Source: a virus. Taken from it: a stretch of 64,000 nt of DNA. Under the pieces are notes generated by a model. That model saw nothing but the letters and a program-made list of their open reading frames with translations. It did not search any database and was not told where the DNA came from. Where the stretch lies: positions 44,544-108,543 of the IMG/VR virus record IMGVR_UViG_3300032083_002724. One strand, 5' to 3'. Made by a program: the position numbers and the translations under genes. Of this stretch, positions 1 to 64,000 are shown one piece after another (position 1 is the stretch's first letter; the number at the start of each line of letters is the position of its first letter).

Positions 1-2666
1 GCACTAAGATCTCTTCCGCTGCTGTATCCTGTTGGAACTCGAAAATCAGTATTGTAAGCTGCTTCATCTATGAGTACTATTCTTCCTTCTACATCTTCAG
101 CTGTTGTTTGTTGAGCGTAATTTATTGCACCCGCACTTGCTTGACCAGCTTCGACTGAACCATCGTCTGATTGAAATACTTTAAAATATAATTCAGTGGT
201 TGTAGCAACAGTGCCTTTAGTTCCACCTGCAAAATGTAAAACAGCGAAAAAAGGAGCAATAAAAACTGTCTGTTCGCGTGGGTGATAGTCAAAAACCCTA
301 ACGTACAAAGCCGTATCACCAAATTGACTTAAATCTGGATCTGAAGTTCCAACACCCCAAGATGAAGATCTTTGACCAAGCCTATTCCCACCGCTTGAAA
401 AGAGACCAACCACTGATCTCATAAATGACTGAACTGCACTTTGAGCAACATTAGTGTCAGCAGCTGAGAATGCACCAAAAAATCCACCAGCAGAAAAATT
501 AATAGTCCCACCACTACTTCTACCCACTGTATTTTTAGCTGTGATGATTCCATAAACTTCAGCCCCATCACCGTCATCACCATATCCAGCTGTTGATGAA
601 AAAGCACCTATGGCATGAGCGGTTTGCTTGATTGCACCCGGATGATGATTATAAAGATCATAAGCAACAGTTGTGTAACCTCCACCTGTCGGCTCTCCGA
701 CATATGGATTACCTCTGGTTAGAGCATCCCCTAATCCCATGTTTGCCGGAATTGGAACCACGGGTGGAAAAGGTATGATAATCTCTGTCCTGCCTGCATA
801 TTCATTTCTCATCCTACGAAATTGTCTTGGTCCGTAAGTAAGATTAGGTGCGCCTTCATATGGCTTTTGCGAGTCCGGCCCTTCAGTTGATAAGTCATCC
901 ATAGCAGCCATCGCACTTGTCAAGGCTGTAAATTGAACTTTAGAAGGGTTCAACGGCGGTAGACTATTTGTCGCTCCGTTTTCAAAATATCTATAATTAT
1001 AATGCCCACCATTAAGTACATTAGTAAAGTCATTATTATTTACAGCTAGAGCAATATCATAATAACTTTCAACTGGTGATTCAAAAGAATTAACAGCTAT
1101 TTCAGCAGGAATTTGTCTTCTATCACGTACATCATTTAGATTAGAAGCAGCTACACCCACAGCCGTTTCTACAGCAGCAGTTGCAGATGTAACTTGTTTT
1201 ATAGCTCCAGCATCATCTGCTACAAAAGTTTTTCTATGACCGTTAGGAAACACCGGCCCCCAAAAGAATGGATATTCACTGTTAAGGTAAAATCCCTCAA
1301 ATTGACCCGTACTGACCTGTATGTTAGGTGGAGGTAATGACAAATTAATAGCTATATAATCAGCACCCAATTTATATTGATCAAAAATACTACTTTGAAT
1401 TATTCTACTGTTAATAGTAAAGTTGCTTGCATCAATATATGTTGGAGCCTCTGAAAAATTTGGATTACCTTTCTGATAATATCTACTTCTTACAGTCTCT
1501 TCAATGTCTAAAAATCCCAAAGGTCCAAAAGCTCGGTGTTGAGCATTCTCTTCATAGTCATTCATAAAATACGTTGCGGCACTAGCTATGAACTTAGCAA
1601 ACTGCCAATTGGATCTAATAACATTTTCTTCAGGAACTGGCTCTGGCTTTTCTCCCATATCGCCAACAATCCATTCGCCACCAATCCAATGACAAAAAAC
1701 TCTTTCCCCAGCGGCATATTCTCTTGGACCTCTATTTATAACTCTAATTTTTTCTGGTGTTACATTTCCATCACAGTCAACCATATTAGGTCCAAACATA
1801 TGTGGATTTCCTTGCTCAATAGAAAGAGGCATGGCTAAAGCACTAGTATATCCTGATTCATTTTTAGAATTACTCGTATCATAATAACTACTAGAACTAA
1901 TCGAATCAGCTTGATCACTAGTCAGCTCATTAGCATTAATGTCAGCAGAGTCTAGAGCTTCTAATAACTTAGCTATCAGGCTGGATGGATACTCCCAAGT
2001 ACCAGTGGTTTGATCATAGTAAAATCTAGTTGGAGCAACAACAGCATCGCCGGGACGAACATCATCGCTAGGCTTACTTTGTTTGTAGTTTCCCATGCCA
2101 GCATTTCTAGTAGCCGACAAGGAATAAGGAGTGCCAGCTGGAGTTTTTGGAACATCAGCAAAAACAGGTACACCTTGGTTTGCAATTACTCTCTCTCTTT
2201 TTAATTGTCCAGCATCTCCAATTCTTACTGTAAATGTGCCAGTGGTTGCACTTTCCTCTAAAGAATTTTGTATCTGTCTTATCTTTCTTAGTTGCGCTGG
2301 TGGCTGATCTGTGTCTGTGTCATCAATATTATCTTCATACCATAGAAGAATATTTTCTAATTCACTAATACTTATACTGGCATCTTCATATTTTTTAGTT
2401 GAATTATTAAATCTTTGATATTCAAAATTACCAACTCCACCGACTGCACTCATAATACCTTCTAAAGTAAAATCTGATATAGCTTCATAGCCATTATCTG
2501 TTAAGCCAGTATTTATGTTTTGTTGATGAAATGTATTTCCTTGTATCGTGTCTAAATCAAACAAAGTAAATGATGCAAGACCACCCCAAGTAAGTGCTTC
2601 ATTATCAGTCGTAAAAACGTGTTGTGCTTTTTTGTTAGCTTGAAATTGTCCTCTAAACAGCGCCAT
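1..2666 (-). CDS. Large tail structural protein, C-terminus beyond the window
   Basis: An open frame runs from 2666 to the window edge, giving about 888 residues with no stop, so the gene is truncated by the window. Two ATGs lie side by side (2669 and 2666); the second is preferred because AGGAGG (RC of 2671-2676) sits 5 bases before it but only 2 before the first. The visible protein is rich in Gly, Ser, Asn and Thr, has no membrane segment, and holds a Gly/Ser/Ala-rich stretch about two thirds of the way through. I recognise no domain. It is the fifth large protein in a row downstream of the tape measure, overlaps the preceding gene by 14 bases, and is therefore probably a tail tip or tail fibre component. 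That role is inferred from position only. Confidence 0.7.
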   Translation of the reverse strand, partial: MALFRGQFQANKKAQHVFTTDNEALTWGGLASFTLFDLDTIQGNTFHQQNINTGLTDNGYEAISDFTLEGIMSAVGGVGNFEYQRFNNSTKKYEDASISISELENILLWYEDNIDDTDTDQPPAQLRKIRQIQNSLEESATTGTFTVRIGDAGQLKRERVIANQGVPVFADVPKTPAGTPYSLSATRNAGMGNYKQSKPSDDVRPGDAVVAPTRFYYDQTTGTWEYPSSLIAKLLEALDSADINANELTSDQADSISSSSYYDTSNSKNESGYTSALAMPLSIEQGNPHMFGPNMVDCDGNVTPEKIRVINRGPREYAAGERVFCHWIGGEWIVGDMGEKPEPVPEENVIRSNWQFAKFIASAATYFMNDYEENAQHRAFGPLGFLDIEETVRSRYYQKGNPNFSEAPTYIDASNFTINSRIIQSSIFDQYKLGADYIAINLSLPPPNIQVSTGQFEGFYLNSEYPFFWGPVFPNGHRKTFVADDAGAIKQVTSATAAVETAVGVAASNLNDVRDRRQIPAEIAVNSFESPVESYYDIALAVNNNDFTNVLNGGHYNYRYFENGATNSLPPLNPSKVQFTALTSAMAAMDDLSTEGPDSQKPYEGAPNLTYGPRQFRRMRNEYAGRTEIIIPFPPVVPIPANMGLGDALTRGNPYVGEPTGGGYTTVAYDLYNHHPGAIKQTAHAIGAFSSTAGYGDDGDGAEVYGIITAKNTVGRSSGGTINFSAGGFFGAFSAADTNVAQSAVQSFMRSVVGLFSSGGNRLGQRSSSWGVGTSDPDLSQFGDTALYVRVFDYHPREQTVFIAPFFAVLHFAGGTKGTVATTTELYFKVFQSDDGSVEAGQASAGAINYAQQTTAEDVEGRIVLIDEAAYNTDFRVPTGYSSGRDLS

Positions 2667-5600
2667 CATTTCCTCCTTTATTTTGAGATTGTCCCCAAGT
2701 TGCAATTTTTGAACTTGGTATACCATCTTCTTTAAAATATAAATCCCTAGATGCTCTTTGACTTGGCATCTCTTGTGATGTCATATTGGGATGTCCCGGT
2801 TCTAAAGATGTGGGAACTCTACCTTGCCCCACTGTGTTTGAAGCAGTATTGTATCCTGCCTGATTCATAAGCCCAAAATTTCCTTGAAATTCCTGAGCTG
2901 CGTCATTTAGCTGCTCATCTGAAAGTATTGATCCTTTAACTTCAACATTCGTTGAATTAACAATATTACTACTATTTCCAAAATTATCTGGACCGGCCTG
3001 AAAACCTCCCGGCCTGTAGTTCTCTAATTGTGGCATGATAGTAATTATTTCATGTCTTGGTGCATTTCTAGAAGATTGGTCTCCCCCACCAGCAGAATTA
3101 ATTGACCTTAAAGCACCTCCTAGAGAATTATAAAGAGCGGTTATGTTTACGTTGCCAGACTGTCCTTTACCAAAGCCTTTTCTCAGCTGTGCATTTCTCT
3201 CGTCTTGAATTCTTTGCTGCTGCCTTGTTATTCTTGCAATATTTCCTTCTCTTTGTTTTTGTAATTTTCCAAACTTCATTGTGTATAAAGAAAGTTGATA
3301 TTCTGTATTAATTCCATTTGCTCCAACATTAACAGTAATATTAGATACCAAAGGACCATTTGCAGAAATAGCTCTACCTAGAAAAACACCACCGAAAGGA
3401 ACACCAGCAACCTGAAATGCACCGCGACCAGATGTTAATAAAGCTCCAGTTGTTAATCCAGCTTTAATGTTTCCAGCTGCATTCATGCCAGCGTATCCAT
3501 TAAAGTTCCAAGGCGCTAAATTTTCGTCCTGACTAAATTCTATTTTTCCTCCACCATTTTGAGTTGCCCAAGGTCCATAAGTCCTGTCTCTGGATAAGAA
3601 TGGGATAGCCACAACGTCTGGATAAACCGGAGAACCGGGAACGAATTGCTTACTTACTTCAGTGAAACCTTGATTTTCTCTTACCTTATTTATAGCTTGA
3701 ATAAGACCTTCGCCCAAAGGTGGAGTTGCGTATTCTCTTGTTAAATTAGTTGGTGTGCCTCTAAGGGCTGGTCTATTAAAACCACATAAACCTCTCACAA
3801 CATCTGCTCCAAGAAAATGCTTTATAAGTAAAGTATTACCAGCTTGCAGTGGGCCATCTCTAAGTCTAGAATCTATAGATGGTTCTGCCCTATTAGGCAA
3901 AGTTATCAAACAGTAAATATGATTTGTATCTGGGAAAAATACAGTAATACCATTTTCAGTAGTAGCGTCATAGTGAACGACATCACATGCAGCACCAGCT
4001 CTCTGCAATGGGATTGGCTGTGCATATGAATATCCAATTGCATTCTCATATTCACAAGTATCAGGATTAAATATTTTCTTTTCAGGAGATATGGTCCAAT
4101 TAAAATTAACATGTTGCCCATAAACTTTAAGTTTTTGCTGTGAAGTTTGGGGAGCCATATAAAATTCTTCATCCACAGTGGCTTTTACAAAAGCTACTTG
4201 TGCTGCTAAATTACTACCCGGAGCTAGAGCCTCTTGCCCATCACTTAAATTATCCAAACTATAGCTAAGATCAGGAACTGAAAAGCCAGCCTGATTAACT
4301 TGAAGACTAATTGTATCTGGACTAAATGATTTAAATAACAAATGTTGAGAATGATCAAATCTAACGTATGCAGATGTTCTGTTGTTTCCAAGATCAAATA
4401 ATGTAAAATCTGCTGGAGCCAAACCTTGGAAGATATGCAAAGCTTGATCTCCATCTCCACCATTATTGTTTAATAAGTCAGACTCATAATAACCACCTTG
4501 AGTCGATGGAGTATAGTTAAATTCAAACTGCTTAGTAAGTGGGTTAAAATTATGTTCCAATGCTCCTACATAATCACCCGCATCTCCTAAAATTGCATCT
4601 TGCACATCAGGTCTTTGATATCCACCTGTAGTAATGTTTCTAGGTGGAAAACCAAAAGGTCCATTTGCAATATTTCCTCTATTATCTCTCGTTATAGTTT
4701 TATCATAGTATAGATTAACTTTTTGAGGAACTTTAACCAAAAACTTTTTACCTAAACACTCTTCAGCTACGCCTTTAACAAAATCAAAAACTTTTTTAGC
4801 ATTTTCAAATCCTTGTTTTTCTAATGTTTGTGACACGCGAATGACATTTGCTAGTCTTCCTCTCTTATTTTGATTTACACGTTTCAATCCTTTTATCAAA
4901 CGTTCCTTTTCTATAGTTGACAAGTCAGTTCCGAGTTGGTCTTCTAAAGTGCCATCTTTAATATCTTCAATAATCATTCCCATAGTTTCTGCTTCTTGTT
5001 CAACAGCTTGAACAGCAGCATTACCAATAGATAGTGCAGAAGATGATGGCAAACCTATTGCCGTAGCTCTACCATAATATAGAGGATATCCATAATTAGG
5101 ATTACAACCTACATTGCTTCCGTCGTTGGGCCAAACAGATCTGGGAACAGTAACTGCATAATTATTAGAAATTCTAGGATGATGTTGAACTGCTAGGCCA
5201 ATTGGAGGTGTTGCCTGAAGCGCTGCTCCTTCTTCTACATCATTTGCTTCAGTACTTTCCATATAAACATTATCATAATCAATTAAAAATTCTGACCACC
5301 TTTTAAAACCAGCTAAAGCAGATCTAAGCTCTAACTCAGTTGTCACATAGAAATTTCCAACGCCTATAGCATTTAAAGAAGTGGCATCTAACATAATCTG
5401 TTGATATGCTCCAATACCCTTCGGTAAAGCAACAATTTTTGAATTTTTAGAATCAGCACCTACTTTTCTAGGAAGTGTTCCAAAGTAAGGTAGGATCTGA
5501 TACGATAGCGATTCTTCTAAAGTGTACCTTTTTGCCCAAGCTGGATTTCTATCAGAATAACCATGAAAATAATACATCTCTACTTCATTAGCGCCAACGA

Positions 5601-6810
5601 CAAATTTATCGGTAGTAACAGTAGTTAATTCTTTTCCAAGACTTTTTGACGTTATATTGGTTCCTGTTGGAAGTGCATCTAGGTAATCTTGAAGTGCGTT
5701 AGCGCTTTGAGCTTGTGATCTATCTATTCCATCAACCCTTATTATGCCATGTAAAGCACCATCGCCAGTTTGATTAGCGAATCTTTGTTCTAAAAAGTTA
5801 GATGCAGGGTGATTAGTTATGGGCAACAGGGTAACAAACAGTTCTGTATTTGAAACCTCACAAACTTCTAAACATAAATCAAGCAAAGTCATTTGATCAT
5901 AATCAATAAAATATAAATCATCTAATGCTGGCAGTCCAGAAAGGTCTACCATGTAATTATAGCCTCTAAACTTTATAAATCCCCCAAAACCAGCTTCATC
6001 ATAAAGTGCAGGAATATCTCCAAAAAAACCTGTAAGAGCATTGATTGCCTGAACAACTCTGAAGAATGGTATACCTTGTGGGCATCTCCTAGAAAAACCA
6101 GTGCCTGTTATTGGAAAACCTTTAACTCCACCTCCAAATTCTAGAGATTGTTGGACATTAAGAGCTAGTTCTCCGAACATATCACTTCCACCCGGAAAAA
6201 GACTCTTTGTGAAAAGACCAAATGGTAGAAAATCGTCAGGCGTATTAAACTCTAAAAATCCGTATATATTAAGTAAATTATCGTTATTAAATGTAGAGCC
6301 AGCATAACTATTTAAAATAAGAGAAACATTCGATAAAACTTCTCTGGGGTCTGTTAACTGACAAGAAATACTTGGATTACCACCAATGTCTCTCGACTCG
6401 TTAATAGCCTGTAGAATACCGCCAAAACAAAAATGATTGTTACCACCAGCAACTTCATTTCCATAGATATTATTAAATACATTTATGTATGAAGTTGGTA
6501 TATCGCTTTGCTTGTCACCAAATAAGAAGAAAAGAGGAGCGCCCGGACTTGGTGGATCAAAATTATCACCTACTAACACTTCGCCAGTAACTGGATCTTC
6601 ATGTTCAAAATATTCATCAGGAGTTAAGTTTACACTAAGAGTAGATGGACTATCACCAAAGCCTGCTGTGCAAGTAAAATCCTTAATCGTTGTGTTTAAA
6701 AAAGTTTGTTGTTCATAAGCTGGCACGAGCGTGGTAGATGGTTGAAAATACTTTTTAAGTTTTTCACCATTTCCAGTGTTACCATCACTTCCTCTAAATA
6801 AACTAGACAT
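2653..6810 (-). CDS. Tail tip or hub-like structural protein, 1385 aa
   Basis: The start has a good ribosome site (TAAGGAG, 8 bases upstream). The N-terminal third contains the segment 'VNLTPDEYFEHEDP' followed by long mixed alpha/beta sequence, and around residue 310 a segment 'LLDLCLEVCEVSNTELF' that resembles hub-type tail proteins in flavour but is not a confident match. Around residues 605-680 there is a charged helical stretch that could be a coiled coil. The C-terminal 250 residues are Gln/Asn/Gly-rich and low in hydrophobics. Order after the tape measure, size and absence of enzyme motifs point to a tail-tip, hub or central fibre protein. It overlaps its upstream neighbour by 8 bases and its downstream neighbour by 14, so translation is probably coupled. 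The exact role is unknown. Confidence 0.65.
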   Translation of the reverse strand: MSSLFRGSDGNTGNGEKLKKYFQPSTTLVPAYEQQTFLNTTIKDFTCTAGFGDSPSTLSVNLTPDEYFEHEDPVTGEVLVGDNFDPPSPGAPLFFLFGDKQSDIPTSYINVFNNIYGNEVAGGNNHFCFGGILQAINESRDIGGNPSISCQLTDPREVLSNVSLILNSYAGSTFNNDNLLNIYGFLEFNTPDDFLPFGLFTKSLFPGGSDMFGELALNVQQSLEFGGGVKGFPITGTGFSRRCPQGIPFFRVVQAINALTGFFGDIPALYDEAGFGGFIKFRGYNYMVDLSGLPALDDLYFIDYDQMTLLDLCLEVCEVSNTELFVTLLPITNHPASNFLEQRFANQTGDGALHGIIRVDGIDRSQAQSANALQDYLDALPTGTNITSKSLGKELTTVTTDKFVVGANEVEMYYFHGYSDRNPAWAKRYTLEESLSYQILPYFGTLPRKVGADSKNSKIVALPKGIGAYQQIMLDATSLNAIGVGNFYVTTELELRSALAGFKRWSEFLIDYDNVYMESTEANDVEEGAALQATPPIGLAVQHHPRISNNYAVTVPRSVWPNDGSNVGCNPNYGYPLYYGRATAIGLPSSSALSIGNAAVQAVEQEAETMGMIIEDIKDGTLEDQLGTDLSTIEKERLIKGLKRVNQNKRGRLANVIRVSQTLEKQGFENAKKVFDFVKGVAEECLGKKFLVKVPQKVNLYYDKTITRDNRGNIANGPFGFPPRNITTGGYQRPDVQDAILGDAGDYVGALEHNFNPLTKQFEFNYTPSTQGGYYESDLLNNNGGDGDQALHIFQGLAPADFTLFDLGNNRTSAYVRFDHSQHLLFKSFSPDTISLQVNQAGFSVPDLSYSLDNLSDGQEALAPGSNLAAQVAFVKATVDEEFYMAPQTSQQKLKVYGQHVNFNWTISPEKKIFNPDTCEYENAIGYSYAQPIPLQRAGAACDVVHYDATTENGITVFFPDTNHIYCLITLPNRAEPSIDSRLRDGPLQAGNTLLIKHFLGADVVRGLCGFNRPALRGTPTNLTREYATPPLGEGLIQAINKVRENQGFTEVSKQFVPGSPVYPDVVAIPFLSRDRTYGPWATQNGGGKIEFSQDENLAPWNFNGYAGMNAAGNIKAGLTTGALLTSGRGAFQVAGVPFGGVFLGRAISANGPLVSNITVNVGANGINTEYQLSLYTMKFGKLQKQREGNIARITRQQQRIQDERNAQLRKGFGKGQSGNVNITALYNSLGGALRSINSAGGGDQSSRNAPRHEIITIMPQLENYRPGGFQAGPDNFGNSSNIVNSTNVEVKGSILSDEQLNDAAQEFQGNFGLMNQAGYNTASNTVGQGRVPTSLEPGHPNMTSQEMPSQRASRDLYFKEDGIPSSKIATWGQSQNKGGNDGAV

Positions 6811-7144
6811 TTTTATCGCTCCTTAATTTATATCCTACAGTTCCTTCGTTTGTAGGAAAAATACCAAGTACAGCATTTGACGTTGCTGAAGCTGGCCCAC
6901 GATTGGTTGATATTGCGCTAACTTCAGTAACTACACCACCAATTACTTCGTGAGCAGCAAGTAATCCGTAATACGAGCTGTTTGCTTCACCAGAACTAAC
7001 TATACCATCATCAAAAATATTAGTGCCTTTAAAACCACCGTTTAAACCTCTGTTGTATCTGCTATTTACACTGTGTGCAGGATCATCAAAATAATTACCT
7101 TTTGATGGATAAGCTAAAAGACCGCTTGGGCTAGGTAATGACAT
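6803..7144 (-). CDS. Small tail-region protein, 113 aa, unknown function
   Basis: This is a short gene with AAGGTG as ribosome site about 9 bases before the ATG. The product is rich in Ser, Gly and Asn, has no membrane span, no cysteines and no recognisable motif; it begins with a Pro/Ser-rich segment (residues 1-15). It sits between two large tail proteins and overlaps the next gene by 8 bases, so it belongs to the tail operon. A structural or assembly role at the tail tip is a guess from position. Confidence 0.6.
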   Translation of the reverse strand: MSLPSPSGLLAYPSKGNYFDDPAHSVNSRYNRGLNGGFKGTNIFDDGIVSSGEANSSYYGLLAAHEVIGGVVTEVSAISTNRGPASATSNAVLGIFPTNEGTVGYKLRSDKNV

Positions 7145-7155
7145 AATTATACACC

Positions 7156-8622
7156 TTAATCAGATAATTCATAAGTCCAACTACAGTTCAAGCTATAAGC
7201 GCCTGTTTTTGGATTCCAAGTTTCTTGAGGAGCATTCACAAAGTATTTCCTTACATTACTTTCTTGTGATGGAGATAAATCATTTACTATTCTTGATATT
7301 TCAGTAGCAAAAGGCGCAACTAAACTGGGCTTGGTTAGAAGTAAGTCAGATCTACTATCACCATAACCAAGTCTGCTAGGATCAACTACGAACTCGATAC
7401 TTAAACTTCTAGTAAATTCAGTTCTAGTTCCCATGCCCTGAAGTATAGGTCCAGTACCTCTACCTATAATTGGTATCACACTAAATACATCTCCGGGGTA
7501 CGTATCATTGATAGTAATATTTTCAGTTAATACTCCATCAAAAATATTAACTGGTCTATTGTCAAAACTTATGTTATAACTAACAGTACCCTCATCAGGA
7601 TTAAATGCTGCACTAACTGATTTTGGTTGACTATTCATGCTGTGTTCTGTAGCACCGTTCGCCCTTGTGTACAAATGAGAAGCAGTGCCAAAATCGCCAT
7701 TATTAGACAAACTTAGCCATTCAGTTCTAGCATTATCATCTGCATTACTACCTGTGCCATCAGTTGTTGTGTCAAATCCACGTATGTTTCCATCTATAGA
7801 AACTTCAGTAAATCCTCCTGTACTAGAAGATGTATTTACAGTAAAGGACTCATGATGCTTGTTGCCAGAAGGTCCAATAAGCCAAGTATCTGAAATAGTA
7901 TAACTACCAGCAGCTACATCAATACTTTGTGACCTTCTATGTTTATAAGAAGCATAGCCTTCTAGTTCTAGTAGACCAGCTTCTAAACCACCGTCTGGAT
8001 AAGCAGCAGCAGAAGTAGCATCATAACCCGCATTGGTAAGATATGTTTTAGCGTTGTACCATGCCGCACATGAACCAGCAGGATCACCAGTAGTAGAATC
8101 ATCTACATCAGCATTTTCTCTGCCAACCGCAGTAACGTTTCTCGTCACTGTGTAATACTTTATATTTTCCCCATAAGTATTATCTTGTTCTACACTGTAA
8201 TCTTCGCCAAAAGATTCTATTTTACCTGCACCACCATCACCACAAGCTTCAGCGGTAGCGTCTCTACTATAAGCTATTAGATTTACTGTGTAGGGTGCGT
8301 GGTTAATGTATACACCCTCTCCAAAACTTATATCCAAAAGTCTACATTGAAATTCTTGATTTCCAACTTCTAGCTTTACCCACTCTTTATCAACAAAGTG
8401 ACTTTCAATACCCTGCTGCGAACTAAGTATAACATTTAATCTAGAAGAAGGGACTTCTGCTTCATCTGAGCCTCCACCAGATATATCAACAACAAAACCA
8501 GTTAATGTTATATTATATACTTTAGTAAACCTAGCCGTTTTATTTCTGTCTTGGGATACAGATATGCTGACAAACGGTGCTGGTATTATGTCGCTACCTT
8601 CAACTTTTACTACTGATGCCAT
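7156..8622 (-). CDS. Putative tail protein, 488 aa
   Basis: The ribosome site is AAAGGAAA before ATG at 8622. The first 125 residues read as alternating beta strands ('FTKVYNITLTGFVVDI', then 'WVKLEVGNQEFQCRLLDI'), a pattern seen in distal tail and other tail-tube-adapter proteins. The middle (about 125-330) is acidic and Ser/Thr/Gly-rich, and the last 150 residues again look beta-rich with 'YNISFDNRPV' and a Trp-rich end 'NCSWTYEL'. Position two genes after the tape measure is where distal-tail proteins sit in siphoviruses, but the giant gene between them breaks the usual order. Structural assignment is likely, exact identity is not. Confidence 0.6.
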   Translation of the reverse strand: MASVVKVEGSDIIPAPFVSISVSQDRNKTARFTKVYNITLTGFVVDISGGGSDEAEVPSSRLNVILSSQQGIESHFVDKEWVKLEVGNQEFQCRLLDISFGEGVYINHAPYTVNLIAYSRDATAEACGDGGAGKIESFGEDYSVEQDNTYGENIKYYTVTRNVTAVGRENADVDDSTTGDPAGSCAAWYNAKTYLTNAGYDATSAAAYPDGGLEAGLLELEGYASYKHRRSQSIDVAAGSYTISDTWLIGPSGNKHHESFTVNTSSSTGGFTEVSIDGNIRGFDTTTDGTGSNADDNARTEWLSLSNNGDFGTASHLYTRANGATEHSMNSQPKSVSAAFNPDEGTVSYNISFDNRPVNIFDGVLTENITINDTYPGDVFSVIPIIGRGTGPILQGMGTRTEFTRSLSIEFVVDPSRLGYGDSRSDLLLTKPSLVAPFATEISRIVNDLSPSQESNVRKYFVNAPQETWNPKTGAYSLNCSWTYELSD

Positions 8623-8643
8623 GATTATTTCCTTTGTATGCTA

Positions 8644-11600
8644 TTATGGACTTGGCGTTGTCGTAACACCACTAGAATATAAATTAAAACCAGATCCAGA
8701 GAATACTCCAGAAACCATATCTGGAATGTTGCTAGCATATAGTCCCAATCCACTACTTAATACACGCCCTTCAGCTACTTCTGCGAATAAATTCATGGAA
8801 CCACTAGCTACTGGAGGTCTTCCACTGGTGTATAGAGTGAAGTTTCTATTATCAATTGGAACTCCTCTGAACCTTTGTCCTGTTATTTCTTTTATAAATG
8901 GTCTGTGGACAACAAAGCCTCTTTGTGAAGGATCTTGACCAGATACTTCTAAGAATATCTCTCCCTCATTATTTGTATACAAAACTCCACTTGTTTCATG
9001 CTCTGTATTTAATCCACCGCTATTGTGAACTTCAAGATATATAAAATCACTAACGTTAGATGTTTGAGATCTATCTATGCCAGAATCACTATATATTCTA
9101 GCTTGTAAGAATATTCCGGTGTTGGCAGTTGTCTGGTCTGGGACTCTCAATATACCATCACTAACATACGCAGCGCCAGCGTCTAGCCCCATCGTAAATG
9201 TTGTATGATTACCACTAGTCGCAAACTTATGATGAGGAGATCCTACAGCAAATATGTAATCACTATCTGATGTCTTATCTCTAGAGACAGACAAAGCTTT
9301 ACCAAAGTAATCATTTTCAGATCCAGATGCAGATACTGTCTTTTGCAATCTAGAATTGTAACCCTGTGGTACGAGTTTCTGTACCAGCTGCCAATCTTTA
9401 GTTCTGCTATCCCAATCACTTACTGCGTCTTCATAGACAAAAACTGCTCCATTATTAAGAACAGCTGTTACTCCACTGCCACCTAGAGCATACTCATGCC
9501 TTACGCCCGACTCACCCATGTCATATATATTTCTTTCAGGTATATCAATAGAAGCAGAGAACGCTTTATGATTAAATGCTCCACTTGCTTCACCTCCCCT
9601 AGAGAATATCATTTCCTCAAAATTAGGGAAGTCATGCCCCGGCGCTCCAACAGCAAGTACATCATCACGGAAATCAACTGAATAACCAAATTGATCAGTT
9701 ACTCTAGTAAGATGATCTAGCTCTCCAGAAGTGTAAGCGTGATTACCCAAATGCAAAGAACCAGATGCAAGCTCTACATCAAATATATCTTGACCAACAT
9801 TAATACTCGTAGGTCTAAACTTACGAACTACGTTCCAACTCTTACTACTTCCACCAACTACACCGTAATCACTCAAGGTTCTAGTTCCACGCTCGTACAA
9901 GAATGCAGAACCAGCACCACCTCCATAGCTAGTAATCGTTCCAGATATTGCTTCGTATCTAGGCGTGTTACCAGAAACAGCAGTCCAAGTAGTTGGAGTT
10001 TCTGAAGAGAAAGCAGCAAAAGGTGAACCAACAACAAGTTTATTATCACGTATAGCTACAGAGTATCCAAACAAATCACCCGGATATCCAGAAGGTAATT
10101 TGTCAAAATCAAGATAATCATAACCTTTATCTTTGAGTAGTTGTGGCATCTGCCCATAGAATGCATCAGCATACATAGTGCCATCTATAATTCCACTAAA
10201 CTTAGCAGTTCCCCCGTAGATATATTGTTCTTGATCAAATGATGCAATTTGTGCTTTTTTAAGAGCAGGTACTTGTTCGGGGCGAGGAGGAAGATCTGTT
10301 GGCAATATATACAATGGACTTTCACCAATATCAATATCTAAAATAGTAATAACATTTCCATTTCTTTCTGCTGCTGGATCAACATCATCCATGAAATTAT
10401 TCATCTGTAATCCTGAAGTTGGAGTAGTTCCATCTCCAGCGAACCTAATCATTAACCCAGAATTACCAGTGGAGTTAAAGAGTTTTTGAGGACTAGATTG
10501 AACAGGGGCTTTGATTCTTGATATCACATTGTAGGAATTGCCCTGATTTTCATCTGGGAAAACAGTGTCTGGATATAAACTATTTAGAAAATCAGCAACA
10601 GTGTCATGTATAACTCCATTTTCATTAGCAATCCTACTACCCTGAATTAGACTAGCATCAGTCAAAACAGTAATCCTAGACTTATCAACGCCAACATCAA
10701 AAGGTCTTTGGTGATATACTTCTTGGGCTGCTACAACTGGACCGTCATCAATTAAACCATCAGGATTTCTTTCAATAAATATTCCAGAACACTCAGTAGA
10801 TGGACAGTATTTCATGCTATTTGTGCTGACAGGTCTTGATTCAGTGACTGTCGTAACTACTTCTGGAGTTCCCGGTATAATAATTTCTCTTTCACCAACC
10901 TTAACTGGAACTGGTGTAAGTTTTACATCAGAAGGTAGTAAAGCTCCAGAAATTCCAACAATACGTGTTGTAGATGGATTGAAGCTTAATGATTGAGCCT
11001 GTTCTAAAGTATAGTTAATCTTATTTGCATCCATGTAAATGGTAATTTCATTAACATCAATAGCAGTAGTACCATCTCCACTTGGGATATAAATATTTAT
11101 TGATTCATGATTTACTGACCCATCAAACTGAAACTCTCTTTGTCTTGGAGTAAATGCGTTAATATCATACTTTTGCTGCTCAGATCTAGTCTTATGTATA
11201 CGAGCGCCAATAAAGTCATTAGCAACAGTTCTAAATTCATTGTGTTGAGGATTGCCCGGAATATGAATAACGTCTTTTATTTCTACATTTGAACCACTTG
11301 CTTGTGCGCCATATCTTCTATCGCAATTACTAATTAAGAAATTGGTTTGTAATTTTTCATTAAAGTTTGCAGATATAGTATCAACGAATACTCTATAACC
11401 AGAACCAGCTAGAACAGGGAATGTTACGGAGGCAACACCTGTCTTCAAATATGGCACATCAATTATTTCAATGAAGTCATCAGTTATATTATGTATATCA
11501 TTACTGTTTCTATTTTGTGAACTAAGTAAAGCAGTGCCTCCAGATCTTATATCAACGCAAACTAAAGAACCTAAAGGAATATCTCGAATCTCAGCAATAG

Positions 11601-14600
11601 TATTATTGCTAATCCTTCCATATGCATTTTTTAATTCAATAGAACCTTTCAAATCTGAGTATGCAAACATTTCAGTAGACGGAGTGGTGCTTCCCTGTAG
11701 CGTAACTCCATTTGGAAGTCTAAAGTCTGTTACATCTGCGTACTTACCTCTAGCTTCTAATAATAAAGGTTTAATATTTATACCTAAACTATTTGCAATT
11801 TTCTCAACAGCTCGTATCCTATCAATACTAACTGATGATTCATTGCTACTACTACGACCTAAAGTAATATATAATTTTTTATTATTTGTTGAAAGCCATT
11901 CTTTAATAAATCCCATCTCTCTGTTAAACACTGTATCACTTATGGGATCACCATTATCGTCTAGCAGTGTCGGATTAGCAATCCAAGCAGCTTGATAATG
12001 ATCGTTGTCTACATAAAATTTAAATGTTGTAATAGTATCTAATTTTCCGTCAGAAGGTATAGAGGCTTCAAGTAAAGCATCTAAGATAGACTCTTCTCTA
12101 GCTTCAAAGAATGAGTCAGTTCCTGTCCAATCAGCAATGAAAGCGAAGTCTTTTAGTCTCTCTGTTTCACTTCCAACCTCGTAAAGAAGATTGTCATAGA
12201 ATAAAACATGTCTATCGTCACGACCACTAAATATAAATGATCTTAGCTCTGTCTCAGTAGTGCCAATTAATATTACCTCTGACGAGCTTTCTGCATATTT
12301 TTCTTTAGCAGTTATTACCAAAGGCTGGATATTAACAGATGACCTCTTCTGTTCTTTTTCTGGATTGGATTCCCCTCTTAGAATATTAGTTTTATTAAAC
12401 GATTGATCTGGAGTAGTTATAAATTTACTAGGACTTGAAGTAGGCTGTATATTTAAATTAATACGCTTGTAATTATTTGAGTCAGCTGACCAGTAAAAAG
12501 CAGCCTCTTCAAAGGGATCATCTCCAAACACATCTTCAGATATAATTTCAGTACCCATTATATCTTCAATAATTATTTCATCTGGTGTAGCTGGTGTCAC
12601 CTTCTCAAAACTAACATGTTCTGAAGCCACCATCAGAGGAATTGGCTCATAATTTATTAAAGTAGGAAATACTGGACAATCACCTTCACCAAGGCAACAT
12701 CCATAATCAAGTTCATTAACAGTTCCAAACGCAAAAGCTAGATTAACTGGATATATGATAACTCCAAGACCTCTTGGGTCTTCACAAAAGTCATTCCATT
12801 CTGCTCTAAGGTCTCCACCGTGTTGAGGTATCATATTACATCTACTGTTTAGATCTGCATAACTTGGAAAATCTCCTATTTCTGGAATGCCAAGAATATT
12901 CTTTCTTTCTTCACAAGTATATGCTTCGTATATACCGGGGTAATTTAGTTTTATATCACCCACGCCTGATGCGTAAAGATCAGTACTAAGAACATAAGTT
13001 GATGTAGTATTTCTAGGAACAAAGGATGGTATTACATTTGGTTCATTTTCATTGAATTCTTGGTCATCAAGTCTATTCGACCCAATCATAGATTCAAACG
13101 AATTTCTAGCAGGAACAATCGTCATTCTAGAATCTAATCGTTGAAGAATCTTATTTATTATTGCAGTGCCTTCTGCGTAAATCCCATTACCTTCAAATCT
13201 AGGATCATCAGCGACAAGAACTAAATGTCTATCACCAAGACCCAACCAATCTTGTATGTTGTCTAAAACTTCATCACTTAGTGCATCTATTTCTGGAGTT
13301 ATTATAAATGCTAATCCTGCGTCATTAGGAATGTCAACTTCACTCTCTGGCAGTCTAGTAAATGTTTTGGAATTTGAAGCAAAAATCTGCGACATGTGAT
13401 CAAACAGATTAGCACCTTGTGATTCAATATTTACAGATCTATGTTTGTTACCAAACAAAGTAAACTCTACAGCTTTATTGTTGTGCGGATAGTATCTTCT
13501 AGATTCAAAAACAGTTACAGAACCAGCATTAACACTATTGTACCATTGACTTTTAATATGTGTTACGTGATTGTAGTTAGTTTGTGGCCTCCACCATAGA
13601 TCAATTAATCTAAGTGGATCGCCAGTACCTATGTCGTCATGTAAAACGCTATCAGTTGGCGCACCAGCTGCTACTATACTACCATCCTCGTTAACTGCAA
13701 CACTGTAGCCTAGCCTTGGAGTAGGAGCAAACTTATTAAACAACCAGCTCCATTCACCTCCCGGTTTTATTTCTGAATACTTATATTCTTTTATTAAATC
13801 ATAACAATGTATATTATTATCTCTACGTAACTGCAATTTACCACTTGGTGTTAATTCATCATACACAGCATTGTCAGCAACACTATTACTACCTGCCTCG
13901 CTTTGAAGACTTTGCCACCTTCTAAGCATGGTTCTCAAGTATCCCGTTGGATTGTCATTAGACCCAACATCAGAAAGCCAACTACCCACATAAGGTCTTG
14001 GATCTACGTAATTTTTTTGCCATATTTGAACTGCTTCATTAATATAAGGAGAGCCAATAGCAATAACATTTGCATCATCACTAATTGCAACAGCGTGTCC
14101 AAATCTATCTACCGTATTATTATTTAATGTTGTTGGAGAATAAATCTCATCTATGATATTCCATCCAGAAACTCCATCATTATTTTCTTCTTCAAAAACA
14201 ACAACTACACCACCACTAGGTGGAGCTACATTGAATGTAGCAGCATCAACGTCGAAGTTACCTATAAAGTTAGCAAACAATTCAAAATCTCTAGAATTTT
14301 TCATTCTATCTAAATCTAAAGTTTGACGCAACAATTCATTGGAAAGATCTATCCACCTTTCTCCTCCAAGCTCTCTATTTGTAAACTCAGTTGTAGCTCC
14401 AGATCTAGGAGTTCCACCTATGTCTGTCACACCACTAGCAAGAGAGTATTCTGCATACCAATCTTTAAATCTATCGAATGAAGCACCTAGTTTTCCTGCT
14501 CCCATAGAAAAGCTATCATCAATAATAGCAGAAACAATTACAGGTATATTATTGTTTGGTTTTGTTGCATCATACTTGAATACGCCACTCTCTGCACCGT

Positions 14601-17600
14601 GGAAGATTTGTTTTAGTTGTTCAAGCATTTTGTCATCTGTAGCTTGCCATCCACCAGTTTGATTGTTATCAGTTCGTTTGTGATTATTAATCTCAAACTT
14701 GAACACTGTTCCATCTGCTTCTGGATCTATAAATTCGTTAGGATCTGCATTAGCGTCATCCAAAACAGGCTCAACTACAATAATCTTAGGATCTATTTTA
14801 ACAGCAGGATCACAATAGAACTTATATAGTAAATCATGTTCTTCAATGACAGATAGAACATCACGCCATGTTTGCGTAATAGGATGTCCACCCGGACCAC
14901 GGAATGTGCGCTCTTGCACAAATGGAGATGTAAAGACAAACAGGGCTACTTGTAAAGAATCTGGAACTGGGTCATCAAATCTTCTAGACCACTTACCGTT
15001 TGGCGCACCTGCAACAATAATAGGACTGTTTCCAGAGCTAGACATGTCTAATGAATATCCTAGATTTCTACCTTCTTGGTTAAGCGTCCAGTTAGTCTGT
15101 ATAGCAGCGAATGGAAGATCCCTCTGATTGGCTGTCCCTTCATTCAATCTAGTAATGACGGATCTTGTCTTGCTATCTCTTCTCATTCCCTCTGGATAAG
15201 CCAGTTCTGTTACTAGAGAGAATCCAGATTTATCATCTTGCTCAGACCAATCAAAGCCGGTAGGTGCAGGATTTCTTTTGTACACAAATACTGAACCAGC
15301 TTCTCCAAGAGAATACGATCCAGTGAAATCGTGTACTTCACGATATGGCGCACCCACAAGTAAGTAGTTGCCCTTTGCTTTAACGGATGCTCCATATTCG
15401 TCACTGTAATCTCGACCAGAAGCTTCAGGAGTACTAACAACGCCAGAAGCTCCAGATATACCATCAGCAATTAACTTGATACCAGAGAAATTAACTTCAT
15501 CATTAAACCCATACTCTATGCTCATTGATGCTGGAACACTTTTTCTGTCAGTGCCTCCAGACTTACCAAATATAGTCATTTCATAAGGAGAGTCAGGCAC
15601 AAGTCCAGTATATTTTCTGATTCCATAGAAGTGACCACTGTATCCTACATCTGTTTTAAAGCCACTAGTAGCTAGATTAGTATACAATCGTTTAGGTCTA
15701 AATATTCCAGCTTCTACACAATCATCACCAAATGTTTCTCCGTGGATAGTAATTGGAGTCTCAGTTGCTCTTTCAAAATTGAAGTCACAGCTGCCAAATG
15801 CTGTCAAATCAACACCACGTATTTCATCATTGGCTTCTAAATATGAATAATCAGTTTCATTTGCTAGAATACCTGTTCCAACATTTTCATTAGTCCAGTT
15901 GATGAAGTTGGAAGCATTGTCTGTATTCGCCAAGAATGCGTAACTCATAGTTACAAGGTTTAGATTAGAAACTCCAGAAGGCACAACTCTAGAACCAATT
16001 ACAAACAGAGGCATTTGATCTATATTTGTATCTTGTGCTGGCTGTACTGTATTCTCAGTATACAGATTCATTAACTGTGTATCTGTAGTAGGATCTGGAA
16101 TTGTACCATGTACGAATAAAGATTGTTGTTGATCTGTTTCGATCACGCCATCAGAGAATGAAAATAAACCTATACTACCAGATGGTGGCAGTGGTGTGAT
16201 GTCCGTAGTGACAAATAAATTCATCTCAGAACGAGCATCCAACTCTATCTTACCACCAACAAAAAGACTAATAGCAGGATTATGAGTTTGTATATGTGGC
16301 TCATGACCAAATAATTCACCAATAGAACCAAAAGAATTTAGACTTGGATCAAATGTTATACTTCCCTCGATGGTGCTAGTCACTAATGTCAAAGGTGGAA
16401 TACTACCATTTATAGGATCGAGCGATACAATATTTGTACCAGAAGTGTAAAGATTAGCACTTCCACTAGCTACAGGAACAGCTTCACCGCTTGTGTATAG
16501 ATTAAAGTTTCCAGAGTCTATGACATGACTATTTACAAAGAACTCTATAGCTTGATTACGAATAGTGCGACCGTCAACATAGAAAGTAAATCCAGATTCA
16601 GGGATTATTATTCCAGAAGCCAAAGCCTCTTCAGCTCTAAGATTTACAGCATGTAATTTAAGATTAGATCTAAATGATGTGCCAGATGGATATGCTAAGT
16701 CATACTGAACAAACATTTCATCTAAATCAAAATTGTAATATGCTTCAGTCTTTTCTCTATCAATTACATCGCTGTTGAAGTCAGCCCAAGGTTCTGAGTT
16801 GTCAATAAAATCTTCATAAGTGAAAGTACTGCTCAACTTTTGCCAGCAACCACTCTGCTCTAAGTAGTGTGCCTTACGATTTACTAAGCCATAATTACTT
16901 CTTTCAAGCTCACTGGTGTCGTTATATTGTGGCGCATAAAGGCTAACAATTAACTTAGGACCAGTTGTTCCATCTGACCATGTAACATTATTATCAATGT
17001 CATGTTCCATTATGGTGTCAACAACTAATCCTCTTTGTGTAAAATCGTAACCTCTCGGTAAAGATTTAGATATTCTAGGTGTGACTGCGTAAAATCTATC
17101 ACTATTGTCATCTCTTGGCACACTAAGATTAAATCTTAACATGTCATTTTCTATCTGAGAATGATAAGCTAAACCTGATACATTTATAGAGCCACTTGGT
17201 AAAGCAGTATCAGTCCTTTGAGTATAACCACTACCATCATGAGATAGGTTAAAGATAACAAAATCCTTGCCTACTCTTGTTGTAAATCTATCAAACTCAT
17301 GATTAAATTGACAAATCTTAAAGTCACCCAAGTGCCACTTTTCAGTTTCATCGTTTACATATTCCCAGAAATTGTATTGTCGTTTATCGTAAGTAAGACT
17401 GCCACTATCAAATGGTACTTTAAGAGTCCTGAAGTAACCAGAGGCAGAGGTTTGCTGCATTACTCTAGATTGCTCAGACGGAATCAATCCTTGAACAATA
17501 TTAGCACCACTAGCATTAAATCCACCTAAACCTATGTCTGTTATAAATGCGTTAATACCTATACCAGAACCATAAGAGTGACCAGCAATGATGTCGCTAT

Positions 17601-20529
17601 TGCCTGATTGCATGACAAAGGTATTAGATCTTGCTCTAAATATATTATCTCTAGAGGAATCATCATCAGTATATAATTTAAGATAACGACTATCATTATC
17701 ATTATAAGTTAGTAGTACGCTAAGTGGATAACTATACTTACTATACAATTTTGTATCAAAGACAGAGTTAATACTACCATCAGTGGCTCTAGCATATCCA
17801 GCAAGATATCCACCACTGTAACCAAGAGCAAATTCAAGTTCTTCTCCACTATCCCATTTGGATAACAGCACCCCAGAATCCCAAAGGTTGTAAGAGCTTC
17901 CACTAATACTTATGTCAGGAGAAAATCTAACATAGGCCGAGAAACCTCCAGAAACTGGGATGCCGCTTCCAAAATTAATATTACCATCTACTCCAGATAC
18001 TCTAATAGCTTTATTGAATGAATCAGAGATTCTACCTTTAAGTTCATGGTCTGATTGCACCCAATCAAGAGTTTTATATGATCGTTGCGAAGTATCAAAA
18101 ATGCCACTACTGTTAAATCTAAGACCAATGTTTTCTACTATACTGGCGTTTGCGTCAGAGTTAAAGAAACCACTAGCTGCCGCAGCAGCAAAAGCACCTA
18201 TTGGGTTAGACAAAACAAAATTATCTTGAACGCGAGTGAAATCATAGAAGCCACTCATGAACGGAGTTTCTAGTTCTGGATTATAAAATCCATAGCCAAA
18301 CTGAACTGGGTTGAATGGACCATTTACAATCTCACCATCAACGCCTCTCCATCTTCTTGAATAATTTGTTTTAAGTGTTGATTCTTTATCTAATTCTTTA
18401 TATCCATGAGGTATATTTTCTATCAAAGATGAATCTACAACTGTGATGTCTGAATTAATGTTTGTTGGAAAATCAGAAGAACCTGAAGGTAGAGCAAAGA
18501 ACTCTGATCTGTGGAATGGCCTATTGTTATCTTGATGACCAACAACATGGAGAGGGAAAGCGTTGGAAGGCTTATAAGTAAATGATAAATATGCATGTGC
18601 AATTGCAGCGCCGCTGGGGAATGGGAATATATCAAGATATAAATGTTCAAAGTAACTACTATCATTGTATGTAGTACTAGCACCTAGATCAACATCATCT
18701 TCATATATTTTTAGAGGTATTGTATACTCTGCAAATTCTGTGCTATTTATAACAGGGCTTGTTGGAAGAGAATAATGATCACCACCTTCATTGTTAGTTC
18801 CAGATGTTGCGAAGTAACTAAACTTATCAGAGAAAGTTTCTGTAGATATTCCAAGATCGTCAATCCCACCAAACCCAGACTCAACTGGCATTACACCAAT
18901 GCCAGAAGGATGCTCACCAGAAGCATTCTGTAGGAATCCACCTATCTTTGGAGTTATGTGGAAAAGTTTGTCATCGCTATATCCCACAACGTCTACAACA
19001 AAATCTCTAGTTCCAATTGCTTTTTTAGCTATTATCTTAAGTTCTATATCTTCTATTTGGAAGAAAGAATCTACTTCAGCAAAGTTTTTGCTTTGAGCTG
19101 TTTTCAACCCAAATCCAAACTGTCTGTCAAATTCACCATCTCTCAAGCCAAAGACAGAAGTTGGTGGTTCATGACCAAACTTTAATTTAAGTTTACCTGA
19201 GTCAGCAACGTCAGATGTCGATACTAACTCAATAAATCTACCTTGATCGCTTGACCTTAAGGATTGAGTAATTTCATTCTCAACCTCATAATTAAATACA
19301 TTACTATCATTCTTCCAAACTGAATTTTCACCAGATGGGTAAATAGTAGTATCATAATTGTAAGCTAATACTTGAGATGGTAATATCTCTCTTACTGAAC
19401 GTAATCCTGTTTCTTGTGATTTTATGTATACTCCAAGATCGCCATTATCTATAATTCCAGACACACCTAAAGCACCACCGCTTGCCATGATTTCTATGGC
19501 TGCTATATTCAAAGTATCATGAACATTTACGCCAGTTGGAATGCAGCTCTGGTCGTAGCCAATACTAAAGCCTTCAGTGAATGAGTCGTCATCTGGTCTG
19601 CATTGTACATCTATATCTAAATTTAATGTATAACCATTACTCATATTGAGTATGGGATAATTAGCGTTAGATGTTAGCAACTTTGCATTATTAGTTTCAG
19701 CTTCAGATATATATGTTACATAATTTTTGTAATCACTATTGTCAGTATCAGCGTCACCTATGATATCAAAATCTTTATACTTAGTAATGAGATTGCCAGA
19801 GGGATCTTCTAATCTAAGATTTGAAAGTGTGTACTTTGGTGGCACATTAGAAGAAGATGAATTGAGTGGCGCTATAGCTCTAATAATTAAGAAGCTATCA
19901 CGCATAGCAGGATATGGAGGATCTACAAAACATTTGAATTTAAATGTTGTTTGTTCAGAAAGATCTCCACTTATAGCGATATTTTGGTTTTCATTTGCTA
20001 CCAAGAAACTTTGTTTGAAATTGCCGGTAAATACACCTTCGTCAATATAATCTATTTTACTATCAGTATCTGTAATATCGGTGTGATTAAGAGTTTTAAT
20101 AATAGTATTATTACCACTATCAAGAATTAAATCACCACTGGGATATATCTTTTTAGTAGATATAAAATCATCTAAGCTTAATAGAGAACTATAATTACCT
20201 GCAAGTTTATCGACCGTGCCAGTTTTAATACTACCTGTACCAATAGTACGAGCTATAATGTTTCCTTCAATTAAATCAATAGTAGCATTAACAAATGCGT
20301 TTTTAGATGTATTGTCTGTTGGTTGTGCGCTTATTGATAGAGATGGCTTTTTTATACTTGATATGCTTTCAAATCTATGTATAAAACTATGAAAAGTTGT
20401 AGAACCTAATAAGGATGTTTCTGTATTCAAATTTGTTAGCGCATTACCTTGAACAGATATCCCAGACAATAGCTTACTAGAGCCAGAAGGTCTACCTGTC
20501 ATTTTAGCGCTGCAAAAAAAATCACTCAT
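8644..20529 (-). CDS. Giant tail protein, 3961 aa, with LamG-like domain, seven FG-GAP repeats and a DxSxS insert
   Basis: One uninterrupted frame of 11.9 kb starts 3 bases after the tape-measure stop; the ribosome site is weak. Domains by eye: beta-rich N-terminal part; a concanavalin/LamG-like domain at about 860-1015; a block of 'NLYTSG'-type short repeats at about 1440-1600; seven FG-GAP (integrin alpha propeller) repeats with cores near residues 1726, 1840, 2158, 2288, 3501, 3627 and 3762; a DxSxS metal-site-like motif (D2004-S2008) between repeats 2 and 3; an alpha/beta segment near 2400-2440 ('LVLVADDP') between repeats 4 and 5; and a second 'LYxSG' block at the C-terminus. Such domains bind sugars or proteins, so host recognition is the likely job. 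Position behind the tape measure supports a tail fibre or tip protein. Domain calls are from motif reading only. Confidence 0.8.
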   Translation of the reverse strand: MSDFFCSAKMTGRPSGSSKLLSGISVQGNALTNLNTETSLLGSTTFHSFIHRFESISSIKKPSLSISAQPTDNTSKNAFVNATIDLIEGNIIARTIGTGSIKTGTVDKLAGNYSSLLSLDDFISTKKIYPSGDLILDSGNNTIIKTLNHTDITDTDSKIDYIDEGVFTGNFKQSFLVANENQNIAISGDLSEQTTFKFKCFVDPPYPAMRDSFLIIRAIAPLNSSSSNVPPKYTLSNLRLEDPSGNLITKYKDFDIIGDADTDNSDYKNYVTYISEAETNNAKLLTSNANYPILNMSNGYTLNLDIDVQCRPDDDSFTEGFSIGYDQSCIPTGVNVHDTLNIAAIEIMASGGALGVSGIIDNGDLGVYIKSQETGLRSVREILPSQVLAYNYDTTIYPSGENSVWKNDSNVFNYEVENEITQSLRSSDQGRFIELVSTSDVADSGKLKLKFGHEPPTSVFGLRDGEFDRQFGFGLKTAQSKNFAEVDSFFQIEDIELKIIAKKAIGTRDFVVDVVGYSDDKLFHITPKIGGFLQNASGEHPSGIGVMPVESGFGGIDDLGISTETFSDKFSYFATSGTNNEGGDHYSLPTSPVINSTEFAEYTIPLKIYEDDVDLGASTTYNDSSYFEHLYLDIFPFPSGAAIAHAYLSFTYKPSNAFPLHVVGHQDNNRPFHRSEFFALPSGSSDFPTNINSDITVVDSSLIENIPHGYKELDKESTLKTNYSRRWRGVDGEIVNGPFNPVQFGYGFYNPELETPFMSGFYDFTRVQDNFVLSNPIGAFAAAAASGFFNSDANASIVENIGLRFNSSGIFDTSQRSYKTLDWVQSDHELKGRISDSFNKAIRVSGVDGNINFGSGIPVSGGFSAYVRFSPDISISGSSYNLWDSGVLLSKWDSGEELEFALGYSGGYLAGYARATDGSINSVFDTKLYSKYSYPLSVLLTYNDNDSRYLKLYTDDDSSRDNIFRARSNTFVMQSGNSDIIAGHSYGSGIGINAFITDIGLGGFNASGANIVQGLIPSEQSRVMQQTSASGYFRTLKVPFDSGSLTYDKRQYNFWEYVNDETEKWHLGDFKICQFNHEFDRFTTRVGKDFVIFNLSHDGSGYTQRTDTALPSGSINVSGLAYHSQIENDMLRFNLSVPRDDNSDRFYAVTPRISKSLPRGYDFTQRGLVVDTIMEHDIDNNVTWSDGTTGPKLIVSLYAPQYNDTSELERSNYGLVNRKAHYLEQSGCWQKLSSTFTYEDFIDNSEPWADFNSDVIDREKTEAYYNFDLDEMFVQYDLAYPSGTSFRSNLKLHAVNLRAEEALASGIIIPESGFTFYVDGRTIRNQAIEFFVNSHVIDSGNFNLYTSGEAVPVASGSANLYTSGTNIVSLDPINGSIPPLTLVTSTIEGSITFDPSLNSFGSIGELFGHEPHIQTHNPAISLFVGGKIELDARSEMNLFVTTDITPLPPSGSIGLFSFSDGVIETDQQQSLFVHGTIPDPTTDTQLMNLYTENTVQPAQDTNIDQMPLFVIGSRVVPSGVSNLNLVTMSYAFLANTDNASNFINWTNENVGTGILANETDYSYLEANDEIRGVDLTAFGSCDFNFERATETPITIHGETFGDDCVEAGIFRPKRLYTNLATSGFKTDVGYSGHFYGIRKYTGLVPDSPYEMTIFGKSGGTDRKSVPASMSIEYGFNDEVNFSGIKLIADGISGASGVVSTPEASGRDYSDEYGASVKAKGNYLLVGAPYREVHDFTGSYSLGEAGSVFVYKRNPAPTGFDWSEQDDKSGFSLVTELAYPEGMRRDSKTRSVITRLNEGTANQRDLPFAAIQTNWTLNQEGRNLGYSLDMSSSGNSPIIVAGAPNGKWSRRFDDPVPDSLQVALFVFTSPFVQERTFRGPGGHPITQTWRDVLSVIEEHDLLYKFYCDPAVKIDPKIIVVEPVLDDANADPNEFIDPEADGTVFKFEINNHKRTDNNQTGGWQATDDKMLEQLKQIFHGAESGVFKYDATKPNNNIPVIVSAIIDDSFSMGAGKLGASFDRFKDWYAEYSLASGVTDIGGTPRSGATTEFTNRELGGERWIDLSNELLRQTLDLDRMKNSRDFELFANFIGNFDVDAATFNVAPPSGGVVVVFEEENNDGVSGWNIIDEIYSPTTLNNNTVDRFGHAVAISDDANVIAIGSPYINEAVQIWQKNYVDPRPYVGSWLSDVGSNDNPTGYLRTMLRRWQSLQSEAGSNSVADNAVYDELTPSGKLQLRRDNNIHCYDLIKEYKYSEIKPGGEWSWLFNKFAPTPRLGYSVAVNEDGSIVAAGAPTDSVLHDDIGTGDPLRLIDLWWRPQTNYNHVTHIKSQWYNSVNAGSVTVFESRRYYPHNNKAVEFTLFGNKHRSVNIESQGANLFDHMSQIFASNSKTFTRLPESEVDIPNDAGLAFIITPEIDALSDEVLDNIQDWLGLGDRHLVLVADDPRFEGNGIYAEGTAIINKILQRLDSRMTIVPARNSFESMIGSNRLDDQEFNENEPNVIPSFVPRNTTSTYVLSTDLYASGVGDIKLNYPGIYEAYTCEERKNILGIPEIGDFPSYADLNSRCNMIPQHGGDLRAEWNDFCEDPRGLGVIIYPVNLAFAFGTVNELDYGCCLGEGDCPVFPTLINYEPIPLMVASEHVSFEKVTPATPDEIIIEDIMGTEIISEDVFGDDPFEEAAFYWSADSNNYKRINLNIQPTSSPSKFITTPDQSFNKTNILRGESNPEKEQKRSSVNIQPLVITAKEKYAESSSEVILIGTTETELRSFIFSGRDDRHVLFYDNLLYEVGSETERLKDFAFIADWTGTDSFFEAREESILDALLEASIPSDGKLDTITTFKFYVDNDHYQAAWIANPTLLDDNGDPISDTVFNREMGFIKEWLSTNNKKLYITLGRSSSNESSVSIDRIRAVEKIANSLGINIKPLLLEARGKYADVTDFRLPNGVTLQGSTTPSTEMFAYSDLKGSIELKNAYGRISNNTIAEIRDIPLGSLVCVDIRSGGTALLSSQNRNSNDIHNITDDFIEIIDVPYLKTGVASVTFPVLAGSGYRVFVDTISANFNEKLQTNFLISNCDRRYGAQASGSNVEIKDVIHIPGNPQHNEFRTVANDFIGARIHKTRSEQQKYDINAFTPRQREFQFDGSVNHESINIYIPSGDGTTAIDVNEITIYMDANKINYTLEQAQSLSFNPSTTRIVGISGALLPSDVKLTPVPVKVGEREIIIPGTPEVVTTVTESRPVSTNSMKYCPSTECSGIFIERNPDGLIDDGPVVAAQEVYHQRPFDVGVDKSRITVLTDASLIQGSRIANENGVIHDTVADFLNSLYPDTVFPDENQGNSYNVISRIKAPVQSSPQKLFNSTGNSGLMIRFAGDGTTPTSGLQMNNFMDDVDPAAERNGNVITILDIDIGESPLYILPTDLPPRPEQVPALKKAQIASFDQEQYIYGGTAKFSGIIDGTMYADAFYGQMPQLLKDKGYDYLDFDKLPSGYPGDLFGYSVAIRDNKLVVGSPFAAFSSETPTTWTAVSGNTPRYEAISGTITSYGGGAGSAFLYERGTRTLSDYGVVGGSSKSWNVVRKFRPTSINVGQDIFDVELASGSLHLGNHAYTSGELDHLTRVTDQFGYSVDFRDDVLAVGAPGHDFPNFEEMIFSRGGEASGAFNHKAFSASIDIPERNIYDMGESGVRHEYALGGSGVTAVLNNGAVFVYEDAVSDWDSRTKDWQLVQKLVPQGYNSRLQKTVSASGSENDYFGKALSVSRDKTSDSDYIFAVGSPHHKFATSGNHTTFTMGLDAGAAYVSDGILRVPDQTTANTGIFLQARIYSDSGIDRSQTSNVSDFIYLEVHNSGGLNTEHETSGVLYTNNEGEIFLEVSGQDPSQRGFVVHRPFIKEITGQRFRGVPIDNRNFTLYTSGRPPVASGSMNLFAEVAEGRVLSSGLGLYASNIPDMVSGVFSGSGFNLYSSGVTTTPSP

Positions 20530-20531
20530 TT

Positions 20532-23500
20532 TTATACTACCATACCGTCCCGTGTTAGTGATCCATCAGGACCAACGCTGTATTCACCAATAGCGTCTGA
20601 AACGTATTGCATAATATCGTTCTTAAGATTAGCAGTTAGATTATTTATAAATGAAGTGCCAGTTAGATTGACATTAATATTAGTTGTATCTAGTTTAATT
20701 TGGAATTGTGTATTTTGTAGGTTAGAAATATTATTAGCAAGTTGTGTGTTAAAATCTCTAAGTGAAGCGCTGAATGAATTTAGGACTTCTGGGCTTACGC
20801 CCATTCCACCACCTCCACCAGCTACTGGATTTTTACTGCCCTCATGTAGATATTGAACTTGTCCTCCTCTAGACATACCCTTGGCTGTGCTTCCTCCGCT
20901 ATTCATAGATTGTAATATTGAAAGGTTATTACCACGTTGCACAGCAGATCTACGAACAACAAACTCGCCCGGAGTCAACATGGCAGGAACAGTATCAGTA
21001 CCCTTTGGTACAAACATTCCTTTGCTAGCATAAACCATTCCACCTTTTGCAAAACCTGCTGCTGCTAATCTTTCTTTAACAGCTTCTAATTGTGTTTCAG
21101 CTGCTTGCATTTGAAGGTTGGCAGCATCAAGCATCCTTGCCGCAGAATCAGCTTCAAGTTGAGCTGTTTCTGGTAGAGTTTGAGCTAATGCAATAATTTC
21201 TTGATTTATTGCATTTTCTTCGTCTGTTGTTCCAGCTATGACTCCAGCTTGATCAGCCATTCCAAAGCGAGATAAAGCACCAGCAGCAGCATTTTCAAGC
21301 ACTCCACCACTACCGCCGATCTGTTGACCAAATACAGTCTGTACTCCAGCATTCTGCATGTTTTGTAAGTTTTGCACAGCGCCACCCATGCCAGCCATTC
21401 CGAAAGATGACATCAAATTTTGATCACCAAGGGCAGCTGCGGCAGTAGCTCCTTGAGTTGCACGACTCTTAAAGAATTCTTCAAAATCACCAGATATTAA
21501 AGATTCTAGACCTTTCTTTTCTTCAGCATTTCTAGCTTTAATTAATTCAAGTTCTCTCTGTTTTTCACTAATAAGTGCGCGGGTAAGATCAGCCTGTTCT
21601 TTTATAGCTGCGTTGAGACGATCTTGTTCGCCTTGCATCGCAGTGCCTTCCATTCTACCAATATCACCACCGCCAGCAACATTAAGTCTTGTTCCTTGTA
21701 TTCTATTTGCTCTTGCTGTAATTTCATTATTTCTTTGACGTATTTCACCGGCACTACCAGTTCTCAACTGAGTTAAACCAAGGTTGGAAGTACGGGCATT
21801 AGATTGTGCTATCAAACTTTGTTGACGCTGTTGTGAGGTTACAGCTGGCCCACCAGCTTTAGCAATAATTTCAGCAGCTTCCAATTGTACCGCAATAACC
21901 TTAGCATTAGCATCAGCTAACTGATTCTCCAAAGCAATTCTCTTCTTGAGAATGCTAGCCATCTTTTGTTCAATTTCAGCAGATTTTTTTATAGCCTCTT
22001 GAAATTCTTTTAAAGACTCTTCTCCAAATTGATCAACAAGTTTCTGTAAAACACTGAAATCACCCCTATTCAATGCGTCTATATCACCTTGCTCTAGGTC
22101 AGCAGTAGATATCAAGGATTTTAGATTGTCAATCTGTGTATCAGACATTATACCTTGCATCTGCTGTCCTATTTGATCAGCAAAGGCTTGTTTTAATTCT
22201 TGTGGATTCAGAGGGCCGTCTTTTGCAGGATCAAAACTTTTCTTTAAGTTTTCAATCACACTCGGAACTGCTGCTTGTGCTGCGTTAATTCCTGTAGTAG
22301 ATTCTTTAAACTTATCAATTTGATCAGCACTAGCTCCAAGATTTTCTAAGGCTCTAGCACCTGTCTGGACAGCGCCAGCAAAAACGGCAGGGTCTAAGGC
22401 TGCACCCGCAGCAGTTAGACCAGCTTGTAAAGTACCCAAAGCATTCTCAATACTACTATTATCACCTAAATCTTCAAAATTACCTAAATTGTTTAGTGCG
22501 ACGATAGAAGCGTCAGCAGCGGCATTTACATTTGTAAGTCCAAGATTTAATAATTCAAATTGTTTTCTAGCTCTTTCTACATCTTTTTGTATACTATCAA
22601 AAATATCTTCTAAACTAACGCCAGCTCTATCAAACGCTGCACGTAATGCTGGATCTAAACTAGCAAAAAATCCTTGAAAGTCACCACCAGAAGCTGCCAT
22701 AGCTCTTGCTTGAGCTTGAACAGCAGGCATTGCTATCTTAGTTACATCTTGATCTCTAGCTTCTTGAGCTTTTCTCTCTTCTCTTCTGACTGTGGCGGTG
22801 GTTTTTTCCATTCCAAGCATCTGTCTTATTTGACCCGGAACACCACCAAGAAAACCAAACATAGAGTCACCACCACTTGAACTTCTCTCTGATGCCGTTA
22901 CTGCCTCTTTTCCTCTTCTATTAGCTTCACTAGCAGATTCAGCAGCTGCGATGGCTGGTTCCAAAAATTCTGCTATAGAAATATTACCTTTGGTATATTC
23001 TTGGGCTGCTTTAGCTGCGTCTTCATGAGCCTGAGCTAGTGCTTTTGCAGTAGCAGCTGCCTGTGCCTGAGCAGCAGCTTGAGTTTTAGCAACTTCAATA
23101 CTAGGCTTTAAGACTTGAGCTATCAATAATCCAAAAGCAGCGCCTATAGCAGCGCCAATTGGACCACCAAGTAAAAAGCCAAGAACAGCGCCGCCGCCTG
23201 CACCAGCTGCCTGAATACCCACTGAATCAAATCCAGCACCCTCCACAGCGGCTCGCTCTGCCGCTGCAACATTACCGTCTTCTATGGCATATGTTAGCCT
23301 TTCAGTGACTCCATTTAATTTTTTCAATAATCCAACAAAAAGATACATACCAGCGGCAGCAATCGCTGCTGCGCCAAATGCTTGTGTAACACTGCCAACA
23401 GCTGCACCAAGCTTTCCAAACTTGTCGCCTAATACGGTAAAACCTTGTCCCTGCTTCAATGGACCCATTCTTTCCTGAATGCCAGCCATTTTTCCGAATT

Positions 23501-25907
23501 TAGATGTGCCTAATCTATCACCAAAATTTATACCCATTTGTTGACCGATATTAGTAAATGCCGATTTGCCTTCTCCCCCAAACAAGGCAAACATGCTGGA
23601 AACATTTGCTGCCTTAGCAAGTTCAGTAAGTCCTGTAGCAGCTGCTGTAATTGTAGTTCCAAATTCTAGAATCGAACTAGTATTTCTCATGAAAGCGCTG
23701 GTATTCTCATCAATAACTGGCATCAAAGCTTGTATAGAACCCAAAGCTAGAGTAAGACCTAAAGCACCGCTGATTCCTCCTTCTGCTTCACCACCATTCT
23801 TAAATCTTTGTACCTTACCGCCTGTAGCATATCTATTGATTTTTTTAAGATTACCATAACCAAAAGCTTCAGCAGATTTTCTATTTACAACAAATTCACC
23901 GGGAGTAAGAAGTGCTGGAACTGTGTCCGTACCAGCGCCACTAATGCCTCCACCTTTATTTCTTCTTGCGTATCTACCAGTAACGTTTGAGGGGCTAAGA
24001 GGAGATTTACCATGATCAATTAGATATCTACCAAAACCCCCAGATGTACCAGTAATTTGATCTAACAACATCTCTTCTGTTGTTTTGTTAGATGTAAGAT
24101 ATTGCTTATACTGATACGTACCCCTATTAGCAGCGTTACGAGCTGTTTTAGACGATGTTACTAGCGTGCTAGAAGGAATCTTAACTCCTCTACCAGCACC
24201 AGAACCTTTAGCCTTGGGAAATTCTTGTTCAGGGTTCAATGACTGTAATGCTGATAGTCTGGACTCAGCTACCCGACTAGGCTTTCCTTTGGTTTCATAA
24301 GCGTCATAACCTGCGGGTCTAAATGTTGCTCTGAATTTTTTCCCAGTAGGCGCGACCATTGCGCTAAACGTATCTCCATCATCCATTTTTATGCTTCGTT
24401 TATCTAGGCTAGCTAATTCTGCCATGCCGCCTGCTTTATATTTATTAATACTAGATAAATTTTTAGCACCAAAAGCTTGTACAGCGCTTTTACGAATTAC
24501 AAACTCTCCCGGCGTAAGCATAGCTGGCACAGTATCAGAGTTTCCAGTACCGGGAACTGTACCTCCTCTATTCATACCTAAAGCTCCCTTAATACCACCA
24601 AATGCGCCTCCAAGACCCTTAGCGATCTTAATAGTAGCGAAAGCTGCGATAAGTGGAATTAATGGCTTGATAGCATCAGCGACTTTCAAAAATGCACTAG
24701 CAATGTTTAAAGCAGAATTAGCTATAAATTGAAAGCTTTTAGTTCCAGTTATTTCTCTTATTAGAGCAACAAATTCTTCTTTAGTTCTAGAAATTCTTAC
24801 AGCTAAAGATAGTTGCGCAGTGGCAGCATCGTTAGCCAATGAATCAGATCCAGCAATAGCAACATTCAAAGCGTCTTGCGCTGTAGAAAACTGTTGAATT
24901 AATGGAATGACTTTACCAATTTGTCTAAACCCACCAAGTTCTTCAGCAATTTTTATAAAACTTAAATCACCAGCCTCAAGCCCAGAAAGAGCTTGACTTA
25001 ATCTTTTAATAGCTTCAAAAGGTCCAACAAATTTACCATCTAAATCAGTAAGTTCAACACCAAATTGTTTTAAAAATTCTATAGTTTTTGGTCTTTGTAT
25101 TCTCGTAAAGATAGTACGTAAACCAGTAGCAATACTTTCTGCTGACTCTCGGGTTGTAGCCCTAACACTAGTGAACAGCGCTATAAGTTCATTTAAATCA
25201 CCACCAGCAGCTTTAAACACACCTCCAGTACGACGAATAACAGCAATCAAGTCACCTGCTTCAACAGCGAACTGACCAGCAACAGCATTTATAGCACCAA
25301 GCTGCGCTTCTAACGCTGCTGCTCCTTGCTTAAACTGATTGAAGATAGCAATAGCACCTTCAGCAGTTTGAGCAATATCGTCAAACGTAGGAGCTAAAGT
25401 GGTACGAGCTAAAGAATCTAAAGCAACTTTTGTTTCTCTTGCGTCAAGACCTGCCTGAGAAAGAATTCTAGATACATTAATTAAAGAAGTCGAAGATGCA
25501 CCAAAAGCAGTGGAAAGACGAGTGATCTCACTTGTCAGACCCCTTAGCTCAGTAACAGTCTTTCCAGTAACCTGTACAACTTTAATTAATTCTCTTTCAA
25601 AATCAATTGCTTCTTTTATAGCGTTACTAAGAGTACTAGTAAATAACGTGACAGCGCGAGTGGCAATAGCTAATCCAGCATACCTTCTTATGGAGGTCTG
25701 CAATGTTTTGCCAAGACCACTAGCAGCTTGAGATGCTTGATTAGTGGCCTTAGTTATATTTTGGATTTGTTTCTGTGTTTGACTGCCACCCTGAACGTTT
25801 ACATTAACATTCACACCTTTAAGTTGTTGTTGTATTTGATTAACAACTTGTCTGGCGTTTTTTGGCGCTTGTAGTTGTACTTGTGCAGTTAATACAAATT
25901 TAGACAT
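20532..25907 (-). CDS. Tail tape measure protein with an inserted SNase-like domain
   Basis: At 1791 residues this is the classic length-determining tail protein. Residues about 95-310 match the TP901/PhageMin_Tail core ('FERELIKVVQVTGKTVTEL', 'ASSTSLINVSRILSQAGL'). Two hydrophobic segments (about 845-870 and 900-935, the latter Gly/Ala-rich) are typical of tape measures that insert in the cell membrane. The signature 'TPGEFV' occurs three times (about 470, 670 and 1645). Between the first two copies lies a region like a thermonuclease: D510-G-D512-T, R530, E538 with the R-to-E spacing of 8 seen in staphylococcal nuclease, and 'GFGRYL' with R627. Long Ala/Gln-rich helices fill 1000-1600. The gene follows the tail tube and assembly genes as expected. 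Confidence 0.93.
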   Translation of the reverse strand: MSKFVLTAQVQLQAPKNARQVVNQIQQQLKGVNVNVNVQGGSQTQKQIQNITKATNQASQAASGLGKTLQTSIRRYAGLAIATRAVTLFTSTLSNAIKEAIDFERELIKVVQVTGKTVTELRGLTSEITRLSTAFGASSTSLINVSRILSQAGLDARETKVALDSLARTTLAPTFDDIAQTAEGAIAIFNQFKQGAAALEAQLGAINAVAGQFAVEAGDLIAVIRRTGGVFKAAGGDLNELIALFTSVRATTRESAESIATGLRTIFTRIQRPKTIEFLKQFGVELTDLDGKFVGPFEAIKRLSQALSGLEAGDLSFIKIAEELGGFRQIGKVIPLIQQFSTAQDALNVAIAGSDSLANDAATAQLSLAVRISRTKEEFVALIREITGTKSFQFIANSALNIASAFLKVADAIKPLIPLIAAFATIKIAKGLGGAFGGIKGALGMNRGGTVPGTGNSDTVPAMLTPGEFVIRKSAVQAFGAKNLSSINKYKAGGMAELASLDKRSIKMDDGDTFSAMVAPTGKKFRATFRPAGYDAYETKGKPSRVAESRLSALQSLNPEQEFPKAKGSGAGRGVKIPSSTLVTSSKTARNAANRGTYQYKQYLTSNKTTEEMLLDQITGTSGGFGRYLIDHGKSPLSPSNVTGRYARRNKGGGISGAGTDTVPALLTPGEFVVNRKSAEAFGYGNLKKINRYATGGKVQRFKNGGEAEGGISGALGLTLALGSIQALMPVIDENTSAFMRNTSSILEFGTTITAAATGLTELAKAANVSSMFALFGGEGKSAFTNIGQQMGINFGDRLGTSKFGKMAGIQERMGPLKQGQGFTVLGDKFGKLGAAVGSVTQAFGAAAIAAAGMYLFVGLLKKLNGVTERLTYAIEDGNVAAAERAAVEGAGFDSVGIQAAGAGGGAVLGFLLGGPIGAAIGAAFGLLIAQVLKPSIEVAKTQAAAQAQAAATAKALAQAHEDAAKAAQEYTKGNISIAEFLEPAIAAAESASEANRRGKEAVTASERSSSGGDSMFGFLGGVPGQIRQMLGMEKTTATVRREERKAQEARDQDVTKIAMPAVQAQARAMAASGGDFQGFFASLDPALRAAFDRAGVSLEDIFDSIQKDVERARKQFELLNLGLTNVNAAADASIVALNNLGNFEDLGDNSSIENALGTLQAGLTAAGAALDPAVFAGAVQTGARALENLGASADQIDKFKESTTGINAAQAAVPSVIENLKKSFDPAKDGPLNPQELKQAFADQIGQQMQGIMSDTQIDNLKSLISTADLEQGDIDALNRGDFSVLQKLVDQFGEESLKEFQEAIKKSAEIEQKMASILKKRIALENQLADANAKVIAVQLEAAEIIAKAGGPAVTSQQRQQSLIAQSNARTSNLGLTQLRTGSAGEIRQRNNEITARANRIQGTRLNVAGGGDIGRMEGTAMQGEQDRLNAAIKEQADLTRALISEKQRELELIKARNAEEKKGLESLISGDFEEFFKSRATQGATAAAALGDQNLMSSFGMAGMGGAVQNLQNMQNAGVQTVFGQQIGGSGGVLENAAAGALSRFGMADQAGVIAGTTDEENAINQEIIALAQTLPETAQLEADSAARMLDAANLQMQAAETQLEAVKERLAAAGFAKGGMVYASKGMFVPKGTDTVPAMLTPGEFVVRRSAVQRGNNLSILQSMNSGGSTAKGMSRGGQVQYLHEGSKNPVAGGGGGMGVSPEVLNSFSASLRDFNTQLANNISNLQNTQFQIKLDTTNINVNLTGTSFINNLTANLKNDIMQYVSDAIGEYSVGPDGSLTRDGMVV

Positions 25908-25940
25908 ATTATCTCTCTATTTCTGCACACTGTCCAAATA

Positions 25941-26783
25941 CTATCCGTCCGTTTTAGTCTTAGTTTTGGTTTTAGTAGAAGTTGTTTTAGGTTCTTCGTC
26001 TATATATTTTGCAACGGTAATATACCTACCATTTTCATCTAGTAAATTACCGTCAATATCAATCCTATCTCCATCTTCATTTATATAATAGCCATCAGAA
26101 TTGATAAGCCTTCCTTGTAAATCTACAGTCTGGCCTTTATCATTAATTAAAGCTCCATCTTCATTTGTAAAATGATGCTTATTTAAGAACTTGTTTTCTG
26201 GCAGCGCTTTCTCGAAATCATTGTCCAAAGAATACATCATTTCAGCCATTGCAGAAGCAGCAGCAAATGCAATCTCATCATCAGCTCTTTCCTCGTATTC
26301 TTCTAGTGTTTTATACACTTTTTCTCCATTTTCATAGTAAGTGCAACAAGCTACAAGATAGTCAAATCTAGCATTATCAGATAAAGCTTCAGCAGTATTT
26401 CCCTCTAGTCCTAACCTTTCAGAGATCAAATCTCTAAGATCTATTCTTTTTTGTCTTATTTTTATGGCGAGATCTTTACCTTGACTAGCCCTGATTTTAG
26501 CTGTTTTACCATTTCCAAGGGCTAATTCTTTTTCTAAATCTGCGATCTCTTGCTGAAGATCTGATTCTGTTTTATCTTTTTTGCTAGTCCAAATTCCACG
26601 TTTTTCCATGAAAGCTTTTAACTCTTTTTTGGTCATGATGCCATCTTCTATGCATTCTGTCCAAACTTTAGCAGCAACCCTTCCAGCCTTAGTGCTAACT
26701 GCTCCGCTGGGTCTTTTAACTAGAACTTTGACTTTTTTACCGTCTACTTCTATCTCAACACTCTTTTCTTTAATTTGTCCCAT
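25941..26783 (-). CDS. Tail assembly protein (chaperone-like position), 280 aa
   Basis: A strong AAGGAGG lies 6 bases before the ATG. The N-terminal half is helical and includes 'RPSGAVSTKAGRVAAKVW' and then 'TKKELKAFMEKRGIWTS', a segment echoed in the 349-residue protein two genes upstream. A coiled coil covers about 85-140. The C-terminal 80 residues are a run of short beta-like motifs of the type D-x-x-G-x-L/I-I/L-N/D, about every 8-14 residues, ending in a Lys/Thr-rich tail. Genes between tail tube and tape measure usually encode tail assembly chaperones that coat the tape measure during tail polymerisation; that role is inferred from position. No frameshift fusion with neighbours is needed or seen. 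Confidence 0.65.
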   Translation of the reverse strand: MGQIKEKSVEIEVDGKKVKVLVKRPSGAVSTKAGRVAAKVWTECIEDGIMTKKELKAFMEKRGIWTSKKDKTESDLQQEIADLEKELALGNGKTAKIRASQGKDLAIKIRQKRIDLRDLISERLGLEGNTAEALSDNARFDYLVACCTYYENGEKVYKTLEEYEERADDEIAFAAASAMAEMMYSLDNDFEKALPENKFLNKHHFTNEDGALINDKGQTVDLQGRLINSDGYYINEDGDRIDIDGNLLDENGRYITVAKYIDEEPKTTSTKTKTKTKTDG

Positions 26784-26784
26784 T

Positions 26785-27144
26785 TTAATCCTCCTTTTTA
26801 GATTTTACCATTGGAATTTTAACAGAATATCTAAGCCATTGAATGTCATACTGAGATAGTTCAGCATCAATGTTCCTAGCTTGATTATTACCCTTATCTA
26901 GTATTTCAGATCTAACTTTTTGATATAGATTTTGCATAATCGCTTTATCGTTTTCTGAGACATCATCATTGTCCCACAAAAAACTAAAATTTTCCTCTAT
27001 GCTGCTCAAAGCGCCAATCATAGTAGTTTGAATTTTTTTCTTTAATATTTTAGATAATCTATCTCTAGAATCTTCTTTGAACTTTTGTTCTCTAGCTGTT
27101 TTGTAGTTTATATTACCCTGTTGTATTTTTTTAAAATCATCCAT
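26785..27144 (-). CDS. Small tail-region protein, 119 aa
   Basis: The gene overlaps the end of its upstream neighbour by 8 bases and stops 1 base before the next start, so it is translated as part of a tight operon. The product is charged, mainly helical, with a basic first half (many Lys/Arg at 20-40), two Trp residues and no membrane span. I recognise no family. Lying between two related tail assembly candidates and before the tape measure, it may assist tail assembly. Confidence 0.6.
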   Translation of the reverse strand: MDDFKKIQQGNINYKTAREQKFKEDSRDRLSKILKKKIQTTMIGALSSIEENFSFLWDNDDVSENDKAIMQNLYQKVRSEILDKGNNQARNIDAELSQYDIQWLRYSVKIPMVKSKKED

Positions 27145-28186
27145 TTTTATTTTTTATCCTTTCCATTGCTTTCTTAGTAGCTTCTAGTTTTAAATCCTTT
27201 TGTACGTCAGGCAGGTTAATATGTTCTATCGGAGTACCTTTATCAACTTGAGATAGAGCATTAGATCTAGCCTTTCTTTTTATTACAGCTTCAGTATCAT
27301 TATATTTTTCTATACTTTCTATTTGTTGTTTATCATTCTTGCCCATCAAAAATACTTCCTGCTTATTAGCATTATTTCCTAGCTTTTTATCAATATCTTC
27401 TTTTTCTTTATCGGCTTTAGCCTTTCTGTGTTGAACTATAAACCATCCATCCAATAGATCTTCATCTTCTATAACAAAACTAGGTGGACAATCTGGAGAT
27501 TCATAAACACTATCATATGTTTGAGACCACATGAGTAATGTTTTTTGGCATATGTTTAATTCATCATTGTAAAACAATTTAACATCACACTTCTTTGAAG
27601 AATTCCAAAGAGAAGACCAAGGCTCATTCGTAGCCAGATCTCTAAGTTCTCTTGATGGAGTAGAAGCAGCTTGCCATAAAACCATAGCTCTGTCCAAAGA
27701 CAAACCATTATCGTTGTCATACTTATAAAGTTTATCATCTTTGTAAGAACAGTTTCTAATCATCCAAGAAACTTTCTCAGTTTGAGCTAAACCTTCACAG
27801 CTATTTTCGTAGTAAGAAGTTTTTTTTAGTATCAATTTTTGTGATTCCGATTCTGCTTTCCTTAAATATAATCTAATTTTATTATATTTCTTTTTTTCGT
27901 GACGATTCTCATACATCGCTACTTTAAACTTTTCTATTTCCTCAGTAAATAATTTTATTCTTCCCTCTTCCGTTCCAGACCATATATTTTTTTCTATCAA
28001 CCACTCCATGATTTGATCGTGTGTTTTAAAACCATCTGTAACAGCTTCTTCGTAAGCTTTATTGTACACATAGCATGACTCAACGCATTGATCAATAGTA
28101 AGTGGATTAACAATTATGTTTTCTGGTAGAAATACTTTGCCAGTTCTAAGTTTATAAATTAAAAACTCCCGCTCATGGTGCTTCAT
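27137..28186 (-). CDS. Tail assembly protein, 349 aa, related to the 280-aa protein downstream
   Basis: GAGG precedes the ATG by 8 bases. Residues about 30-75 contain 'CVYNKAYEEAV' style helices and 'IMEWLIEKNIWSG', which lines up with 'LKAFMEKRGIWTS' in the 280-residue protein; both are preceded by an acidic D-G and followed by a helical Glu/Lys-rich segment. The middle has an aromatic-rich region with several Trp residues (about 165-240), and 'DEDLLDGWFIVQHRKA' near 240. The end is charged and helical. This looks like a paralogue with an altered C-terminus. Role in tail assembly is inferred from shared sequence and position. Confidence 0.65.
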   Translation of the reverse strand: MKHHEREFLIYKLRTGKVFLPENIIVNPLTIDQCVESCYVYNKAYEEAVTDGFKTHDQIMEWLIEKNIWSGTEEGRIKLFTEEIEKFKVAMYENRHEKKKYNKIRLYLRKAESESQKLILKKTSYYENSCEGLAQTEKVSWMIRNCSYKDDKLYKYDNDNGLSLDRAMVLWQAASTPSRELRDLATNEPWSSLWNSSKKCDVKLFYNDELNICQKTLLMWSQTYDSVYESPDCPPSFVIEDEDLLDGWFIVQHRKAKADKEKEDIDKKLGNNANKQEVFLMGKNDKQQIESIEKYNDTEAVIKRKARSNALSQVDKGTPIEHINLPDVQKDLKLEATKKAMERIKNKNG

Positions 28187-28234
28187 TACAAAACCTCACT
28201 TACGGGAGTTCATAGAGTTGTTTCCTTTATAATC

Positions 28235-28256
28235 CTGAATTAAACTGTTAATTCAG
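28235..28256 (-). other. Perfect 9-bp hairpin right after a stop codon
   Basis: CTGAATTAA at 28235-28243 pairs with TTAATTCAG at 28248-28256 around a 4-base loop. It begins at the first base after the TAA stop of the gene at 28257. No run of T follows in the direction of transcription, so it is not a standard intrinsic terminator. It may attenuate read-through or protect the 3' end of the upstream tail transcript. Confidence 0.5.
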
Positions 28257-28580
28257 TTATTCATTCTCAACGTCAAGGAGTCCGAGGTTGAGATTGAGGT
28301 CAAACGTAAATGTATACGTTCTGACCAATGTGCTACCACTTAGAGACTGAGTTTTAGCAGTTCTAACTTGAGTAGCATCACCACTATTAACCACTTGGTG
28401 AAAATGTTCACAAAGGTTGAACATTACTTCTGAACCGTCTGCTCCACTAATGTCACCACTAGCCATGTTTCCACCGAAAGCAGCTCCACCAGCTACTAGG
28501 ACATGAGCCAATTGGTGTCCAGAAGCAGCTGACTGAAACAAACCACTAGGGGCTGTAAAAAGATCTATTTTTCTACCCAT
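28257..28580 (-). CDS. Small structural protein next to the tail tube, 107 aa
   Basis: AGGAG lies 9 bases before the ATG. The product is Gly/Ala/Ser-rich in its first half and ends in beta-like strands ('LVRTYTFTFDLNLNLGL'), with no membrane span. It sits immediately downstream of the tail tube gene and upstream of a hairpin. The sequence style is that of a small virion or tail-associated protein, but I recognise no family. Confidence 0.6.
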   Translation of the reverse strand: MGRKIDLFTAPSGLFQSAASGHQLAHVLVAGGAAFGGNMASGDISGADGSEVMFNLCEHFHQVVNSGDATQVRTAKTQSLSGSTLVRTYTFTFDLNLNLGLLDVENE

Positions 28581-28609
28581 TGTAAAAATCTCCTATGTTT
28601 ATATAAGTG

Positions 28610-29512
28610 TTATGTAGAGGATGCTGTGAAACTATTATAAGCAACCACATTGTAAGTAACAGTGGCATTGCCTCCACCGGCATCGCCCCCACCAAATTGG
28701 ATTCCAGTAACTCTTGCGTCTGGTATGCTATAGCTATGCGTTAGCAGTCCACCAGCGTTTGCGCTAACAGAATAAGTCGCTCCTGAAGTTACATCTGTTG
28801 CCGTTCCATCATTAAAGATAAGGCTATCAGTTACTGTAGCGTCAGTAGCATTATAAACAAACTCAGCGGTTGACTCAACTGGGAAGCTTGCTGCTCTATA
28901 ATAAGGTGTCTTTTGACCAAGCTGGAGCAAATCTTCTCTACCAAAGTCAATTGAGAATGTACAGCTTTGGAAATGATTTCCAGCGGGAGCCGCGCTTACG
29001 GTAACGTCTTTTCTTTGAACTACTGGTCCATCTGTATCAACAGTCATAGCGTGAGTAACTGGAGTACTCCAATCCTTTGCGTTACCAACTAGAGTAATCG
29101 ACTCTGTACTTGGTCCCTCAAGATTGAAATTTACACTGTAATTACTCAAATACAGGCCGGTGCATTTTACAGAAGCTGTAGCGGAACCAGCTACGCCAAT
29201 GCTACCACCAGCAGCTGGCTGGAATGCGTCATCATATACGCTGATTTCTGCTGTTTTTCTGGCAGCAGCGATTGTAGCCAAAGAAGAGCCAAACATAGAA
29301 TACATGTTTCCTGTATTACCATCTAGCACTCTTTCGATTGAAATTTCTACATCTGGAATTCCTTCGAGATTTTCGTAGATCTCGATCTGTCCTAGCTGGA
29401 ATACCTGATCAAAAGCAAAATTGGTGTTTAGTCCAACTGACTGTACGCCCGTCAGGACGTTACCACCTAAGCTTACAGATTGACAGGCATAGAATATTCT
29501 ATTACTAGCCAT
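28610..29512 (-). CDS. Tail tube (major tail) protein
   Basis: The 300-residue product has the signature of phage tail tube proteins: an N-terminal 'SVSLGGNVLTGVQSVGLN', a middle 'GIPDVEISIERVLDG', and the characteristic pair 'NYSVNFNLEGPSTESITL' with 'LVGNAKDW' just after it. It would polymerise into the non-contractile tail tube. It is preceded by an AGGAG ribosome site and by a 57-base gap holding a GTGTATATG element, in keeping with high late expression. Position upstream of assembly genes and tape measure agrees. Confidence 0.85.
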   Translation of the reverse strand: MASNRIFYACQSVSLGGNVLTGVQSVGLNTNFAFDQVFQLGQIEIYENLEGIPDVEISIERVLDGNTGNMYSMFGSSLATIAAARKTAEISVYDDAFQPAAGGSIGVAGSATASVKCTGLYLSNYSVNFNLEGPSTESITLVGNAKDWSTPVTHAMTVDTDGPVVQRKDVTVSAAPAGNHFQSCTFSIDFGREDLLQLGQKTPYYRAASFPVESTAEFVYNATDATVTDSLIFNDGTATDVTSGATYSVSANAGGLLTHSYSIPDARVTGIQFGGGDAGGGNATVTYNVVAYNSFTASST

Positions 29513-29553
29513 GTTCGTTTACTCCTATCATGATATAAAGGAAACTCTAACTA

Positions 29554-29562
29554 CATATACAC
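29554..29562 (-). promoter_or_regulatory. Candidate late promoter element (GTGTATATG)
   Basis: On the minus strand the sequence reads GCGTTTTTGTGTATATG, about 42 bases before the tail tube start, in one of the few gaps of this operon. The GTGTATAWW core recurs in four other leftward gaps (35693, 46293, 49374, 60681). It could be the -10-like part of a phage late promoter. No -35 element is obvious. Confidence 0.4.
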
Positions 29563-29569
29563 AAAAACG

Positions 29570-30532
29570 CTAGATATTCGTATTTATAGTCTCTAGCGTA
29601 GATCTTACAATTCCAGCATAAAACCTAGAATTTATCAATTCCATGCCCTGAACCACAGAATTTGTAAACATGGCATCTTTACCTGAATTATAATCATTAA
29701 CTATGTCTGGATATCTTAAAGCTCCAGAAACTGGAACGCCCTTATAATCTAGGGGAAAAGCGCCACTTGAAGCTAAAGTATCATTATCAAATAATGCAAA
29801 AACCTTGTCATTTTGGAATGACACGATATCCACTAATTTGTTTCTAGTCATCTCATCTTCTGCTATACAGTGAAATAGCACATCTGTTCTAACGTACTGA
29901 CCTCCACCAAGCTGATATCCTCGAAAAGTCCTGCGTGGAACAACTTCTATTGCTATAGCTGGAAGTTGGACTTTGAGTTCAGCAGGCAACGTAAAATCGC
30001 TATTACTAGAGCTATTTACATCTAACGACCTATATTGTATTTCTCTGAGCCAAGGTAAGGAATTAGCATATATAACATTAATATATTTATAACTATGTTC
30101 AACTTGTACATTGCTCGTCGTAGGTATAGCGGAATCAAAAACTACTCTGCCATTGAAATAATCTATATAATGAGCGTAAGTACCTTCTCCGCTTGTGGGG
30201 TGAAAGGTGTCATCTACATATACTCCAGATATTCCGGGGTGAGCATGATCTGTTCCTACAATTGGGGCTGTCATGCCAGAAGGAGCAATTCCACTCTGCC
30301 AAACCCAGTTTTTTCTAAATCCTTCCCAAGCCCTACCAGATGCAAAACTTTGACTTTTTGAAAGAGTAAGTTTGCTGTAATCTGTGCCAGCGTTTGAAGT
30401 TTCACCCTTGGTTGTATTAAAATAATTACCTTTTTCTAACAAGCCCCAATCAAAGAACTCAATTAGATTATCTTGTAATTCATTATTTAGTGTAGTTTCA
30501 AATACTGTGCTGAAACCTTTTAAATAGCTCAC
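29570..30532 (-). CDS. Tail or head-tail joining protein, 320 aa, GTG start
   Basis: The frame opens with GTG at 30532, overlapping the previous gene's TGA by 4 bases (GTGA); AGAGGA lies 9 bases upstream, and there is no early ATG. The product is beta-rich, with aromatic strands such as 'YAHYIDYFNGRVVFDS' near 115-130 and a 'RTFRGYQLGGGQYVRTDV' segment near 210. It has no enzyme motif. Located between connector candidates and tail tube, it is probably a head-tail joining, tail terminator or tail tube accessory protein; I cannot choose between these. Confidence 0.65.
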   Translation of the reverse strand: MSYLKGFSTVFETTLNNELQDNLIEFFDWGLLEKGNYFNTTKGETSNAGTDYSKLTLSKSQSFASGRAWEGFRKNWVWQSGIAPSGMTAPIVGTDHAHPGISGVYVDDTFHPTSGEGTYAHYIDYFNGRVVFDSAIPTTSNVQVEHSYKYINVIYANSLPWLREIQYRSLDVNSSSNSDFTLPAELKVQLPAIAIEVVPRRTFRGYQLGGGQYVRTDVLFHCIAEDEMTRNKLVDIVSFQNDKVFALFDNDTLASSGAFPLDYKGVPVSGALRYPDIVNDYNSGKDAMFTNSVVQGMELINSRFYAGIVRSTLETINTNI

Positions 30533-31146
30533 CGTAATATATCCTCTATTATCTTGGTTAGAAAAATATCTGTCTGACGAGTTACAATAGATCTAGTTAT
30601 AAAATTGTCATCTGGAACTCCAGCAAATGCTGGGGGAACTCTAAAAGATCCACCCTTCTCCATAGTCCCTAATCCAGTTCTACCGAGACCACTTTCTGGT
30701 GAATAATCGTAACCTACCACAATAATTCTATCCCCAAACTCTAACAGCCATCTCAGCCAGTGTAAAACGCCACCATCTATAACCGTATTCCCAGTGGATA
30801 GAGAAAGAAGATTCGCAAAGTTAGAAGGTTGAACATATATTTCTATGTCGCCTTTTAATTTAGCATTGTATTTTGTTACATTAACTTTTACAGAACTTTC
30901 TACTGCGCTAACTATATCTTCTACAGCAGAAACAGGATCAAGTACACCTAAAGCTCCCTGAAGATATCCACCTCTTAATTCTATCATTTCATAACTATTA
31001 TTTATTTGTATTCCTACATATTCCTTAATCTTCCTTTCTAATGTAGCTTTTGCGTTTGATAGCTTCTTATTTAAATGTTCTGCTATGGCAGCATTGATGT
31101 CTGCTTCTATATCTTTTACGCTGTCTACTAACTTTAAAGTAATCAT
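30529..31146 (-). CDS. Putative tail completion / head-tail connector protein, 205 aa
   Basis: I place the start at ATG 31146, which overlaps the upstream TAA as TAATG; an in-frame GTG at 31161 would add five residues but lies inside the upstream gene. Residues 1-75 are helical and charged, followed by a Gly-rich beta region with 'WLRWLLEFGDRIIVVGYDY' near 133-151. The order connector, completion, tail tube is usual in siphoviruses. It shows some resemblance in layout to HK97 gp10-type tail completion proteins, but that is weak. Confidence 0.6.
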   Translation of the reverse strand: MITLKLVDSVKDIEADINAAIAEHLNKKLSNAKATLERKIKEYVGIQINNSYEMIELRGGYLQGALGVLDPVSAVEDIVSAVESSVKVNVTKYNAKLKGDIEIYVQPSNFANLLSLSTGNTVIDGGVLHWLRWLLEFGDRIIVVGYDYSPESGLGRTGLGTMEKGGSFRVPPAFAGVPDDNFITRSIVTRQTDIFLTKIIEDILR

Positions 31147-31628
31147 TATGCTCGTTTCCACATGATAGCAAAATAACGGTCTTGTTTAAGTCCCAAAGGT
31201 ATGTGTTCGCCATTTCTGACAAACCTTTGTTCTTTGACATCTTTAATTCCTGAATGTACTATCAACTCTTTAGCTCTCAAAACATTTGCAAGATTTGACA
31301 TTAAGCCTATGGTTTGAATTGATCCGTCAGGTATTTGTATGGCATCAGTAATTCCTGTCCATTGTTTTTTGTCCCAATAAACTTTTAGTTTTATATCGGT
31401 TAATACTTCAGTTTCTACAATTGTGACAGTGCCTCTATCTCTGTCTCCACCGCCTCTTCTGTGATCATTGATAGTGTTCACATCGGGCAAGTTGTTATCT
31501 GGATTATATACTATTTTTTCTTTTTTCTCAATAGAAACTAATTGACATGTGACACCAAAGATGTCAAACGTAGAATCTATAACTTCAAAGTATTTATCAA
31601 ATACAGATTGTGGTACATTAATTGCCAT
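31146..31628 (-). CDS. Putative head closure / connector protein, 160 aa
   Basis: The 160-residue product is beta-rich with a charged loop 'DHRRGGGDRDRG' at about 55-66 and a final 'RYFAIMWKRA'. Size, the adjacent completion protein and the tight TAATG junction downstream suggest one of the small head-closure or stopper proteins between portal and tail. I do not recognise a family. Confidence 0.55.
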   Translation of the reverse strand: MAINVPQSVFDKYFEVIDSTFDIFGVTCQLVSIEKKEKIVYNPDNNLPDVNTINDHRRGGGDRDRGTVTIVETEVLTDIKLKVYWDKKQWTGITDAIQIPDGSIQTIGLMSNLANVLRAKELIVHSGIKDVKEQRFVRNGEHIPLGLKQDRYFAIMWKRA

Positions 31629-31631
31629 AAA

Positions 31632-33668
31632 TCACCATACAGTTAGTGCCGCTCTTTTCCACATATATCCAGATGGTGCAGAGCCGCTAGGTACAAAAGC
31701 ATAAATATAATTTGAGTCAAAGACAAGATCACCAGAGTTTCCGGGTGTGTAAGAACTAGTTGCTGGTGTTTTATTGTATGGAATTGTTTGAACTTGTATT
31801 TGACCAGACATTGCCGCATGATTCTGACAGTTATACCATAAAACACTTGGTGCATTTTGAGGTACGGTAAATCTAAGTATACCATTACCTATACCATTAT
31901 TATAGACACCGCTATCTTCAGTTAGTGCTACGCCAGAAACGCCTTCATAATCCCCAGCTTTAGGCTCTGTAGTAATGAAGAATGTATGAGTGCCTACATT
32001 TAAATTAAAATCATAAGTCATACCTCTATATAATTTTAATGCAGGATCGTCTACATTTTGAAAACCCATACCATTGAAACGGTAAGCTGAAGATCCATTG
32101 TTAGTAACGTTAAATGTATTGATAGCTGGAAGACCGCCACTTCCTAAAATTTCTACACCTTGTATAGTACCTGAAGAATTGAGATTTTGAGTATTCAACG
32201 TATCGCTAGTATTATCAAACACAAAAGAAAAATTTGTATCAATCCCAACTGCACCACTATCTGCAATACTAGCTACAAATGGAACACCACTTAGATTTGG
32301 TTCAAGATTAAATCCTTTAACGTCAGGACCGGCGATTTTATGCTTACCAAGTTGAACCAAGATAGAACCGTTGCTGGAATGTGACCGGATGACAAAACCA
32401 ATCGGTACTCTGTAATCTGGAAGTGATGGCATAGCATTTCCAGAACTTGTCACCAAAGCGCCAGAGGTTGATGGTGATAAAAATAGCTCATCAGCCGTAT
32501 TAAAGTTTGAAGTGTCTAAATTTCTAATTACGCCATCAGTATTAACATAACCGAAAGAATTATGTGAAATATCATGAGCTGTTAATCCAATAACATTTGA
32601 AAGAAATTCACCACTTCCTATTGCTTCGTCTATTTCAGGAGCCTCGTTATTATGAGAACCTATTATTCTTACTGCATTACCTTTAGATATAGTAAATCCA
32701 GTATTATTTCTAACTCTCATCAATAAATCTCTACCAATGTGCTGCCTAATAGAAGACTCATCATTGTAGACAACTAGAGAGTGAAGATCTGCATCATACC
32801 ATACTAAACCCTCACCATGAGAAGGATAATCTGCTTCAGCTTTTAATGTCATGTGCATAACGTCAGGATCGCAAATGCCACTAACAACATTAATCTTATT
32901 ATTCAGTATACCAGACGCTTGATCTAAGAACGGATAATCATCTTTAGCTAAGGCTCTAAAATTTGGATAATCAGTACAGTCTCCACAACCACTTGGTGGA
33001 CCAGCAAAAACAGTTCCTTCGTTTTGTTGTTTTAGCCAGAAATATTGATTAACCACCCCACTAAGTTCTATGACCGCTTCAATGTTAGAGTCACCTAAAA
33101 GATTTTTATTAAAAGGATCTGTTTGAGAGCCACTAGGAAAGAGAACTCCAGAAGTTCCAACAATTATACCAGAGCTTCTAATTGAAGATTCAAACTCGCT
33201 ACCTCCAACATCTATTGCATACTGAGGAGTTGATGTATTTATACCGAGTCTATTATTAGATCTATCCCATATAAAATTGCTATTGTAATCTAAAGTATGA
33301 GCAGATCCCCAAATAGCCACACCGCTGTCTTGCGCAACATTAAGATCATCTAACCCAGAACCGCTTAGTATAGCATGAGTAGCAGGATATGTGGAGTAAA
33401 TTTCTTTTATTCCAGCGCTAAAGCTAACTTTATTATCACTGTTTGAACTTCTTAACGGATGTCTGACGATGCCAGTATGGTAAGTGCCAGACCCAACCTC
33501 ATAGTCAACACCATCGGTCACTGCATAGAATAACCTATCTCCACTAGTGTAGATGGAGCTAAAACTAGAGAATCCATTAGGAGGCCCAGACAGAGTAAAG
33601 TCATTAGTACCTTCAGTATACGTAAGTTCCTTTACTCTATCATATAAATTAATACGAGAGTCTGGCAT
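31632..33668 (-). CDS. Fibre-like virion protein with C-terminal cupredoxin-like segment, 678 aa
   Basis: The N-terminal 90 residues have a conserved appendage flavour ('RVKELTYTEGTNDFTL'). Around residue 145 'NRLGINTSTPQYAIDV' is the motif common to phage fibres and adhesins that precedes a trimeric or beta-helical shaft. The C-terminal 130 residues resemble a small beta-sandwich found in marine phage structural proteins, with 'YRGMTYDFNLNVGTHTFFI' and 'WYNCQNHAAMSGQIQV', a C-x-x-H-x-x-M pattern like the ligands of a type 1 copper site. No membrane span. It lies between fibre-like genes and connector genes, so a head or neck appendage is likely. Metal binding is inference. Confidence 0.65.
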   Translation of the reverse strand: MPDSRINLYDRVKELTYTEGTNDFTLSGPPNGFSSFSSIYTSGDRLFYAVTDGVDYEVGSGTYHTGIVRHPLRSSNSDNKVSFSAGIKEIYSTYPATHAILSGSGLDDLNVAQDSGVAIWGSAHTLDYNSNFIWDRSNNRLGINTSTPQYAIDVGGSEFESSIRSSGIIVGTSGVLFPSGSQTDPFNKNLLGDSNIEAVIELSGVVNQYFWLKQQNEGTVFAGPPSGCGDCTDYPNFRALAKDDYPFLDQASGILNNKINVVSGICDPDVMHMTLKAEADYPSHGEGLVWYDADLHSLVVYNDESSIRQHIGRDLLMRVRNNTGFTISKGNAVRIIGSHNNEAPEIDEAIGSGEFLSNVIGLTAHDISHNSFGYVNTDGVIRNLDTSNFNTADELFLSPSTSGALVTSSGNAMPSLPDYRVPIGFVIRSHSSNGSILVQLGKHKIAGPDVKGFNLEPNLSGVPFVASIADSGAVGIDTNFSFVFDNTSDTLNTQNLNSSGTIQGVEILGSGGLPAINTFNVTNNGSSAYRFNGMGFQNVDDPALKLYRGMTYDFNLNVGTHTFFITTEPKAGDYEGVSGVALTEDSGVYNNGIGNGILRFTVPQNAPSVLWYNCQNHAAMSGQIQVQTIPYNKTPATSSYTPGNSGDLVFDSNYIYAFVPSGSAPSGYMWKRAALTVW

Positions 33669-33680
33669 GTTATACCCTTA

Positions 33681-34739
33681 TTATGTAAAGTTCGTAATAG
33701 TAACAGAAGCTTCTGGTACAACTCCACTTTGATGTCCAAATATGACGACATCATTAACTCTTGAATTAACGAATTCACCATTGTCATTTCTAACAGCTAA
33801 AGTAAAGAAGTCAGAATTTCTAACGACTACAGCTGGTGTAACCAAGTCCATACTTTGTGGTCCAGAATTAGAAGTAGTACCATTTGCATGAGCAACTACC
33901 GTGTAATCGGTAGATCCATCTGCTACTAGTCCAGACTTAAAGTATATCTTATAAGTTCCAGCACCACTAGCCTCAATTGCTGACACATTGTAAGCACTAT
34001 TAACAGTGATACCGCTAAGACCACTATCACTCAAAGAACCATTGAGGTAAGCTGCTCCGTTGAAACTAATCCAAGCCAACGCAGTACTTTTAGCAGTGTG
34101 TAGAGTTGATTTGTCATAGTCAAACTCAAACTGAGAGTAAGTAGTATCAGTTCCACCGTAATTTCCACTACCAACATGAATTATTTCGCCATACTTGCCA
34201 GTGTCTGGGTTCGTTGTTTCAAAACCCAAACCGTGATTATTAAATGTGATTCCAAGATCTACTAAACCTTTGTTACCACTGCAATTAATCCAACCTTGAT
34301 TATTACCAATCAAAGTATTGTCGATATTATTATAGATATCACCTAGACCTATATTGCCAAGAAATGTTCTCACGCCGCTAGTTGGAACATAAGCGTCATG
34401 ATCATCCCCAGTTAGACCAGCTAAACCGCTATGCTGAATCTCTCCAACACCTCTAAACGGTATAGTTTGTATCTTGTTAGCTTCTGAATATCCAGATGTA
34501 TCAGAGGTGTCAAATTTGACTCCACTTTCTGCGACTATTCGTGCAGCAAAGATAACAGATTGATTATTACCATTAATCTTATGAGTCTGGAAGTCTCCAC
34601 TAGCTACTATTGGAACAATAGAGTCAACTGTATCAACCATATTGTTTCTAATATCAGCAGCAGAGATTGATCCAGCGTTATTGTCAGCTATGTCAGTATT
34701 TATGCTACTAACTAGATCGCTAGCGTTTTGAATTGCCAT
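33681..34739 (-). CDS. Fibre-like structural protein, 352 aa, shared N-terminal attachment module
   Basis: AGGGAG precedes the ATG. Residues about 5-45 ('INTDIADNNAGSISAADIRN', then 'DTVDSI') correspond to residues 5-45 of the 1,143-residue fibre encoded upstream ('INSEINDNITGQISPHDIRH', 'DIIDSV'), so both proteins probably dock to the virion by the same module. The rest is Gly/Ser/Asn-rich beta sequence with frequent Ser-Gly pairs and no enzyme motif. A head fibre, whisker or appendage is likely. Confidence 0.65.
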   Translation of the reverse strand: MAIQNASDLVSSINTDIADNNAGSISAADIRNNMVDTVDSIVPIVASGDFQTHKINGNNQSVIFAARIVAESGVKFDTSDTSGYSEANKIQTIPFRGVGEIQHSGLAGLTGDDHDAYVPTSGVRTFLGNIGLGDIYNNIDNTLIGNNQGWINCSGNKGLVDLGITFNNHGLGFETTNPDTGKYGEIIHVGSGNYGGTDTTYSQFEFDYDKSTLHTAKSTALAWISFNGAAYLNGSLSDSGLSGITVNSAYNVSAIEASGAGTYKIYFKSGLVADGSTDYTVVAHANGTTSNSGPQSMDLVTPAVVVRNSDFFTLAVRNDNGEFVNSRVNDVVIFGHQSGVVPEASVTITNFT

Positions 34740-34753
34740 TTTCTATTCTCCCT

Positions 34754-35275
34754 TTAGTAACCGAAGTATCCACCTCTAAAATCGTAATTATTATGAGTCC
34801 TAGTAACGAAATCACTACCCGGACTGTAAGGACCAAGTATAGCTTGACCCGCTAGACTTCCACCAGCAACATAATCGTATGTGAGCTGATCGTATTTTTC
34901 GCACAAATCTTTGTATAATACATTTAACGTATTTGCGACACCTCTCAAGTCTATTGCAGAAGGTCCGTCCTTAATTGATATCGCATTGGAAGCCTCTGAT
35001 CTAACTTCACTGCCAATTATTACACAGGCAGTTTTTAGCGTAGTTAAATTTATAAAAGCATTATCTTTTGTGTCAGTATCTGTAGGATCAGGTGTCAATG
35101 TAGATTGTTCGACATTAACAACGTAATCATTGTCAAAATCCATGTCTTGAGAAACAAGTTGTGCAGCCACTAGTATTGTTGTCTCTAATCTAGAAACAGA
35201 GTACTTATAATTAGTTTGGTCTACGTCATTTATCATATGACGAACCATAGTTGAAATTTGACCTTGCCAAGACAT
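34754..35275 (-). CDS. Putative head-tail adaptor (connector) protein, 173 aa
   Basis: Residues 1-125 are predominantly helical, with 'MVRHMINDVDQTNYKYS' near the start and 'LNVLYKDLCEKYDQLTY' near 115-130, and the C-terminus is a flexible Gly/Tyr-rich tail. An all-helical protein of this size between the head genes and tail genes is typical of gp6-type adaptor rings that bind the portal. I did not find a diagnostic motif, so the call is mainly from size, fold impression and position. Confidence 0.6.
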   Translation of the reverse strand: MSWQGQISTMVRHMINDVDQTNYKYSVSRLETTILVAAQLVSQDMDFDNDYVVNVEQSTLTPDPTDTDTKDNAFINLTTLKTACVIIGSEVRSEASNAISIKDGPSAIDLRGVANTLNVLYKDLCEKYDQLTYDYVAGGSLAGQAILGPYSPGSDFVTRTHNNYDFRGGYFGY

Positions 35276-35283
35276 ATTTGCAC

Positions 35284-35592
35284 CTACAGATTATAGTTTG
35301 TTTTAAAATTGTAAATATCAGTATAGAAAGTTCCGCTAGTAGGGATTACTATTTTAGCTTGAAGTTTGTAGTGTCCAGCTTCGTCCAAATCTCCAGAAAC
35401 AGTGTCGTAATACATTTTGCCATCAGTGCCATCTCCAGTGAGAACGCCACTACGAACGATAACTTCATCGTCTGGTTTTCTGAAAATAACGTCTTTTGTA
35501 GTAGCTCCAGATATATTGATACCACTACCGCCCTCTTGTATGGTAATGGAAAATCTAGTGCCAATATTGCCAACATGTATTTCGCTAGGCAT
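35284..35592 (-). CDS. Small Ig-like / BppU-type domain protein, 102 aa
   Basis: The protein reads as a single beta-sandwich: 'GTRFSITIQEGGSGINISGA' at about 10-30, then 'KDVIFRKPDDE', and a closing 'GHYKLQAKIV' with 'GTFYTDIYNFK'. This layout is like the N-terminal domain of BppU-type baseplate or neck proteins and other small immunoglobulin-like phage domains. It may decorate head or neck. GAGGT is the ribosome site. A 112-base gap with a promoter-like element lies just upstream. Confidence 0.6.
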   Translation of the reverse strand: MPSEIHVGNIGTRFSITIQEGGSGINISGATTKDVIFRKPDDEVIVRSGVLTGDGTDGKMYYDTVSGDLDEAGHYKLQAKIVIPTSGTFYTDIYNFKTNYNL

Positions 35593-35692
35593 ATTTTACC
35601 TCAATAAAGTTACTTCTTGAGTCTTGACTATTATTAATGTTATTTCTACAGTTTTCATGTAATTCTCTCATTTTAAGGCATTTATACAATAA

Positions 35693-35701
35693 TATATACA
35701 C
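35693..35701 (-). promoter_or_regulatory. Candidate late promoter element (GTGTATATA) and leader
   Basis: The element sits at the upstream edge of the 112-base gap 35593-35704, just after a gene end. A TATAAATG lies about 10 bases further on. The leader also holds a possible 20-codon peptide (ATG at 35658, stop at 35596) with a GAGAG site; its end overlaps the ribosome site of the next gene, so it could be a leader peptide, but it may be chance. Confidence 0.4.
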
Positions 35702-35704
35702 CGA

Positions 35705-35998
35705 TTAATCGCAGGAACAAGGTCTAACCGTGAAAGTGAAAAGTGCCGATGCTGCATCTTGTCTCCCGTACTTATCTTTTGCTAGCACTCTAGCGCGAAT
35801 ACGACCACCATTAGAAGGTAGCGACGAAAATCCATTATAGTAAATACCACTACCATCTAACACAAAACTTTGATTATTAGAATACGCTGGATCAAGCTCA
35901 AAAACTACATGGTCATCCCGAGTGCCTTCACAAAAAGTTGTTAAATCTACGTAAAGATAACCTAGAAGTTGTTGTTGACCATAATTAGGACAGCTCAT
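35705..35998 (-). CDS. Small beta-sandwich virion protein, 97 aa
   Basis: AGGAG, encoded in the last codons of the upstream gene, precedes the ATG. The product looks like one fibronectin/Ig-like domain: 'DDHVVFELDPAYSNNQSFVL', 'GRIRARVLAKDKYGRQD', then 'ALFTFTVRP', ending in C-S-C. It also has two earlier cysteines (residues 3 and about 23). It belongs with the cluster of cysteine-containing appendage proteins encoded upstream. Function is unknown. Confidence 0.6.
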   Translation of the reverse strand: MSCPNYGQQQLLGYLYVDLTTFCEGTRDDHVVFELDPAYSNNQSFVLDGSGIYYNGFSSLPSNGGRIRARVLAKDKYGRQDAASALFTFTVRPCSCD

Positions 35999-35999
35999 A

Positions 36000-36596
36000 T
36001 TATACTCCTACTTTTTTAGCTCTGCTAATTGCTAACTTTAATATTTTTTTAGCTCCAAATCTTAAGAATGGTAAACGTCTTTTTTTAGCCTCTTCCTCAA
36101 GCCAATCTAGTATAATTTTTTGATTTTCTTCACACCACTCAATTCCCTTTTTATCCATAACTTTCGCTTTTTGATTACAACTGCAATTGGGAGTTGCCCT
36201 AATTCCTATGTAAGACAGTAGTTTTTTAAGCTCAGTCCCAACGCCGCTAGAAGACTCGTCTTCTTTAGGAAGATTTGGAGGTTTTGCTGGAAATTCTACA
36301 TGAGAATCTTTTATTTTATTATCTACATCAGCATATTCTTGAGAATTCTCTCCATACTTATCAGCTATAAAATTTCTTTGGAAAATATTGACAGCTTCCT
36401 CATTTCCCACAATTGACATATCATTTGGTATACTATCATCTCCATCAAATAATTTTGGAGGATATACCGGATTCTCTGTATCCACTGTCCATACAGGACC
36501 GTCCATGTCAACAATACAAGCTGACGAGGACTCAATAGTTACAGCATATTTTCCACACAATTTACAAAATTCCATTCTATCCATTTTTCTATACAT
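36000..36596 (-). CDS. Cysteine-motif protein of the phage appendage cluster, 198 aa
   Basis: I use ATG 36596, which has AAAGGG 8 bases upstream, rather than a TTG 33 bases earlier. The N-terminus has 'FCKLCGK' (CxxC). The C-terminal 65 residues have 'CSCNQKAKVMDKKGIEWCEE' followed by 'ILDWLEEEAKKRRLPF' and a basic helix; this C-x-C ... W-C ... helical layout is one I associate with small conserved phage proteins near structural genes, possibly a zinc-binding unit. The middle is acidic and Pro/Asn-rich linker. It directly follows the giant cysteine-rich protein and may help its folding, modification or attachment; that is a guess. Confidence 0.65.
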   Translation of the reverse strand: MYRKMDRMEFCKLCGKYAVTIESSSACIVDMDGPVWTVDTENPVYPPKLFDGDDSIPNDMSIVGNEEAVNIFQRNFIADKYGENSQEYADVDNKIKDSHVEFPAKPPNLPKEDESSSGVGTELKKLLSYIGIRATPNCSCNQKAKVMDKKGIEWCEENQKIILDWLEEEAKKRRLPFLRFGAKKILKLAISRAKKVGV

Positions 36597-36613
36597 GTTA
36601 ATACCCTTTCTTT

Positions 36614-39600
36614 TTAAATTAATATCCAACCTTCACCAAACGCTTGTTCGCAATCATAATTACTCAAATACCCCGGTTCGTCTCCACATCCATCAAAATA
36701 ACCCGGATCACCACTCCCATCGTAATCTCCTTTCATACAACTTGGAGTGCTGCACTGACAACCATCATACGCTGGACCAATATTGTCATCACATGCTTCA
36801 CACATGGTTTGTCCAGCATCCACTGCATCTTTTACGGATTGAGGCCAGCAACATTCGCGCGGTCCATAATAATCATTGTGAACATCGGTAGCAGTCGTCC
36901 ACCCCCCACAATCTCTTTCACAATCAAAATCATAATTATAGAAATGTCCCCCGAAGTTGGCATCACATGCTTCATCAGTATCGCCCCCAGAAGCGCTTCC
37001 GGGCTGACTGATTGATGGGCAGCCACAATATTCATCACTTGTACTATAACTCAAAGTCCATAAAGGAGGACCAGAAGGGCAAGCTGATGTACTAATAACA
37101 GTTCCAAAACTTACGCTAGCGGCAGTGCAATTTGTGCAGTTTCCACCAATTTGCCAGCCATCACAAGCTACCCCATCATAAGATTGACCACCAGCCTTAG
37201 CGTTACATAAAAAGAATTTTTGATAATATGGTGCATCAGGACCATTATTACCAACAACTTTAGTAGCACTCCAGCTACAAGTTTCACTTTCATAAGCCCA
37301 TTGATGTCTTGCGCTATCAGCTGTACAATTTGCAAAAGGACCAAAGAATCCACTCCCGTCCCAACTTCCCTGTTCGTTATCATCACAGCCACATGAAACA
37401 CCACTACATTCATCATCAGGTGGATCGAAAGCTGTTGTGGTTGGTCCCGCTGTTGTTGCTGCTGCTGTTGTGGTTGTTGCTGCCGCTGTGGTTGATGTTG
37501 TTGGCGCTGCTGTTGTTGATGTTGTTGGTGCTGCTGTTGTTGATGTTGTTGGCGCTGCTGTTGTGGTTGTTGCTGCTCCTGTTGTGGTTGCTGCTCCTGT
37601 TGTTGATGTTGTTGGCGCTGCTGTGGTTGTTGTTGGTGTCGGTGTTGTTGATGTTTCTGTTGTTGATGTTCCTGTCGTTGACGTTGACGTTGATGTTGAA
37701 GTTGATGTTGAAGTTGATGTTGAAGTTGATGTTGAAGTTGATGTTGAAGTTGATGTTGGTGCTTCCGTTGTAGTTGGCGCTAATGTTGTTGTTGGTGCTT
37801 CTGTGCTTGTTGGTGGTGGTGTTCCCATAGTTGAGCAGGGCTTATAACTAGTTAAGCAAGAAATATAAGCTAAAACACCAGTGTTTTCTCCCCTTCTTGT
37901 GATGGCAACTTCAATTACCTCATATACAGGTGTAGGAGGATAACTTTCAAAATAGATACCATTCCATTTAAAACACATTCCGGGGAAAGCAGGTTGATCA
38001 GGACATTCTGGAGGTGCAGGGCATAATGAACCTGCTGGACAAGACCAATCAATAATGCACCCATTGCTATCTCTTATGGGGTCAGGAGCTATTGCAGATC
38101 CAATAACTCCAGTTCTTGGATCGCACTCTTCAAAACAACCGGGTTGATCAGGTACTGGAGGACATGGGGCGCGAGTTGTAACAGGTGGCGGGGTAGTAGG
38201 AGGAGAAGGATCAAGACAGGGATCACCGTCTGGACATGTACAATTTTTTGGGCAACCTCTATTATCAAAAGTATATTCCCCTTCATTCCATCTATTTGCT
38301 GATTCATCATAACAATATTGCATTGGAACTAAACCGCATGGAACCGTAGGGTCTTGAGGAGGGCTACCATCTGGACAAGTATAACCTATTATACATCTAC
38401 GTCCTTCATCACCAAAAACTGGACCATATATAGGATCAGCTTGCACTATATCCCCATTTTCGTCAACACAAGTTTCCACTGGTATATCTCGGCAATGTGG
38501 AGGTTGTGGCCTTGGAGGTTCTGGATCTTCACCAGTAGGGCAATCTTTAAATCCAATCACACATAGATTTTTATCAAGTATGGGGTCTGCTGGAGTCCAT
38601 AGACCTGTTAAGGGATCGTAGCAATACTCCCACTCATCTACATCGTCACTGCAAGGATTAGGTGCTGGGTCCGGTGGATCGCCATCTTCACATAGAAATC
38701 CAATAATACAGCCTGTCCCCTCATTTATTACAGGTGTAGCTGGAGTCCAACTATTTGTAGTTGGGTCATAGCAATACTGCTGATCTATTGGTCTACATTC
38801 TGGAGGAGGTGGTACGGGATCGTTATCTTCATCTATACAATTTTGATCAGTTATACATCCTGTAACTTGATCTATTTCTGGAGTAGCGGGAAAAATTTCA
38901 CCTGTTTCGGGATCATAACAATACTCTTGCAATACATTGTCTTGACAACCTTCTGGTGGATCTACCGGAGGGCTTCCATCTGGGCATGTGTAACCAGTGA
39001 CACATCCTTGTTCATCCAGTGTTGGTGTTGCAGGAGTCTTGAAACCATCTTCGTCCACACAGTACTTTGTCTCTATTTCGCAAGGCGATGGAGGCAATGG
39101 AGGAAACGGATCTTCTGGATCTCCATCATCATCTCTGTCTTCGCAAATTTGATCAATTATACATCCGTTTGAATCCAAAACTGGAGTTGCAAAATATATC
39201 TCGTTTGTTGTTGAGTCCAAACAGTAATGTTGTAAAACAGTAGGACAATCATCTGAAGGATCTCTAGGAGGGCCTCCATCTGTGCAGAAAAAGCCAGTAA
39301 TACATCCTCTTTCGTCCACTCTCGGTGTTGCAGGAACTTCGTTTCCATTTTCATCTAAACATACTTTCATAGGAAAAGTAGGACATGGAGTAGGTGGAAA
39401 TGGAGTATCTGGTTCACCATCGCCATCCCTATCTTCACAAGTGGGATCAGTTGGACATCCATCCGGCCCTACTGCTGAATCTGGGATATATATTTCACCT
39501 GTTGTTGGGTCTTGGCAGTATGTCTGTAATATAATAGGACAATCACCATCTGGATCTCTAGGAGGGCTTGGTTCAGGACAAGTATATCCAGTAATACAAC

Positions 39601-42085
39601 CTCTATAGTCTGTTATAGGTGTTGCAGGAATTTCTTTTCCATTTATGTCAAAGCATATTTTGACTTCAACATCTTCACACGGACTAGGTGGAAACGGGCC
39701 ATCAGGATTGCCATCGCCATCCCTGTCTTCACAAGTTCCTTGAACTGGACATCCGTTTTCGTCCAACCTTGAAGTTGGTAGATATATTTCACCAGTTGTT
39801 TTGTCGTAACAATACTGCTGTGCCCAGCGCCCATCTGGAGACGGACAGGAATCTGGTGGGTCAATTGGAGTGCCTCCATCCACACATCTATAGTCTACAA
39901 CACAGCCGGTAACAGAGTCTACTACGGGTAATGCAGGAACTTTAGTTCCATTGCTTAAGATGCATATTTGCTTCTGAATGTCCTGACACGGAATAGGTGG
40001 AAACGGGCCATCAGGATTGCCATCGCCATCCCTGTCTTCACAAGTTCCTTGAACTGGACATCCATCTGGACCGATTGCTAAATCTGGAATATATATCTGA
40101 CCCGTTGTTGGGTCATAACAATATTGTTGTAAAATTACAGGACAGTTATCATCTGGATCTCTAGGAGGGCTTGCGTCTGGACAAAAGTAGCCAACAACGC
40201 ATCCATTATCTATTATAGGTGTTGCTGGAATTTCATTGCCATCTACATCAAGACATATTTTTATTTCAATGTCATCACATGGAATGGGTGGAATCGGAAT
40301 TTCTGGATCACCGTCACCGTCTCTATCTTCGCAAATCCCTTCGGTGGGACATCCATCTGGGCCTATTTGTGGAGCAGCAAAATATAATTCACCTGTTACT
40401 GGGTCTAAGCAGTATTTTTGAAGAATAATAGGACATTCATCTGGAGGATCTACAGGAGGACCAGCTGGACATGTATAACCAGTAACACAACCATTTGAAT
40501 CTACTGTGGGTATTGCTGGAATTTCATTTCCATTTTCATCCAAACATATTTTAATTTCAACGTCATCACATGGATGAGGTGGAAACGGATTATCAAGACG
40601 ACATTCAAAATCAATAACACAACCATCTTCATTAAGAACTGGAATGCCGGGGACTATATTGCCATCATCGTCAAAACAGTATTTAGTATCAATGTCATCA
40701 CACTCTGGAGGCACAGGATCTGTAGGAGGTGGAAATGGACCAAAATCACCGTCATCACATTCAAAATCAATAGCACAACCAAAGTAAGGTGAGTTGGGAT
40801 CTGTGTCTCTCACCGGCCTTGCATGATAAAAACTTCCATCTGGACCTTTACAAAGAACATCTATAGGTATATCAGGACAATGTGGAGGTTGGACAGGGCC
40901 AGTAGTTCTTGTTGTTGTTGTAACTTCAGAAGTAGTAGTCACAACTGGTGGTTCTTCTGGATCTGGAGGTCTACATGGATCACCAACCAAAGGCACGCGA
41001 CCAAATAACCTTAATGTATAAGAGTAATCACTATATAGTGCAAAAGTGCGTCCATAAGCAGTTACATTTGCAAAGAAAGCTACTTTTATTATTTCTTCAT
41101 TAAAATTACTTAATATAAATGTATCCAAATACGGATAGTTATTTAAAGGGGAGGTAGTAGGTATATTTATTGTTTTAAACGCTCGCCATGTACCTTGACC
41201 TCTGCCATCCAATCTGTAAAAAGTGATTCCGTCAATCTTACAAGTATCGCAACCGCCGTAATTTGGATTAGTTATTCTTACCCTATTAGAATTACAGTAA
41301 GGTGGTACTGGAGTATAACTTAGGTCTTCTGCAATTAAGGGTGTTGAAGGTGGGTTTTTATCATTACAAACCACGCCGTTGCCAACTTTCTGAATCTTTA
41401 TACTTTCAATCAAAGAAGGGCAACAAGCAAGATGATTATCGTCGCAAATGCTTTCTACTTTTAATATCACAAAAGAATTTTGCAAGTCTATGCTTTTATC
41501 TATTATATCACAAGACTGAAATTCTATATTATCTAACCTTCCAAATTCACCATCATAAGAAAAACTCTTAGTGGCTATTACAGATTGATCTGGTGATAAA
41601 ATACTAAATTGTAAGTTTTTAGCAAGAAGTAGTTTATCAGATACTTCAGTGTCAAATAATTCAGATGCTGTTAACTTAATGTTATTAGGCTTTAGTTCAG
41701 AGCCATGAGAAAAATCTACAGATGCAGAGGAGAACAGTTGATTTTTAGAATTAACAGATACTTCATTTTTATGTATGAAATTTCCAGAAGCAACATTATT
41801 TATAGTAACTGTTAAATCTGTTCCTGAAGGCAGGGCTATTTCACCACAAGTACATCTAGAGTCATCACTTCTAAGATTGTACCTTATGTTGTTATCTTTT
41901 AAAGAGAGATAACCACGATACATGCATTGATCAACAAAATATCTTTCTGGATTTACAACATACTTTCTCTTGCTTGCGTGGGGATCTACAGTGGTTGTAG
42001 TTGTAGAAGTTGTTGTAACAGTTTGGTATTTAAGGAAAGGATCTGCTGGTGGATCGCACCTTTTCCGTTGTGGGTGAATTCCCAT
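36614..42085 (-). CDS. Cysteine-rich repeat protein with mucin-like linker, 1823 aa
   Basis: Start ATG 42085 has AAAGGA upstream. Layout by eye: short N-terminal Thr run, then a beta-rich domain with 'CTCGE' (about 30-390); about twenty tandem units of 45-52 residues (about 400-1400), each with four cysteines spaced roughly C-x6-C-x20-G-C-x5-C; many alternate units end in 'CEDRDGDGNPDGPFPP', a D-x-D-G-D-G-x-x-D pattern like thrombospondin type 3 or dockerin calcium sites; a Thr/Ser/Ala/Pro linker (about 1420-1550) including a run of Ser-Thr pairs; and a second cysteine-rich, Gly/Asp/Trp-rich domain (about 1550-1823). No signal peptide. A long extended virion fibre or whisker rigidified by disulfides and calcium is the most plausible reading. 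I know of no named family for the whole. Confidence 0.75.
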   Translation of the reverse strand: MGIHPQRKRCDPPADPFLKYQTVTTTSTTTTTVDPHASKRKYVVNPERYFVDQCMYRGYLSLKDNNIRYNLRSDDSRCTCGEIALPSGTDLTVTINNVASGNFIHKNEVSVNSKNQLFSSASVDFSHGSELKPNNIKLTASELFDTEVSDKLLLAKNLQFSILSPDQSVIATKSFSYDGEFGRLDNIEFQSCDIIDKSIDLQNSFVILKVESICDDNHLACCPSLIESIKIQKVGNGVVCNDKNPPSTPLIAEDLSYTPVPPYCNSNRVRITNPNYGGCDTCKIDGITFYRLDGRGQGTWRAFKTINIPTTSPLNNYPYLDTFILSNFNEEIIKVAFFANVTAYGRTFALYSDYSYTLRLFGRVPLVGDPCRPPDPEEPPVVTTTSEVTTTTRTTGPVQPPHCPDIPIDVLCKGPDGSFYHARPVRDTDPNSPYFGCAIDFECDDGDFGPFPPPTDPVPPECDDIDTKYCFDDDGNIVPGIPVLNEDGCVIDFECRLDNPFPPHPCDDVEIKICLDENGNEIPAIPTVDSNGCVTGYTCPAGPPVDPPDECPIILQKYCLDPVTGELYFAAPQIGPDGCPTEGICEDRDGDGDPEIPIPPIPCDDIEIKICLDVDGNEIPATPIIDNGCVVGYFCPDASPPRDPDDNCPVILQQYCYDPTTGQIYIPDLAIGPDGCPVQGTCEDRDGDGNPDGPFPPIPCQDIQKQICILSNGTKVPALPVVDSVTGCVVDYRCVDGGTPIDPPDSCPSPDGRWAQQYCYDKTTGEIYLPTSRLDENGCPVQGTCEDRDGDGNPDGPFPPSPCEDVEVKICFDINGKEIPATPITDYRGCITGYTCPEPSPPRDPDGDCPIILQTYCQDPTTGEIYIPDSAVGPDGCPTDPTCEDRDGDGEPDTPFPPTPCPTFPMKVCLDENGNEVPATPRVDERGCITGFFCTDGGPPRDPSDDCPTVLQHYCLDSTTNEIYFATPVLDSNGCIIDQICEDRDDDGDPEDPFPPLPPSPCEIETKYCVDEDGFKTPATPTLDEQGCVTGYTCPDGSPPVDPPEGCQDNVLQEYCYDPETGEIFPATPEIDQVTGCITDQNCIDEDNDPVPPPPECRPIDQQYCYDPTTNSWTPATPVINEGTGCIIGFLCEDGDPPDPAPNPCSDDVDEWEYCYDPLTGLWTPADPILDKNLCVIGFKDCPTGEDPEPPRPQPPHCRDIPVETCVDENGDIVQADPIYGPVFGDEGRRCIIGYTCPDGSPPQDPTVPCGLVPMQYCYDESANRWNEGEYTFDNRGCPKNCTCPDGDPCLDPSPPTTPPPVTTRAPCPPVPDQPGCFEECDPRTGVIGSAIAPDPIRDSNGCIIDWSCPAGSLCPAPPECPDQPAFPGMCFKWNGIYFESYPPTPVYEVIEVAITRRGENTGVLAYISCLTSYKPCSTMGTPPPTSTEAPTTTLAPTTTEAPTSTSTSTSTSTSTSTSTSTSTSTSTSTTGTSTTETSTTPTPTTTTAAPTTSTTGAATTTGAATTTTAAPTTSTTAAPTTSTTAAPTTSTTAAATTTTAAATTAGPTTTAFDPPDDECSGVSCGCDDNEQGSWDGSGFFGPFANCTADSARHQWAYESETCSWSATKVVGNNGPDAPYYQKFFLCNAKAGGQSYDGVACDGWQIGGNCTNCTAASVSFGTVISTSACPSGPPLWTLSYSTSDEYCGCPSISQPGSASGGDTDEACDANFGGHFYNYDFDCERDCGGWTTATDVHNDYYGPRECCWPQSVKDAVDAGQTMCEACDDNIGPAYDGCQCSTPSCMKGDYDGSGDPGYFDGCGDEPGYLSNYDCEQAFGEGWILI
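37436..37830 (-). repeat. Low-complexity DNA coding a Thr/Ser/Ala linker
   Basis: The stretch is made of short repeats such as a 12-base unit GTTGATGTTGAA (plus strand), about five copies near 37694-37760, encoding Ser-Thr-Ser-Thr, and repeats of GTTGTTGATGTTGTTGG-type sequence encoding 'TTSTTAAP'. Such runs change length by slippage and encode an unstructured, potentially O-glycosylated stalk. Confidence 0.85.
38000..40885 (-). repeat. Tandem array of about 20 cysteine-rich coding repeats
   Basis: The coding units are about 135-156 bases. Two unit types alternate over much of the array: type A with 'IKICLDENGNEIPATP' and type B with 'LQQYCYDPTTGEIYIP' plus the acidic 'DRDGDG' segment, giving a higher-order period of about 295 bases. 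Units towards the C-terminal end (below about 38,900) are more divergent. The pattern points to growth by unequal exchange. Confidence 0.85.
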
Positions 42086-42096
42086 AAAATATTCCT

Positions 42097-45000
42097 TTAC
42101 TTACAACAGCTACCGCAAGCTATATCTTCATTATTAATAAAAATAGGTCTATATTGTGAATTTATATTTAAGGCTACAACAAAGTCCCCAGATGATATGT
42201 GTAAATTTTTATCTCTATTGACAATGTATATTCTTTCATTGCTAGGTTCTATTTCTAAAATTCCACTTGTGGGTGAACCATAAGAACTAGGTGTAGCTAT
42301 ACCTGTCTTCATGAAACCTTCTACCGCAAAAGGAACCATTCCAGAAAGTGTTGGTAGAGCATTGGTTTCTACAGAAGTACCATCCCTGAACCTAACAGCA
42401 CCAAGTAACTTAAGATCTCCAGATAGAGAAGCGAAAGGTCTAGCAATACTAGGAGCTTCAAAACTAGGAGCAAACTCAACCCCAGACATTTCTGGAGCAG
42501 AGTGATCAAAAGTCATAAGATCATGAGAGCCGTGAAGACCGCTACCAGTAAATCTAAGATGAAGATCATAAGGAACTCTATAAGAATCTTTAATTTCTGT
42601 TTCTATCATGTCATGCGTAAACTTTAGATACTCAGTCCTAGTAGGATCTTCAGCCATCAAAGTCGCACCCTTCGCAGTCATAGCATAGCTACCATGTAAT
42701 CCACTAACGGTAATATCATTATTATTTCCAATTTGGAAACCATTATCACCTATGGCTGGAAGATTATTACCTATAGAAATTACATTCATGTTGGCAGCAT
42801 TTGAACTAATATTACTACCAAGGAATATATTACCACTTCCAACTGACAAGGTATTTACATTGTTATTTCCAAGGATTGTATTGCCAGAAGCTAGAGTAAA
42901 ACCGTTAGCAGAATTGTGTCCAACAACAATATTGCCAGAACCTATTGCGCTAGACTTGGAGGAGCTGCTACCAATCACTGTGTTTCCAGAACCTGTAGCA
43001 ATCCCTTCTGCTGACCTAAAGCCAACAGCGACATTGTTAGAGCCAGTTAAAATACCACTCAAAGCTCCATAACCATAGGCAGTATTTCTAACACCAGAGA
43101 TAGCAGATCTATTAAGAGGAGAAAGTATACCAGCAAAGGTATTACCACTGTCCATAGTGTCTGTGAACACTAAGTTATCTTGTGAATCAAATCTACTTCT
43201 TGTTACAGTTGCTATGTTTCCACTACTATCTAAGAACTGAAGCTTTTGAGATCTATTAGGTATAAAATCATATTTTACATAAAGTCTACCAAAACCACTA
43301 TCGTATATTGGATTGATAGTAAGGTTATCATCCATAACTTCATGCATCTTGATCACACCGCTTGGATGACCAGATCCACCAATAGTTAATAATTCACTAA
43401 GCTCTCCAACCCCACTAGAGCAAATGCCAACATAGCCACTTTCTGATATAGCTGTAGCCATTACACCGCTAGTAGTTTGATAGATTGTTATACTACCAAG
43501 CTTATCGACAGAATCATACTTTACTTCTAGCCCATCCGATACGCAATTGTTTCCTGTAAGTAATTGCAAAGCACTGCTAACGTCACCAGCGTTTTCAGCA
43601 GTAATTCTTGCTTCTGCATTAGTGTCAGATCTAACGTTAAATATTGTCGCTGGAGTAAGTGAAAATCCAGCACCCTCATGATCAAAATTATTTATACCAA
43701 AAACACCCTTATCACTAGCGCTATTCGGTTTTTTCATTAACATGAAATGATTAGTAGAATATGAATCATTGTCATATGAACTAAATACTAGTCTATCGGT
43801 ATTCAAACCTTCAGAGTCAAGAGTTTGATCATCAACATAAGTTATTTCAAATCCCTGTAAGAAATCCTTAAGATTTTCTCCAGAATTTAAAACTTTGTTA
43901 CCAGTTAAAAATCTTTGGATAACATTGATGTCCCCAGACTCTGGAGCGGCGATGGTAAAGATGTAGTCGTTATTAACACCAGAATTTGCTAATAAATTAA
44001 AATCACCAAGTCCAGCGTAATCACCACTATTGTCTACAATGTTTTCTTTAGCTATGAATGCTCTGCCACTCTCCAAGAATAAACCTTTACATTCATTGAA
44101 CAAAGGTCCATATCCATAATGTAATAAAGATACATTTCCGCTATCTAGAACTCTACCAGTTTTAACATGGCATCCACTGCCCATATGCAAGCTAATATTA
44201 CTATTCCAACTAGACCTAGTATAAAGAGTGTCTTCGTCTAGGCAGTCTGCTAGAAGTGGATCTAAGCTAGTGCTTGGCTTGAAGATAAATTCATATTCTC
44301 TAAACTCAGCTGGAGAAGTACCACTTCCTCTAGCTATAAATCCAGCGCCTTCTAGTTCAGCATCTGTAAGATAGCCCTGTGGGTGATTTGTCTCAGGATC
44401 GAACAAAACATTAAAATTAATACCACTGACTGTACCGCCATCAATCGTATCGAAAGTGCCACTAGAAGCTAAATGTATAGTTTTAGTGAGGTAATGGCTT
44501 TGCTGAGTTGCTACAAAGGATTCTAACTCAGTAATACCGCTAACAGTAAGATTATTACCAATGTGTACATTTGAAGATATATTGGCGTTTTTAGTCCACA
44601 GGTCTTTCCATTCGTGATGACCATATCCTAGATCGTATGTTTGAGATGTGCCAAACGGAACGAAGTCTCCAGAAGAAATTAAATATGGATCATAATCAAA
44701 AAACTGGGTGATTAAGGATTCGCTAGATATAAGGGCAGAACCACTCATGACTACACCATGAGACAAATATAGTTTATCCCAATAGTAAGATGAGTGACCA
44801 AGATTAAAATCACGATCCATAGAAGGAGATATATTACCGCTTGTCTGTAATGTTCCTACTTCCTTGCTATGAAGACCTCTAGTTCCAACACCCAAAATTA
44901 AATTATTATTTGTTAGATCGCCATAAACAAGCGGCGTTAAGCCTGTACCTTCAGGATTTGAACAAACGAAACTATGATCGACGGCGTGTGAGCCAATGTA

Positions 45001-45528
45001 CAATTTATAGTCTGTACCTGTTGCAGCATAATATCCAGCTCCTTGCCCTATTGCTATGTTCCAATTGCCATTCTTGTTTCTGCTTAAAGAGTGAGAACCT
45101 ACGCCTACATTGCCATAACCATTAATATTTCCAGTTAAAGCATGTCTACCAATCGCAGCATTCTCTACGCCATATATATTACAAGATAAAGCACTGGCTC
45201 CTAAAGCTGTATTACCACTACCTTGATAACTAGAATACAAAGCTTGGTAGCCAACAGCTGTGTCGTCTGTAGTTGTGTAATTAGGAAGGTCTAGCTTATC
45301 TAAAGCCTCTAAGCCTATCTTTACACTTCTTGTGCTAGGTGTAGAGAAATTATTAGAAATTAAATCAGCTATCGTTAAATTTAATTCAGGATCAAGTAGG
45401 TTATTGACAGAATCAATAATGTCTATTAAATTATGACGAATATCGTGTGGAGAAATTTGACCAGTAATATTATCATTAATTTCAGAGTTTATATTCTCTG
45501 TTATCTGACTCTTGGACAGGTTAGCCAT
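42097..45528 (-). CDS. Fibre protein with YadA-head-like repeats, 1143 aa
   Basis: The N-terminal 45 residues carry the docking module also seen in the 352-residue protein downstream. Two blocks of 14-16-residue repeats of the type G-N-x-A-x-G (for example 'GSGNTALGASAL' and 'GSNNVAVGFRSA') occur at about 75-165 and 800-915; these resemble the YadA/trimeric autotransporter head repeats that form left-handed parallel beta rolls. The part between is beta-rich with many Ser-Gly pairs, and the end has a compact 'NERIYIVNRDKNLHI' segment and C-G-S-C-C. A trimeric head or tail fibre that binds surfaces is the likely role. The gene follows the capsid region and the 230-residue protein. Confidence 0.75.
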   Translation of the reverse strand: MANLSKSQITENINSEINDNITGQISPHDIRHNLIDIIDSVNNLLDPELNLTIADLISNNFSTPSTRSVKIGLEALDKLDLPNYTTTDDTAVGYQALYSSYQGSGNTALGASALSCNIYGVENAAIGRHALTGNINGYGNVGVGSHSLSRNKNGNWNIAIGQGAGYYAATGTDYKLYIGSHAVDHSFVCSNPEGTGLTPLVYGDLTNNNLILGVGTRGLHSKEVGTLQTSGNISPSMDRDFNLGHSSYYWDKLYLSHGVVMSGSALISSESLITQFFDYDPYLISSGDFVPFGTSQTYDLGYGHHEWKDLWTKNANISSNVHIGNNLTVSGITELESFVATQQSHYLTKTIHLASSGTFDTIDGGTVSGINFNVLFDPETNHPQGYLTDAELEGAGFIARGSGTSPAEFREYEFIFKPSTSLDPLLADCLDEDTLYTRSSWNSNISLHMGSGCHVKTGRVLDSGNVSLLHYGYGPLFNECKGLFLESGRAFIAKENIVDNSGDYAGLGDFNLLANSGVNNDYIFTIAAPESGDINVIQRFLTGNKVLNSGENLKDFLQGFEITYVDDQTLDSEGLNTDRLVFSSYDNDSYSTNHFMLMKKPNSASDKGVFGINNFDHEGAGFSLTPATIFNVRSDTNAEARITAENAGDVSSALQLLTGNNCVSDGLEVKYDSVDKLGSITIYQTTSGVMATAISESGYVGICSSGVGELSELLTIGGSGHPSGVIKMHEVMDDNLTINPIYDSGFGRLYVKYDFIPNRSQKLQFLDSSGNIATVTRSRFDSQDNLVFTDTMDSGNTFAGILSPLNRSAISGVRNTAYGYGALSGILTGSNNVAVGFRSAEGIATGSGNTVIGSSSSKSSAIGSGNIVVGHNSANGFTLASGNTILGNNNVNTLSVGSGNIFLGSNISSNAANMNVISIGNNLPAIGDNGFQIGNNNDITVSGLHGSYAMTAKGATLMAEDPTRTEYLKFTHDMIETEIKDSYRVPYDLHLRFTGSGLHGSHDLMTFDHSAPEMSGVEFAPSFEAPSIARPFASLSGDLKLLGAVRFRDGTSVETNALPTLSGMVPFAVEGFMKTGIATPSSYGSPTSGILEIEPSNERIYIVNRDKNLHISSGDFVVALNINSQYRPIFINNEDIACGSCCK

Positions 45529-45555
45529 AGTTATTGGTCTCTCTGGTATATTATA

Positions 45556-46248
45556 TTATTTAAGGCTAATTTCTAAAGAATTTGAATCAAACTTTATTGT
45601 ATCTCCAGTGTATACGAATCTTGGGTTTTCTAAAGTCGCAGACATGAGAATGTTCCCAGCGCCATATGTAGCACTATCCAGCACAGCTATGCCAGAAACC
45701 CATCCCCAATCTGTAACAGCAGACTGAAAAACGATTTGATTTTTATTTTTAATAAAACCATTTCCTTCATATTCTCTATAGCTAGGATCTGTTGAGCCAT
45801 AATCACCAGAAACAACAACGCCATCTGGACCAAAAAACTGTACACCCGGAAAAATAGTTTCAAATGTAAAAGTACTGGCTGATGGTGAACCAGCTGTAGA
45901 AGCAGCAACAGCGGTTGGAGAATCTAGATATAATGGATAAAAGTATCCACTATGATTAGGAATATCGCTATTTACTTGGAATGCAGTACTGTTATCAGTA
46001 CCTACCAAGTTCCATACGCCACTACCACTAGAAGACGAACCAAGGTCTATTCTACTGTAATTGGTAGATACATGGTTTAGACCTCTCATAGCTCCCGAAG
46101 GAAGCTCATCAATCGTAGCCCCTGTGTCAGTGTCCTTTGGCGGTGCAGCAGTCAAAGCAACGGATAAAGAGGTGGGAGGGGTAAAAGTTTCTCCAAAAAA
46201 TATGTGAGAAAGTATTCCTGATTCAAGGTAATCAGATAGTGCAGCCAT
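45556..46248 (-). CDS. Gp80-like small structural (fibre-associated) protein, 230 aa
   Basis: The N-terminus 'LSDYLESGILSHIFFG' followed by 'PPTSLSVALTAAPP' is the recognisable opening of a widespread phage family often labelled tail fibre or Gp80-like from memory. The rest is a beta-rich domain with 'YREYEGNGFIKNKNQIVF' and 'GWVSGIAVLDSATYGAGNIL'. It is the first gene after the capsid terminator, with AGGAG at the ribosome site and a promoter-like element 45 bases upstream, so it probably starts a separate transcript. Confidence 0.7.
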   Translation of the reverse strand: MAALSDYLESGILSHIFFGETFTPPTSLSVALTAAPPKDTDTGATIDELPSGAMRGLNHVSTNYSRIDLGSSSSGSGVWNLVGTDNSTAFQVNSDIPNHSGYFYPLYLDSPTAVAASTAGSPSASTFTFETIFPGVQFFGPDGVVVSGDYGSTDPSYREYEGNGFIKNKNQIVFQSAVTDWGWVSGIAVLDSATYGAGNILMSATLENPRFVYTGDTIKFDSNSLEISLK

Positions 46249-46292
46249 TTTATTCTCCTAAGAAAAAGAGTCCTGACAGTTCGATCTAATGG

Positions 46293-46301
46293 TATATACA
46301 C
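46293..46301 (-). promoter_or_regulatory. Candidate late promoter element (GTGTATATA) after the capsid terminator
   Basis: On the minus strand the element follows directly after the T-run of the capsid terminator (CTTTTTTCGTGTATATA) and lies 45 bases before the next ATG at 46248. A terminator followed at once by a promoter would separate very high capsid expression from that of the fibre genes. Confidence 0.45.
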
Positions 46302-46302
46302 G

Positions 46303-46337
46303 AAAAAAGCCACCCCCAGCGAATGAAGGTGGCTTTT
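46303..46337 (-). terminator. Intrinsic terminator of the major capsid gene
   Basis: AAAAGCCACC pairs perfectly with GGTGGCTTTT (10 bp, 46305-46314 with 46328-46337) around a 13-base loop. On the minus strand the stem is followed by six T residues. It begins 21 bases after the capsid stop codon. This is the clearest intrinsic terminator I see in the window. Confidence 0.85.
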
Positions 46338-46358
46338 CTAGTTTATGGCTATAAACAA

Positions 46359-47366
46359 TTAGAATGAGCCAAGAATCACTCTACGATTGTCTAGAACGCC
46401 AAATCCAAGCTCTGCAAAGCCATAGTAGCCAGCTCTTTGCTGACGATGGAGAGTTGGGTCTTCAAAGACCTGCAACTGCTCCTTAACGGGCATTACGAAG
46501 CTGTCATTGCTAGACTGATCAAGACCAACAACCAATTCAAGGTCACTAGTCTGAACAGCGCCACTGAGTTCTCCAGTGAAGAATGTTTGATATTCTTGAC
46601 CTTCACCAAGCTCGTCCAGATCTGTAAGGTTAACACCAAAGATTCTGGTAATTGGAGCGCCACCTTCTGGAGCGGTATAGATCTCACGACGAGTAACTTC
46701 GTCAACTTGATCCAATCCCCAGCTACGGACATCTTCCAAAGCTTCTGGAGAGACATAGAGATCAGTAAGGCGACCACGCCCAGCTGAAGCACTATTTCCA
46801 CCAGAGTTTCGACGCATAACAGTTTGCATGAGAGAAACAAGTCTCTTGCTGAATAGTCCAGCAGTTGCATCACCGTCAAAGACAAGGATGTTACGGTCAA
46901 CGCCAGCGGCGAGGAGAGTGTGCCATCCATCATCATTCATCTTCTTGGTAAAACCAGCTTCCATGACTTGCATGGCGCGACCAACAACGTCCCAACGAGC
47001 GTCACGGGCATATCGGAGAAGATAATCAACCGATGATGCAATGGCGTAAGTTGGAATCATGACGTAATCGCCTTCTACTGAACGCTCTGGTATTCTACCA
47101 TGACCGGGATTAGTGTAAGCTACATGCTCACCTTCAAGTCCGGGGCTGATAAGATCAAGAGGAAATTCAGTTGTTGAGCCAGCTTCTACATTAATGGTTT
47201 CAAAAATGTTACCAAGAATGTTTCCAACAAGGACACCCTTGCGGAGTGGAAGCTCAAGTGCTTTAGCGAATTCTCGCTGTGCAGCTTGGGCTACGTTTAC
47301 ATCTGCATCTCCTGATTTCTTCAGAAGACCGATGAATTCATCACTAGGTCTTTCATTAATAGGCAT
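46359..47366 (-). CDS. Major capsid protein, HK97 fold
   Basis: The start ATG 47366 has AAAGGAG 8 bases upstream; an earlier in-frame codon at 47405 would overlap the previous gene and lacks a site. The 335-residue product has the usual layout of HK97-type capsid proteins: an N-terminal helical arm, 'NIFETINVEAGSTTEFPL' at the E-loop/P-domain entry, 'GDYVMIPTYAIASSVDYLL', a spine-like helix 'RAMQVMEAGFTKKMNDDGW', and a C-terminal A-domain ending 'RAGYYGFAELGFGVLDNR'. It follows the decoration and scaffold genes and is followed by a strong terminator, which fits the most abundant virion protein. Confidence 0.92.
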   Translation of the reverse strand: MPINERPSDEFIGLLKKSGDADVNVAQAAQREFAKALELPLRKGVLVGNILGNIFETINVEAGSTTEFPLDLISPGLEGEHVAYTNPGHGRIPERSVEGDYVMIPTYAIASSVDYLLRYARDARWDVVGRAMQVMEAGFTKKMNDDGWHTLLAAGVDRNILVFDGDATAGLFSKRLVSLMQTVMRRNSGGNSASAGRGRLTDLYVSPEALEDVRSWGLDQVDEVTRREIYTAPEGGAPITRIFGVNLTDLDELGEGQEYQTFFTGELSGAVQTSDLELVVGLDQSSNDSFVMPVKEQLQVFEDPTLHRQQRAGYYGFAELGFGVLDNRRVILGSF

Positions 47367-47391
47367 GTGTTTTTCTCCTTTTTGTATTATA

Positions 47392-47880
47392 TTAGTTAGC
47401 GCCAAAGTTAGGCAAGTTGACTTCGACCTTTACATATCCGTCTTCATCCTTACTTGAAAGGAATCGACCGATAGCAAGATTACCAGAAGCAGCAGCTGTT
47501 GCAGCGTCAGTTCTGATGTTACCAGCGGTAGCTGAGTCAGCGTAAGCAACCTTGCCAGCAACTGGAGTACCAGTGATGCTGTTGGTTACAACGTAACCCT
47601 TACGAAGAACAGTAACCTTACCACCCTTTTGCACTTCATCTTTGTGCTGATTCAAGTGGGTTCTTGTGAGATCCTTATTAACTACATCGTTAAGAAGGAT
47701 ACCAACAGGTACATCTGTAGCAGTTACCTGCTTGTACTTCACAAGGTTAACACCTTGATCCATAGCAGCACCCGATCCAGCCGTATCATGTACAACAACA
47801 CCACCGCGAGTTGCGGTTCCATCATTGTAGAAAAAACTGATATCTGTCTGGAGTTCTAATCTATCTGATTTTAGAGCCAT
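47392..47880 (-). CDS. Head decoration protein (DUF2190-like), 162 aa
   Basis: AAAGGAG precedes the ATG. The beta-rich sequence with 'GGVVVHDTAGSGAAMDQGVN', 'TATDVPVGILLNDVV' and 'GGKVTVLRKGYVVTN' has the style of small capsid-stabilising proteins found between scaffold and capsid genes. It would bind the outside of the expanded capsid. The call rests on this style and on position. Confidence 0.75.
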   Translation of the reverse strand: MALKSDRLELQTDISFFYNDGTATRGGVVVHDTAGSGAAMDQGVNLVKYKQVTATDVPVGILLNDVVNKDLTRTHLNQHKDEVQKGGKVTVLRKGYVVTNSITGTPVAGKVAYADSATAGNIRTDAATAAASGNLAIGRFLSSKDEDGYVKVEVNLPNFGAN

Positions 47881-47898
47881 GTTAAATTCTCCTTTTAA

Positions 47899-48579
47899 TT
47901 ATTTGCTAAGTACGTTGTTTTCAAGCCATTCAGCGACACTCGCTCTTGTGGCTTCAAGTTCGTCGGTTTCGTCAGAAGCATCGACAAGAGTAGCTTCAGA
48001 AGTTTCGACATCTTCCAATGCCTCTTCAGCTGCAACTTCAGCTTCAGCTTCTTCAACTTCAGCTTCTGCTTCTTCTGATCCCATTGAAGGTTTCTTAGGA
48101 ACAGTAGCTTCTTCTTTATCTTCTGGTTTCACTGCGCCCTTCTTCTTCTTCATTTCCTCTACATCTTTTACAGCTGCGAGGATAGCTTCAAAAGCAGTAT
48201 CGTCGAAATCTTCGTAAGAAGCGACAGCTTCATCAGCTGCTTCAGCGTCATATCCAATTTCGATGAGAGAAGCCTTTCGTTTTTCTGTGGCTTCCTTCTT
48301 CTTCATCTTGCGAAGTTCTTCCATCTTTTCCTTCATATCAGCTTCAACCTTTTCGGCTTCTGCTTGAAGTTCTGCGATGGTAGCATCCTTAGAAGCAATA
48401 GAATCTTCAAGAGCTTTAAGTTCTGCTCCTTGTTTTTCCATTCTCTTCTTCATTTCTGCTTCTTCTTCTTCTTTCTTCTTCTTTACTGTAGCCCTTTCAG
48501 TTTCAAGGGCTTCATTTGCAGATGCTAGCTCACTACGAACTTCAGCAAGCTGCTGTTCTAAAACACTGGTATCACTCAT
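47899..48579 (-). CDS. Scaffolding protein from an internal start, 226 aa
   Basis: An in-frame ATG at 48579 (residue 260 of the protease-scaffold) is preceded by a perfect AGGAGG with a 7-base spacer. The predicted product is only the coiled-coil scaffold. Lambda C/Nu3 and several other phages make their scaffold in this nested way. The site falls just at the boundary between protease and coiled coil, which supports a real start. Confidence 0.7.
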   Translation of the reverse strand: MSDTSVLEQQLAEVRSELASANEALETERATVKKKKEEEEAEMKKRMEKQGAELKALEDSIASKDATIAELQAEAEKVEADMKEKMEELRKMKKKEATEKRKASLIEIGYDAEAADEAVASYEDFDDTAFEAILAAVKDVEEMKKKKGAVKPEDKEEATVPKKPSMGSEEAEAEVEEAEAEVAAEEALEDVETSEATLVDASDETDELEATRASVAEWLENNVLSK

Positions 48580-49356
48580 ATCTGAGCCTCCTAAAGTTAA
48601 TAAATCACTACTAATTGAACTAGCCCTGCTAGCGTCCAAAATTACACTTCTGGGATTAGCGGGTTTGGCAACCAAACCTTTACCCGAAAAAGAAATGTCT
48701 CGTAAAGAGCGTCCAACCTTTTTACCCTCATACTCTCCTGTACCACCATACGCTCTTAAATGTTTTGTAAGGAAGGCCGAACCTTCGTTTCTCTCTAGTA
48801 TAGATGCGGTTCCTTTTGCCTCGTCATAGAGGGAATAATCGAAACCAGCGAAAAGACATTCCATAGATACAAACCATTTGCCTTCTTCGATTTCAGCAAT
48901 GATTTGATTCATGCGTTGTCTATTCTCTGCTTCAGTCCAACTATTATAAAGAACTGCCTCTGTAATAATGTCGAATTCTTTGGGAGCTTCATCAGCTTCT
49001 ACCTTGTCACCGTCTCTATTAATAACATAACTACCAGTGATATGACCAATAATATCATTCTCATTATGCATCAAATTGAATTGTTTGTCTTCTGGCGTAT
49101 TACGTGCTGCCCATGTTGCATCAGCTGTAAAGACATCATCGTTTTTGTTCCAGCCCGTGGACACCAAAACTGCCTTAATATAATATAAATCAACCTGCTT
49201 TGGATTAGCACTTTCTGCAAGAACTTTATCCGCAAAAGCTACAGCGTCTTCATCTCCCACTTTGCAGAGAGTTGCAGGCGCACAATAAGCCACACTTGCA
49301 CTAGCTTGTACAAGATCGGCAATACCATCAGATATTTCTTGTGGATATATTTTCAT
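47899..49356 (-). CDS. Prohead protease fused to scaffolding protein, 485 aa
   Basis: I choose ATG 49356 with AGGAG 5 bases upstream over a GTG two codons earlier. Residues 1-235 look like a herpesvirus/phage prohead protease: H97 in 'FNLMHNENDIIGHI' and S164 in 'WFVSMECLF' are the likely catalytic His and Ser. Residues 260-485 are a long Glu/Lys/Ala-rich coiled coil typical of scaffolding proteins, ending in a basic-acidic 'VAEWLENNVLSK' tail. An internal start at residue 260 would make the scaffold alone. The product would shape the procapsid and then cut scaffold and itself. Position between portal and capsid genes is canonical. Confidence 0.85.
   Translation of the reverse strand: MKIYPQEISDGIADLVQASASVAYCAPATLCKVGDEDAVAFADKVLAESANPKQVDLYYIKAVLVSTGWNKNDDVFTADATWAARNTPEDKQFNLMHNENDIIGHITGSYVINRDGDKVEADEAPKEFDIITEAVLYNSWTEAENRQRMNQIIAEIEEGKWFVSMECLFAGFDYSLYDEAKGTASILERNEGSAFLTKHLRAYGGTGEYEGKKVGRSLRDISFSGKGLVAKPANPRSVILDASRASSISSDLLTLGGSDMSDTSVLEQQLAEVRSELASANEALETERATVKKKKEEEEAEMKKRMEKQGAELKALEDSIASKDATIAELQAEAEKVEADMKEKMEELRKMKKKEATEKRKASLIEIGYDAEAADEAVASYEDFDDTAFEAILAAVKDVEEMKKKKGAVKPEDKEEATVPKKPSMGSEEAEAEVEEAEAEVAAEEALEDVETSEATLVDASDETDELEATRASVAEWLENNVLSK
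48587..48592 (-). promoter_or_regulatory. Internal ribosome binding site for the nested scaffold
   Basis: AGGAGG on the minus strand lies 7 bases before the in-frame ATG 48579. It is one of the strongest ribosome sites in the window although it is inside a gene. Confidence 0.7.
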
Positions 49357-49373
49357 TATCACTCCTCATCAAC

Positions 49374-49382
49374 ATTATACAC
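49374..49382 (-). promoter_or_regulatory. Candidate late promoter element (GTGTATAAT)
   Basis: The element lies in the 44-base gap between portal and protease-scaffold, 18 bases before the ATG 49356, with ATTTTTGT about 14 bases upstream of its core. The same nine bases occur at 60681-60689. It would drive scaffold, decoration and capsid genes up to the terminator at 46303. Confidence 0.4.
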
Positions 49383-49400
49383 AAAATACAAAAATTTCCG

Positions 49401-51413
49401 CTAATAGACCATTTTGTGTTCAATATAAGAACCTATCACATGTTTTCTGTAAGTATCTATGTTCATACTCTCAATGTTAATATTCTTATCTTTTAGGTCT
49501 TCTGCAAAAGTTTTTGGCATTTTTACGTTAGAATTTAAGGAGTTAAATATAGTTGTTTCAGATACCTCATCCCCAATATTAAAATTGGTGAATACGTCTA
49601 GTTTTAGCTGTTCTAGATCATTAAATTGACCTTTAGTTAATTGACGTAAATTTTTCTTTTTATTAACATTTAGAAAAGCCTTTGTAATCACATCAGAAAC
49701 TTTGGCCCAAGATTCTTCAGCATACACAAACGCTTCAGCAACAGAGGGTGTAGATTGTGGTTTTTGTGTTCGTTTTTTTCTAGGACCATCATCTTGTTTG
49801 AATAAAGGTCTTCCCCCGTCTACGTTGACATCAGTATTCTTGTCATCTGGAGAAGGCGGTAAATCTACAGGCTTAGATGGCTTATTATCCATTTCTGATG
49901 GTTTTGGAGGTGGATGGAAAGGACCAGCTTTTTCTGGACCAATAGTGTCTCTCTTACTAAGCTCTCGTTTGATCCTAATGTTTTCAACTTGAGGTATTTC
50001 TTTAAATCTTTGCAGAAGTGTCTCATGACTGATAATGTCTCTATCTGCAAGCTGAATAAGCAAATTCTTTTCAGCAGCCTCGTCAGACAAAGACATTTGA
50101 TCAAATTGTATGTGAGCTTTGTATCGAAAGCCCATAGCCTTTCTTACAATCTCAAGTTCTTTTTCCCAGAACCTTATGAGAATATCTCTACCGTATTGCA
50201 ATCTTTCAACCAAAGTTTTTAGAGAGATAAAATTATTTGTAAATCCACCACCATTATTAGCCATACCCGTCAGTGTAGGTGGAACGCCAAGACCCGCATA
50301 TATACTGTTAAGAACAGAAGTATACTTTTCAGAACCAAGAAACTTATGGACATCAGTGCTAGACTCCATGAAAGATAATTCTGGACCCCAAACTAATTCC
50401 ATTGTTCCACCGCCAACATTGCTAGATAGTATATCTCGTAATTTATTAATTGCGGCTTTGTTGGGAAGTATCTTGTGATCTAAGCTACCTAAAGTCCACA
50501 ATCTTATGTTTGATATAGCTCCATCGAGAGCAGACAAGTCAGCTAACCTCATCTTTTCTAGCATAATGATATCATCTAGTATGGCGTAAATCATAGGATT
50601 TGCCCATTGTCTCCAATCGTCTTTCTTGTAGTGGAACATACAGATACGATCTGGATCTAGAGGAATGTCTTTATCACCTCTTTTTAGGCTCTGCTTGACA
50701 GGAACTGGTAGAGTTTCAAGAACATTATTTGGAATATCACCAGCGCTAAACTTATCAAAGAATGAATGTGTGGTAATTGTATAATTTTTAATACCCATAA
50801 ATAAAGACAGATTTCCATCTTTATTTTTTACAGTCAATGGATTGAAAAAATTATATCTCCAAGGTATTTCATTTTTTTTAGGGTCTGGTACTTCGACTTT
50901 AATATCGGAAGACAGAGCTTTCATGTAATTGCTAAGTTGAGGAGTAACATTAGCGTAACTTCTATAAATGATAACATTTCCAGTTTTATAAAGATTATTT
51001 AAAAATCTTTCTGATCTTTCCTTACCGTTCACATTGCGAAACCATTGTTGATAGAACTTTTCAACACTCTTGTCTCTGTGAACTATATGAATGCCCTGAC
51101 TTCCGAAATCTCCCATCAAATCAATGATATTACGAATAATTCCAACTTTTTCATATGCGTCCATGCACATTTTAATAATCCTACGCTGCTGATTAGGCAC
51201 AGCCTCATCTGGTCTAAATGCATAGTAATCGTTAGCGTTAAATCCGGGCCTAACTGAGCGATTGGGTTCAATATCTATAAAGTGTCTGTAATGACTGCCT
51301 TGAGATTTACCAAGACCAGCGTAAGAATCAACAGTGTCTGAGAATTTAGAAAAAGCCTCCGCTTTACCAGCAGAGTCTCCTTCAGACCAAGTAAACATTT
51401 CACTATCACTCAT
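49401..51413 (-). CDS. Portal protein
   Basis: The 670-residue product follows the large terminase and precedes the protease-scaffold. Sequence features fit portals: an N-terminal disordered acidic part, a helical wing with 'IIRNIIDLMGDFGSQGIHIV', a clip/stem region, 'YAGLGVPPTLTGMANNGGGF' at about 380-400 typical of the crown side of portal proteins, and a long helix 'LVERLQYGRDILIRFWEKEL'. A Pro/Lys-rich C-terminal extension (about 500-570) is followed by a further helical domain. The dodecamer would form the DNA entry vertex. Confidence 0.9.
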   Translation of the reverse strand: MSDSEMFTWSEGDSAGKAEAFSKFSDTVDSYAGLGKSQGSHYRHFIDIEPNRSVRPGFNANDYYAFRPDEAVPNQQRRIIKMCMDAYEKVGIIRNIIDLMGDFGSQGIHIVHRDKSVEKFYQQWFRNVNGKERSERFLNNLYKTGNVIIYRSYANVTPQLSNYMKALSSDIKVEVPDPKKNEIPWRYNFFNPLTVKNKDGNLSLFMGIKNYTITTHSFFDKFSAGDIPNNVLETLPVPVKQSLKRGDKDIPLDPDRICMFHYKKDDWRQWANPMIYAILDDIIMLEKMRLADLSALDGAISNIRLWTLGSLDHKILPNKAAINKLRDILSSNVGGGTMELVWGPELSFMESSTDVHKFLGSEKYTSVLNSIYAGLGVPPTLTGMANNGGGFTNNFISLKTLVERLQYGRDILIRFWEKELEIVRKAMGFRYKAHIQFDQMSLSDEAAEKNLLIQLADRDIISHETLLQRFKEIPQVENIRIKRELSKRDTIGPEKAGPFHPPPKPSEMDNKPSKPVDLPPSPDDKNTDVNVDGGRPLFKQDDGPRKKRTQKPQSTPSVAEAFVYAEESWAKVSDVITKAFLNVNKKKNLRQLTKGQFNDLEQLKLDVFTNFNIGDEVSETTIFNSLNSNVKMPKTFAEDLKDKNINIESMNIDTYRKHVIGSYIEHKMVY

Positions 51414-51451
51414 AATTTAACCTCAATCGGATTGTAATTGGATTATACTTA

Positions 51452-53428
51452 TCAATACACATTTTTCATGTTATCAGCGAACCAACTAGGTCCATTGTAC
51501 AGCTTTTCATCGGTTTTTTGTTTATGACCACCAGTTGCGAAACCACCATAAAATTCATATTCAGCTTGTGTAGGAGTTCTCTGTAAAACTCTAGCAGACA
51601 TGTTAGCCATTAGAAGTGCAGAGTATCTATCTTTACGCATTTTACTCTTTCTGCCAGTTCCCACAACGACCTGTGGGGTATCCCATCTATCTCTGCCTGA
51701 AGTTGTTTGTGTCATCTGTATCATAGAAAGTTCATCTTTCAACTCTTCTATGTCTAGAACGCACTCTTCTAGAGTATCAAACATTCTAGCCTTAGTATTA
51801 TCCTCATGTTCTGATATTGTAAAAGTCAAAGGATCGAAAGCTGGAAACAGTAAAGCTTTATCTTCAAAGTCTTTTCTAAGACCGTGATTCGCTTCTGACA
51901 GCCAATCATACTTAGCGAACTGGCACATTTCCAATATGTGTAACCCTCTCTCTCCGTCTGTATCTTTTTCTTTATTGTCGTCTATGACAGGCCAGATTGG
52001 TATTTCACCGTCTTTAATTTTATCATTATCATGAAGAGACTCCATTACAGCAACGCCACCACCTTGAGCATCCATAGCTATATGTATACATGGAAATAGT
52101 TTCATCAAGTCTCTAATTTTTCTAGCGCAGTAGGAGTAAAAATCAGATTCTGAAGAATAACCTTTCTTAACTTTTTCTTTATGTTCAGACCTAGTTGTAG
52201 TCCAGCAGTGAACAATTCTTCTATGGTTTGCATTTACCTCTAGTACTACAATGCTAAAATTATCTACTTCAGATGCTGGGTCAACTCCAAATATATATTT
52301 TTTATCTTTATCACCCATAAGCACTGCTTCAAAATTTATGACATCTCCATTAGAATTTTTTATTTCGTCCTCTTGACCAACAACACAAGATTCTATAAGT
52401 GATCGTTTAAAAAATCCTTGGCTATCCCGTGTAAAGCAAGCTCCATATTCCATTTGATAAATACCAGTGTGGACGGTTGCTTTTGATCTAGCAACTTGGT
52501 CTGCATCCATGAATCCTTTAGGTAAAAGTTCATACGGCACACGTATAATTGAATACTGAGTCCAATCAAAATTTTCTGGAGGGTCTTCGCCAAAAACCTC
52601 TCTTAACTTAGATAGCTCACCTCGACTTTTTATAATAGATTTCCATTTTTTCCAATAAGTTGCAAAATGATTAAAATCATAATAAGCTGTTCCTGATAAA
52701 ACAATCTGATTATCTTTTTTAACTTCTTGTATTTCGCTGTTCAGTTCAATTCCCAGTTCTTTAGCCTTTTCTTCAGCAGCCATACGTTTTACATTTTCTA
52801 CTGGGTTAGAGCTAACAGCTGCAAAACCAGCTACAACATTTTCAAATATTTCTCTAGGTATAGACGCAAATTCGTCAGCGATAATGTCATTAGCACGTTG
52901 ACCTCTGATCTTTTGTCCATCACCAAGAGGTAGGCAAGTGACTGTACTATCATTTAATCGTAACGTACATCTATCAGTATCTCTTCTTGGTCCACTATCC
53001 CCATCGCATATATCTCTTAACATAGGAGAGTTTCGCCATATTGTTTCCATGTATTCAAACAAAACCTTAGACTGTCTGAATGCAGCACCAACAATTACAA
53101 TCTTACGTTGTGGCAATATTAAAGCCCTTAATATAGCATATAAAGAAAGCATGAAAGACTTACCAAAACCTCGACTAGCAATTAACATTGGAAATTTACG
53201 TTCCCATACTTCTTTAAGAACAAGACTTTGAGATGGCAATAATTGGATATTTAGTATGTGATGACAAAAGAATGATAAATATTCTGGCTTAGTCATCAAC
53301 CAAGCTAAGTGTAGATTGAAATCATCGCTTTGAATATTTAACACGCTCATTGGATTAAATAAATCTGATTCTACAGAATCTAATCCTAGCCACGCTTCGT
53401 CAATTTTTTTTAGTTTAGCTTCTGCCAT
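51452..53428 (-). CDS. Terminase large subunit (packaging ATPase-nuclease)
   Basis: Walker A 'ASRGFGKSF' is at residues 84-92 and the Walker B-like 'IIADEF' at 182-187, with the catalytic Glu. The C-terminal RNase H-like nuclease begins at 'FGVDPASEVDNFSIVV' (first Asp) and continues with 'HIAMDAQGGGVAVMESL' (second Asp); a third acidic site is probably 'KDRYSALLMAN' near residue 610. Length (658) is normal for large terminases. The protein docks on the portal, translocates DNA and cuts it. The start overlaps the upstream ClpP-like gene by 19 bases and its ribosome site is weak, so coupling is likely. Confidence 0.93.
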   Translation of the reverse strand: MAEAKLKKIDEAWLGLDSVESDLFNPMSVLNIQSDDFNLHLAWLMTKPEYLSFFCHHILNIQLLPSQSLVLKEVWERKFPMLIASRGFGKSFMLSLYAILRALILPQRKIVIVGAAFRQSKVLFEYMETIWRNSPMLRDICDGDSGPRRDTDRCTLRLNDSTVTCLPLGDGQKIRGQRANDIIADEFASIPREIFENVVAGFAAVSSNPVENVKRMAAEEKAKELGIELNSEIQEVKKDNQIVLSGTAYYDFNHFATYWKKWKSIIKSRGELSKLREVFGEDPPENFDWTQYSIIRVPYELLPKGFMDADQVARSKATVHTGIYQMEYGACFTRDSQGFFKRSLIESCVVGQEDEIKNSNGDVINFEAVLMGDKDKKYIFGVDPASEVDNFSIVVLEVNANHRRIVHCWTTTRSEHKEKVKKGYSSESDFYSYCARKIRDLMKLFPCIHIAMDAQGGGVAVMESLHDNDKIKDGEIPIWPVIDDNKEKDTDGERGLHILEMCQFAKYDWLSEANHGLRKDFEDKALLFPAFDPLTFTISEHEDNTKARMFDTLEECVLDIEELKDELSMIQMTQTTSGRDRWDTPQVVVGTGRKSKMRKDRYSALLMANMSARVLQRTPTQAEYEFYGGFATGGHKQKTDEKLYNGPSWFADNMKNVY

Positions 53429-54057
53429 GAGTCTATAATCCTATCTGCAAAACCATAGTGTACAGCGTCTTCTGCATTTAAATACCAATCTCCAGATTTT
53501 AATTTTCTTAACAAGAATGTTTTCACTTTTTCCACATCTGGACTACTACCATATTTTTCTTTAAAGAATTTACCACCTATGCAACTTTGTGCATATATAT
53601 CTATCATCATATCACATATATATTTTTCGTACTTAACCCAATTTTGAACACTTAGGTATTCTCCGCTAGCTCCTGTAGATCCATAATGAGACATAAAATA
53701 AGTGTTTGGTGTTATAAGTCGTCTGTCAGCTGCTTGAAATATTATACTACTCATAGACTCTGCTTGACCATAAGCTATAATTGTAACATGACATCTTGAC
53801 ATTTGTATAGCATCATAAATTGCCATACCATCCGACCATTCTCCACCAACACTCTGCATGTGTATCATTATTGGTTTGTCAGACTTTATTTCTAAAGCCC
53901 TAATGTTTTTAAGAAAATTGTTTGACATCTTATATTCTACACCCGGATTGTCTTCATCATTAGTTCCGTAGTAGTTGTGCAAGAATATCTCTCTTGTGTC
54001 TATATTTGCTCCGTAGTTATGAAGATCATACAACAGGTCTTTATCTGCGTTGTTCAT
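53410..54057 (-). CDS. ClpP-like serine protease, 215 aa
   Basis: GGAGG lies 5 bases before the ATG. The ClpP fold is plain: 'IMIHMQSVGGEWSDGMAIYD' (the SxGG oxyanion region), 'GQAESMSS' with nucleophile S101, 'YFMSHYG' with H124, and 'GDWYLNAEDAVHYGFAD', where D190 aligns with the catalytic Asp of ClpP. All three triad residues are present, so it should be active. Phage ClpP-like proteins often act as prohead proteases; here a second protease is present in the scaffold fusion, so the target is uncertain. It lies between terminase and two nuclease genes. Confidence 0.85.
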   Translation of the reverse strand: MNNADKDLLYDLHNYGANIDTREIFLHNYYGTNDEDNPGVEYKMSNNFLKNIRALEIKSDKPIMIHMQSVGGEWSDGMAIYDAIQMSRCHVTIIAYGQAESMSSIIFQAADRRLITPNTYFMSHYGSTGASGEYLSVQNWVKYEKYICDMMIDIYAQSCIGGKFFKEKYGSSPDVEKVKTFLLRKLKSGDWYLNAEDAVHYGFADRIIDSWQKLN

Positions 54058-54557
54058 GTCTTCCTCCCTATAGTATACATTTCATTAATCCTTTTGAAAA
54101 TACTACTTACAGCTAAAAATGCTGTCCGTTTATCACCACAAAATAAAACATGTACATTATTATACAATTCAAATTCTACTAAACATTTTAACATATATCT
54201 TCCCGTTATTTTAACAGAAGCTTTGTTTTTAATTGGTATCCTTGTTTCTTCTGGAAACTTAAGTAAATCATCTAAAGAAAATTCTAACACCAAAAACTTA
54301 AATGGAAAACTTTCCATCCTAGCTATCTCATTCATAAAGGTTCGTTTTTTAGAACCTAAGTTTATTGCTAACTCTTCTACACATCCTTTTCTTTCAACAC
54401 ATATCTTGTCTTCTAGTCCTTGAATAGAATAATCACCAGTATCTAGCTTTTGATCAACCATACCAGCGCAGGTATTAAACTTGCTAAAATAATATCCGTC
54501 TTGCTCACGGGTATCTTTAATAACTGTAAAGTCAGGAGCCTTTTTGTATTTTGCCAT
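54054..54557 (-). CDS. ERCC4-type nuclease, 167 aa
   Basis: The ERCC4/XPF nuclease motifs are visible: 'DTREQ' (15-19), 'LDTGDYSI' (39-46) and 'VERK' (54-57), the latter being the core of the ERK active site. The usual Asp after ERKxxx is replaced by Glu ('VERKGCVEEL'), a conservative change. The C-terminal half is alpha/beta without a helix-hairpin-helix. Such enzymes cut branched or single-strand/double-strand junctions. Placement beside the terminase suggests trimming of branched replication products before packaging, by analogy with other packaging-linked resolvases. Confidence 0.8.
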   Translation of the reverse strand: MAKYKKAPDFTVIKDTREQDGYYFSKFNTCAGMVDQKLDTGDYSIQGLEDKICVERKGCVEELAINLGSKKRTFMNEIARMESFPFKFLVLEFSLDDLLKFPEETRIPIKNKASVKITGRYMLKCLVEFELYNNVHVLFCGDKRTAFLAVSSIFKRINEMYTIGRKT

Positions 54558-54807
54558 TATTTATTTCTCTGAATAATGTTTCGTAGTGGGTTTCTTTTCC
54601 TGTTATATTTTTATGACATTTCTTACACAGTGTTATTCCATTAGACGGTTCATACCTTAGAGAAGAAGCGCCAGCCCAAGTTTGTATATGATGTACGTTT
54701 AAGTTCTTTTTCGATTTGCAGTTTGGCATTTGACATTTGAATTTATCTCTTTTTAAAACGTCTATTCTAAATTTTTTATAATTTGGATCATTATAGTCTC
54801 TTCTCAT
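54532..54807 (-). CDS. HNH endonuclease (packaging-associated type), 91 aa
   Basis: I use ATG 54807, which overlaps the upstream TGA as ATGA; a GTG two codons earlier is less likely. The protein has 'KFKCQMPNCKSKKNLNVHH' (zinc cysteines and the HH of the active site) and 'NGITLCKKCHKNI' (second cysteine pair and the last histidine). Small HNH proteins next to terminase genes are required for packaging in several siphoviruses, so that role is likely here, although homing cannot be excluded. Confidence 0.85.
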   Translation of the reverse strand: MRRDYNDPNYKKFRIDVLKRDKFKCQMPNCKSKKNLNVHHIQTWAGASSLRYEPSNGITLCKKCHKNITGKETHYETLFREINNGKIQKGS

Positions 54808-55052
54808 AAGCACTCTACTTTGTCTATTCTCATAAGCCTTCTTACTTTTCTACAAAATATTCTAGTTTCTATGTCATTGCTTTGTCTAATTAAAGACCTC
54901 ATTAATCTTATCATTATCTCATAACATGCTTGATCTGCATTTTCTGATTCTAGTATGTAAAGTAAAAAAGGTGAGTTAAATTCACGCAGACCGTATCTGT
55001 CCAGTTTTGGATATAAATCTACTAAGTCTAGTGATACTCTATAGTTTGGCAT
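54804..55052 (-). CDS. Small helical protein, 82 aa, unknown function
   Basis: The product is helical with basic patches ('CRKVRRLMRIDK' near the end) and 'YGLREFNSPFLLYILE' near residue 20. Three cysteines do not form a motif. It overlaps the dehydratase gene by 14 bases upstream and the HNH gene by 4 downstream, so it is translated in the same operon. No family recognised. Confidence 0.6.
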   Translation of the reverse strand: MPNYRVSLDLVDLYPKLDRYGLREFNSPFLLYILESENADQACYEIMIRLMRSLIRQSNDIETRIFCRKVRRLMRIDKVECL

Positions 55053-56025
55053 TGATCATTAATTTTATTAAACCTTGTAGGTCGTGCTTTGGTTTCCATC
55101 CAAGAACATTATTTGCCTTACTGCAATCACCTCTTAGATAATCTACTTCACATGGTCTGAAGAATTCAGGGTCTATAACTACATAATCCCTCCAGTTAGG
55201 AATGTTTACATAATCAAAAGACATATTTAAAAAATCTTCTATAGTATGTGTAGTGCCAGTGCATATAACGTAATCATCAGCTTGTTCTTGTTGTAACATC
55301 ATCCACATAGCTTCCACGTAATCTCCAGCATATCCCCAATCTCTAAAAGCTTTTAAATTACCTAATCTTAATTTAGGAAAATCTTTTGATTTTCCACTTT
55401 TTAAGAAATCACAAATCCATTTAATTATTTTCTGCGTGACAAAGTTCTCACCCCTTCTTGGTCCTTCGTGATTAAATAGAATACCAGCACTAGCGTGAAT
55501 GTTGTAAGCGTCCCTAAATAGACGAACGCTGTAATGAGCAGCGCACTTGCTGATTGCATAAGGTGAGTTAGGCATGAATTTAGTTTGTTCATTTTGGTAT
55601 TTACCTCCATTATCATCAACGTCGTAAGAACTACCAAACATCTCGCTAGAGGATGCTTGGTAAAATTTAATATGGTTCATTTTCAAATCTACCAAGGACT
55701 GTAGAAGGTTTAGGCAACCTTTACCAGTTATATCCCATGTTAGTCCCGGCTGCTTAAAAGAACTTGCTACATGCGACTGTGCTGCTAAATTATAGACTTC
55801 ATCTACATTATCGTTATCTTTAAATACATTCATGACACTACTGGTATCGGTAATGTCTCCCTCGACTAATTTGAATTTATCATTACGAGACAGATGACTA
55901 ATTCGTTCCGTAGTGTCTACGCTACATCTTCTAGACACTCCAACAACTTCATAATTTTTCTCAAGAAGTAAGTCCGCTAGATGGCTTCCGTCTTGACCAG
56001 TAATTCCTGTTATGATTGCTTTCAT
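55039..56025 (-). CDS. gmd: GDP-mannose 4,6-dehydratase
   Basis: An extended SDR enzyme that converts GDP-mannose to GDP-4-keto-6-deoxymannose. The NADP-binding G7-x-x-G10-x-x-G13 ('GITGQDG'), the 'QASSSEMFG' active-site segment (123-131), and Y156-x-x-x-K160 ('YAISK') are all present, as is the family segment 'GILFNHEGPRRGENFVTQKI'. At 328 residues it is slightly shorter than typical bacterial enzymes (about 345-370). No fucose synthase or reductase follows, so the host must finish the sugar or the keto-sugar is used as is. AAGGAC serves as ribosome site. It heads the distal part of a glycan cassette. Confidence 0.93.
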   Translation of the reverse strand: MKAIITGITGQDGSHLADLLLEKNYEVVGVSRRCSVDTTERISHLSRNDKFKLVEGDITDTSSVMNVFKDNDNVDEVYNLAAQSHVASSFKQPGLTWDITGKGCLNLLQSLVDLKMNHIKFYQASSSEMFGSSYDVDDNGGKYQNEQTKFMPNSPYAISKCAAHYSVRLFRDAYNIHASAGILFNHEGPRRGENFVTQKIIKWICDFLKSGKSKDFPKLRLGNLKAFRDWGYAGDYVEAMWMMLQQEQADDYVICTGTTHTIEDFLNMSFDYVNIPNWRDYVVIDPEFFRPCEVDYLRGDCSKANNVLGWKPKHDLQGLIKLMINAKL

Positions 56026-56034
56026 TTTTAGTCC

Positions 56035-56772
56035 TTAATAAATACTTGATATATGTAACTTATTTTCCTCATGTAGAATTTTGTGTTTGTAATGCTTACT
56101 TTGCTTGCCATGCCAAGATGCCATAGCTATGTGAACACAGATAGTATCTTTAGATTTGTGCTTATTGGTGTTAAAGTAATTATACCCAGAATCTACAAAA
56201 GCGCCCTTTGCTTCTAAACATTTTATTAGAGTTGATTGTGGGAAATTTTTTTGCTTATTATCATTACAGCCAGCCCAAGACATTAATCCACCCGTATAAA
56301 ACTGTGGCGTGGGTCTAAAATTGCCCTTGCAATTAACAAATATAGATTCAGATATTTCTGAGCTGCCCTGCTCCATTCCAAATATACCATTAGTAATCCA
56401 CTGAGCGCCGGGGACGGGTATTGTGAGGAAAAGCCTCTTCTCGAATATCTCGTCGGGGAATGGCTTGTAGGCAAGTATGTCGCTATCTACATACAGACCG
56501 CCAAACTTGCTGACAATGGCTAGTCGATATATATCAGACATAAATACATTAGCTTTATTAGAATTTTCTGGAAATCGTGATTTAAGTATATTTATACCCC
56601 GTAGCGCATTTTCGCTGATTACTGCATTTAAATAGTCTATATCGTCATACGTCCATAGTTTATGTTCCATCGAAGGATTCATGGATCTCATCTTCTTGAT
56701 GCATTCAACAACCGTTTCAGGCATCAGCTTGCTTCTATCAAGCCATATTTGATGTATAATTTTTGGTATCAT
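56035..56772 (-). CDS. DXD-type glycosyltransferase (OCH1/capsular family), 245 aa
   Basis: The start 'IPKIIHQIWL' and the segment 'SDIYRLAIVSKFGGLYVDSD' with D96-S-D98 are hallmarks of the Gly_transf_sug DXD glycosyltransferases, retaining enzymes that add sugars from nucleotide donors such as GDP-mannose. The C-terminal 'AMASWHGKQSKHYK' fits the family. The first bases overlap the previous stop (ATGA). It may use the sugar nucleotide made with the adjacent dehydratase. The acceptor is unknown: virion glycoprotein or host surface glycan. Confidence 0.85.
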   Translation of the reverse strand: MIPKIIHQIWLDRSKLMPETVVECIKKMRSMNPSMEHKLWTYDDIDYLNAVISENALRGINILKSRFPENSNKANVFMSDIYRLAIVSKFGGLYVDSDILAYKPFPDEIFEKRLFLTIPVPGAQWITNGIFGMEQGSSEISESIFVNCKGNFRPTPQFYTGGLMSWAGCNDNKQKNFPQSTLIKCLEAKGAFVDSGYNYFNTNKHKSKDTICVHIAMASWHGKQSKHYKHKILHEENKLHISSIY

Positions 56773-57419
56773 TGGATGATATCCTTGTATCTGCCTTTTT
56801 GATGAAATCTTTTCACCTTATGATTTCTTATAGTAGAAAAATCGTCTAGTTGAAAAGTATATTCCCTTGATGTAACATATGGTTTACTCTTATCGCCAAA
56901 GTGTGTTAATGTGTGATCTAGGCTTCTGTATAGGTGATCTTTTCTTGTAAGAGTCCAAATAAGTTGATGTCTCCACAGTGTTAGATTTTTAAGTATAAGA
57001 AATTGATTACAGTATGGCTTTTGTTTTACTCTTATCAAGTTTATAGTTTTATCATCTTCTTTATTCATATCTTCTGCGCTTCTTTTCTTCTCTGAACAAT
57101 AATGATGGAAAGATAAAATGTCAAAATCAGTTTCATCTATCTGAGGTTTTAATGTAGGTAGATCTGTTAGCAGCTGCCTTCTAAAAACCACATCGTCCTC
57201 ACATATTGCCACAGTCTCTTGTTTTTTCTTGATAGCTGTATAAATTACATTCAGCCAACTTAATTTATTACCATCAGTTCCTTTACTTCTTTTGATTGCT
57301 GGGTATCTCTTAAACTCAGAGTTCATTCCTTTAAATTGTTTTGTGACACTCTCTAGCCTGTCTTCTCTCTCGTCTAAATTAACCACATATATCTCATCTA
57401 CTAAATCATTGAGATTCAT
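56769..57419 (-). CDS. Glycosyltransferase family 25-like protein, 216 aa
   Basis: 'IYVVNLDEREDRLESV' at 10-25 matches the N-terminal signature of GT25 (lipooligosaccharide galactosyltransferase-like and collagen galactosyltransferase-like) enzymes. The acidic metal site 'AICEDDVVF' is at 71-79, and a later 'LDHTLTHFG' with following Tyr/Phe-rich strand fits the second half. It overlaps both neighbours by 4 bases (ATGA), so the three genes are translationally coupled. Acceptor unknown. Confidence 0.8.
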   Translation of the reverse strand: MNLNDLVDEIYVVNLDEREDRLESVTKQFKGMNSEFKRYPAIKRSKGTDGNKLSWLNVIYTAIKKKQETVAICEDDVVFRRQLLTDLPTLKPQIDETDFDILSFHHYCSEKKRSAEDMNKEDDKTINLIRVKQKPYCNQFLILKNLTLWRHQLIWTLTRKDHLYRSLDHTLTHFGDKSKPYVTSREYTFQLDDFSTIRNHKVKRFHQKGRYKDIIQ

Positions 57420-58027
57420 CTTTCGTACCCAAACAATTCAAAATCTTCTTTGTATAGATTATAAACTATATCTTTAGTTTTCTGATTATACATGTCCATA
57501 GGATTTATATTTTTGGTGCTAATTGTTTTTGAATATTTATACTTTACTTTTATTCCAATCTCTTCCGCTTCATTGTTGAGATTCTCTTGTCTTAGTATAT
57601 GATCTACTTTATAACTCTCTAAGTTTGTGTAAAAATGTTGTGGAGAGAAATGACTGACAGAATACCCTCTCCTTAGATTGTGGTTTATACTTGATTCTAA
57701 ATGTCCAGCAACAAAATCCTCGAATGTGTGTTTTTTAGATTTCCCATTATAATAGTAACATGAAAGTATACGTTCGTAAGGTCTTCTGACAGTGGTTATT
57801 GTTTGGTACTTATCAAATGGGATATCTAATATTTTATATAAACGTAGATCCGCATGTTGTAGATAAATTTTATACTCTTTATCCAATCCGAACATTATGT
57901 CTCTATCTGCTACTTTTGCTATTAATTTTTTATCAGGTAAATAAGTATCTCTTAACGTATGTTCTAAAGAAGTTCCTCCTGTCTTGCCGGGATGTAATAA
58001 TATTATTTTTTTATTTTCTATTTTCAT
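57416..58027 (-). CDS. Sulfotransferase, 203 aa
   Basis: The PAPS-binding loop 'LLHPGKTGGTSLEHTL' (10-25) and the 3'-phosphate site 'TTVRRPYERILSCYY' (78-92) identify a Sulfotransfer_2-type carbohydrate sulfotransferase. At 203 residues it is short but contains both sites. The enzyme would move sulfate from PAPS to a sugar hydroxyl. In a run of glycosyltransferases this implies a sulfated glycan. The start has only a weak ribosome site and overlaps a tiny upstream frame by 17 bases, so coupled translation is plausible. Confidence 0.85.
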   Translation of the reverse strand: MKIENKKIILLHPGKTGGTSLEHTLRDTYLPDKKLIAKVADRDIMFGLDKEYKIYLQHADLRLYKILDIPFDKYQTITTVRRPYERILSCYYYNGKSKKHTFEDFVAGHLESSINHNLRRGYSVSHFSPQHFYTNLESYKVDHILRQENLNNEAEEIGIKVKYKYSKTISTKNINPMDMYNQKTKDIVYNLYKEDFELFGYER

Positions 58028-58121
58028 TCTTGTTTACTAACCTATAGAATAGATAACAAACGCTTAAATCTACTAAAAGAACAACAGACCAACAAATAAG
58101 TATGCTAGGCAATTGCTGCAT
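58011..58121 (-). CDS. Possible 36-aa membrane protein between glycan genes
   Basis: The frame starts at ATG 58121 within the end of the upstream gene. A very strong GGAGGAGG lies about 6 bases before it. The product is a short N-terminus, one hydrophobic helix (about residues 6-27, 'ILICWSVVLLVDLSVCYLF') and a basic tail. It bridges the 77-base gap before the sulfotransferase and overlaps that start by 17 bases, which would solve the weak sulfotransferase ribosome site by coupling. Real translation is likely but unproven; it could anchor the sulfotransferase complex at the membrane. Confidence 0.5.
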   Translation of the reverse strand: MQQLPSILICWSVVLLVDLSVCYLFYRLVNKNENRK

Positions 58122-58755
58122 TTATACCCTCCTCCTTGCATATGTTGTAGTAGTCATCAGTAAAAGCCCCTTTCCTACAAGCTTCAAGATACCAAGGTGG
58201 TTCTTGTGCTGCGTAAAATATTCTATGTTGTACAGATTGATTTAATCTTTCTGATCCATTAACTTCAAACTCCCACGGTGTTTCATTTTCTTTAAAACAT
58301 TTATACATAAAGTTCACATTCCACAAAGACGCTTGCATAGATAGTGTGTATAGACTATACTGTTGTAATCGGAATATATTATTGACAACGTGTGCAGGAC
58401 TATACAGTTGACTATCTTCATGTATGCCAAATCTATCTGCTTGCCATTCCTCAAATAAATTATAGTATTTTTGAAATGTGTTGTAATCAATTTTATTTCT
58501 AAAAAAGTAATCATCTTGCAACCATAGTATATTGTCTGCATTTATTAAGTCTAATGCCCTTTTCACTCCATAGGTAAAATCTGGATTACCTACCTTAATA
58601 GTTTCTATGCCATTAAGCATTGGGTCAGCTTCTTGTGTAATTATATATTTCTTTACGTCAATTTCTCTGTCCCAGTATTTATGAAACAAGTAACTAAACC
58701 TATTCCATAGATAATGATATTTATCACAAGATCCAATTAATATTGCAAAGTCCAT
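58105..58755 (-). CDS. Glycosyltransferase-like protein, 216 aa
   Basis: The N-terminus 'FAILIGSCDKYHYLWNRF' and 'NILWLQDDYFF' with D81-D82 resemble GT-A glycosyltransferases or the related sugar-processing proteins found in capsule clusters. Aromatic residues are frequent (about 15 percent Tyr, Phe and Trp), typical of sugar-binding enzymes. It starts as TAATG on its upstream gene and is the first gene of the glycan cassette. Donor and acceptor unknown. Confidence 0.65.
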   Translation of the reverse strand: MDFAILIGSCDKYHYLWNRFSYLFHKYWDREIDVKKYIITQEADPMLNGIETIKVGNPDFTYGVKRALDLINADNILWLQDDYFFRNKIDYNTFQKYYNLFEEWQADRFGIHEDSQLYSPAHVVNNIFRLQQYSLYTLSMQASLWNVNFMYKCFKENETPWEFEVNGSERLNQSVQHRIFYAAQEPPWYLEACRKGAFTDDYYNICKEEGINAAIA

Positions 58756-59540
58756 TAGTCCACCACAGTGTCTGGGGTTAAGAAAGGTTGGTCAACAGTC
58801 CCGTCTTCATATTGATGTAGGGTAGATAGCCTCTCGCCTTCTTTAATCATTGCCAATCTCATTTTTTCCATCTCTATTCCATATTGTTTCATGAGGTCTG
58901 GATCTTGCATCATAGAAGCAACCCAGCTGGTAAAACTTTGTTTACTATCCTCAAGCCTCTTAATTCGCTGCTCACGGGTTCCTTTCATTTCCTTGAGCAT
59001 AGAACTCTTCTTGGCCTGTAACTCCCTGTAATCACGATTTAGGCTCTCCTGCGCTGCCCTGAGTGAAGCGACCTGTCTTTCTAAGTTAATAATGTTATCA
59101 TGGTCTTGTTGATCTTTGTCAAGACTTCTTTCTTCTCGTATCAAAGCATCATAACTATTAATCTGTTCAATGTTTTCTTTGTTGCCTTTTAAACATCTAT
59201 TCATAAGTATTTCTAATTTAATAACATCTACTACTTGTATTTCTTCTGTGGGAAATACATCATCCTTAAACTGGGAAATAATCTTAGACCAATGATATTT
59301 AAATAGTTGTAATTCATCAAAAGTAAATTGGGCTTCTAGCTCTATCCAATAAGGGCGATCTTCAAGGGAGTACGCTGCTACCTCAACTTTAGATAAGCCA
59401 ACCTTTAGTTCGTTCTTAACAAAGTCATTTATAGCATCAAAACTTCTGTCAAGCTTTTTAGCTATATCTTCAACGGTCATACTTTGTATGAGATTTGTAA
59501 TAGTGCGTTTTTCTTGCTTAGAGAGTCTACCCGTTTTCAT
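58755..59540 (-). CDS. HTH and coiled-coil protein, candidate small terminase, 261 aa
   Basis: Residues 1-45 form a likely helix-turn-helix ('LSKQEKRTITNLIQSMTVED', then 'IAKKLDRSFDAINDFV'). Residues about 135-215 are a long coiled coil, and the C-terminus has an acidic tail. A DNA-binding head followed by an oligomerising coiled coil is the architecture of small terminase subunits. It lies upstream of the large terminase on the same strand, separated by the glycan cassette. A regulator is the main alternative. Confidence 0.6.
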   Translation of the reverse strand: MKTGRLSKQEKRTITNLIQSMTVEDIAKKLDRSFDAINDFVKNELKVGLSKVEVAAYSLEDRPYWIELEAQFTFDELQLFKYHWSKIISQFKDDVFPTEEIQVVDVIKLEILMNRCLKGNKENIEQINSYDALIREERSLDKDQQDHDNIINLERQVASLRAAQESLNRDYRELQAKKSSMLKEMKGTREQRIKRLEDSKQSFTSWVASMMQDPDLMKQYGIEMEKMRLAMIKEGERLSTLHQYEDGTVDQPFLTPDTVVD

Positions 59541-60018
59541 CTATGATTCCTTTTATAACTTCAATAATATGTTCACGGCGTTTTTTAGATATATATACGT
59601 CACTTAATATTTTTAAGTAATCAGCCCTATATTCAGAAGGTAAGTGTTCATCTATTAATGATTGTAAAGTATTAAAATCAATTTTACGATCTAAGTTATC
59701 ATCACATTCTTCAGCTATGGAAGATTCAAAGGTAAGTTGTTTGGGGCATAATACATTACGTTTATTTTCATCTTGTCCAACAAAGAAATTATCTCTAACA
59801 AAATTTTTAAGTCTATTAGATAGATTGACAGATAGGAAGTTCTCTAAGGGGCGTTTTTGGTCATAACGATCAAGTGCGTCCATACATATAATAAAAGCCT
59901 CCTGTTTTATGTCATCCACATCATATCCGTGGAAAGCATATTTAGGGGCTATCCTTCCGACAACAAGTTCTATTTTTTCTATGACCTCTTCTCTGGTCAT
60001 ATTCTTAGGTATATTCAT
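59527..60018 (-). CDS. Sigma-factor-like protein (region 2), 163 aa
   Basis: I use ATG 60018 with GGAAAGG just upstream; a TTG 15 bases earlier is less likely. The part 'HGYDVDDIKQEAFIICMDAL' followed by 'RYDQKRPLENFL' is close to sigma70 region 2.1-2.2, the surface that binds the beta' clamp, and 'LSNRLKNFVRD' would cover 2.3. No clear region 4 is seen; the C-terminal 60 residues are helical and basic. It could be a late or anti-host sigma factor, possibly reading the GTGTATAWW element. Function is inferred from this one domain. Confidence 0.7.
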   Translation of the reverse strand: MNIPKNMTREEVIEKIELVVGRIAPKYAFHGYDVDDIKQEAFIICMDALDRYDQKRPLENFLSVNLSNRLKNFVRDNFFVGQDENKRNVLCPKQLTFESSIAEECDDNLDRKIDFNTLQSLIDEHLPSEYRADYLKILSDVYISKKRREHIIEVIKGIIDENG

Positions 60019-60547
60019 TAAGCCTTTCCGCAAGTTGCTCGAAAGTTAAAGAACGTATTTCACCATTTACACAGGCTAATATAGAATCATTCTCAAGCTG
60101 AACTACTTGGGGAAAACCGTTAGAATTAGAATACACAATAGAATGAGGTTCTACAACTAAGTATTCAAATATATTTTGTGGGACATAGTTATTTGCAATG
60201 TATGTATTATCTACTTCAAAAAATTCAAGTGGGCCATCGTGGAAAATAGGTTTATAATTTTCTTCCCAATAAAAAGGTTCATCTCTAACTAAAATGAAAC
60301 CATCTTTATCTTTAACTAAATGACCAATACCTCTTTCTGCTCTCTCTAATCCGTCTCTTTTGCATATAGAAGATAGTTGGTAAAAGAATTTATCTTTAAG
60401 AGTTACCACATCAATAAAATCTAGGTATTGATCTTTATCACTTACCTTGATCGCATCACCGCCTAATAGTCGCACATTAGAAGTTTGAGGTATAGTCTGA
60501 AAGGTCTCAGTTGCGACTTGGCTTGGTATCTTCAGTTTCCTGTTCAT
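60005..60547 (-). CDS. Conserved-looking phage protein, 180 aa, unknown function
   Basis: A soluble mixed alpha/beta protein with a 'HSIVYSNSNGFPQVVQLEND' region near 135-155 and an acidic-aromatic centre ('DGPLEFFEVDNTY'). No motif is recognised. It overlaps the next gene by 14 bases and the previous by 41, so it belongs to the leftward late operon. Its start is inside the upstream small gene. Confidence 0.6.
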   Translation of the reverse strand: MNRKLKIPSQVATETFQTIPQTSNVRLLGGDAIKVSDKDQYLDFIDVVTLKDKFFYQLSSICKRDGLERAERGIGHLVKDKDGFILVRDEPFYWEENYKPIFHDGPLEFFEVDNTYIANNYVPQNIFEYLVVEPHSIVYSNSNGFPQVVQLENDSILACVNGEIRSLTFEQLAERLNEYT

Positions 60548-60662
60548 CTAATAGTTCCTGTAGTGGGCGATCCTTTTGGGCCAAATCTTTCATGAGCTGT
60601 TCACGCAATCCGGCTGTAGCTCTACAATCTAATTGGCAATCTAATTGTTCTTTATCATTCAT
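60507..60662 (-). CDS. Small charged protein, 51 aa, first gene of the leftward operon
   Basis: ATG 60662 has AGGAGA 6 bases upstream; an ATG 27 bases earlier has no site. The product is hydrophilic with 'CQLDC' (two cysteines) and a Glu/Asp/Lys-rich C-terminus. No family recognised. It is the promoter-proximal gene of the packaging block. Confidence 0.6.
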   Translation of the reverse strand: MNDKEQLDCQLDCRATAGLREQLMKDLAQKDRPLQELLDEQETEDTKPSRN

Positions 60663-60680
60663 ATTGTTTCTCCTATCATC

Positions 60681-60689
60681 ATTATACAC
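60681..60689 (-). promoter_or_regulatory. Candidate late promoter element (GTGTATAAT) of the leftward operon
   Basis: The element lies 19 bases before the first leftward start and has ATTTTTGT upstream, as at 49374. With TATAAT as -10 no good -35 is visible, so an alternative sigma or activator may be needed. It is the natural start point for transcription of the packaging genes. Confidence 0.45.
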
Positions 60690-60926
60690 GCTTTATAACA
60701 AAAATACCAACCTGATGCAGCAACAAGGGGCGATGTTGGAGGATTGGGTAATACATATTATTTGGATATTTAAATCGTGAATGAACCACCGCCCCCTTTT
60801 TGGGGGGGGAGCGGCAAAGCAGCTGCGAAGATAAAACCCCCCTATAGAGGTATAGAAGCATGTATTGTCTTATAATGAGACAGAATAGCGCTATAGCTGC
60901 AAAATATACTGTACAGACTTACACTG

Positions 60927-60973
60927 TGTAGCAAAATGCAATGCAAAATGCTACACTATGTAGCAAAATGCAA
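60927..60973. repeat. Operator-like direct and inverted repeats (TGTAGCA)
   Basis: TGTAGCAAAATGCAA occurs at 60927-60941 and again at 60959-60973. Between them TGCTACA (60949-60955) is the reverse complement of the first seven bases, forming a near-perfect palindrome TGCTACA-cta-TGTAGCA with the second copy. This is the arrangement expected for cooperative binding of a dimeric regulator. Confidence 0.7.
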
Positions 60974-61036
60974 ACCGTGTTTTATAATGAGAATACAAAA
61001 AAGCCTATAAAACAAGTATAAAAAGTTTTTTTAGTT

Positions 61037-61065
61037 TTGGCACGCCGATTGCATATATATATAGC
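61037..61065 (+). promoter_or_regulatory. Sigma70-like rightward promoter
   Basis: TTGGCA (61037-61042) and TATAGC (61060-61065) are separated by exactly 17 bases. The start point would fall at about 61072, on the first copy of the 14-base direct repeat that precedes the ATG 61108. It would drive the rightward early genes. Confidence 0.55.
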
Positions 61066-61107
61066 TATAAGAAAGAAAGTTTTTAACCCTTAAAGAAAGT
61101 TTTTATC

Positions 61108-61287
61108 ATGTCAAACAATTTTGAAATCTATTACGTTACCGATTGCTGTGGATCATACGTTCACTCGGATGCTCAGATCTGCCCTGATTGCCTTGAGCAT
61201 TGCGAAGTTATTGAGGAGCGTGTCGATTTTGACGATTCAGAATCGGTACACTTTCAGGCATCGCTTGATTTTTACGGGGCAGGCTAA
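61108..61287 (+). CDS. Small cysteine-rich (zinc-ribbon-like) protein, 59 aa
   Basis: The first rightward gene; the frame ATG 61108 to TAA 61287 is clean. The product has 'TDCCGSYV' then 'ICPDCLEHC', giving a C-C ... C-x-x-C pattern that could bind zinc, followed by an acidic tail. The ribosome site is poor (AAAGAAAG), and the coding region is preceded by a 14-base direct repeat. Unknown function; position as first early gene suggests a regulatory or host-takeover role. Confidence 0.65.
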   Translation: MSNNFEIYYVTDCCGSYVHSDAQICPDCLEHCEVIEERVDFDDSESVHFQASLDFYGAG

Positions 61288-61303
61288 TGCTGCTCTTTCA
61301 ATC

Positions 61304-61313
61304 TGTCGATATA
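61304..61313 (+). promoter_or_regulatory. TGTCGATATA element, copy 1
   Basis: The ten bases lie in the 66-base gap between the first small gene and the HNH gene, followed by TATATTA. The same ten bases occur at 61976 and 62936, each 29-50 bases before a start codon. Confidence 0.5.
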
Positions 61314-61353
61314 TATATTAGACTCAGGTATTCACTCACTAGGAAACAATACA

Positions 61354-61797
61354 ATGCGACGCAAAAAAGCACTTTCCTCAAAATTCCGTCAAATGGTAAT
61401 TACCCGCGACAATGGCAGATGCCGTGCTTGTGGTATCGGTGACGTTGATAGTCTCGAATGCGATCATATCGTGCCAGAGTCGCAAGGCGGGCAAGATACA
61501 CTAGGAAACATGCAAATCCTGTGCCATACGTGCAACAATCGCAAGGGTAAAACGAACATCGGAGAATTGCCAGTACGCCCCCCTGTGGAGGGGTTCGGTG
61601 ATTACAGTGAGGTTATGCAAGCTAGGCAAGATTTCCTGATTATGGTAAATGACGCAAGGCAGGCAGAGATCGACGATCTGGCAAAACAGGTAAAACAGTG
61701 GAGACAGGCAGGCACGAAGGGTTGGGTAATTCGCAACCGACTAGGCAAGATAACCACAGCAGGCAAAGCAGAGAAGATACTGAAGATGAGCAACTAG
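61354..61797 (+). CDS. HNH endonuclease, 147 aa
   Basis: The core 'NGRCRACG' (first Cys pair), 'LECDHIVPESQGG' (H-N-H start), and 'LCHTCNNRKG' (second Cys pair and final H-N) at residues 20-72 define an HNH nuclease with a structural zinc. The C-terminal half is a basic helical region likely to bind DNA. AGGAAAC serves as ribosome site. Its base composition looks richer in G+C than the late block. A free-standing homing endonuclease or an early nuclease for host DNA are the options. Confidence 0.85.
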   Translation: MRRKKALSSKFRQMVITRDNGRCRACGIGDVDSLECDHIVPESQGGQDTLGNMQILCHTCNNRKGKTNIGELPVRPPVEGFGDYSEVMQARQDFLIMVNDARQAEIDDLAKQVKQWRQAGTKGWVIRNRLGKITTAGKAEKILKMSN

Positions 61798-61810
61798 GGC
61801 AAGCGGGGTG

Positions 61811-61880
61811 TCCTACGCGATCCCCTCCCATACAGGTAGTATAGGGGGTCTGCGTAGGATGGGGTGTGTATCACCCCATC
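61811..61880 (+). ncRNA. Two adjacent strong hairpins, possible structured RNA
   Basis: First hairpin: TCCTACGC (61811-61818) pairs with GCGTAGGA (61852-61859), continued inward by TCCCCT/AGGGGG (61821-61826 with 61843-61848) and ATAC/GTAT at the tip. Second hairpin: GATGGGGTG (61858-61866) pairs perfectly with CACCCCATC (61872-61880) around a 5-base loop. No T-run follows, so they are not simple intrinsic terminators. They begin 14 bases after the HNH stop and may be a processed RNA, a 3' stabiliser or a replication signal. Confidence 0.5.
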
Positions 61881-61910
61881 CGGCAGGATCATAGGTAAAT
61901 AGTCAGTCAG

Positions 61911-61936
61911 CAGCGGTCAGCGGTCAGCGGTCAGCG
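61911..61936 (+). repeat. Tandem 7-base repeats CAGCGGT
   Basis: Three and a half head-to-tail copies (61911-61917, 61918-61924, 61925-61931, and CAGCG to 61936), preceded by related CAG/GTCAG sequence from about 61902. The array ends 11 bases before the -35 box of the promoter at 61948. Iteron-like or activator-binding array. Confidence 0.7.
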
Positions 61937-61947
61937 AAAAAATATAC

Positions 61948-61976
61948 TTGACAGATTAAAGTTTAGATTGTAGAAT
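61948..61976 (+). promoter_or_regulatory. Strong sigma70 promoter
   Basis: TTGACA (61948-61953), a 17-base spacer, and TAGAAT (61971-61976) make a near-consensus promoter. The second copy of TGTCGATATA (61976-61985) begins on its last base and so covers the start point, placing a possible repressor site there. It drives the short membrane protein gene at 62005 and those after it. Confidence 0.75.
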
Positions 61977-62004
61977 GTCGATATACTTAATAAGGAGGAA
62001 AGTT

Positions 62005-62097
62005 ATGAGAGAATCAGACCAAGAATTGCTATTGATTGTTGTTGTGTTGTGTGTTATAGTTGTATCAGTGTTCAGCAGTTACACCCCGTGCATTTAA
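62005..62097 (+). CDS. Single-span membrane protein, 30 aa
   Basis: AGGAGG lies 6 bases before the ATG, and the strong promoter at 61948 is just upstream. The product has a short charged N-terminus (residues 1-7) and one hydrophobic helix ('LLLIVVVLCVIVVSVF'). A real small protein is likely given both signals. Early small membrane proteins of phages often act on the host envelope or block superinfection; function here is unknown. Confidence 0.65.
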   Translation: MRESDQELLLIVVVLCVIVVSVFSSYTPCI

Positions 62098-62107
62098 GGA
62101 GAATAGA

Positions 62108-62242
62108 ATGTACAATTTTGAATACTTTGCAGAGTTGGAATCATACGAAGCACGATCAGAATATGAGGAGTGGTTGGACGAGCAAGAAGATGAAATGGTA
62201 AGATTGCACGAACAGGAAATGTCGCCGGAGGTAGTAGAATGA
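62108..62242 (+). CDS. Very acidic small protein, 44 aa
   Basis: I take ATG 62108 because AAGGAG lies just before it; an earlier in-frame ATG (62060) is inside the upstream gene and has no site. Of 44 residues 14 are Glu and 2 Asp against 2 Arg, so the net charge is about -14. It should be helical throughout. It overlaps the next gene (ATGA). High acidity raises the possibility of a DNA-mimic or RNA-polymerase-binding protein. Confidence 0.6.
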   Translation: MYNFEYFAELESYEARSEYEEWLDEQEDEMVRLHEQEMSPEVVE

Positions 62243-62397
62243 ACGAATACAACGAACGATCTTTATATGATGTGCTTGACAAGTTCACCACAGATAAGTT
62301 ACAATGCTATTTGTTGGCCTGTCAAGAATACAAGTATGATGACGAGGTACGTGTAGCCGCCAACATTTTACGAGTACGATTTATCAACGGAGAATAA
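62239..62397 (+). CDS. Small helical protein, 52 aa
   Basis: The ATG overlaps the previous TGA (ATGA). The sequence 'YDVLDKFTTDKLQCYLLACQ' and 'DEVRVAANILRVRF' reads as two amphipathic helices, typical of small helical-bundle proteins. No family recognised. Its GGAGGTAG-containing upstream segment serves as ribosome site. Confidence 0.6.
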   Translation: MNEYNERSLYDVLDKFTTDKLQCYLLACQEYKYDDEVRVAANILRVRFINGE

Positions 62398-62399
62398 TC

Positions 62400-62606
62400 A
62401 TGAGCATTTTTGACAGTCCAGAATTTGACAGCATCCTAGCAGGTATCGTTTATGACAGTCGGGTACAGTCGCCTGATTGTGACGTTATCGAATCTATCGA
62501 AGTAGACGAGTGGGAAGATGACGGACAGCCAACCCACTACGAAGAATGTCAAGACTTATACGGCGGCGATGATTACGATGATCAATGGATTATAGAGGAG
62601 TTCTAA
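62400..62606 (+). CDS. Extremely acidic small protein, 68 aa
   Basis: GGAG lies 9-10 bases before the ATG. The product has 13 Asp and 9 Glu with a single Arg and no Lys (net about -21), spaced along the chain, and a C-terminus 'DDYDDQWIIEEF'. It has two cysteines without a zinc pattern. Phage proteins of this charge density are often DNA mimics that block restriction or recombination enzymes, or polymerase inhibitors. That is inference from composition and position. Confidence 0.65.
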   Translation: MSIFDSPEFDSILAGIVYDSRVQSPDCDVIESIEVDEWEDDGQPTHYEECQDLYGGDDYDDQWIIEEF

Positions 62607-62607
62607 T

Positions 62608-62796
62608 ATGGGATTAATTGAATTAGATTTTCAGTCTATCGTTATAGGATATATGATAGGCGTGGCGTTGATGTGGTCAATTTGTGAAACGTTCTATGGA
62701 GAGAACAATGAACAGAGAACAGAAACGGATTCTAAAAATACTCGGCCTCGCTATGATCGCAGGTATCATATGCTGTACGGTGATCCACCTGAATGA
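62608..62796 (+). CDS. Small single-span membrane protein, 62 aa
   Basis: AGAGGAG ends 7 bases before the ATG, within the previous gene's end. One hydrophobic segment ('SIVIGYMIGVALMWSI', about 10-26) is followed by a charged tail. Another frame (62708-62845) begins inside its end. Membrane-associated, function unknown. Confidence 0.6.
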   Translation: MGLIELDFQSIVIGYMIGVALMWSICETFYGENNEQRTETDSKNTRPRYDRRYHMLYGDPPE

Positions 62797-62845
62797 ATGT
62801 CCACCAAAAACTCCTTGCTTTGATTTACCCCAATCCCCCTCATAG
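62708..62845 (+). CDS. Overlapping small membrane protein, 45 aa
   Basis: ATG 62708 has GGAGAG 5 bases upstream and the frame lies +1 relative to the 62-residue gene, overlapping it by 89 bases. The product has a basic start, a hydrophobic helix ('ILGLAMIAGIICCTVI') and a Pro/Cys-rich end. The nested arrangement recalls Rz/Rz1 spanin pairs, but the outer protein lacks the long coiled coil of Rz and the lipobox here is poor, so I do not call it a spanin. Confidence 0.5.
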   Translation: MNREQKRILKILGLAMIAGIICCTVIHLNECPPKTPCFDLPQSPS

Positions 62846-62849
62846 GGGG
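62835..62849 (+). other. C-rich/G-rich palindrome CCCCCT-CAT-AGGGGG
   Basis: A perfect 6-bp stem with a 3-base loop overlaps the stop of the 45-residue gene. The right arm ATAGGGGGT is repeated at 61841-61849 in the large hairpin. No T-run follows. Confidence 0.45.
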
Positions 62850-62935
62850 TGCGGGGCGCGCAAATCGCGTGTAAGTCCTTTGTCAGTATAGACTTACGTT
62901 TTTTTCTATAATTATATAAAGTATATCATATGGAA

Positions 62936-62945
62936 TGTCGATATA
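62936..62945 (+). promoter_or_regulatory. TGTCGATATA element, copy 3
   Basis: In the 121-base gap 62846-62966. TGGAATGTCGATATATAC matches TAGAATGTCGATATAC of the second copy over GAATGTCGATATA, but there is no -35 box, so it may be an operator or need an activator. A T-rich and TATAATTATA segment precedes it (62901-62917). Confidence 0.5.
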
Positions 62946-62966
62946 TACTATATAAGGAGAAAAACT

Positions 62967-63143
62967 ATGTTTACAACAATTATGATATTGAGTATGTTCT
63001 GTGGTTATGAAGGTTACGATAATGGCAAGTTATACGTTGGTATTTATACCCCTAAATGTGAGTATGGATACGTGATAAAAAATAATGAGATTTATCTTGA
63101 CAGCGTATATGAGAAAGACTACAATATAAAACATAAGGAGTAA
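62967..63143 (+). CDS. Small protein, 58 aa, hydrophobic start
   Basis: AAGGAG lies 7-8 bases before ATG 62967, following the third TGTCGATATA element. The first 12 residues are hydrophobic ('MFTTIMILSMFCG') and could be a short export or membrane signal. The remainder is Tyr/Lys/Gly-rich with 'VGIYTPKCEYGYVIKNNEIY' resembling a small beta hairpin domain. No family recognised. Confidence 0.6.
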   Translation: MFTTIMILSMFCGYEGYDNGKLYVGIYTPKCEYGYVIKNNEIYLDSVYEKDYNIKHKE

Positions 63144-63147
63144 GCAA

Positions 63148-63330
63148 ATGAAAAACCGAGATTATTACAACTGTGTCTTTCCTGAAAAACGTCCACGAAG
63201 TGTCTGGGTTGTTTATGACACCCACGGCAGTAAGATCGGAGAAGTTGCCGCCATGTCAGAAACTGAGGCGAGACAAAAGGTAGCACAACATGTTATAGTA
63301 CCGTTCAGACTTTCACACATTGAGGAGTAA
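63148..63330 (+). CDS. Small soluble protein, 60 aa
   Basis: AAGGAG from the previous gene's end is the ribosome site. The product has a beta strand pair 'SVWVVYDTHGSKIGEV' and a helix 'SETEARQKVAQHV', a layout seen in short conserved early phage proteins. Function unknown. Confidence 0.65.
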   Translation: MKNRDYYNCVFPEKRPRSVWVVYDTHGSKIGEVAAMSETEARQKVAQHVIVPFRLSHIEE

Positions 63331-63332
63331 TC

Positions 63333-63686
63333 ATGCAAGTTAAAACTAAAGTAAATCCACTGAAACTAAATGAAACACGATTTGAACACGAAGCACACAA
63401 GCAAGGTCGATATATCAAGCGGTACTATTTCAGCAACGGGCTTGGTGCTAGTGTCGCATGTCACAGTGGTACTTATGGCGGTCACGCTGGATATTTTGAG
63501 GTTGCTATTCTTCAGTATCCTATCGGCACAGACGGAGAGATCACGGCTGAACTGATTTACGACACGGAAATCAATAAGCATCTTGGCTGTGTGGATGTGA
63601 TTGGGTGGCTTGACTTCGGCGGTGTAGACGCTATACTAAAACAGATCAGGAACTACAACACAGGAGAATATTGCTATGACAAATAA
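63333..63686 (+). CDS. Early-region protein, 117 aa
   Basis: GAGGAG lies about 6 bases before ATG 63333. The sequence 'RYYFSNGLGASVACHSGTYG' then 'GYFEVAILQYPIGTDGEI' and 'IGWLDFGGVDAILKQI' looks like a compact beta-rich protein of a type common in early phage regions (short proteins that end in a helix after a Y-D-T-E/P-I strand). I do not know its function. It overlaps the next gene by 11 bases. Confidence 0.65.
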   Translation: MQVKTKVNPLKLNETRFEHEAHKQGRYIKRYYFSNGLGASVACHSGTYGGHAGYFEVAILQYPIGTDGEITAELIYDTEINKHLGCVDVIGWLDFGGVDAILKQIRNYNTGEYCYDK

Positions 63687-63996
63687 AGAATACAACGGAT
63701 GGTATAACTATGAAACTTGGATGGTAAATCTGTGGATGGACAACGATCAAGGATCGCATGAGATGTGGCGAGAACATGCCAGAGATTCCATTGATGCAGA
63801 CGAAGGAACCAACTGGTTTTATTTTGAAGATAGACTGAAAGAATATCTTGAAATGATCCATGATGATGTGGATAATGGCATACCGTGTGGGTTGGTTCAC
63901 GATTTGTTAGGTGCTGCGATCTCTGAAGTAAACACGCGAGAGATTGCCATGTCATGGATTGAAAACGAACTCGAAAATGCGGAGATTACAGAATGA
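63676..63996 (+). CDS. DUF7249-like early protein, 106 aa
   Basis: The N-terminal 'YNGWYNYETWMVNLWMDND' is the conserved core of a widespread phage/plasmid family that I recall as DUF7249. The rest is helical and strongly acidic (many Glu and Asp). Function unknown; family members usually sit in early or plasmid accessory regions. It ends in ATGA, overlapping the next gene. Confidence 0.75.
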   Translation: MTNKEYNGWYNYETWMVNLWMDNDQGSHEMWREHARDSIDADEGTNWFYFEDRLKEYLEMIHDDVDNGIPCGLVHDLLGAAISEVNTREIAMSWIENELENAEITE

Positions 63997-64000
63997 ACGG
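63993..64000 (+). CDS. Start of a further rightward gene, cut by the window
   Basis: ATG 63993 overlaps the previous TGA by 4 bases, as in other junctions here. Only two full codons are visible (M-N), so nothing can be said of the product. Confidence 0.45.

Follow-up and report, generated by a model that had tools for sequence, protein, structure and literature searches.

The giant open reading frame on the minus strand of the analyzed DNA (the window, a 64,000-nucleotide stretch of a 108,543-base virus record) probably encodes a tail-tip or tail-fibre protein of widespread uncultured aquatic tailed phages, in which the C-terminal 60% would form a single seven-bladed propeller of the integrin (FG-GAP) type, interrupted by two inserts. 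The initial annotation, which gave no strand, had proposed an integrin-like architecture for this protein. The alignment and the models supported a seven-repeat propeller region on a tail protein, with two inserts at constant places; the part of the proposal that was not supported was the von Willebrand A (VWA) I domain. The tail-tip or fibre role is suggested by the order of the genes, by the propeller, and by a LamG-like stretch that some relatives carry. The same giant protein was found at 99.95% identity on an IMG/VR contig of 135,790 bases. The gene and its neighbors in the window are as follows.

20532..25907, minus: tape measure protein, directly upstream of the giant gene (PhageMin_Tail, E 1.7e-22; PHROG tape measure)
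8644..20529, minus: giant tail protein, 3,961 aa (open reading frame, FG-GAP_2 match, and orthologues)
7156..8622, minus: 488-aa protein of no assigned family, the conserved downstream partner

A homologue of the 488-aa protein, which had no match in PHROG or Pfam, lay no more than 1,500 bases downstream in 67 of the 70 family members, and a tape measure-like ORF was located upstream in 45/59, counting only the members having upstream sequence. Neither a sheath nor Baseplate_J was matched in the window's record, itself possibly incomplete, and a non-contractile tail is therefore likely. The terminase, encoded at 51452-53428 of the window, had at least 599 relatives in IMG/VR, 78 to 100% identical among the 80 matches listed. 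Against cultured-phage records it had 44 matches, and the 20 of these that were listed were only 24 to 27% identical.

With tblastn, neither residues 1201-3961 (E limit 1e-5) nor residues 1-2786 (E limit 0.01) matched anything in 50,697 phage records, and the giant protein had no match in PHROGs. Residues 1601-3961 gave a single weak, unrelated match among PDB sequences (E 0.9), and a profile of residues 1587-2786 matched integrin alpha-6 (E 0.015) and integrin alpha-IIb (E 0.3) in the same database. Twenty-one records, 19 obtained through a terminase scan and 2 through the giant protein itself, were scanned for FG-GAP_2. Matches were found in six, comprising both giant-protein records and 4 of the 19 others: two full-length orthologues (38 and 39% identity across the whole length), one different FG-GAP protein, and one fragment at a contig end. 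Since many of the 19 were short contigs, the 15 non-matching records show no absence.

Profile scans yielded 28, 57, and 80 overlapping loci, the last being the 80 of 87 relatives kept in one family scan, and a genome scan added three loci/contigs in two bacterial MAGs. The main alignment held 70 non-redundant members (IMG/VR and the two MAGs), reduced at 95% identity from 154 ORFs of all scans; the window protein was included, its row standing for its near-identical copy. An earlier alignment of 54 members had been reduced at 90% identity from 78 full-core ORFs of the first two scans. Members with an incomplete core were excluded from both. The giant tail protein is common to many uncultured aquatic phages, and the phage group appears, from the sequence comparisons, to be abundant and without close cultured members in the cultured-phage collection searched.

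Other propeller-type genes were observed in the surroundings of this family. On a contig with a related terminase (L112, 5537-14771), three different propeller-type repeat genes occurred among four genes, with matches to RCC1 (E 1e-70), FG-GAP_2 (E 3.9e-29; seven tandem repeats in a six-frame search), and, weakly, DUF5128, a 6-bladed propeller family (E 2.3e-4). A 5,382-aa relative (L122, 797-8644) carried RCC1 repeats (E 7.3e-22) and a cadherin-like domain (E 1.8e-7) in its N-terminal half and had in this way a second propeller-type region within one protein.

All seven FG-GAP cores read in the initial annotation were present in the 3,961-aa protein, at G1726, A1840/G1841, I2158/G2159, A2288/G2289, G3501, V3627/G3628, and V3762/G3763. 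Over the whole protein, Pfam FG-GAP_2 (PF14312) was matched beyond chance at E 5.8e-18, with 65.3 bits against a curated cut-off of 23. In a six-frame search of the record only four single repeats matched (E 1.3e-6 to 7.9e-5), so that Pfam alone sees 4/7. A unit profile built from the family's own units, and thus in-sample, detected exactly seven units in the window protein (i-E 0.0027 to 1.6e-10), the number of FG-GAP/Cage repeats in an integrin-type propeller. At i-E < 0.01 across the 70 members, it found seven units in 64, six in 4, five in 1, and eight in 1. By the core motif, a hydrophobic-G/A plus G/S/T pattern, 63 of the 70 had 7/7 cores and the other 7 had 6/7. The blades showed 39 to 59% mean pairwise identity across the family. 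Both long gaps in the series were constant, with spacings of 293 to 365 residues from core 2 to core 3 and 1067 to 1330 residues from core 4 to core 5 kept in 54/54 members of the earlier alignment. The second insert of about 1,200 residues, previously placed between repeats 4 and 5, was thereby confirmed, and it lies between two blades. The parts of the propeller, from model and alignment unless stated otherwise, are listed below.

15460..15489, minus: strand-4-like motif before blade 1, residues 1681-1690, consensus YSGiKL (alignment consensus)
15190..15408, minus: blade 1, residues 1708-1780
14986..15078, minus: blade 2, strands 1-2, residues 1818-1848
14131..14217, minus: blade 2, strands 3-4, residues 2105-2133
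13780..14118, minus: blade 3, residues 2138-2250, with a helical loop
13447..13728, minus: blade 4, residues 2268-2361
9805..10086, minus: blade 5, residues 3482-3575
9364..9705, minus: blade 6, residues 3609-3722
9139..9321, minus: blade 7, strands 1-3, residues 3737-3797

The DxDxDG calcium motif was absent from 12 of the 14 loops (strands 1-2 and 3-4) in all 70 members, and the window protein had it in none of the 14. It occurred in blade 4 of 20/70 members. Blades 5 to 7, where integrin alpha carries its calcium-binding motif, had it in 0, 3, and 0 of 70 in the 1-2 loops and in 0/70 in each of the 3-4 loops, and this feature of integrin alpha was accordingly rejected for the phage protein.

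The repeat region was predicted with AlphaFold2 in two parts. Model 1 (residues 1587-2786, from 54 aligned sequences; mean pLDDT 71.5, pTM 0.49) contained blades 1 to 4, insert 1, and the first domain of insert 2; model 2 (residues 2735-3900, from 70 sequences; mean pLDDT 72.6, pTM 0.46) contained the remainder of insert 2 and blades 5 to 7. In both predicted halves the blades had a fold like that of integrin alpha. With Foldseek, the sole match of model 1 at E <= 0.001 was integrin alpha-L (E 8.5e-7), and all 44 matches of model 2 at that threshold were integrin entries. With VIA, integrin entries made up 48/50 of the matches listed for model 1 (about 200 to 250 residues at 2.7 to 4.8 A) and 50/50 of those listed for model 2 (Z 12.5 to 15.9), a dominance that reflects how many integrin structures are solved. 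Among the matches listed, the best for model 1 had Z 17.4 over 227 residues at 4.2 A, with others down to 2.7 A over 200 residues. The other two of the 50 were 90S pre-ribosome chains at Z 14.8 and 14.6, and the integrin match is therefore to be read as one of fold more than of lineage. For model 2, 47/50 of the matches listed aligned 149 to 173 residues at 2.3 to 3.5 A. Given these close fits to integrin blades, both halves appear to be open arcs with integrin-like curvature. The aligned regions were, for example, residues 231-397 in the alpha-IIb rows and 267-452 in alpha-5, the latter being what we take to be the last three blades of alpha-5.

The initial annotation had set one interrupted propeller against repeats lying in separate propellers, and the two predictions gave open arcs, one of four blades and one of three, each overlaying integrin blades, and no separate closed propellers. 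A single interrupted seven-bladed propeller, its ring closing from the two separately predicted arcs, is the favored reading of the models because of the 4 + 3 blades, the strand-4-like motif before blade 1, and gene splits that, bar one broken locus, occur only before blade 1. According to the extracts of PMC3192720, blade 7 of integrins takes its fourth strand from the chain segment preceding blade 1. The YSGiKL motif lies in a stretch with pLDDT under 50, in the model lacking blade 7. In model 2, a strand was predicted at 3807-3814, 15 residues past the third strand of blade 7, and this could instead be the fourth strand of that blade. Several relatives encode the giant protein by two genes, split at about residue 1303/1312 or 1582/1587, and in these the second gene, of about 2,200 to 2,500 aa, carries the entire repeat region. 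The sole locus broken within the repeats (L150, 4095-6438, on the same contig as L276) covers blades 1 and 2 and insert 1. It has a run of short ORFs in place of the giant gene and looks like the product of frameshift errors or misreading, or a decaying gene.

Residue coupling was computed from the 70 sequences (about 55 to 57 effective). Among the 21 blade pairs, 6-7, 4-5, 5-6, and 3-4 ranked first to fourth, 1-2 eleventh, 1-7 seventeenth, and 2-3, which are certain neighbors, last. Averaged over blades, neighboring-strand relations reached 3.4 to 3.7 against a mean of 2.7, and strand 4 to strand 4 was equally high. Strand 3 of the own or preceding blade was the best partner for only 1/7 strand-4 segments, namely, 2350-2361 with 3538-3549 across insert 2. 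Because pair 1-7 ranks seventeenth and pair 2-3 last, the coupling is not leaned on; beyond pair 1-7 not being singled out, it counts neither way.

The arcs might close between chains rather than within one, blades 1 to 4 joining a neighbor's blades 5 to 7 in an oligomeric tail tip as a swapped propeller, or might stay as open platforms. Each half was predicted as an arc on its own, cores 4 and 5 are some 1,070 to 1,330 residues apart, oligomers are common among tail-tip proteins, and the coupling ranks are compatible with such an arrangement. It is nevertheless quite unlikely, as 4 + 3 blades give the integrin number in 63/70 members and none of the split members has its gene split between blades 4 and 5. 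Alternatively, the module may be a tail-tip scaffold or structural hub and not a receptor-binding head, with the inserts forming contacts to other tail proteins. Across diverse phages, the blades and insert 2a (the latter with a mean pairwise identity of 43%) vary less than receptor-binding parts usually do, and the gene neighbors are constant. This alternative is a serious one, if the lesser of the two functions, since variability (22 to 24% identity), as expected of exposed contact surfaces, is seen in insert 2c, in the insert-2 linker, and in the loop following blade 3.

Insert 1 and its candidate site map as follows.

14218..14985, minus: insert 1, residues 1849-2104, alpha/beta domain with the DxSxS site (model and alignment)
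14926..14928, minus: residue 1868, candidate further metal ligand, Ser in the window (D in 59, N in 9 of 70)
14506..14520, minus: DxSxS site, residues 2004-2008, D-D-S-F-S ([DE]x[ST]x[ST] in 69/70)

The motif D2004-x-S2006-x-S2008 was exactly where it had been read. Position 2004 was D in 54 and E in 16 of the 70 members, 2006 was S in 51 and T in 19, and 2008 was S in 69; no other column triplet in the core was DxSxS-like in at least half of the members. The placement of this insert between repeats 2 and 3 agreed with the constant core spacing but differed from the model in strand-level detail. By DSSP of model 1, the chain exits after strand 2 of blade 2 and re-enters for strand 3, so that the insert appears to interrupt blade 2 itself, leaving insert 2 as the only one between blades. 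The integrin I domain is located between blades 2 and 3 in the extracts of PMC3192720 and PMC12422189; the place of insert 1 is therefore near that of the I domain and not identical to it.

The initial annotation's reading of insert 1 as an ordinary VWA I domain is highly improbable. The DxSxS motif is conserved and the best Foldseek match of model 1 is an integrin having an I domain, but Pfam VWA (PF00092) matched 0/70 members at E <= 1, and the motif is on a late strand of the insert, with about 100 residues following it in model 1. In local profile-profile comparison (hhalign), VWA signal from the unpermuted domain was confined to 11 to 25 columns round the DxSxS motif at a probability of 0.3 to 5.2%, against 79% for a VWA-versus-VWA control with two small alignments. 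The controls consisted of two alignments of three sequences each and then of 35 automatically excised domains, with the cut point plainly wrong in at least one (L315). The insert 1 profile had no match among PDB sequences at E <= 10.

A circularly permuted VWA-like domain, in which an FTDEF strand would come first and the DxSxS strand later to form a joint MIDAS-like site, is also doubtful, though less so. The metal ligands left unplaced in the initial annotation were a Thr and a second Asp. For the Asp there is now an upstream candidate, residue 1868, within a "VFTDEF" strand at the start of insert 1, which resembles the VWA strand bearing the MIDAS Asp; TDG is present in the VWA control sequences. 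The window protein carries Ser there, and no position was found for the Thr. Conservation of the putative site was joint, with residue 2004 acidic and 2006 S/T in 70/70, and Asp was present at 1868 in all 16 members with Glu at 2004. Together with the D in 59 and N in 9 at 1868, this makes a permuted VWA-like metal site possible, and the strand and helix order of model 1 fits a permutation of the VWA strand order. However, Glu at the first motif position, as in 16/70, is unusual, and the local comparison gave 2.4% for the permuted VWA, 5.2% for the normal one, and 2.3% for a control permutation, from which the permutation earns no support.

Insert 2, which in the models connects blade 4 (strand 4) with blade 5 (strand 1), contained the following parts.

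10135..13446, minus: insert 2, residues 2362-3465, between blades 4 and 5 (alignment spacing and models)
12730..13377, minus: insert 2a, residues 2385-2600, DUF4350-like alpha/beta domain (DUF4350 matches in members)
11725..12327, minus: insert 2b, residues 2735-2935, second alpha/beta domain, related to 2a (hhalign 93.7%, E 1.9e-7)
10480..10959, minus: residues 3191-3350, conserved, with DGPVVxAxE and SRIxVISDxSxIQG (alignment)

DUF4350 (PF14258) was matched by insert 2a at E <= 1 in 51/70 members, with a best E of 1.4e-4; the window protein was not among them. Insert 2b, at E <= 0.1 in a Pfam scan of insert 2 covering 47 of the 70 members, matched DUF4350 in 4/47 and ABC_transp_aux in 4/47, with neither in the window member. 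The insert 2a profile had no match among PDB sequences at E <= 1, and no relationship was detectable between insert 1 and insert 2a.

The regions flanking the propeller module are listed next.

16630..20529, minus: N-terminal region, residues 1-1300, LamG-like stretch in some members (alignment)
15925..16602, minus: short repeats NLYTSG / LFVxG, residues 1310-1535 (read from sequence)
8647..9138, minus: C-terminal region, residues 3798-3961, beta-rich, then NLYTSG-type repeats (sequence, model, and alignment)

The N-terminal region had a mean column identity of 38% (36 sequences). In a Pfam scan of 36 of the 63 N-terminal members, Laminin_G_3 was found in 2 (best E 1.8e-5), and the window protein had no such match. 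Against PDB sequences, the N-terminal profile matched only mevalonate kinase (E 0.8). Short repeats of the NLYTSG / LFVxG type border the propeller module on either side (15925-16602 and 8647-9138).

From these parts we infer an "adhesion head" on the phage tail that makes host contact. The arcs of four and three blades would close as one ring, with the strand before blade 1 completing blade 7. The 2-3 and 4-1 loops of an integrin-type blade share one face, from which both inserts would then project, and the ring would serve as a rigid base presenting them outward. The DxSxS site may hold a metal ion, and the domains so presented would touch the host surface. As far as sequence variation can tell, conserved blades combined with a variable insert 2c, linker, and blade 3 loop would fit such a rigid base with exposed variable parts. 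The module would then work like an integrin head by convergence without being an integrin. The fullest form of this proposal, in which phages evolved an integrin-like adhesion head independently of animals, with a tail-tip FG-GAP ring of seven blades, a permuted VWA-like domain that bears a metal-dependent adhesion site and is grafted close to where integrins have their I domain, and a second graft of paired DUF4350-like domains, is on present evidence unlikely.

Among known systems, the integrin alpha chains with an I domain (alpha-L, alpha-M, alpha-X) share with the phage protein the seven FG-GAP blades, for which integrins gave the best structural matches, and, between cores 2 and 3, an inserted alpha/beta domain bearing a DxSxS site. 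They differ in that the phage insert opens inside blade 2 in the model whereas the I domain follows blade 2 and precedes blade 3, and in that the phage protein has a second, larger insert between blades 4 and 5, no VWA sequence signal in insert 1 beyond the motif, and mostly no DxDxDG calcium loops, and is a phage tail protein. Inserts 2a and 2b resemble the Pfam alpha/beta domains DUF4350 and ABC_transp_aux, found here inside the propeller of a tail protein. Bacteria also have integrin-type seven-FG-GAP propellers; in the extracts of PMC3192720 these carry FG on strand 1 and GAP on strand 2, and the seven repeats of the phage protein, like FG-GAP_2, follow the same pattern. The bacterial propellers are described there as regular and compact with a calcium site per repeat, whereas the phage ring would be interrupted twice and mostly lacks the calcium motifs. 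Integrin-like propellers are also named in bacterial toxin systems in the extracts of PMC3482391.

In viruses, an FG-GAP or propeller protein with a suggested role in attachment is mentioned for prasinovirus MntV1 in the extracts of PMC11467894, and the BFVD matches of model 1 included a protein of Mimivirus LCMiAC01 (E 2.9e-7) and A0A6J5S3H5, "FG-GAP repeat, uncultured Caudovirales phage" (E 1.5e-5). These share FG-GAP repeats or a similar fold with the phage protein; an interrupted propeller with large inserts is not described for them in those extracts, the BFVD proteins being compared by match score. In the portions of the literature covered, a scope that left subscription journals and bioRxiv outside, no description was found of an integrin-type propeller built into a phage tail protein. 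On these sources, integrin-type propellers are known from animals, bacteria, and a few viruses, and what would be new here is one with two inserts, in a phage tail. Should the ring close and the metal site prove genuine, the giant protein, unmatched in the cultured-phage collection, would be a convergent parallel to the integrin head and a concrete host-recognition candidate for abundant aquatic phages.
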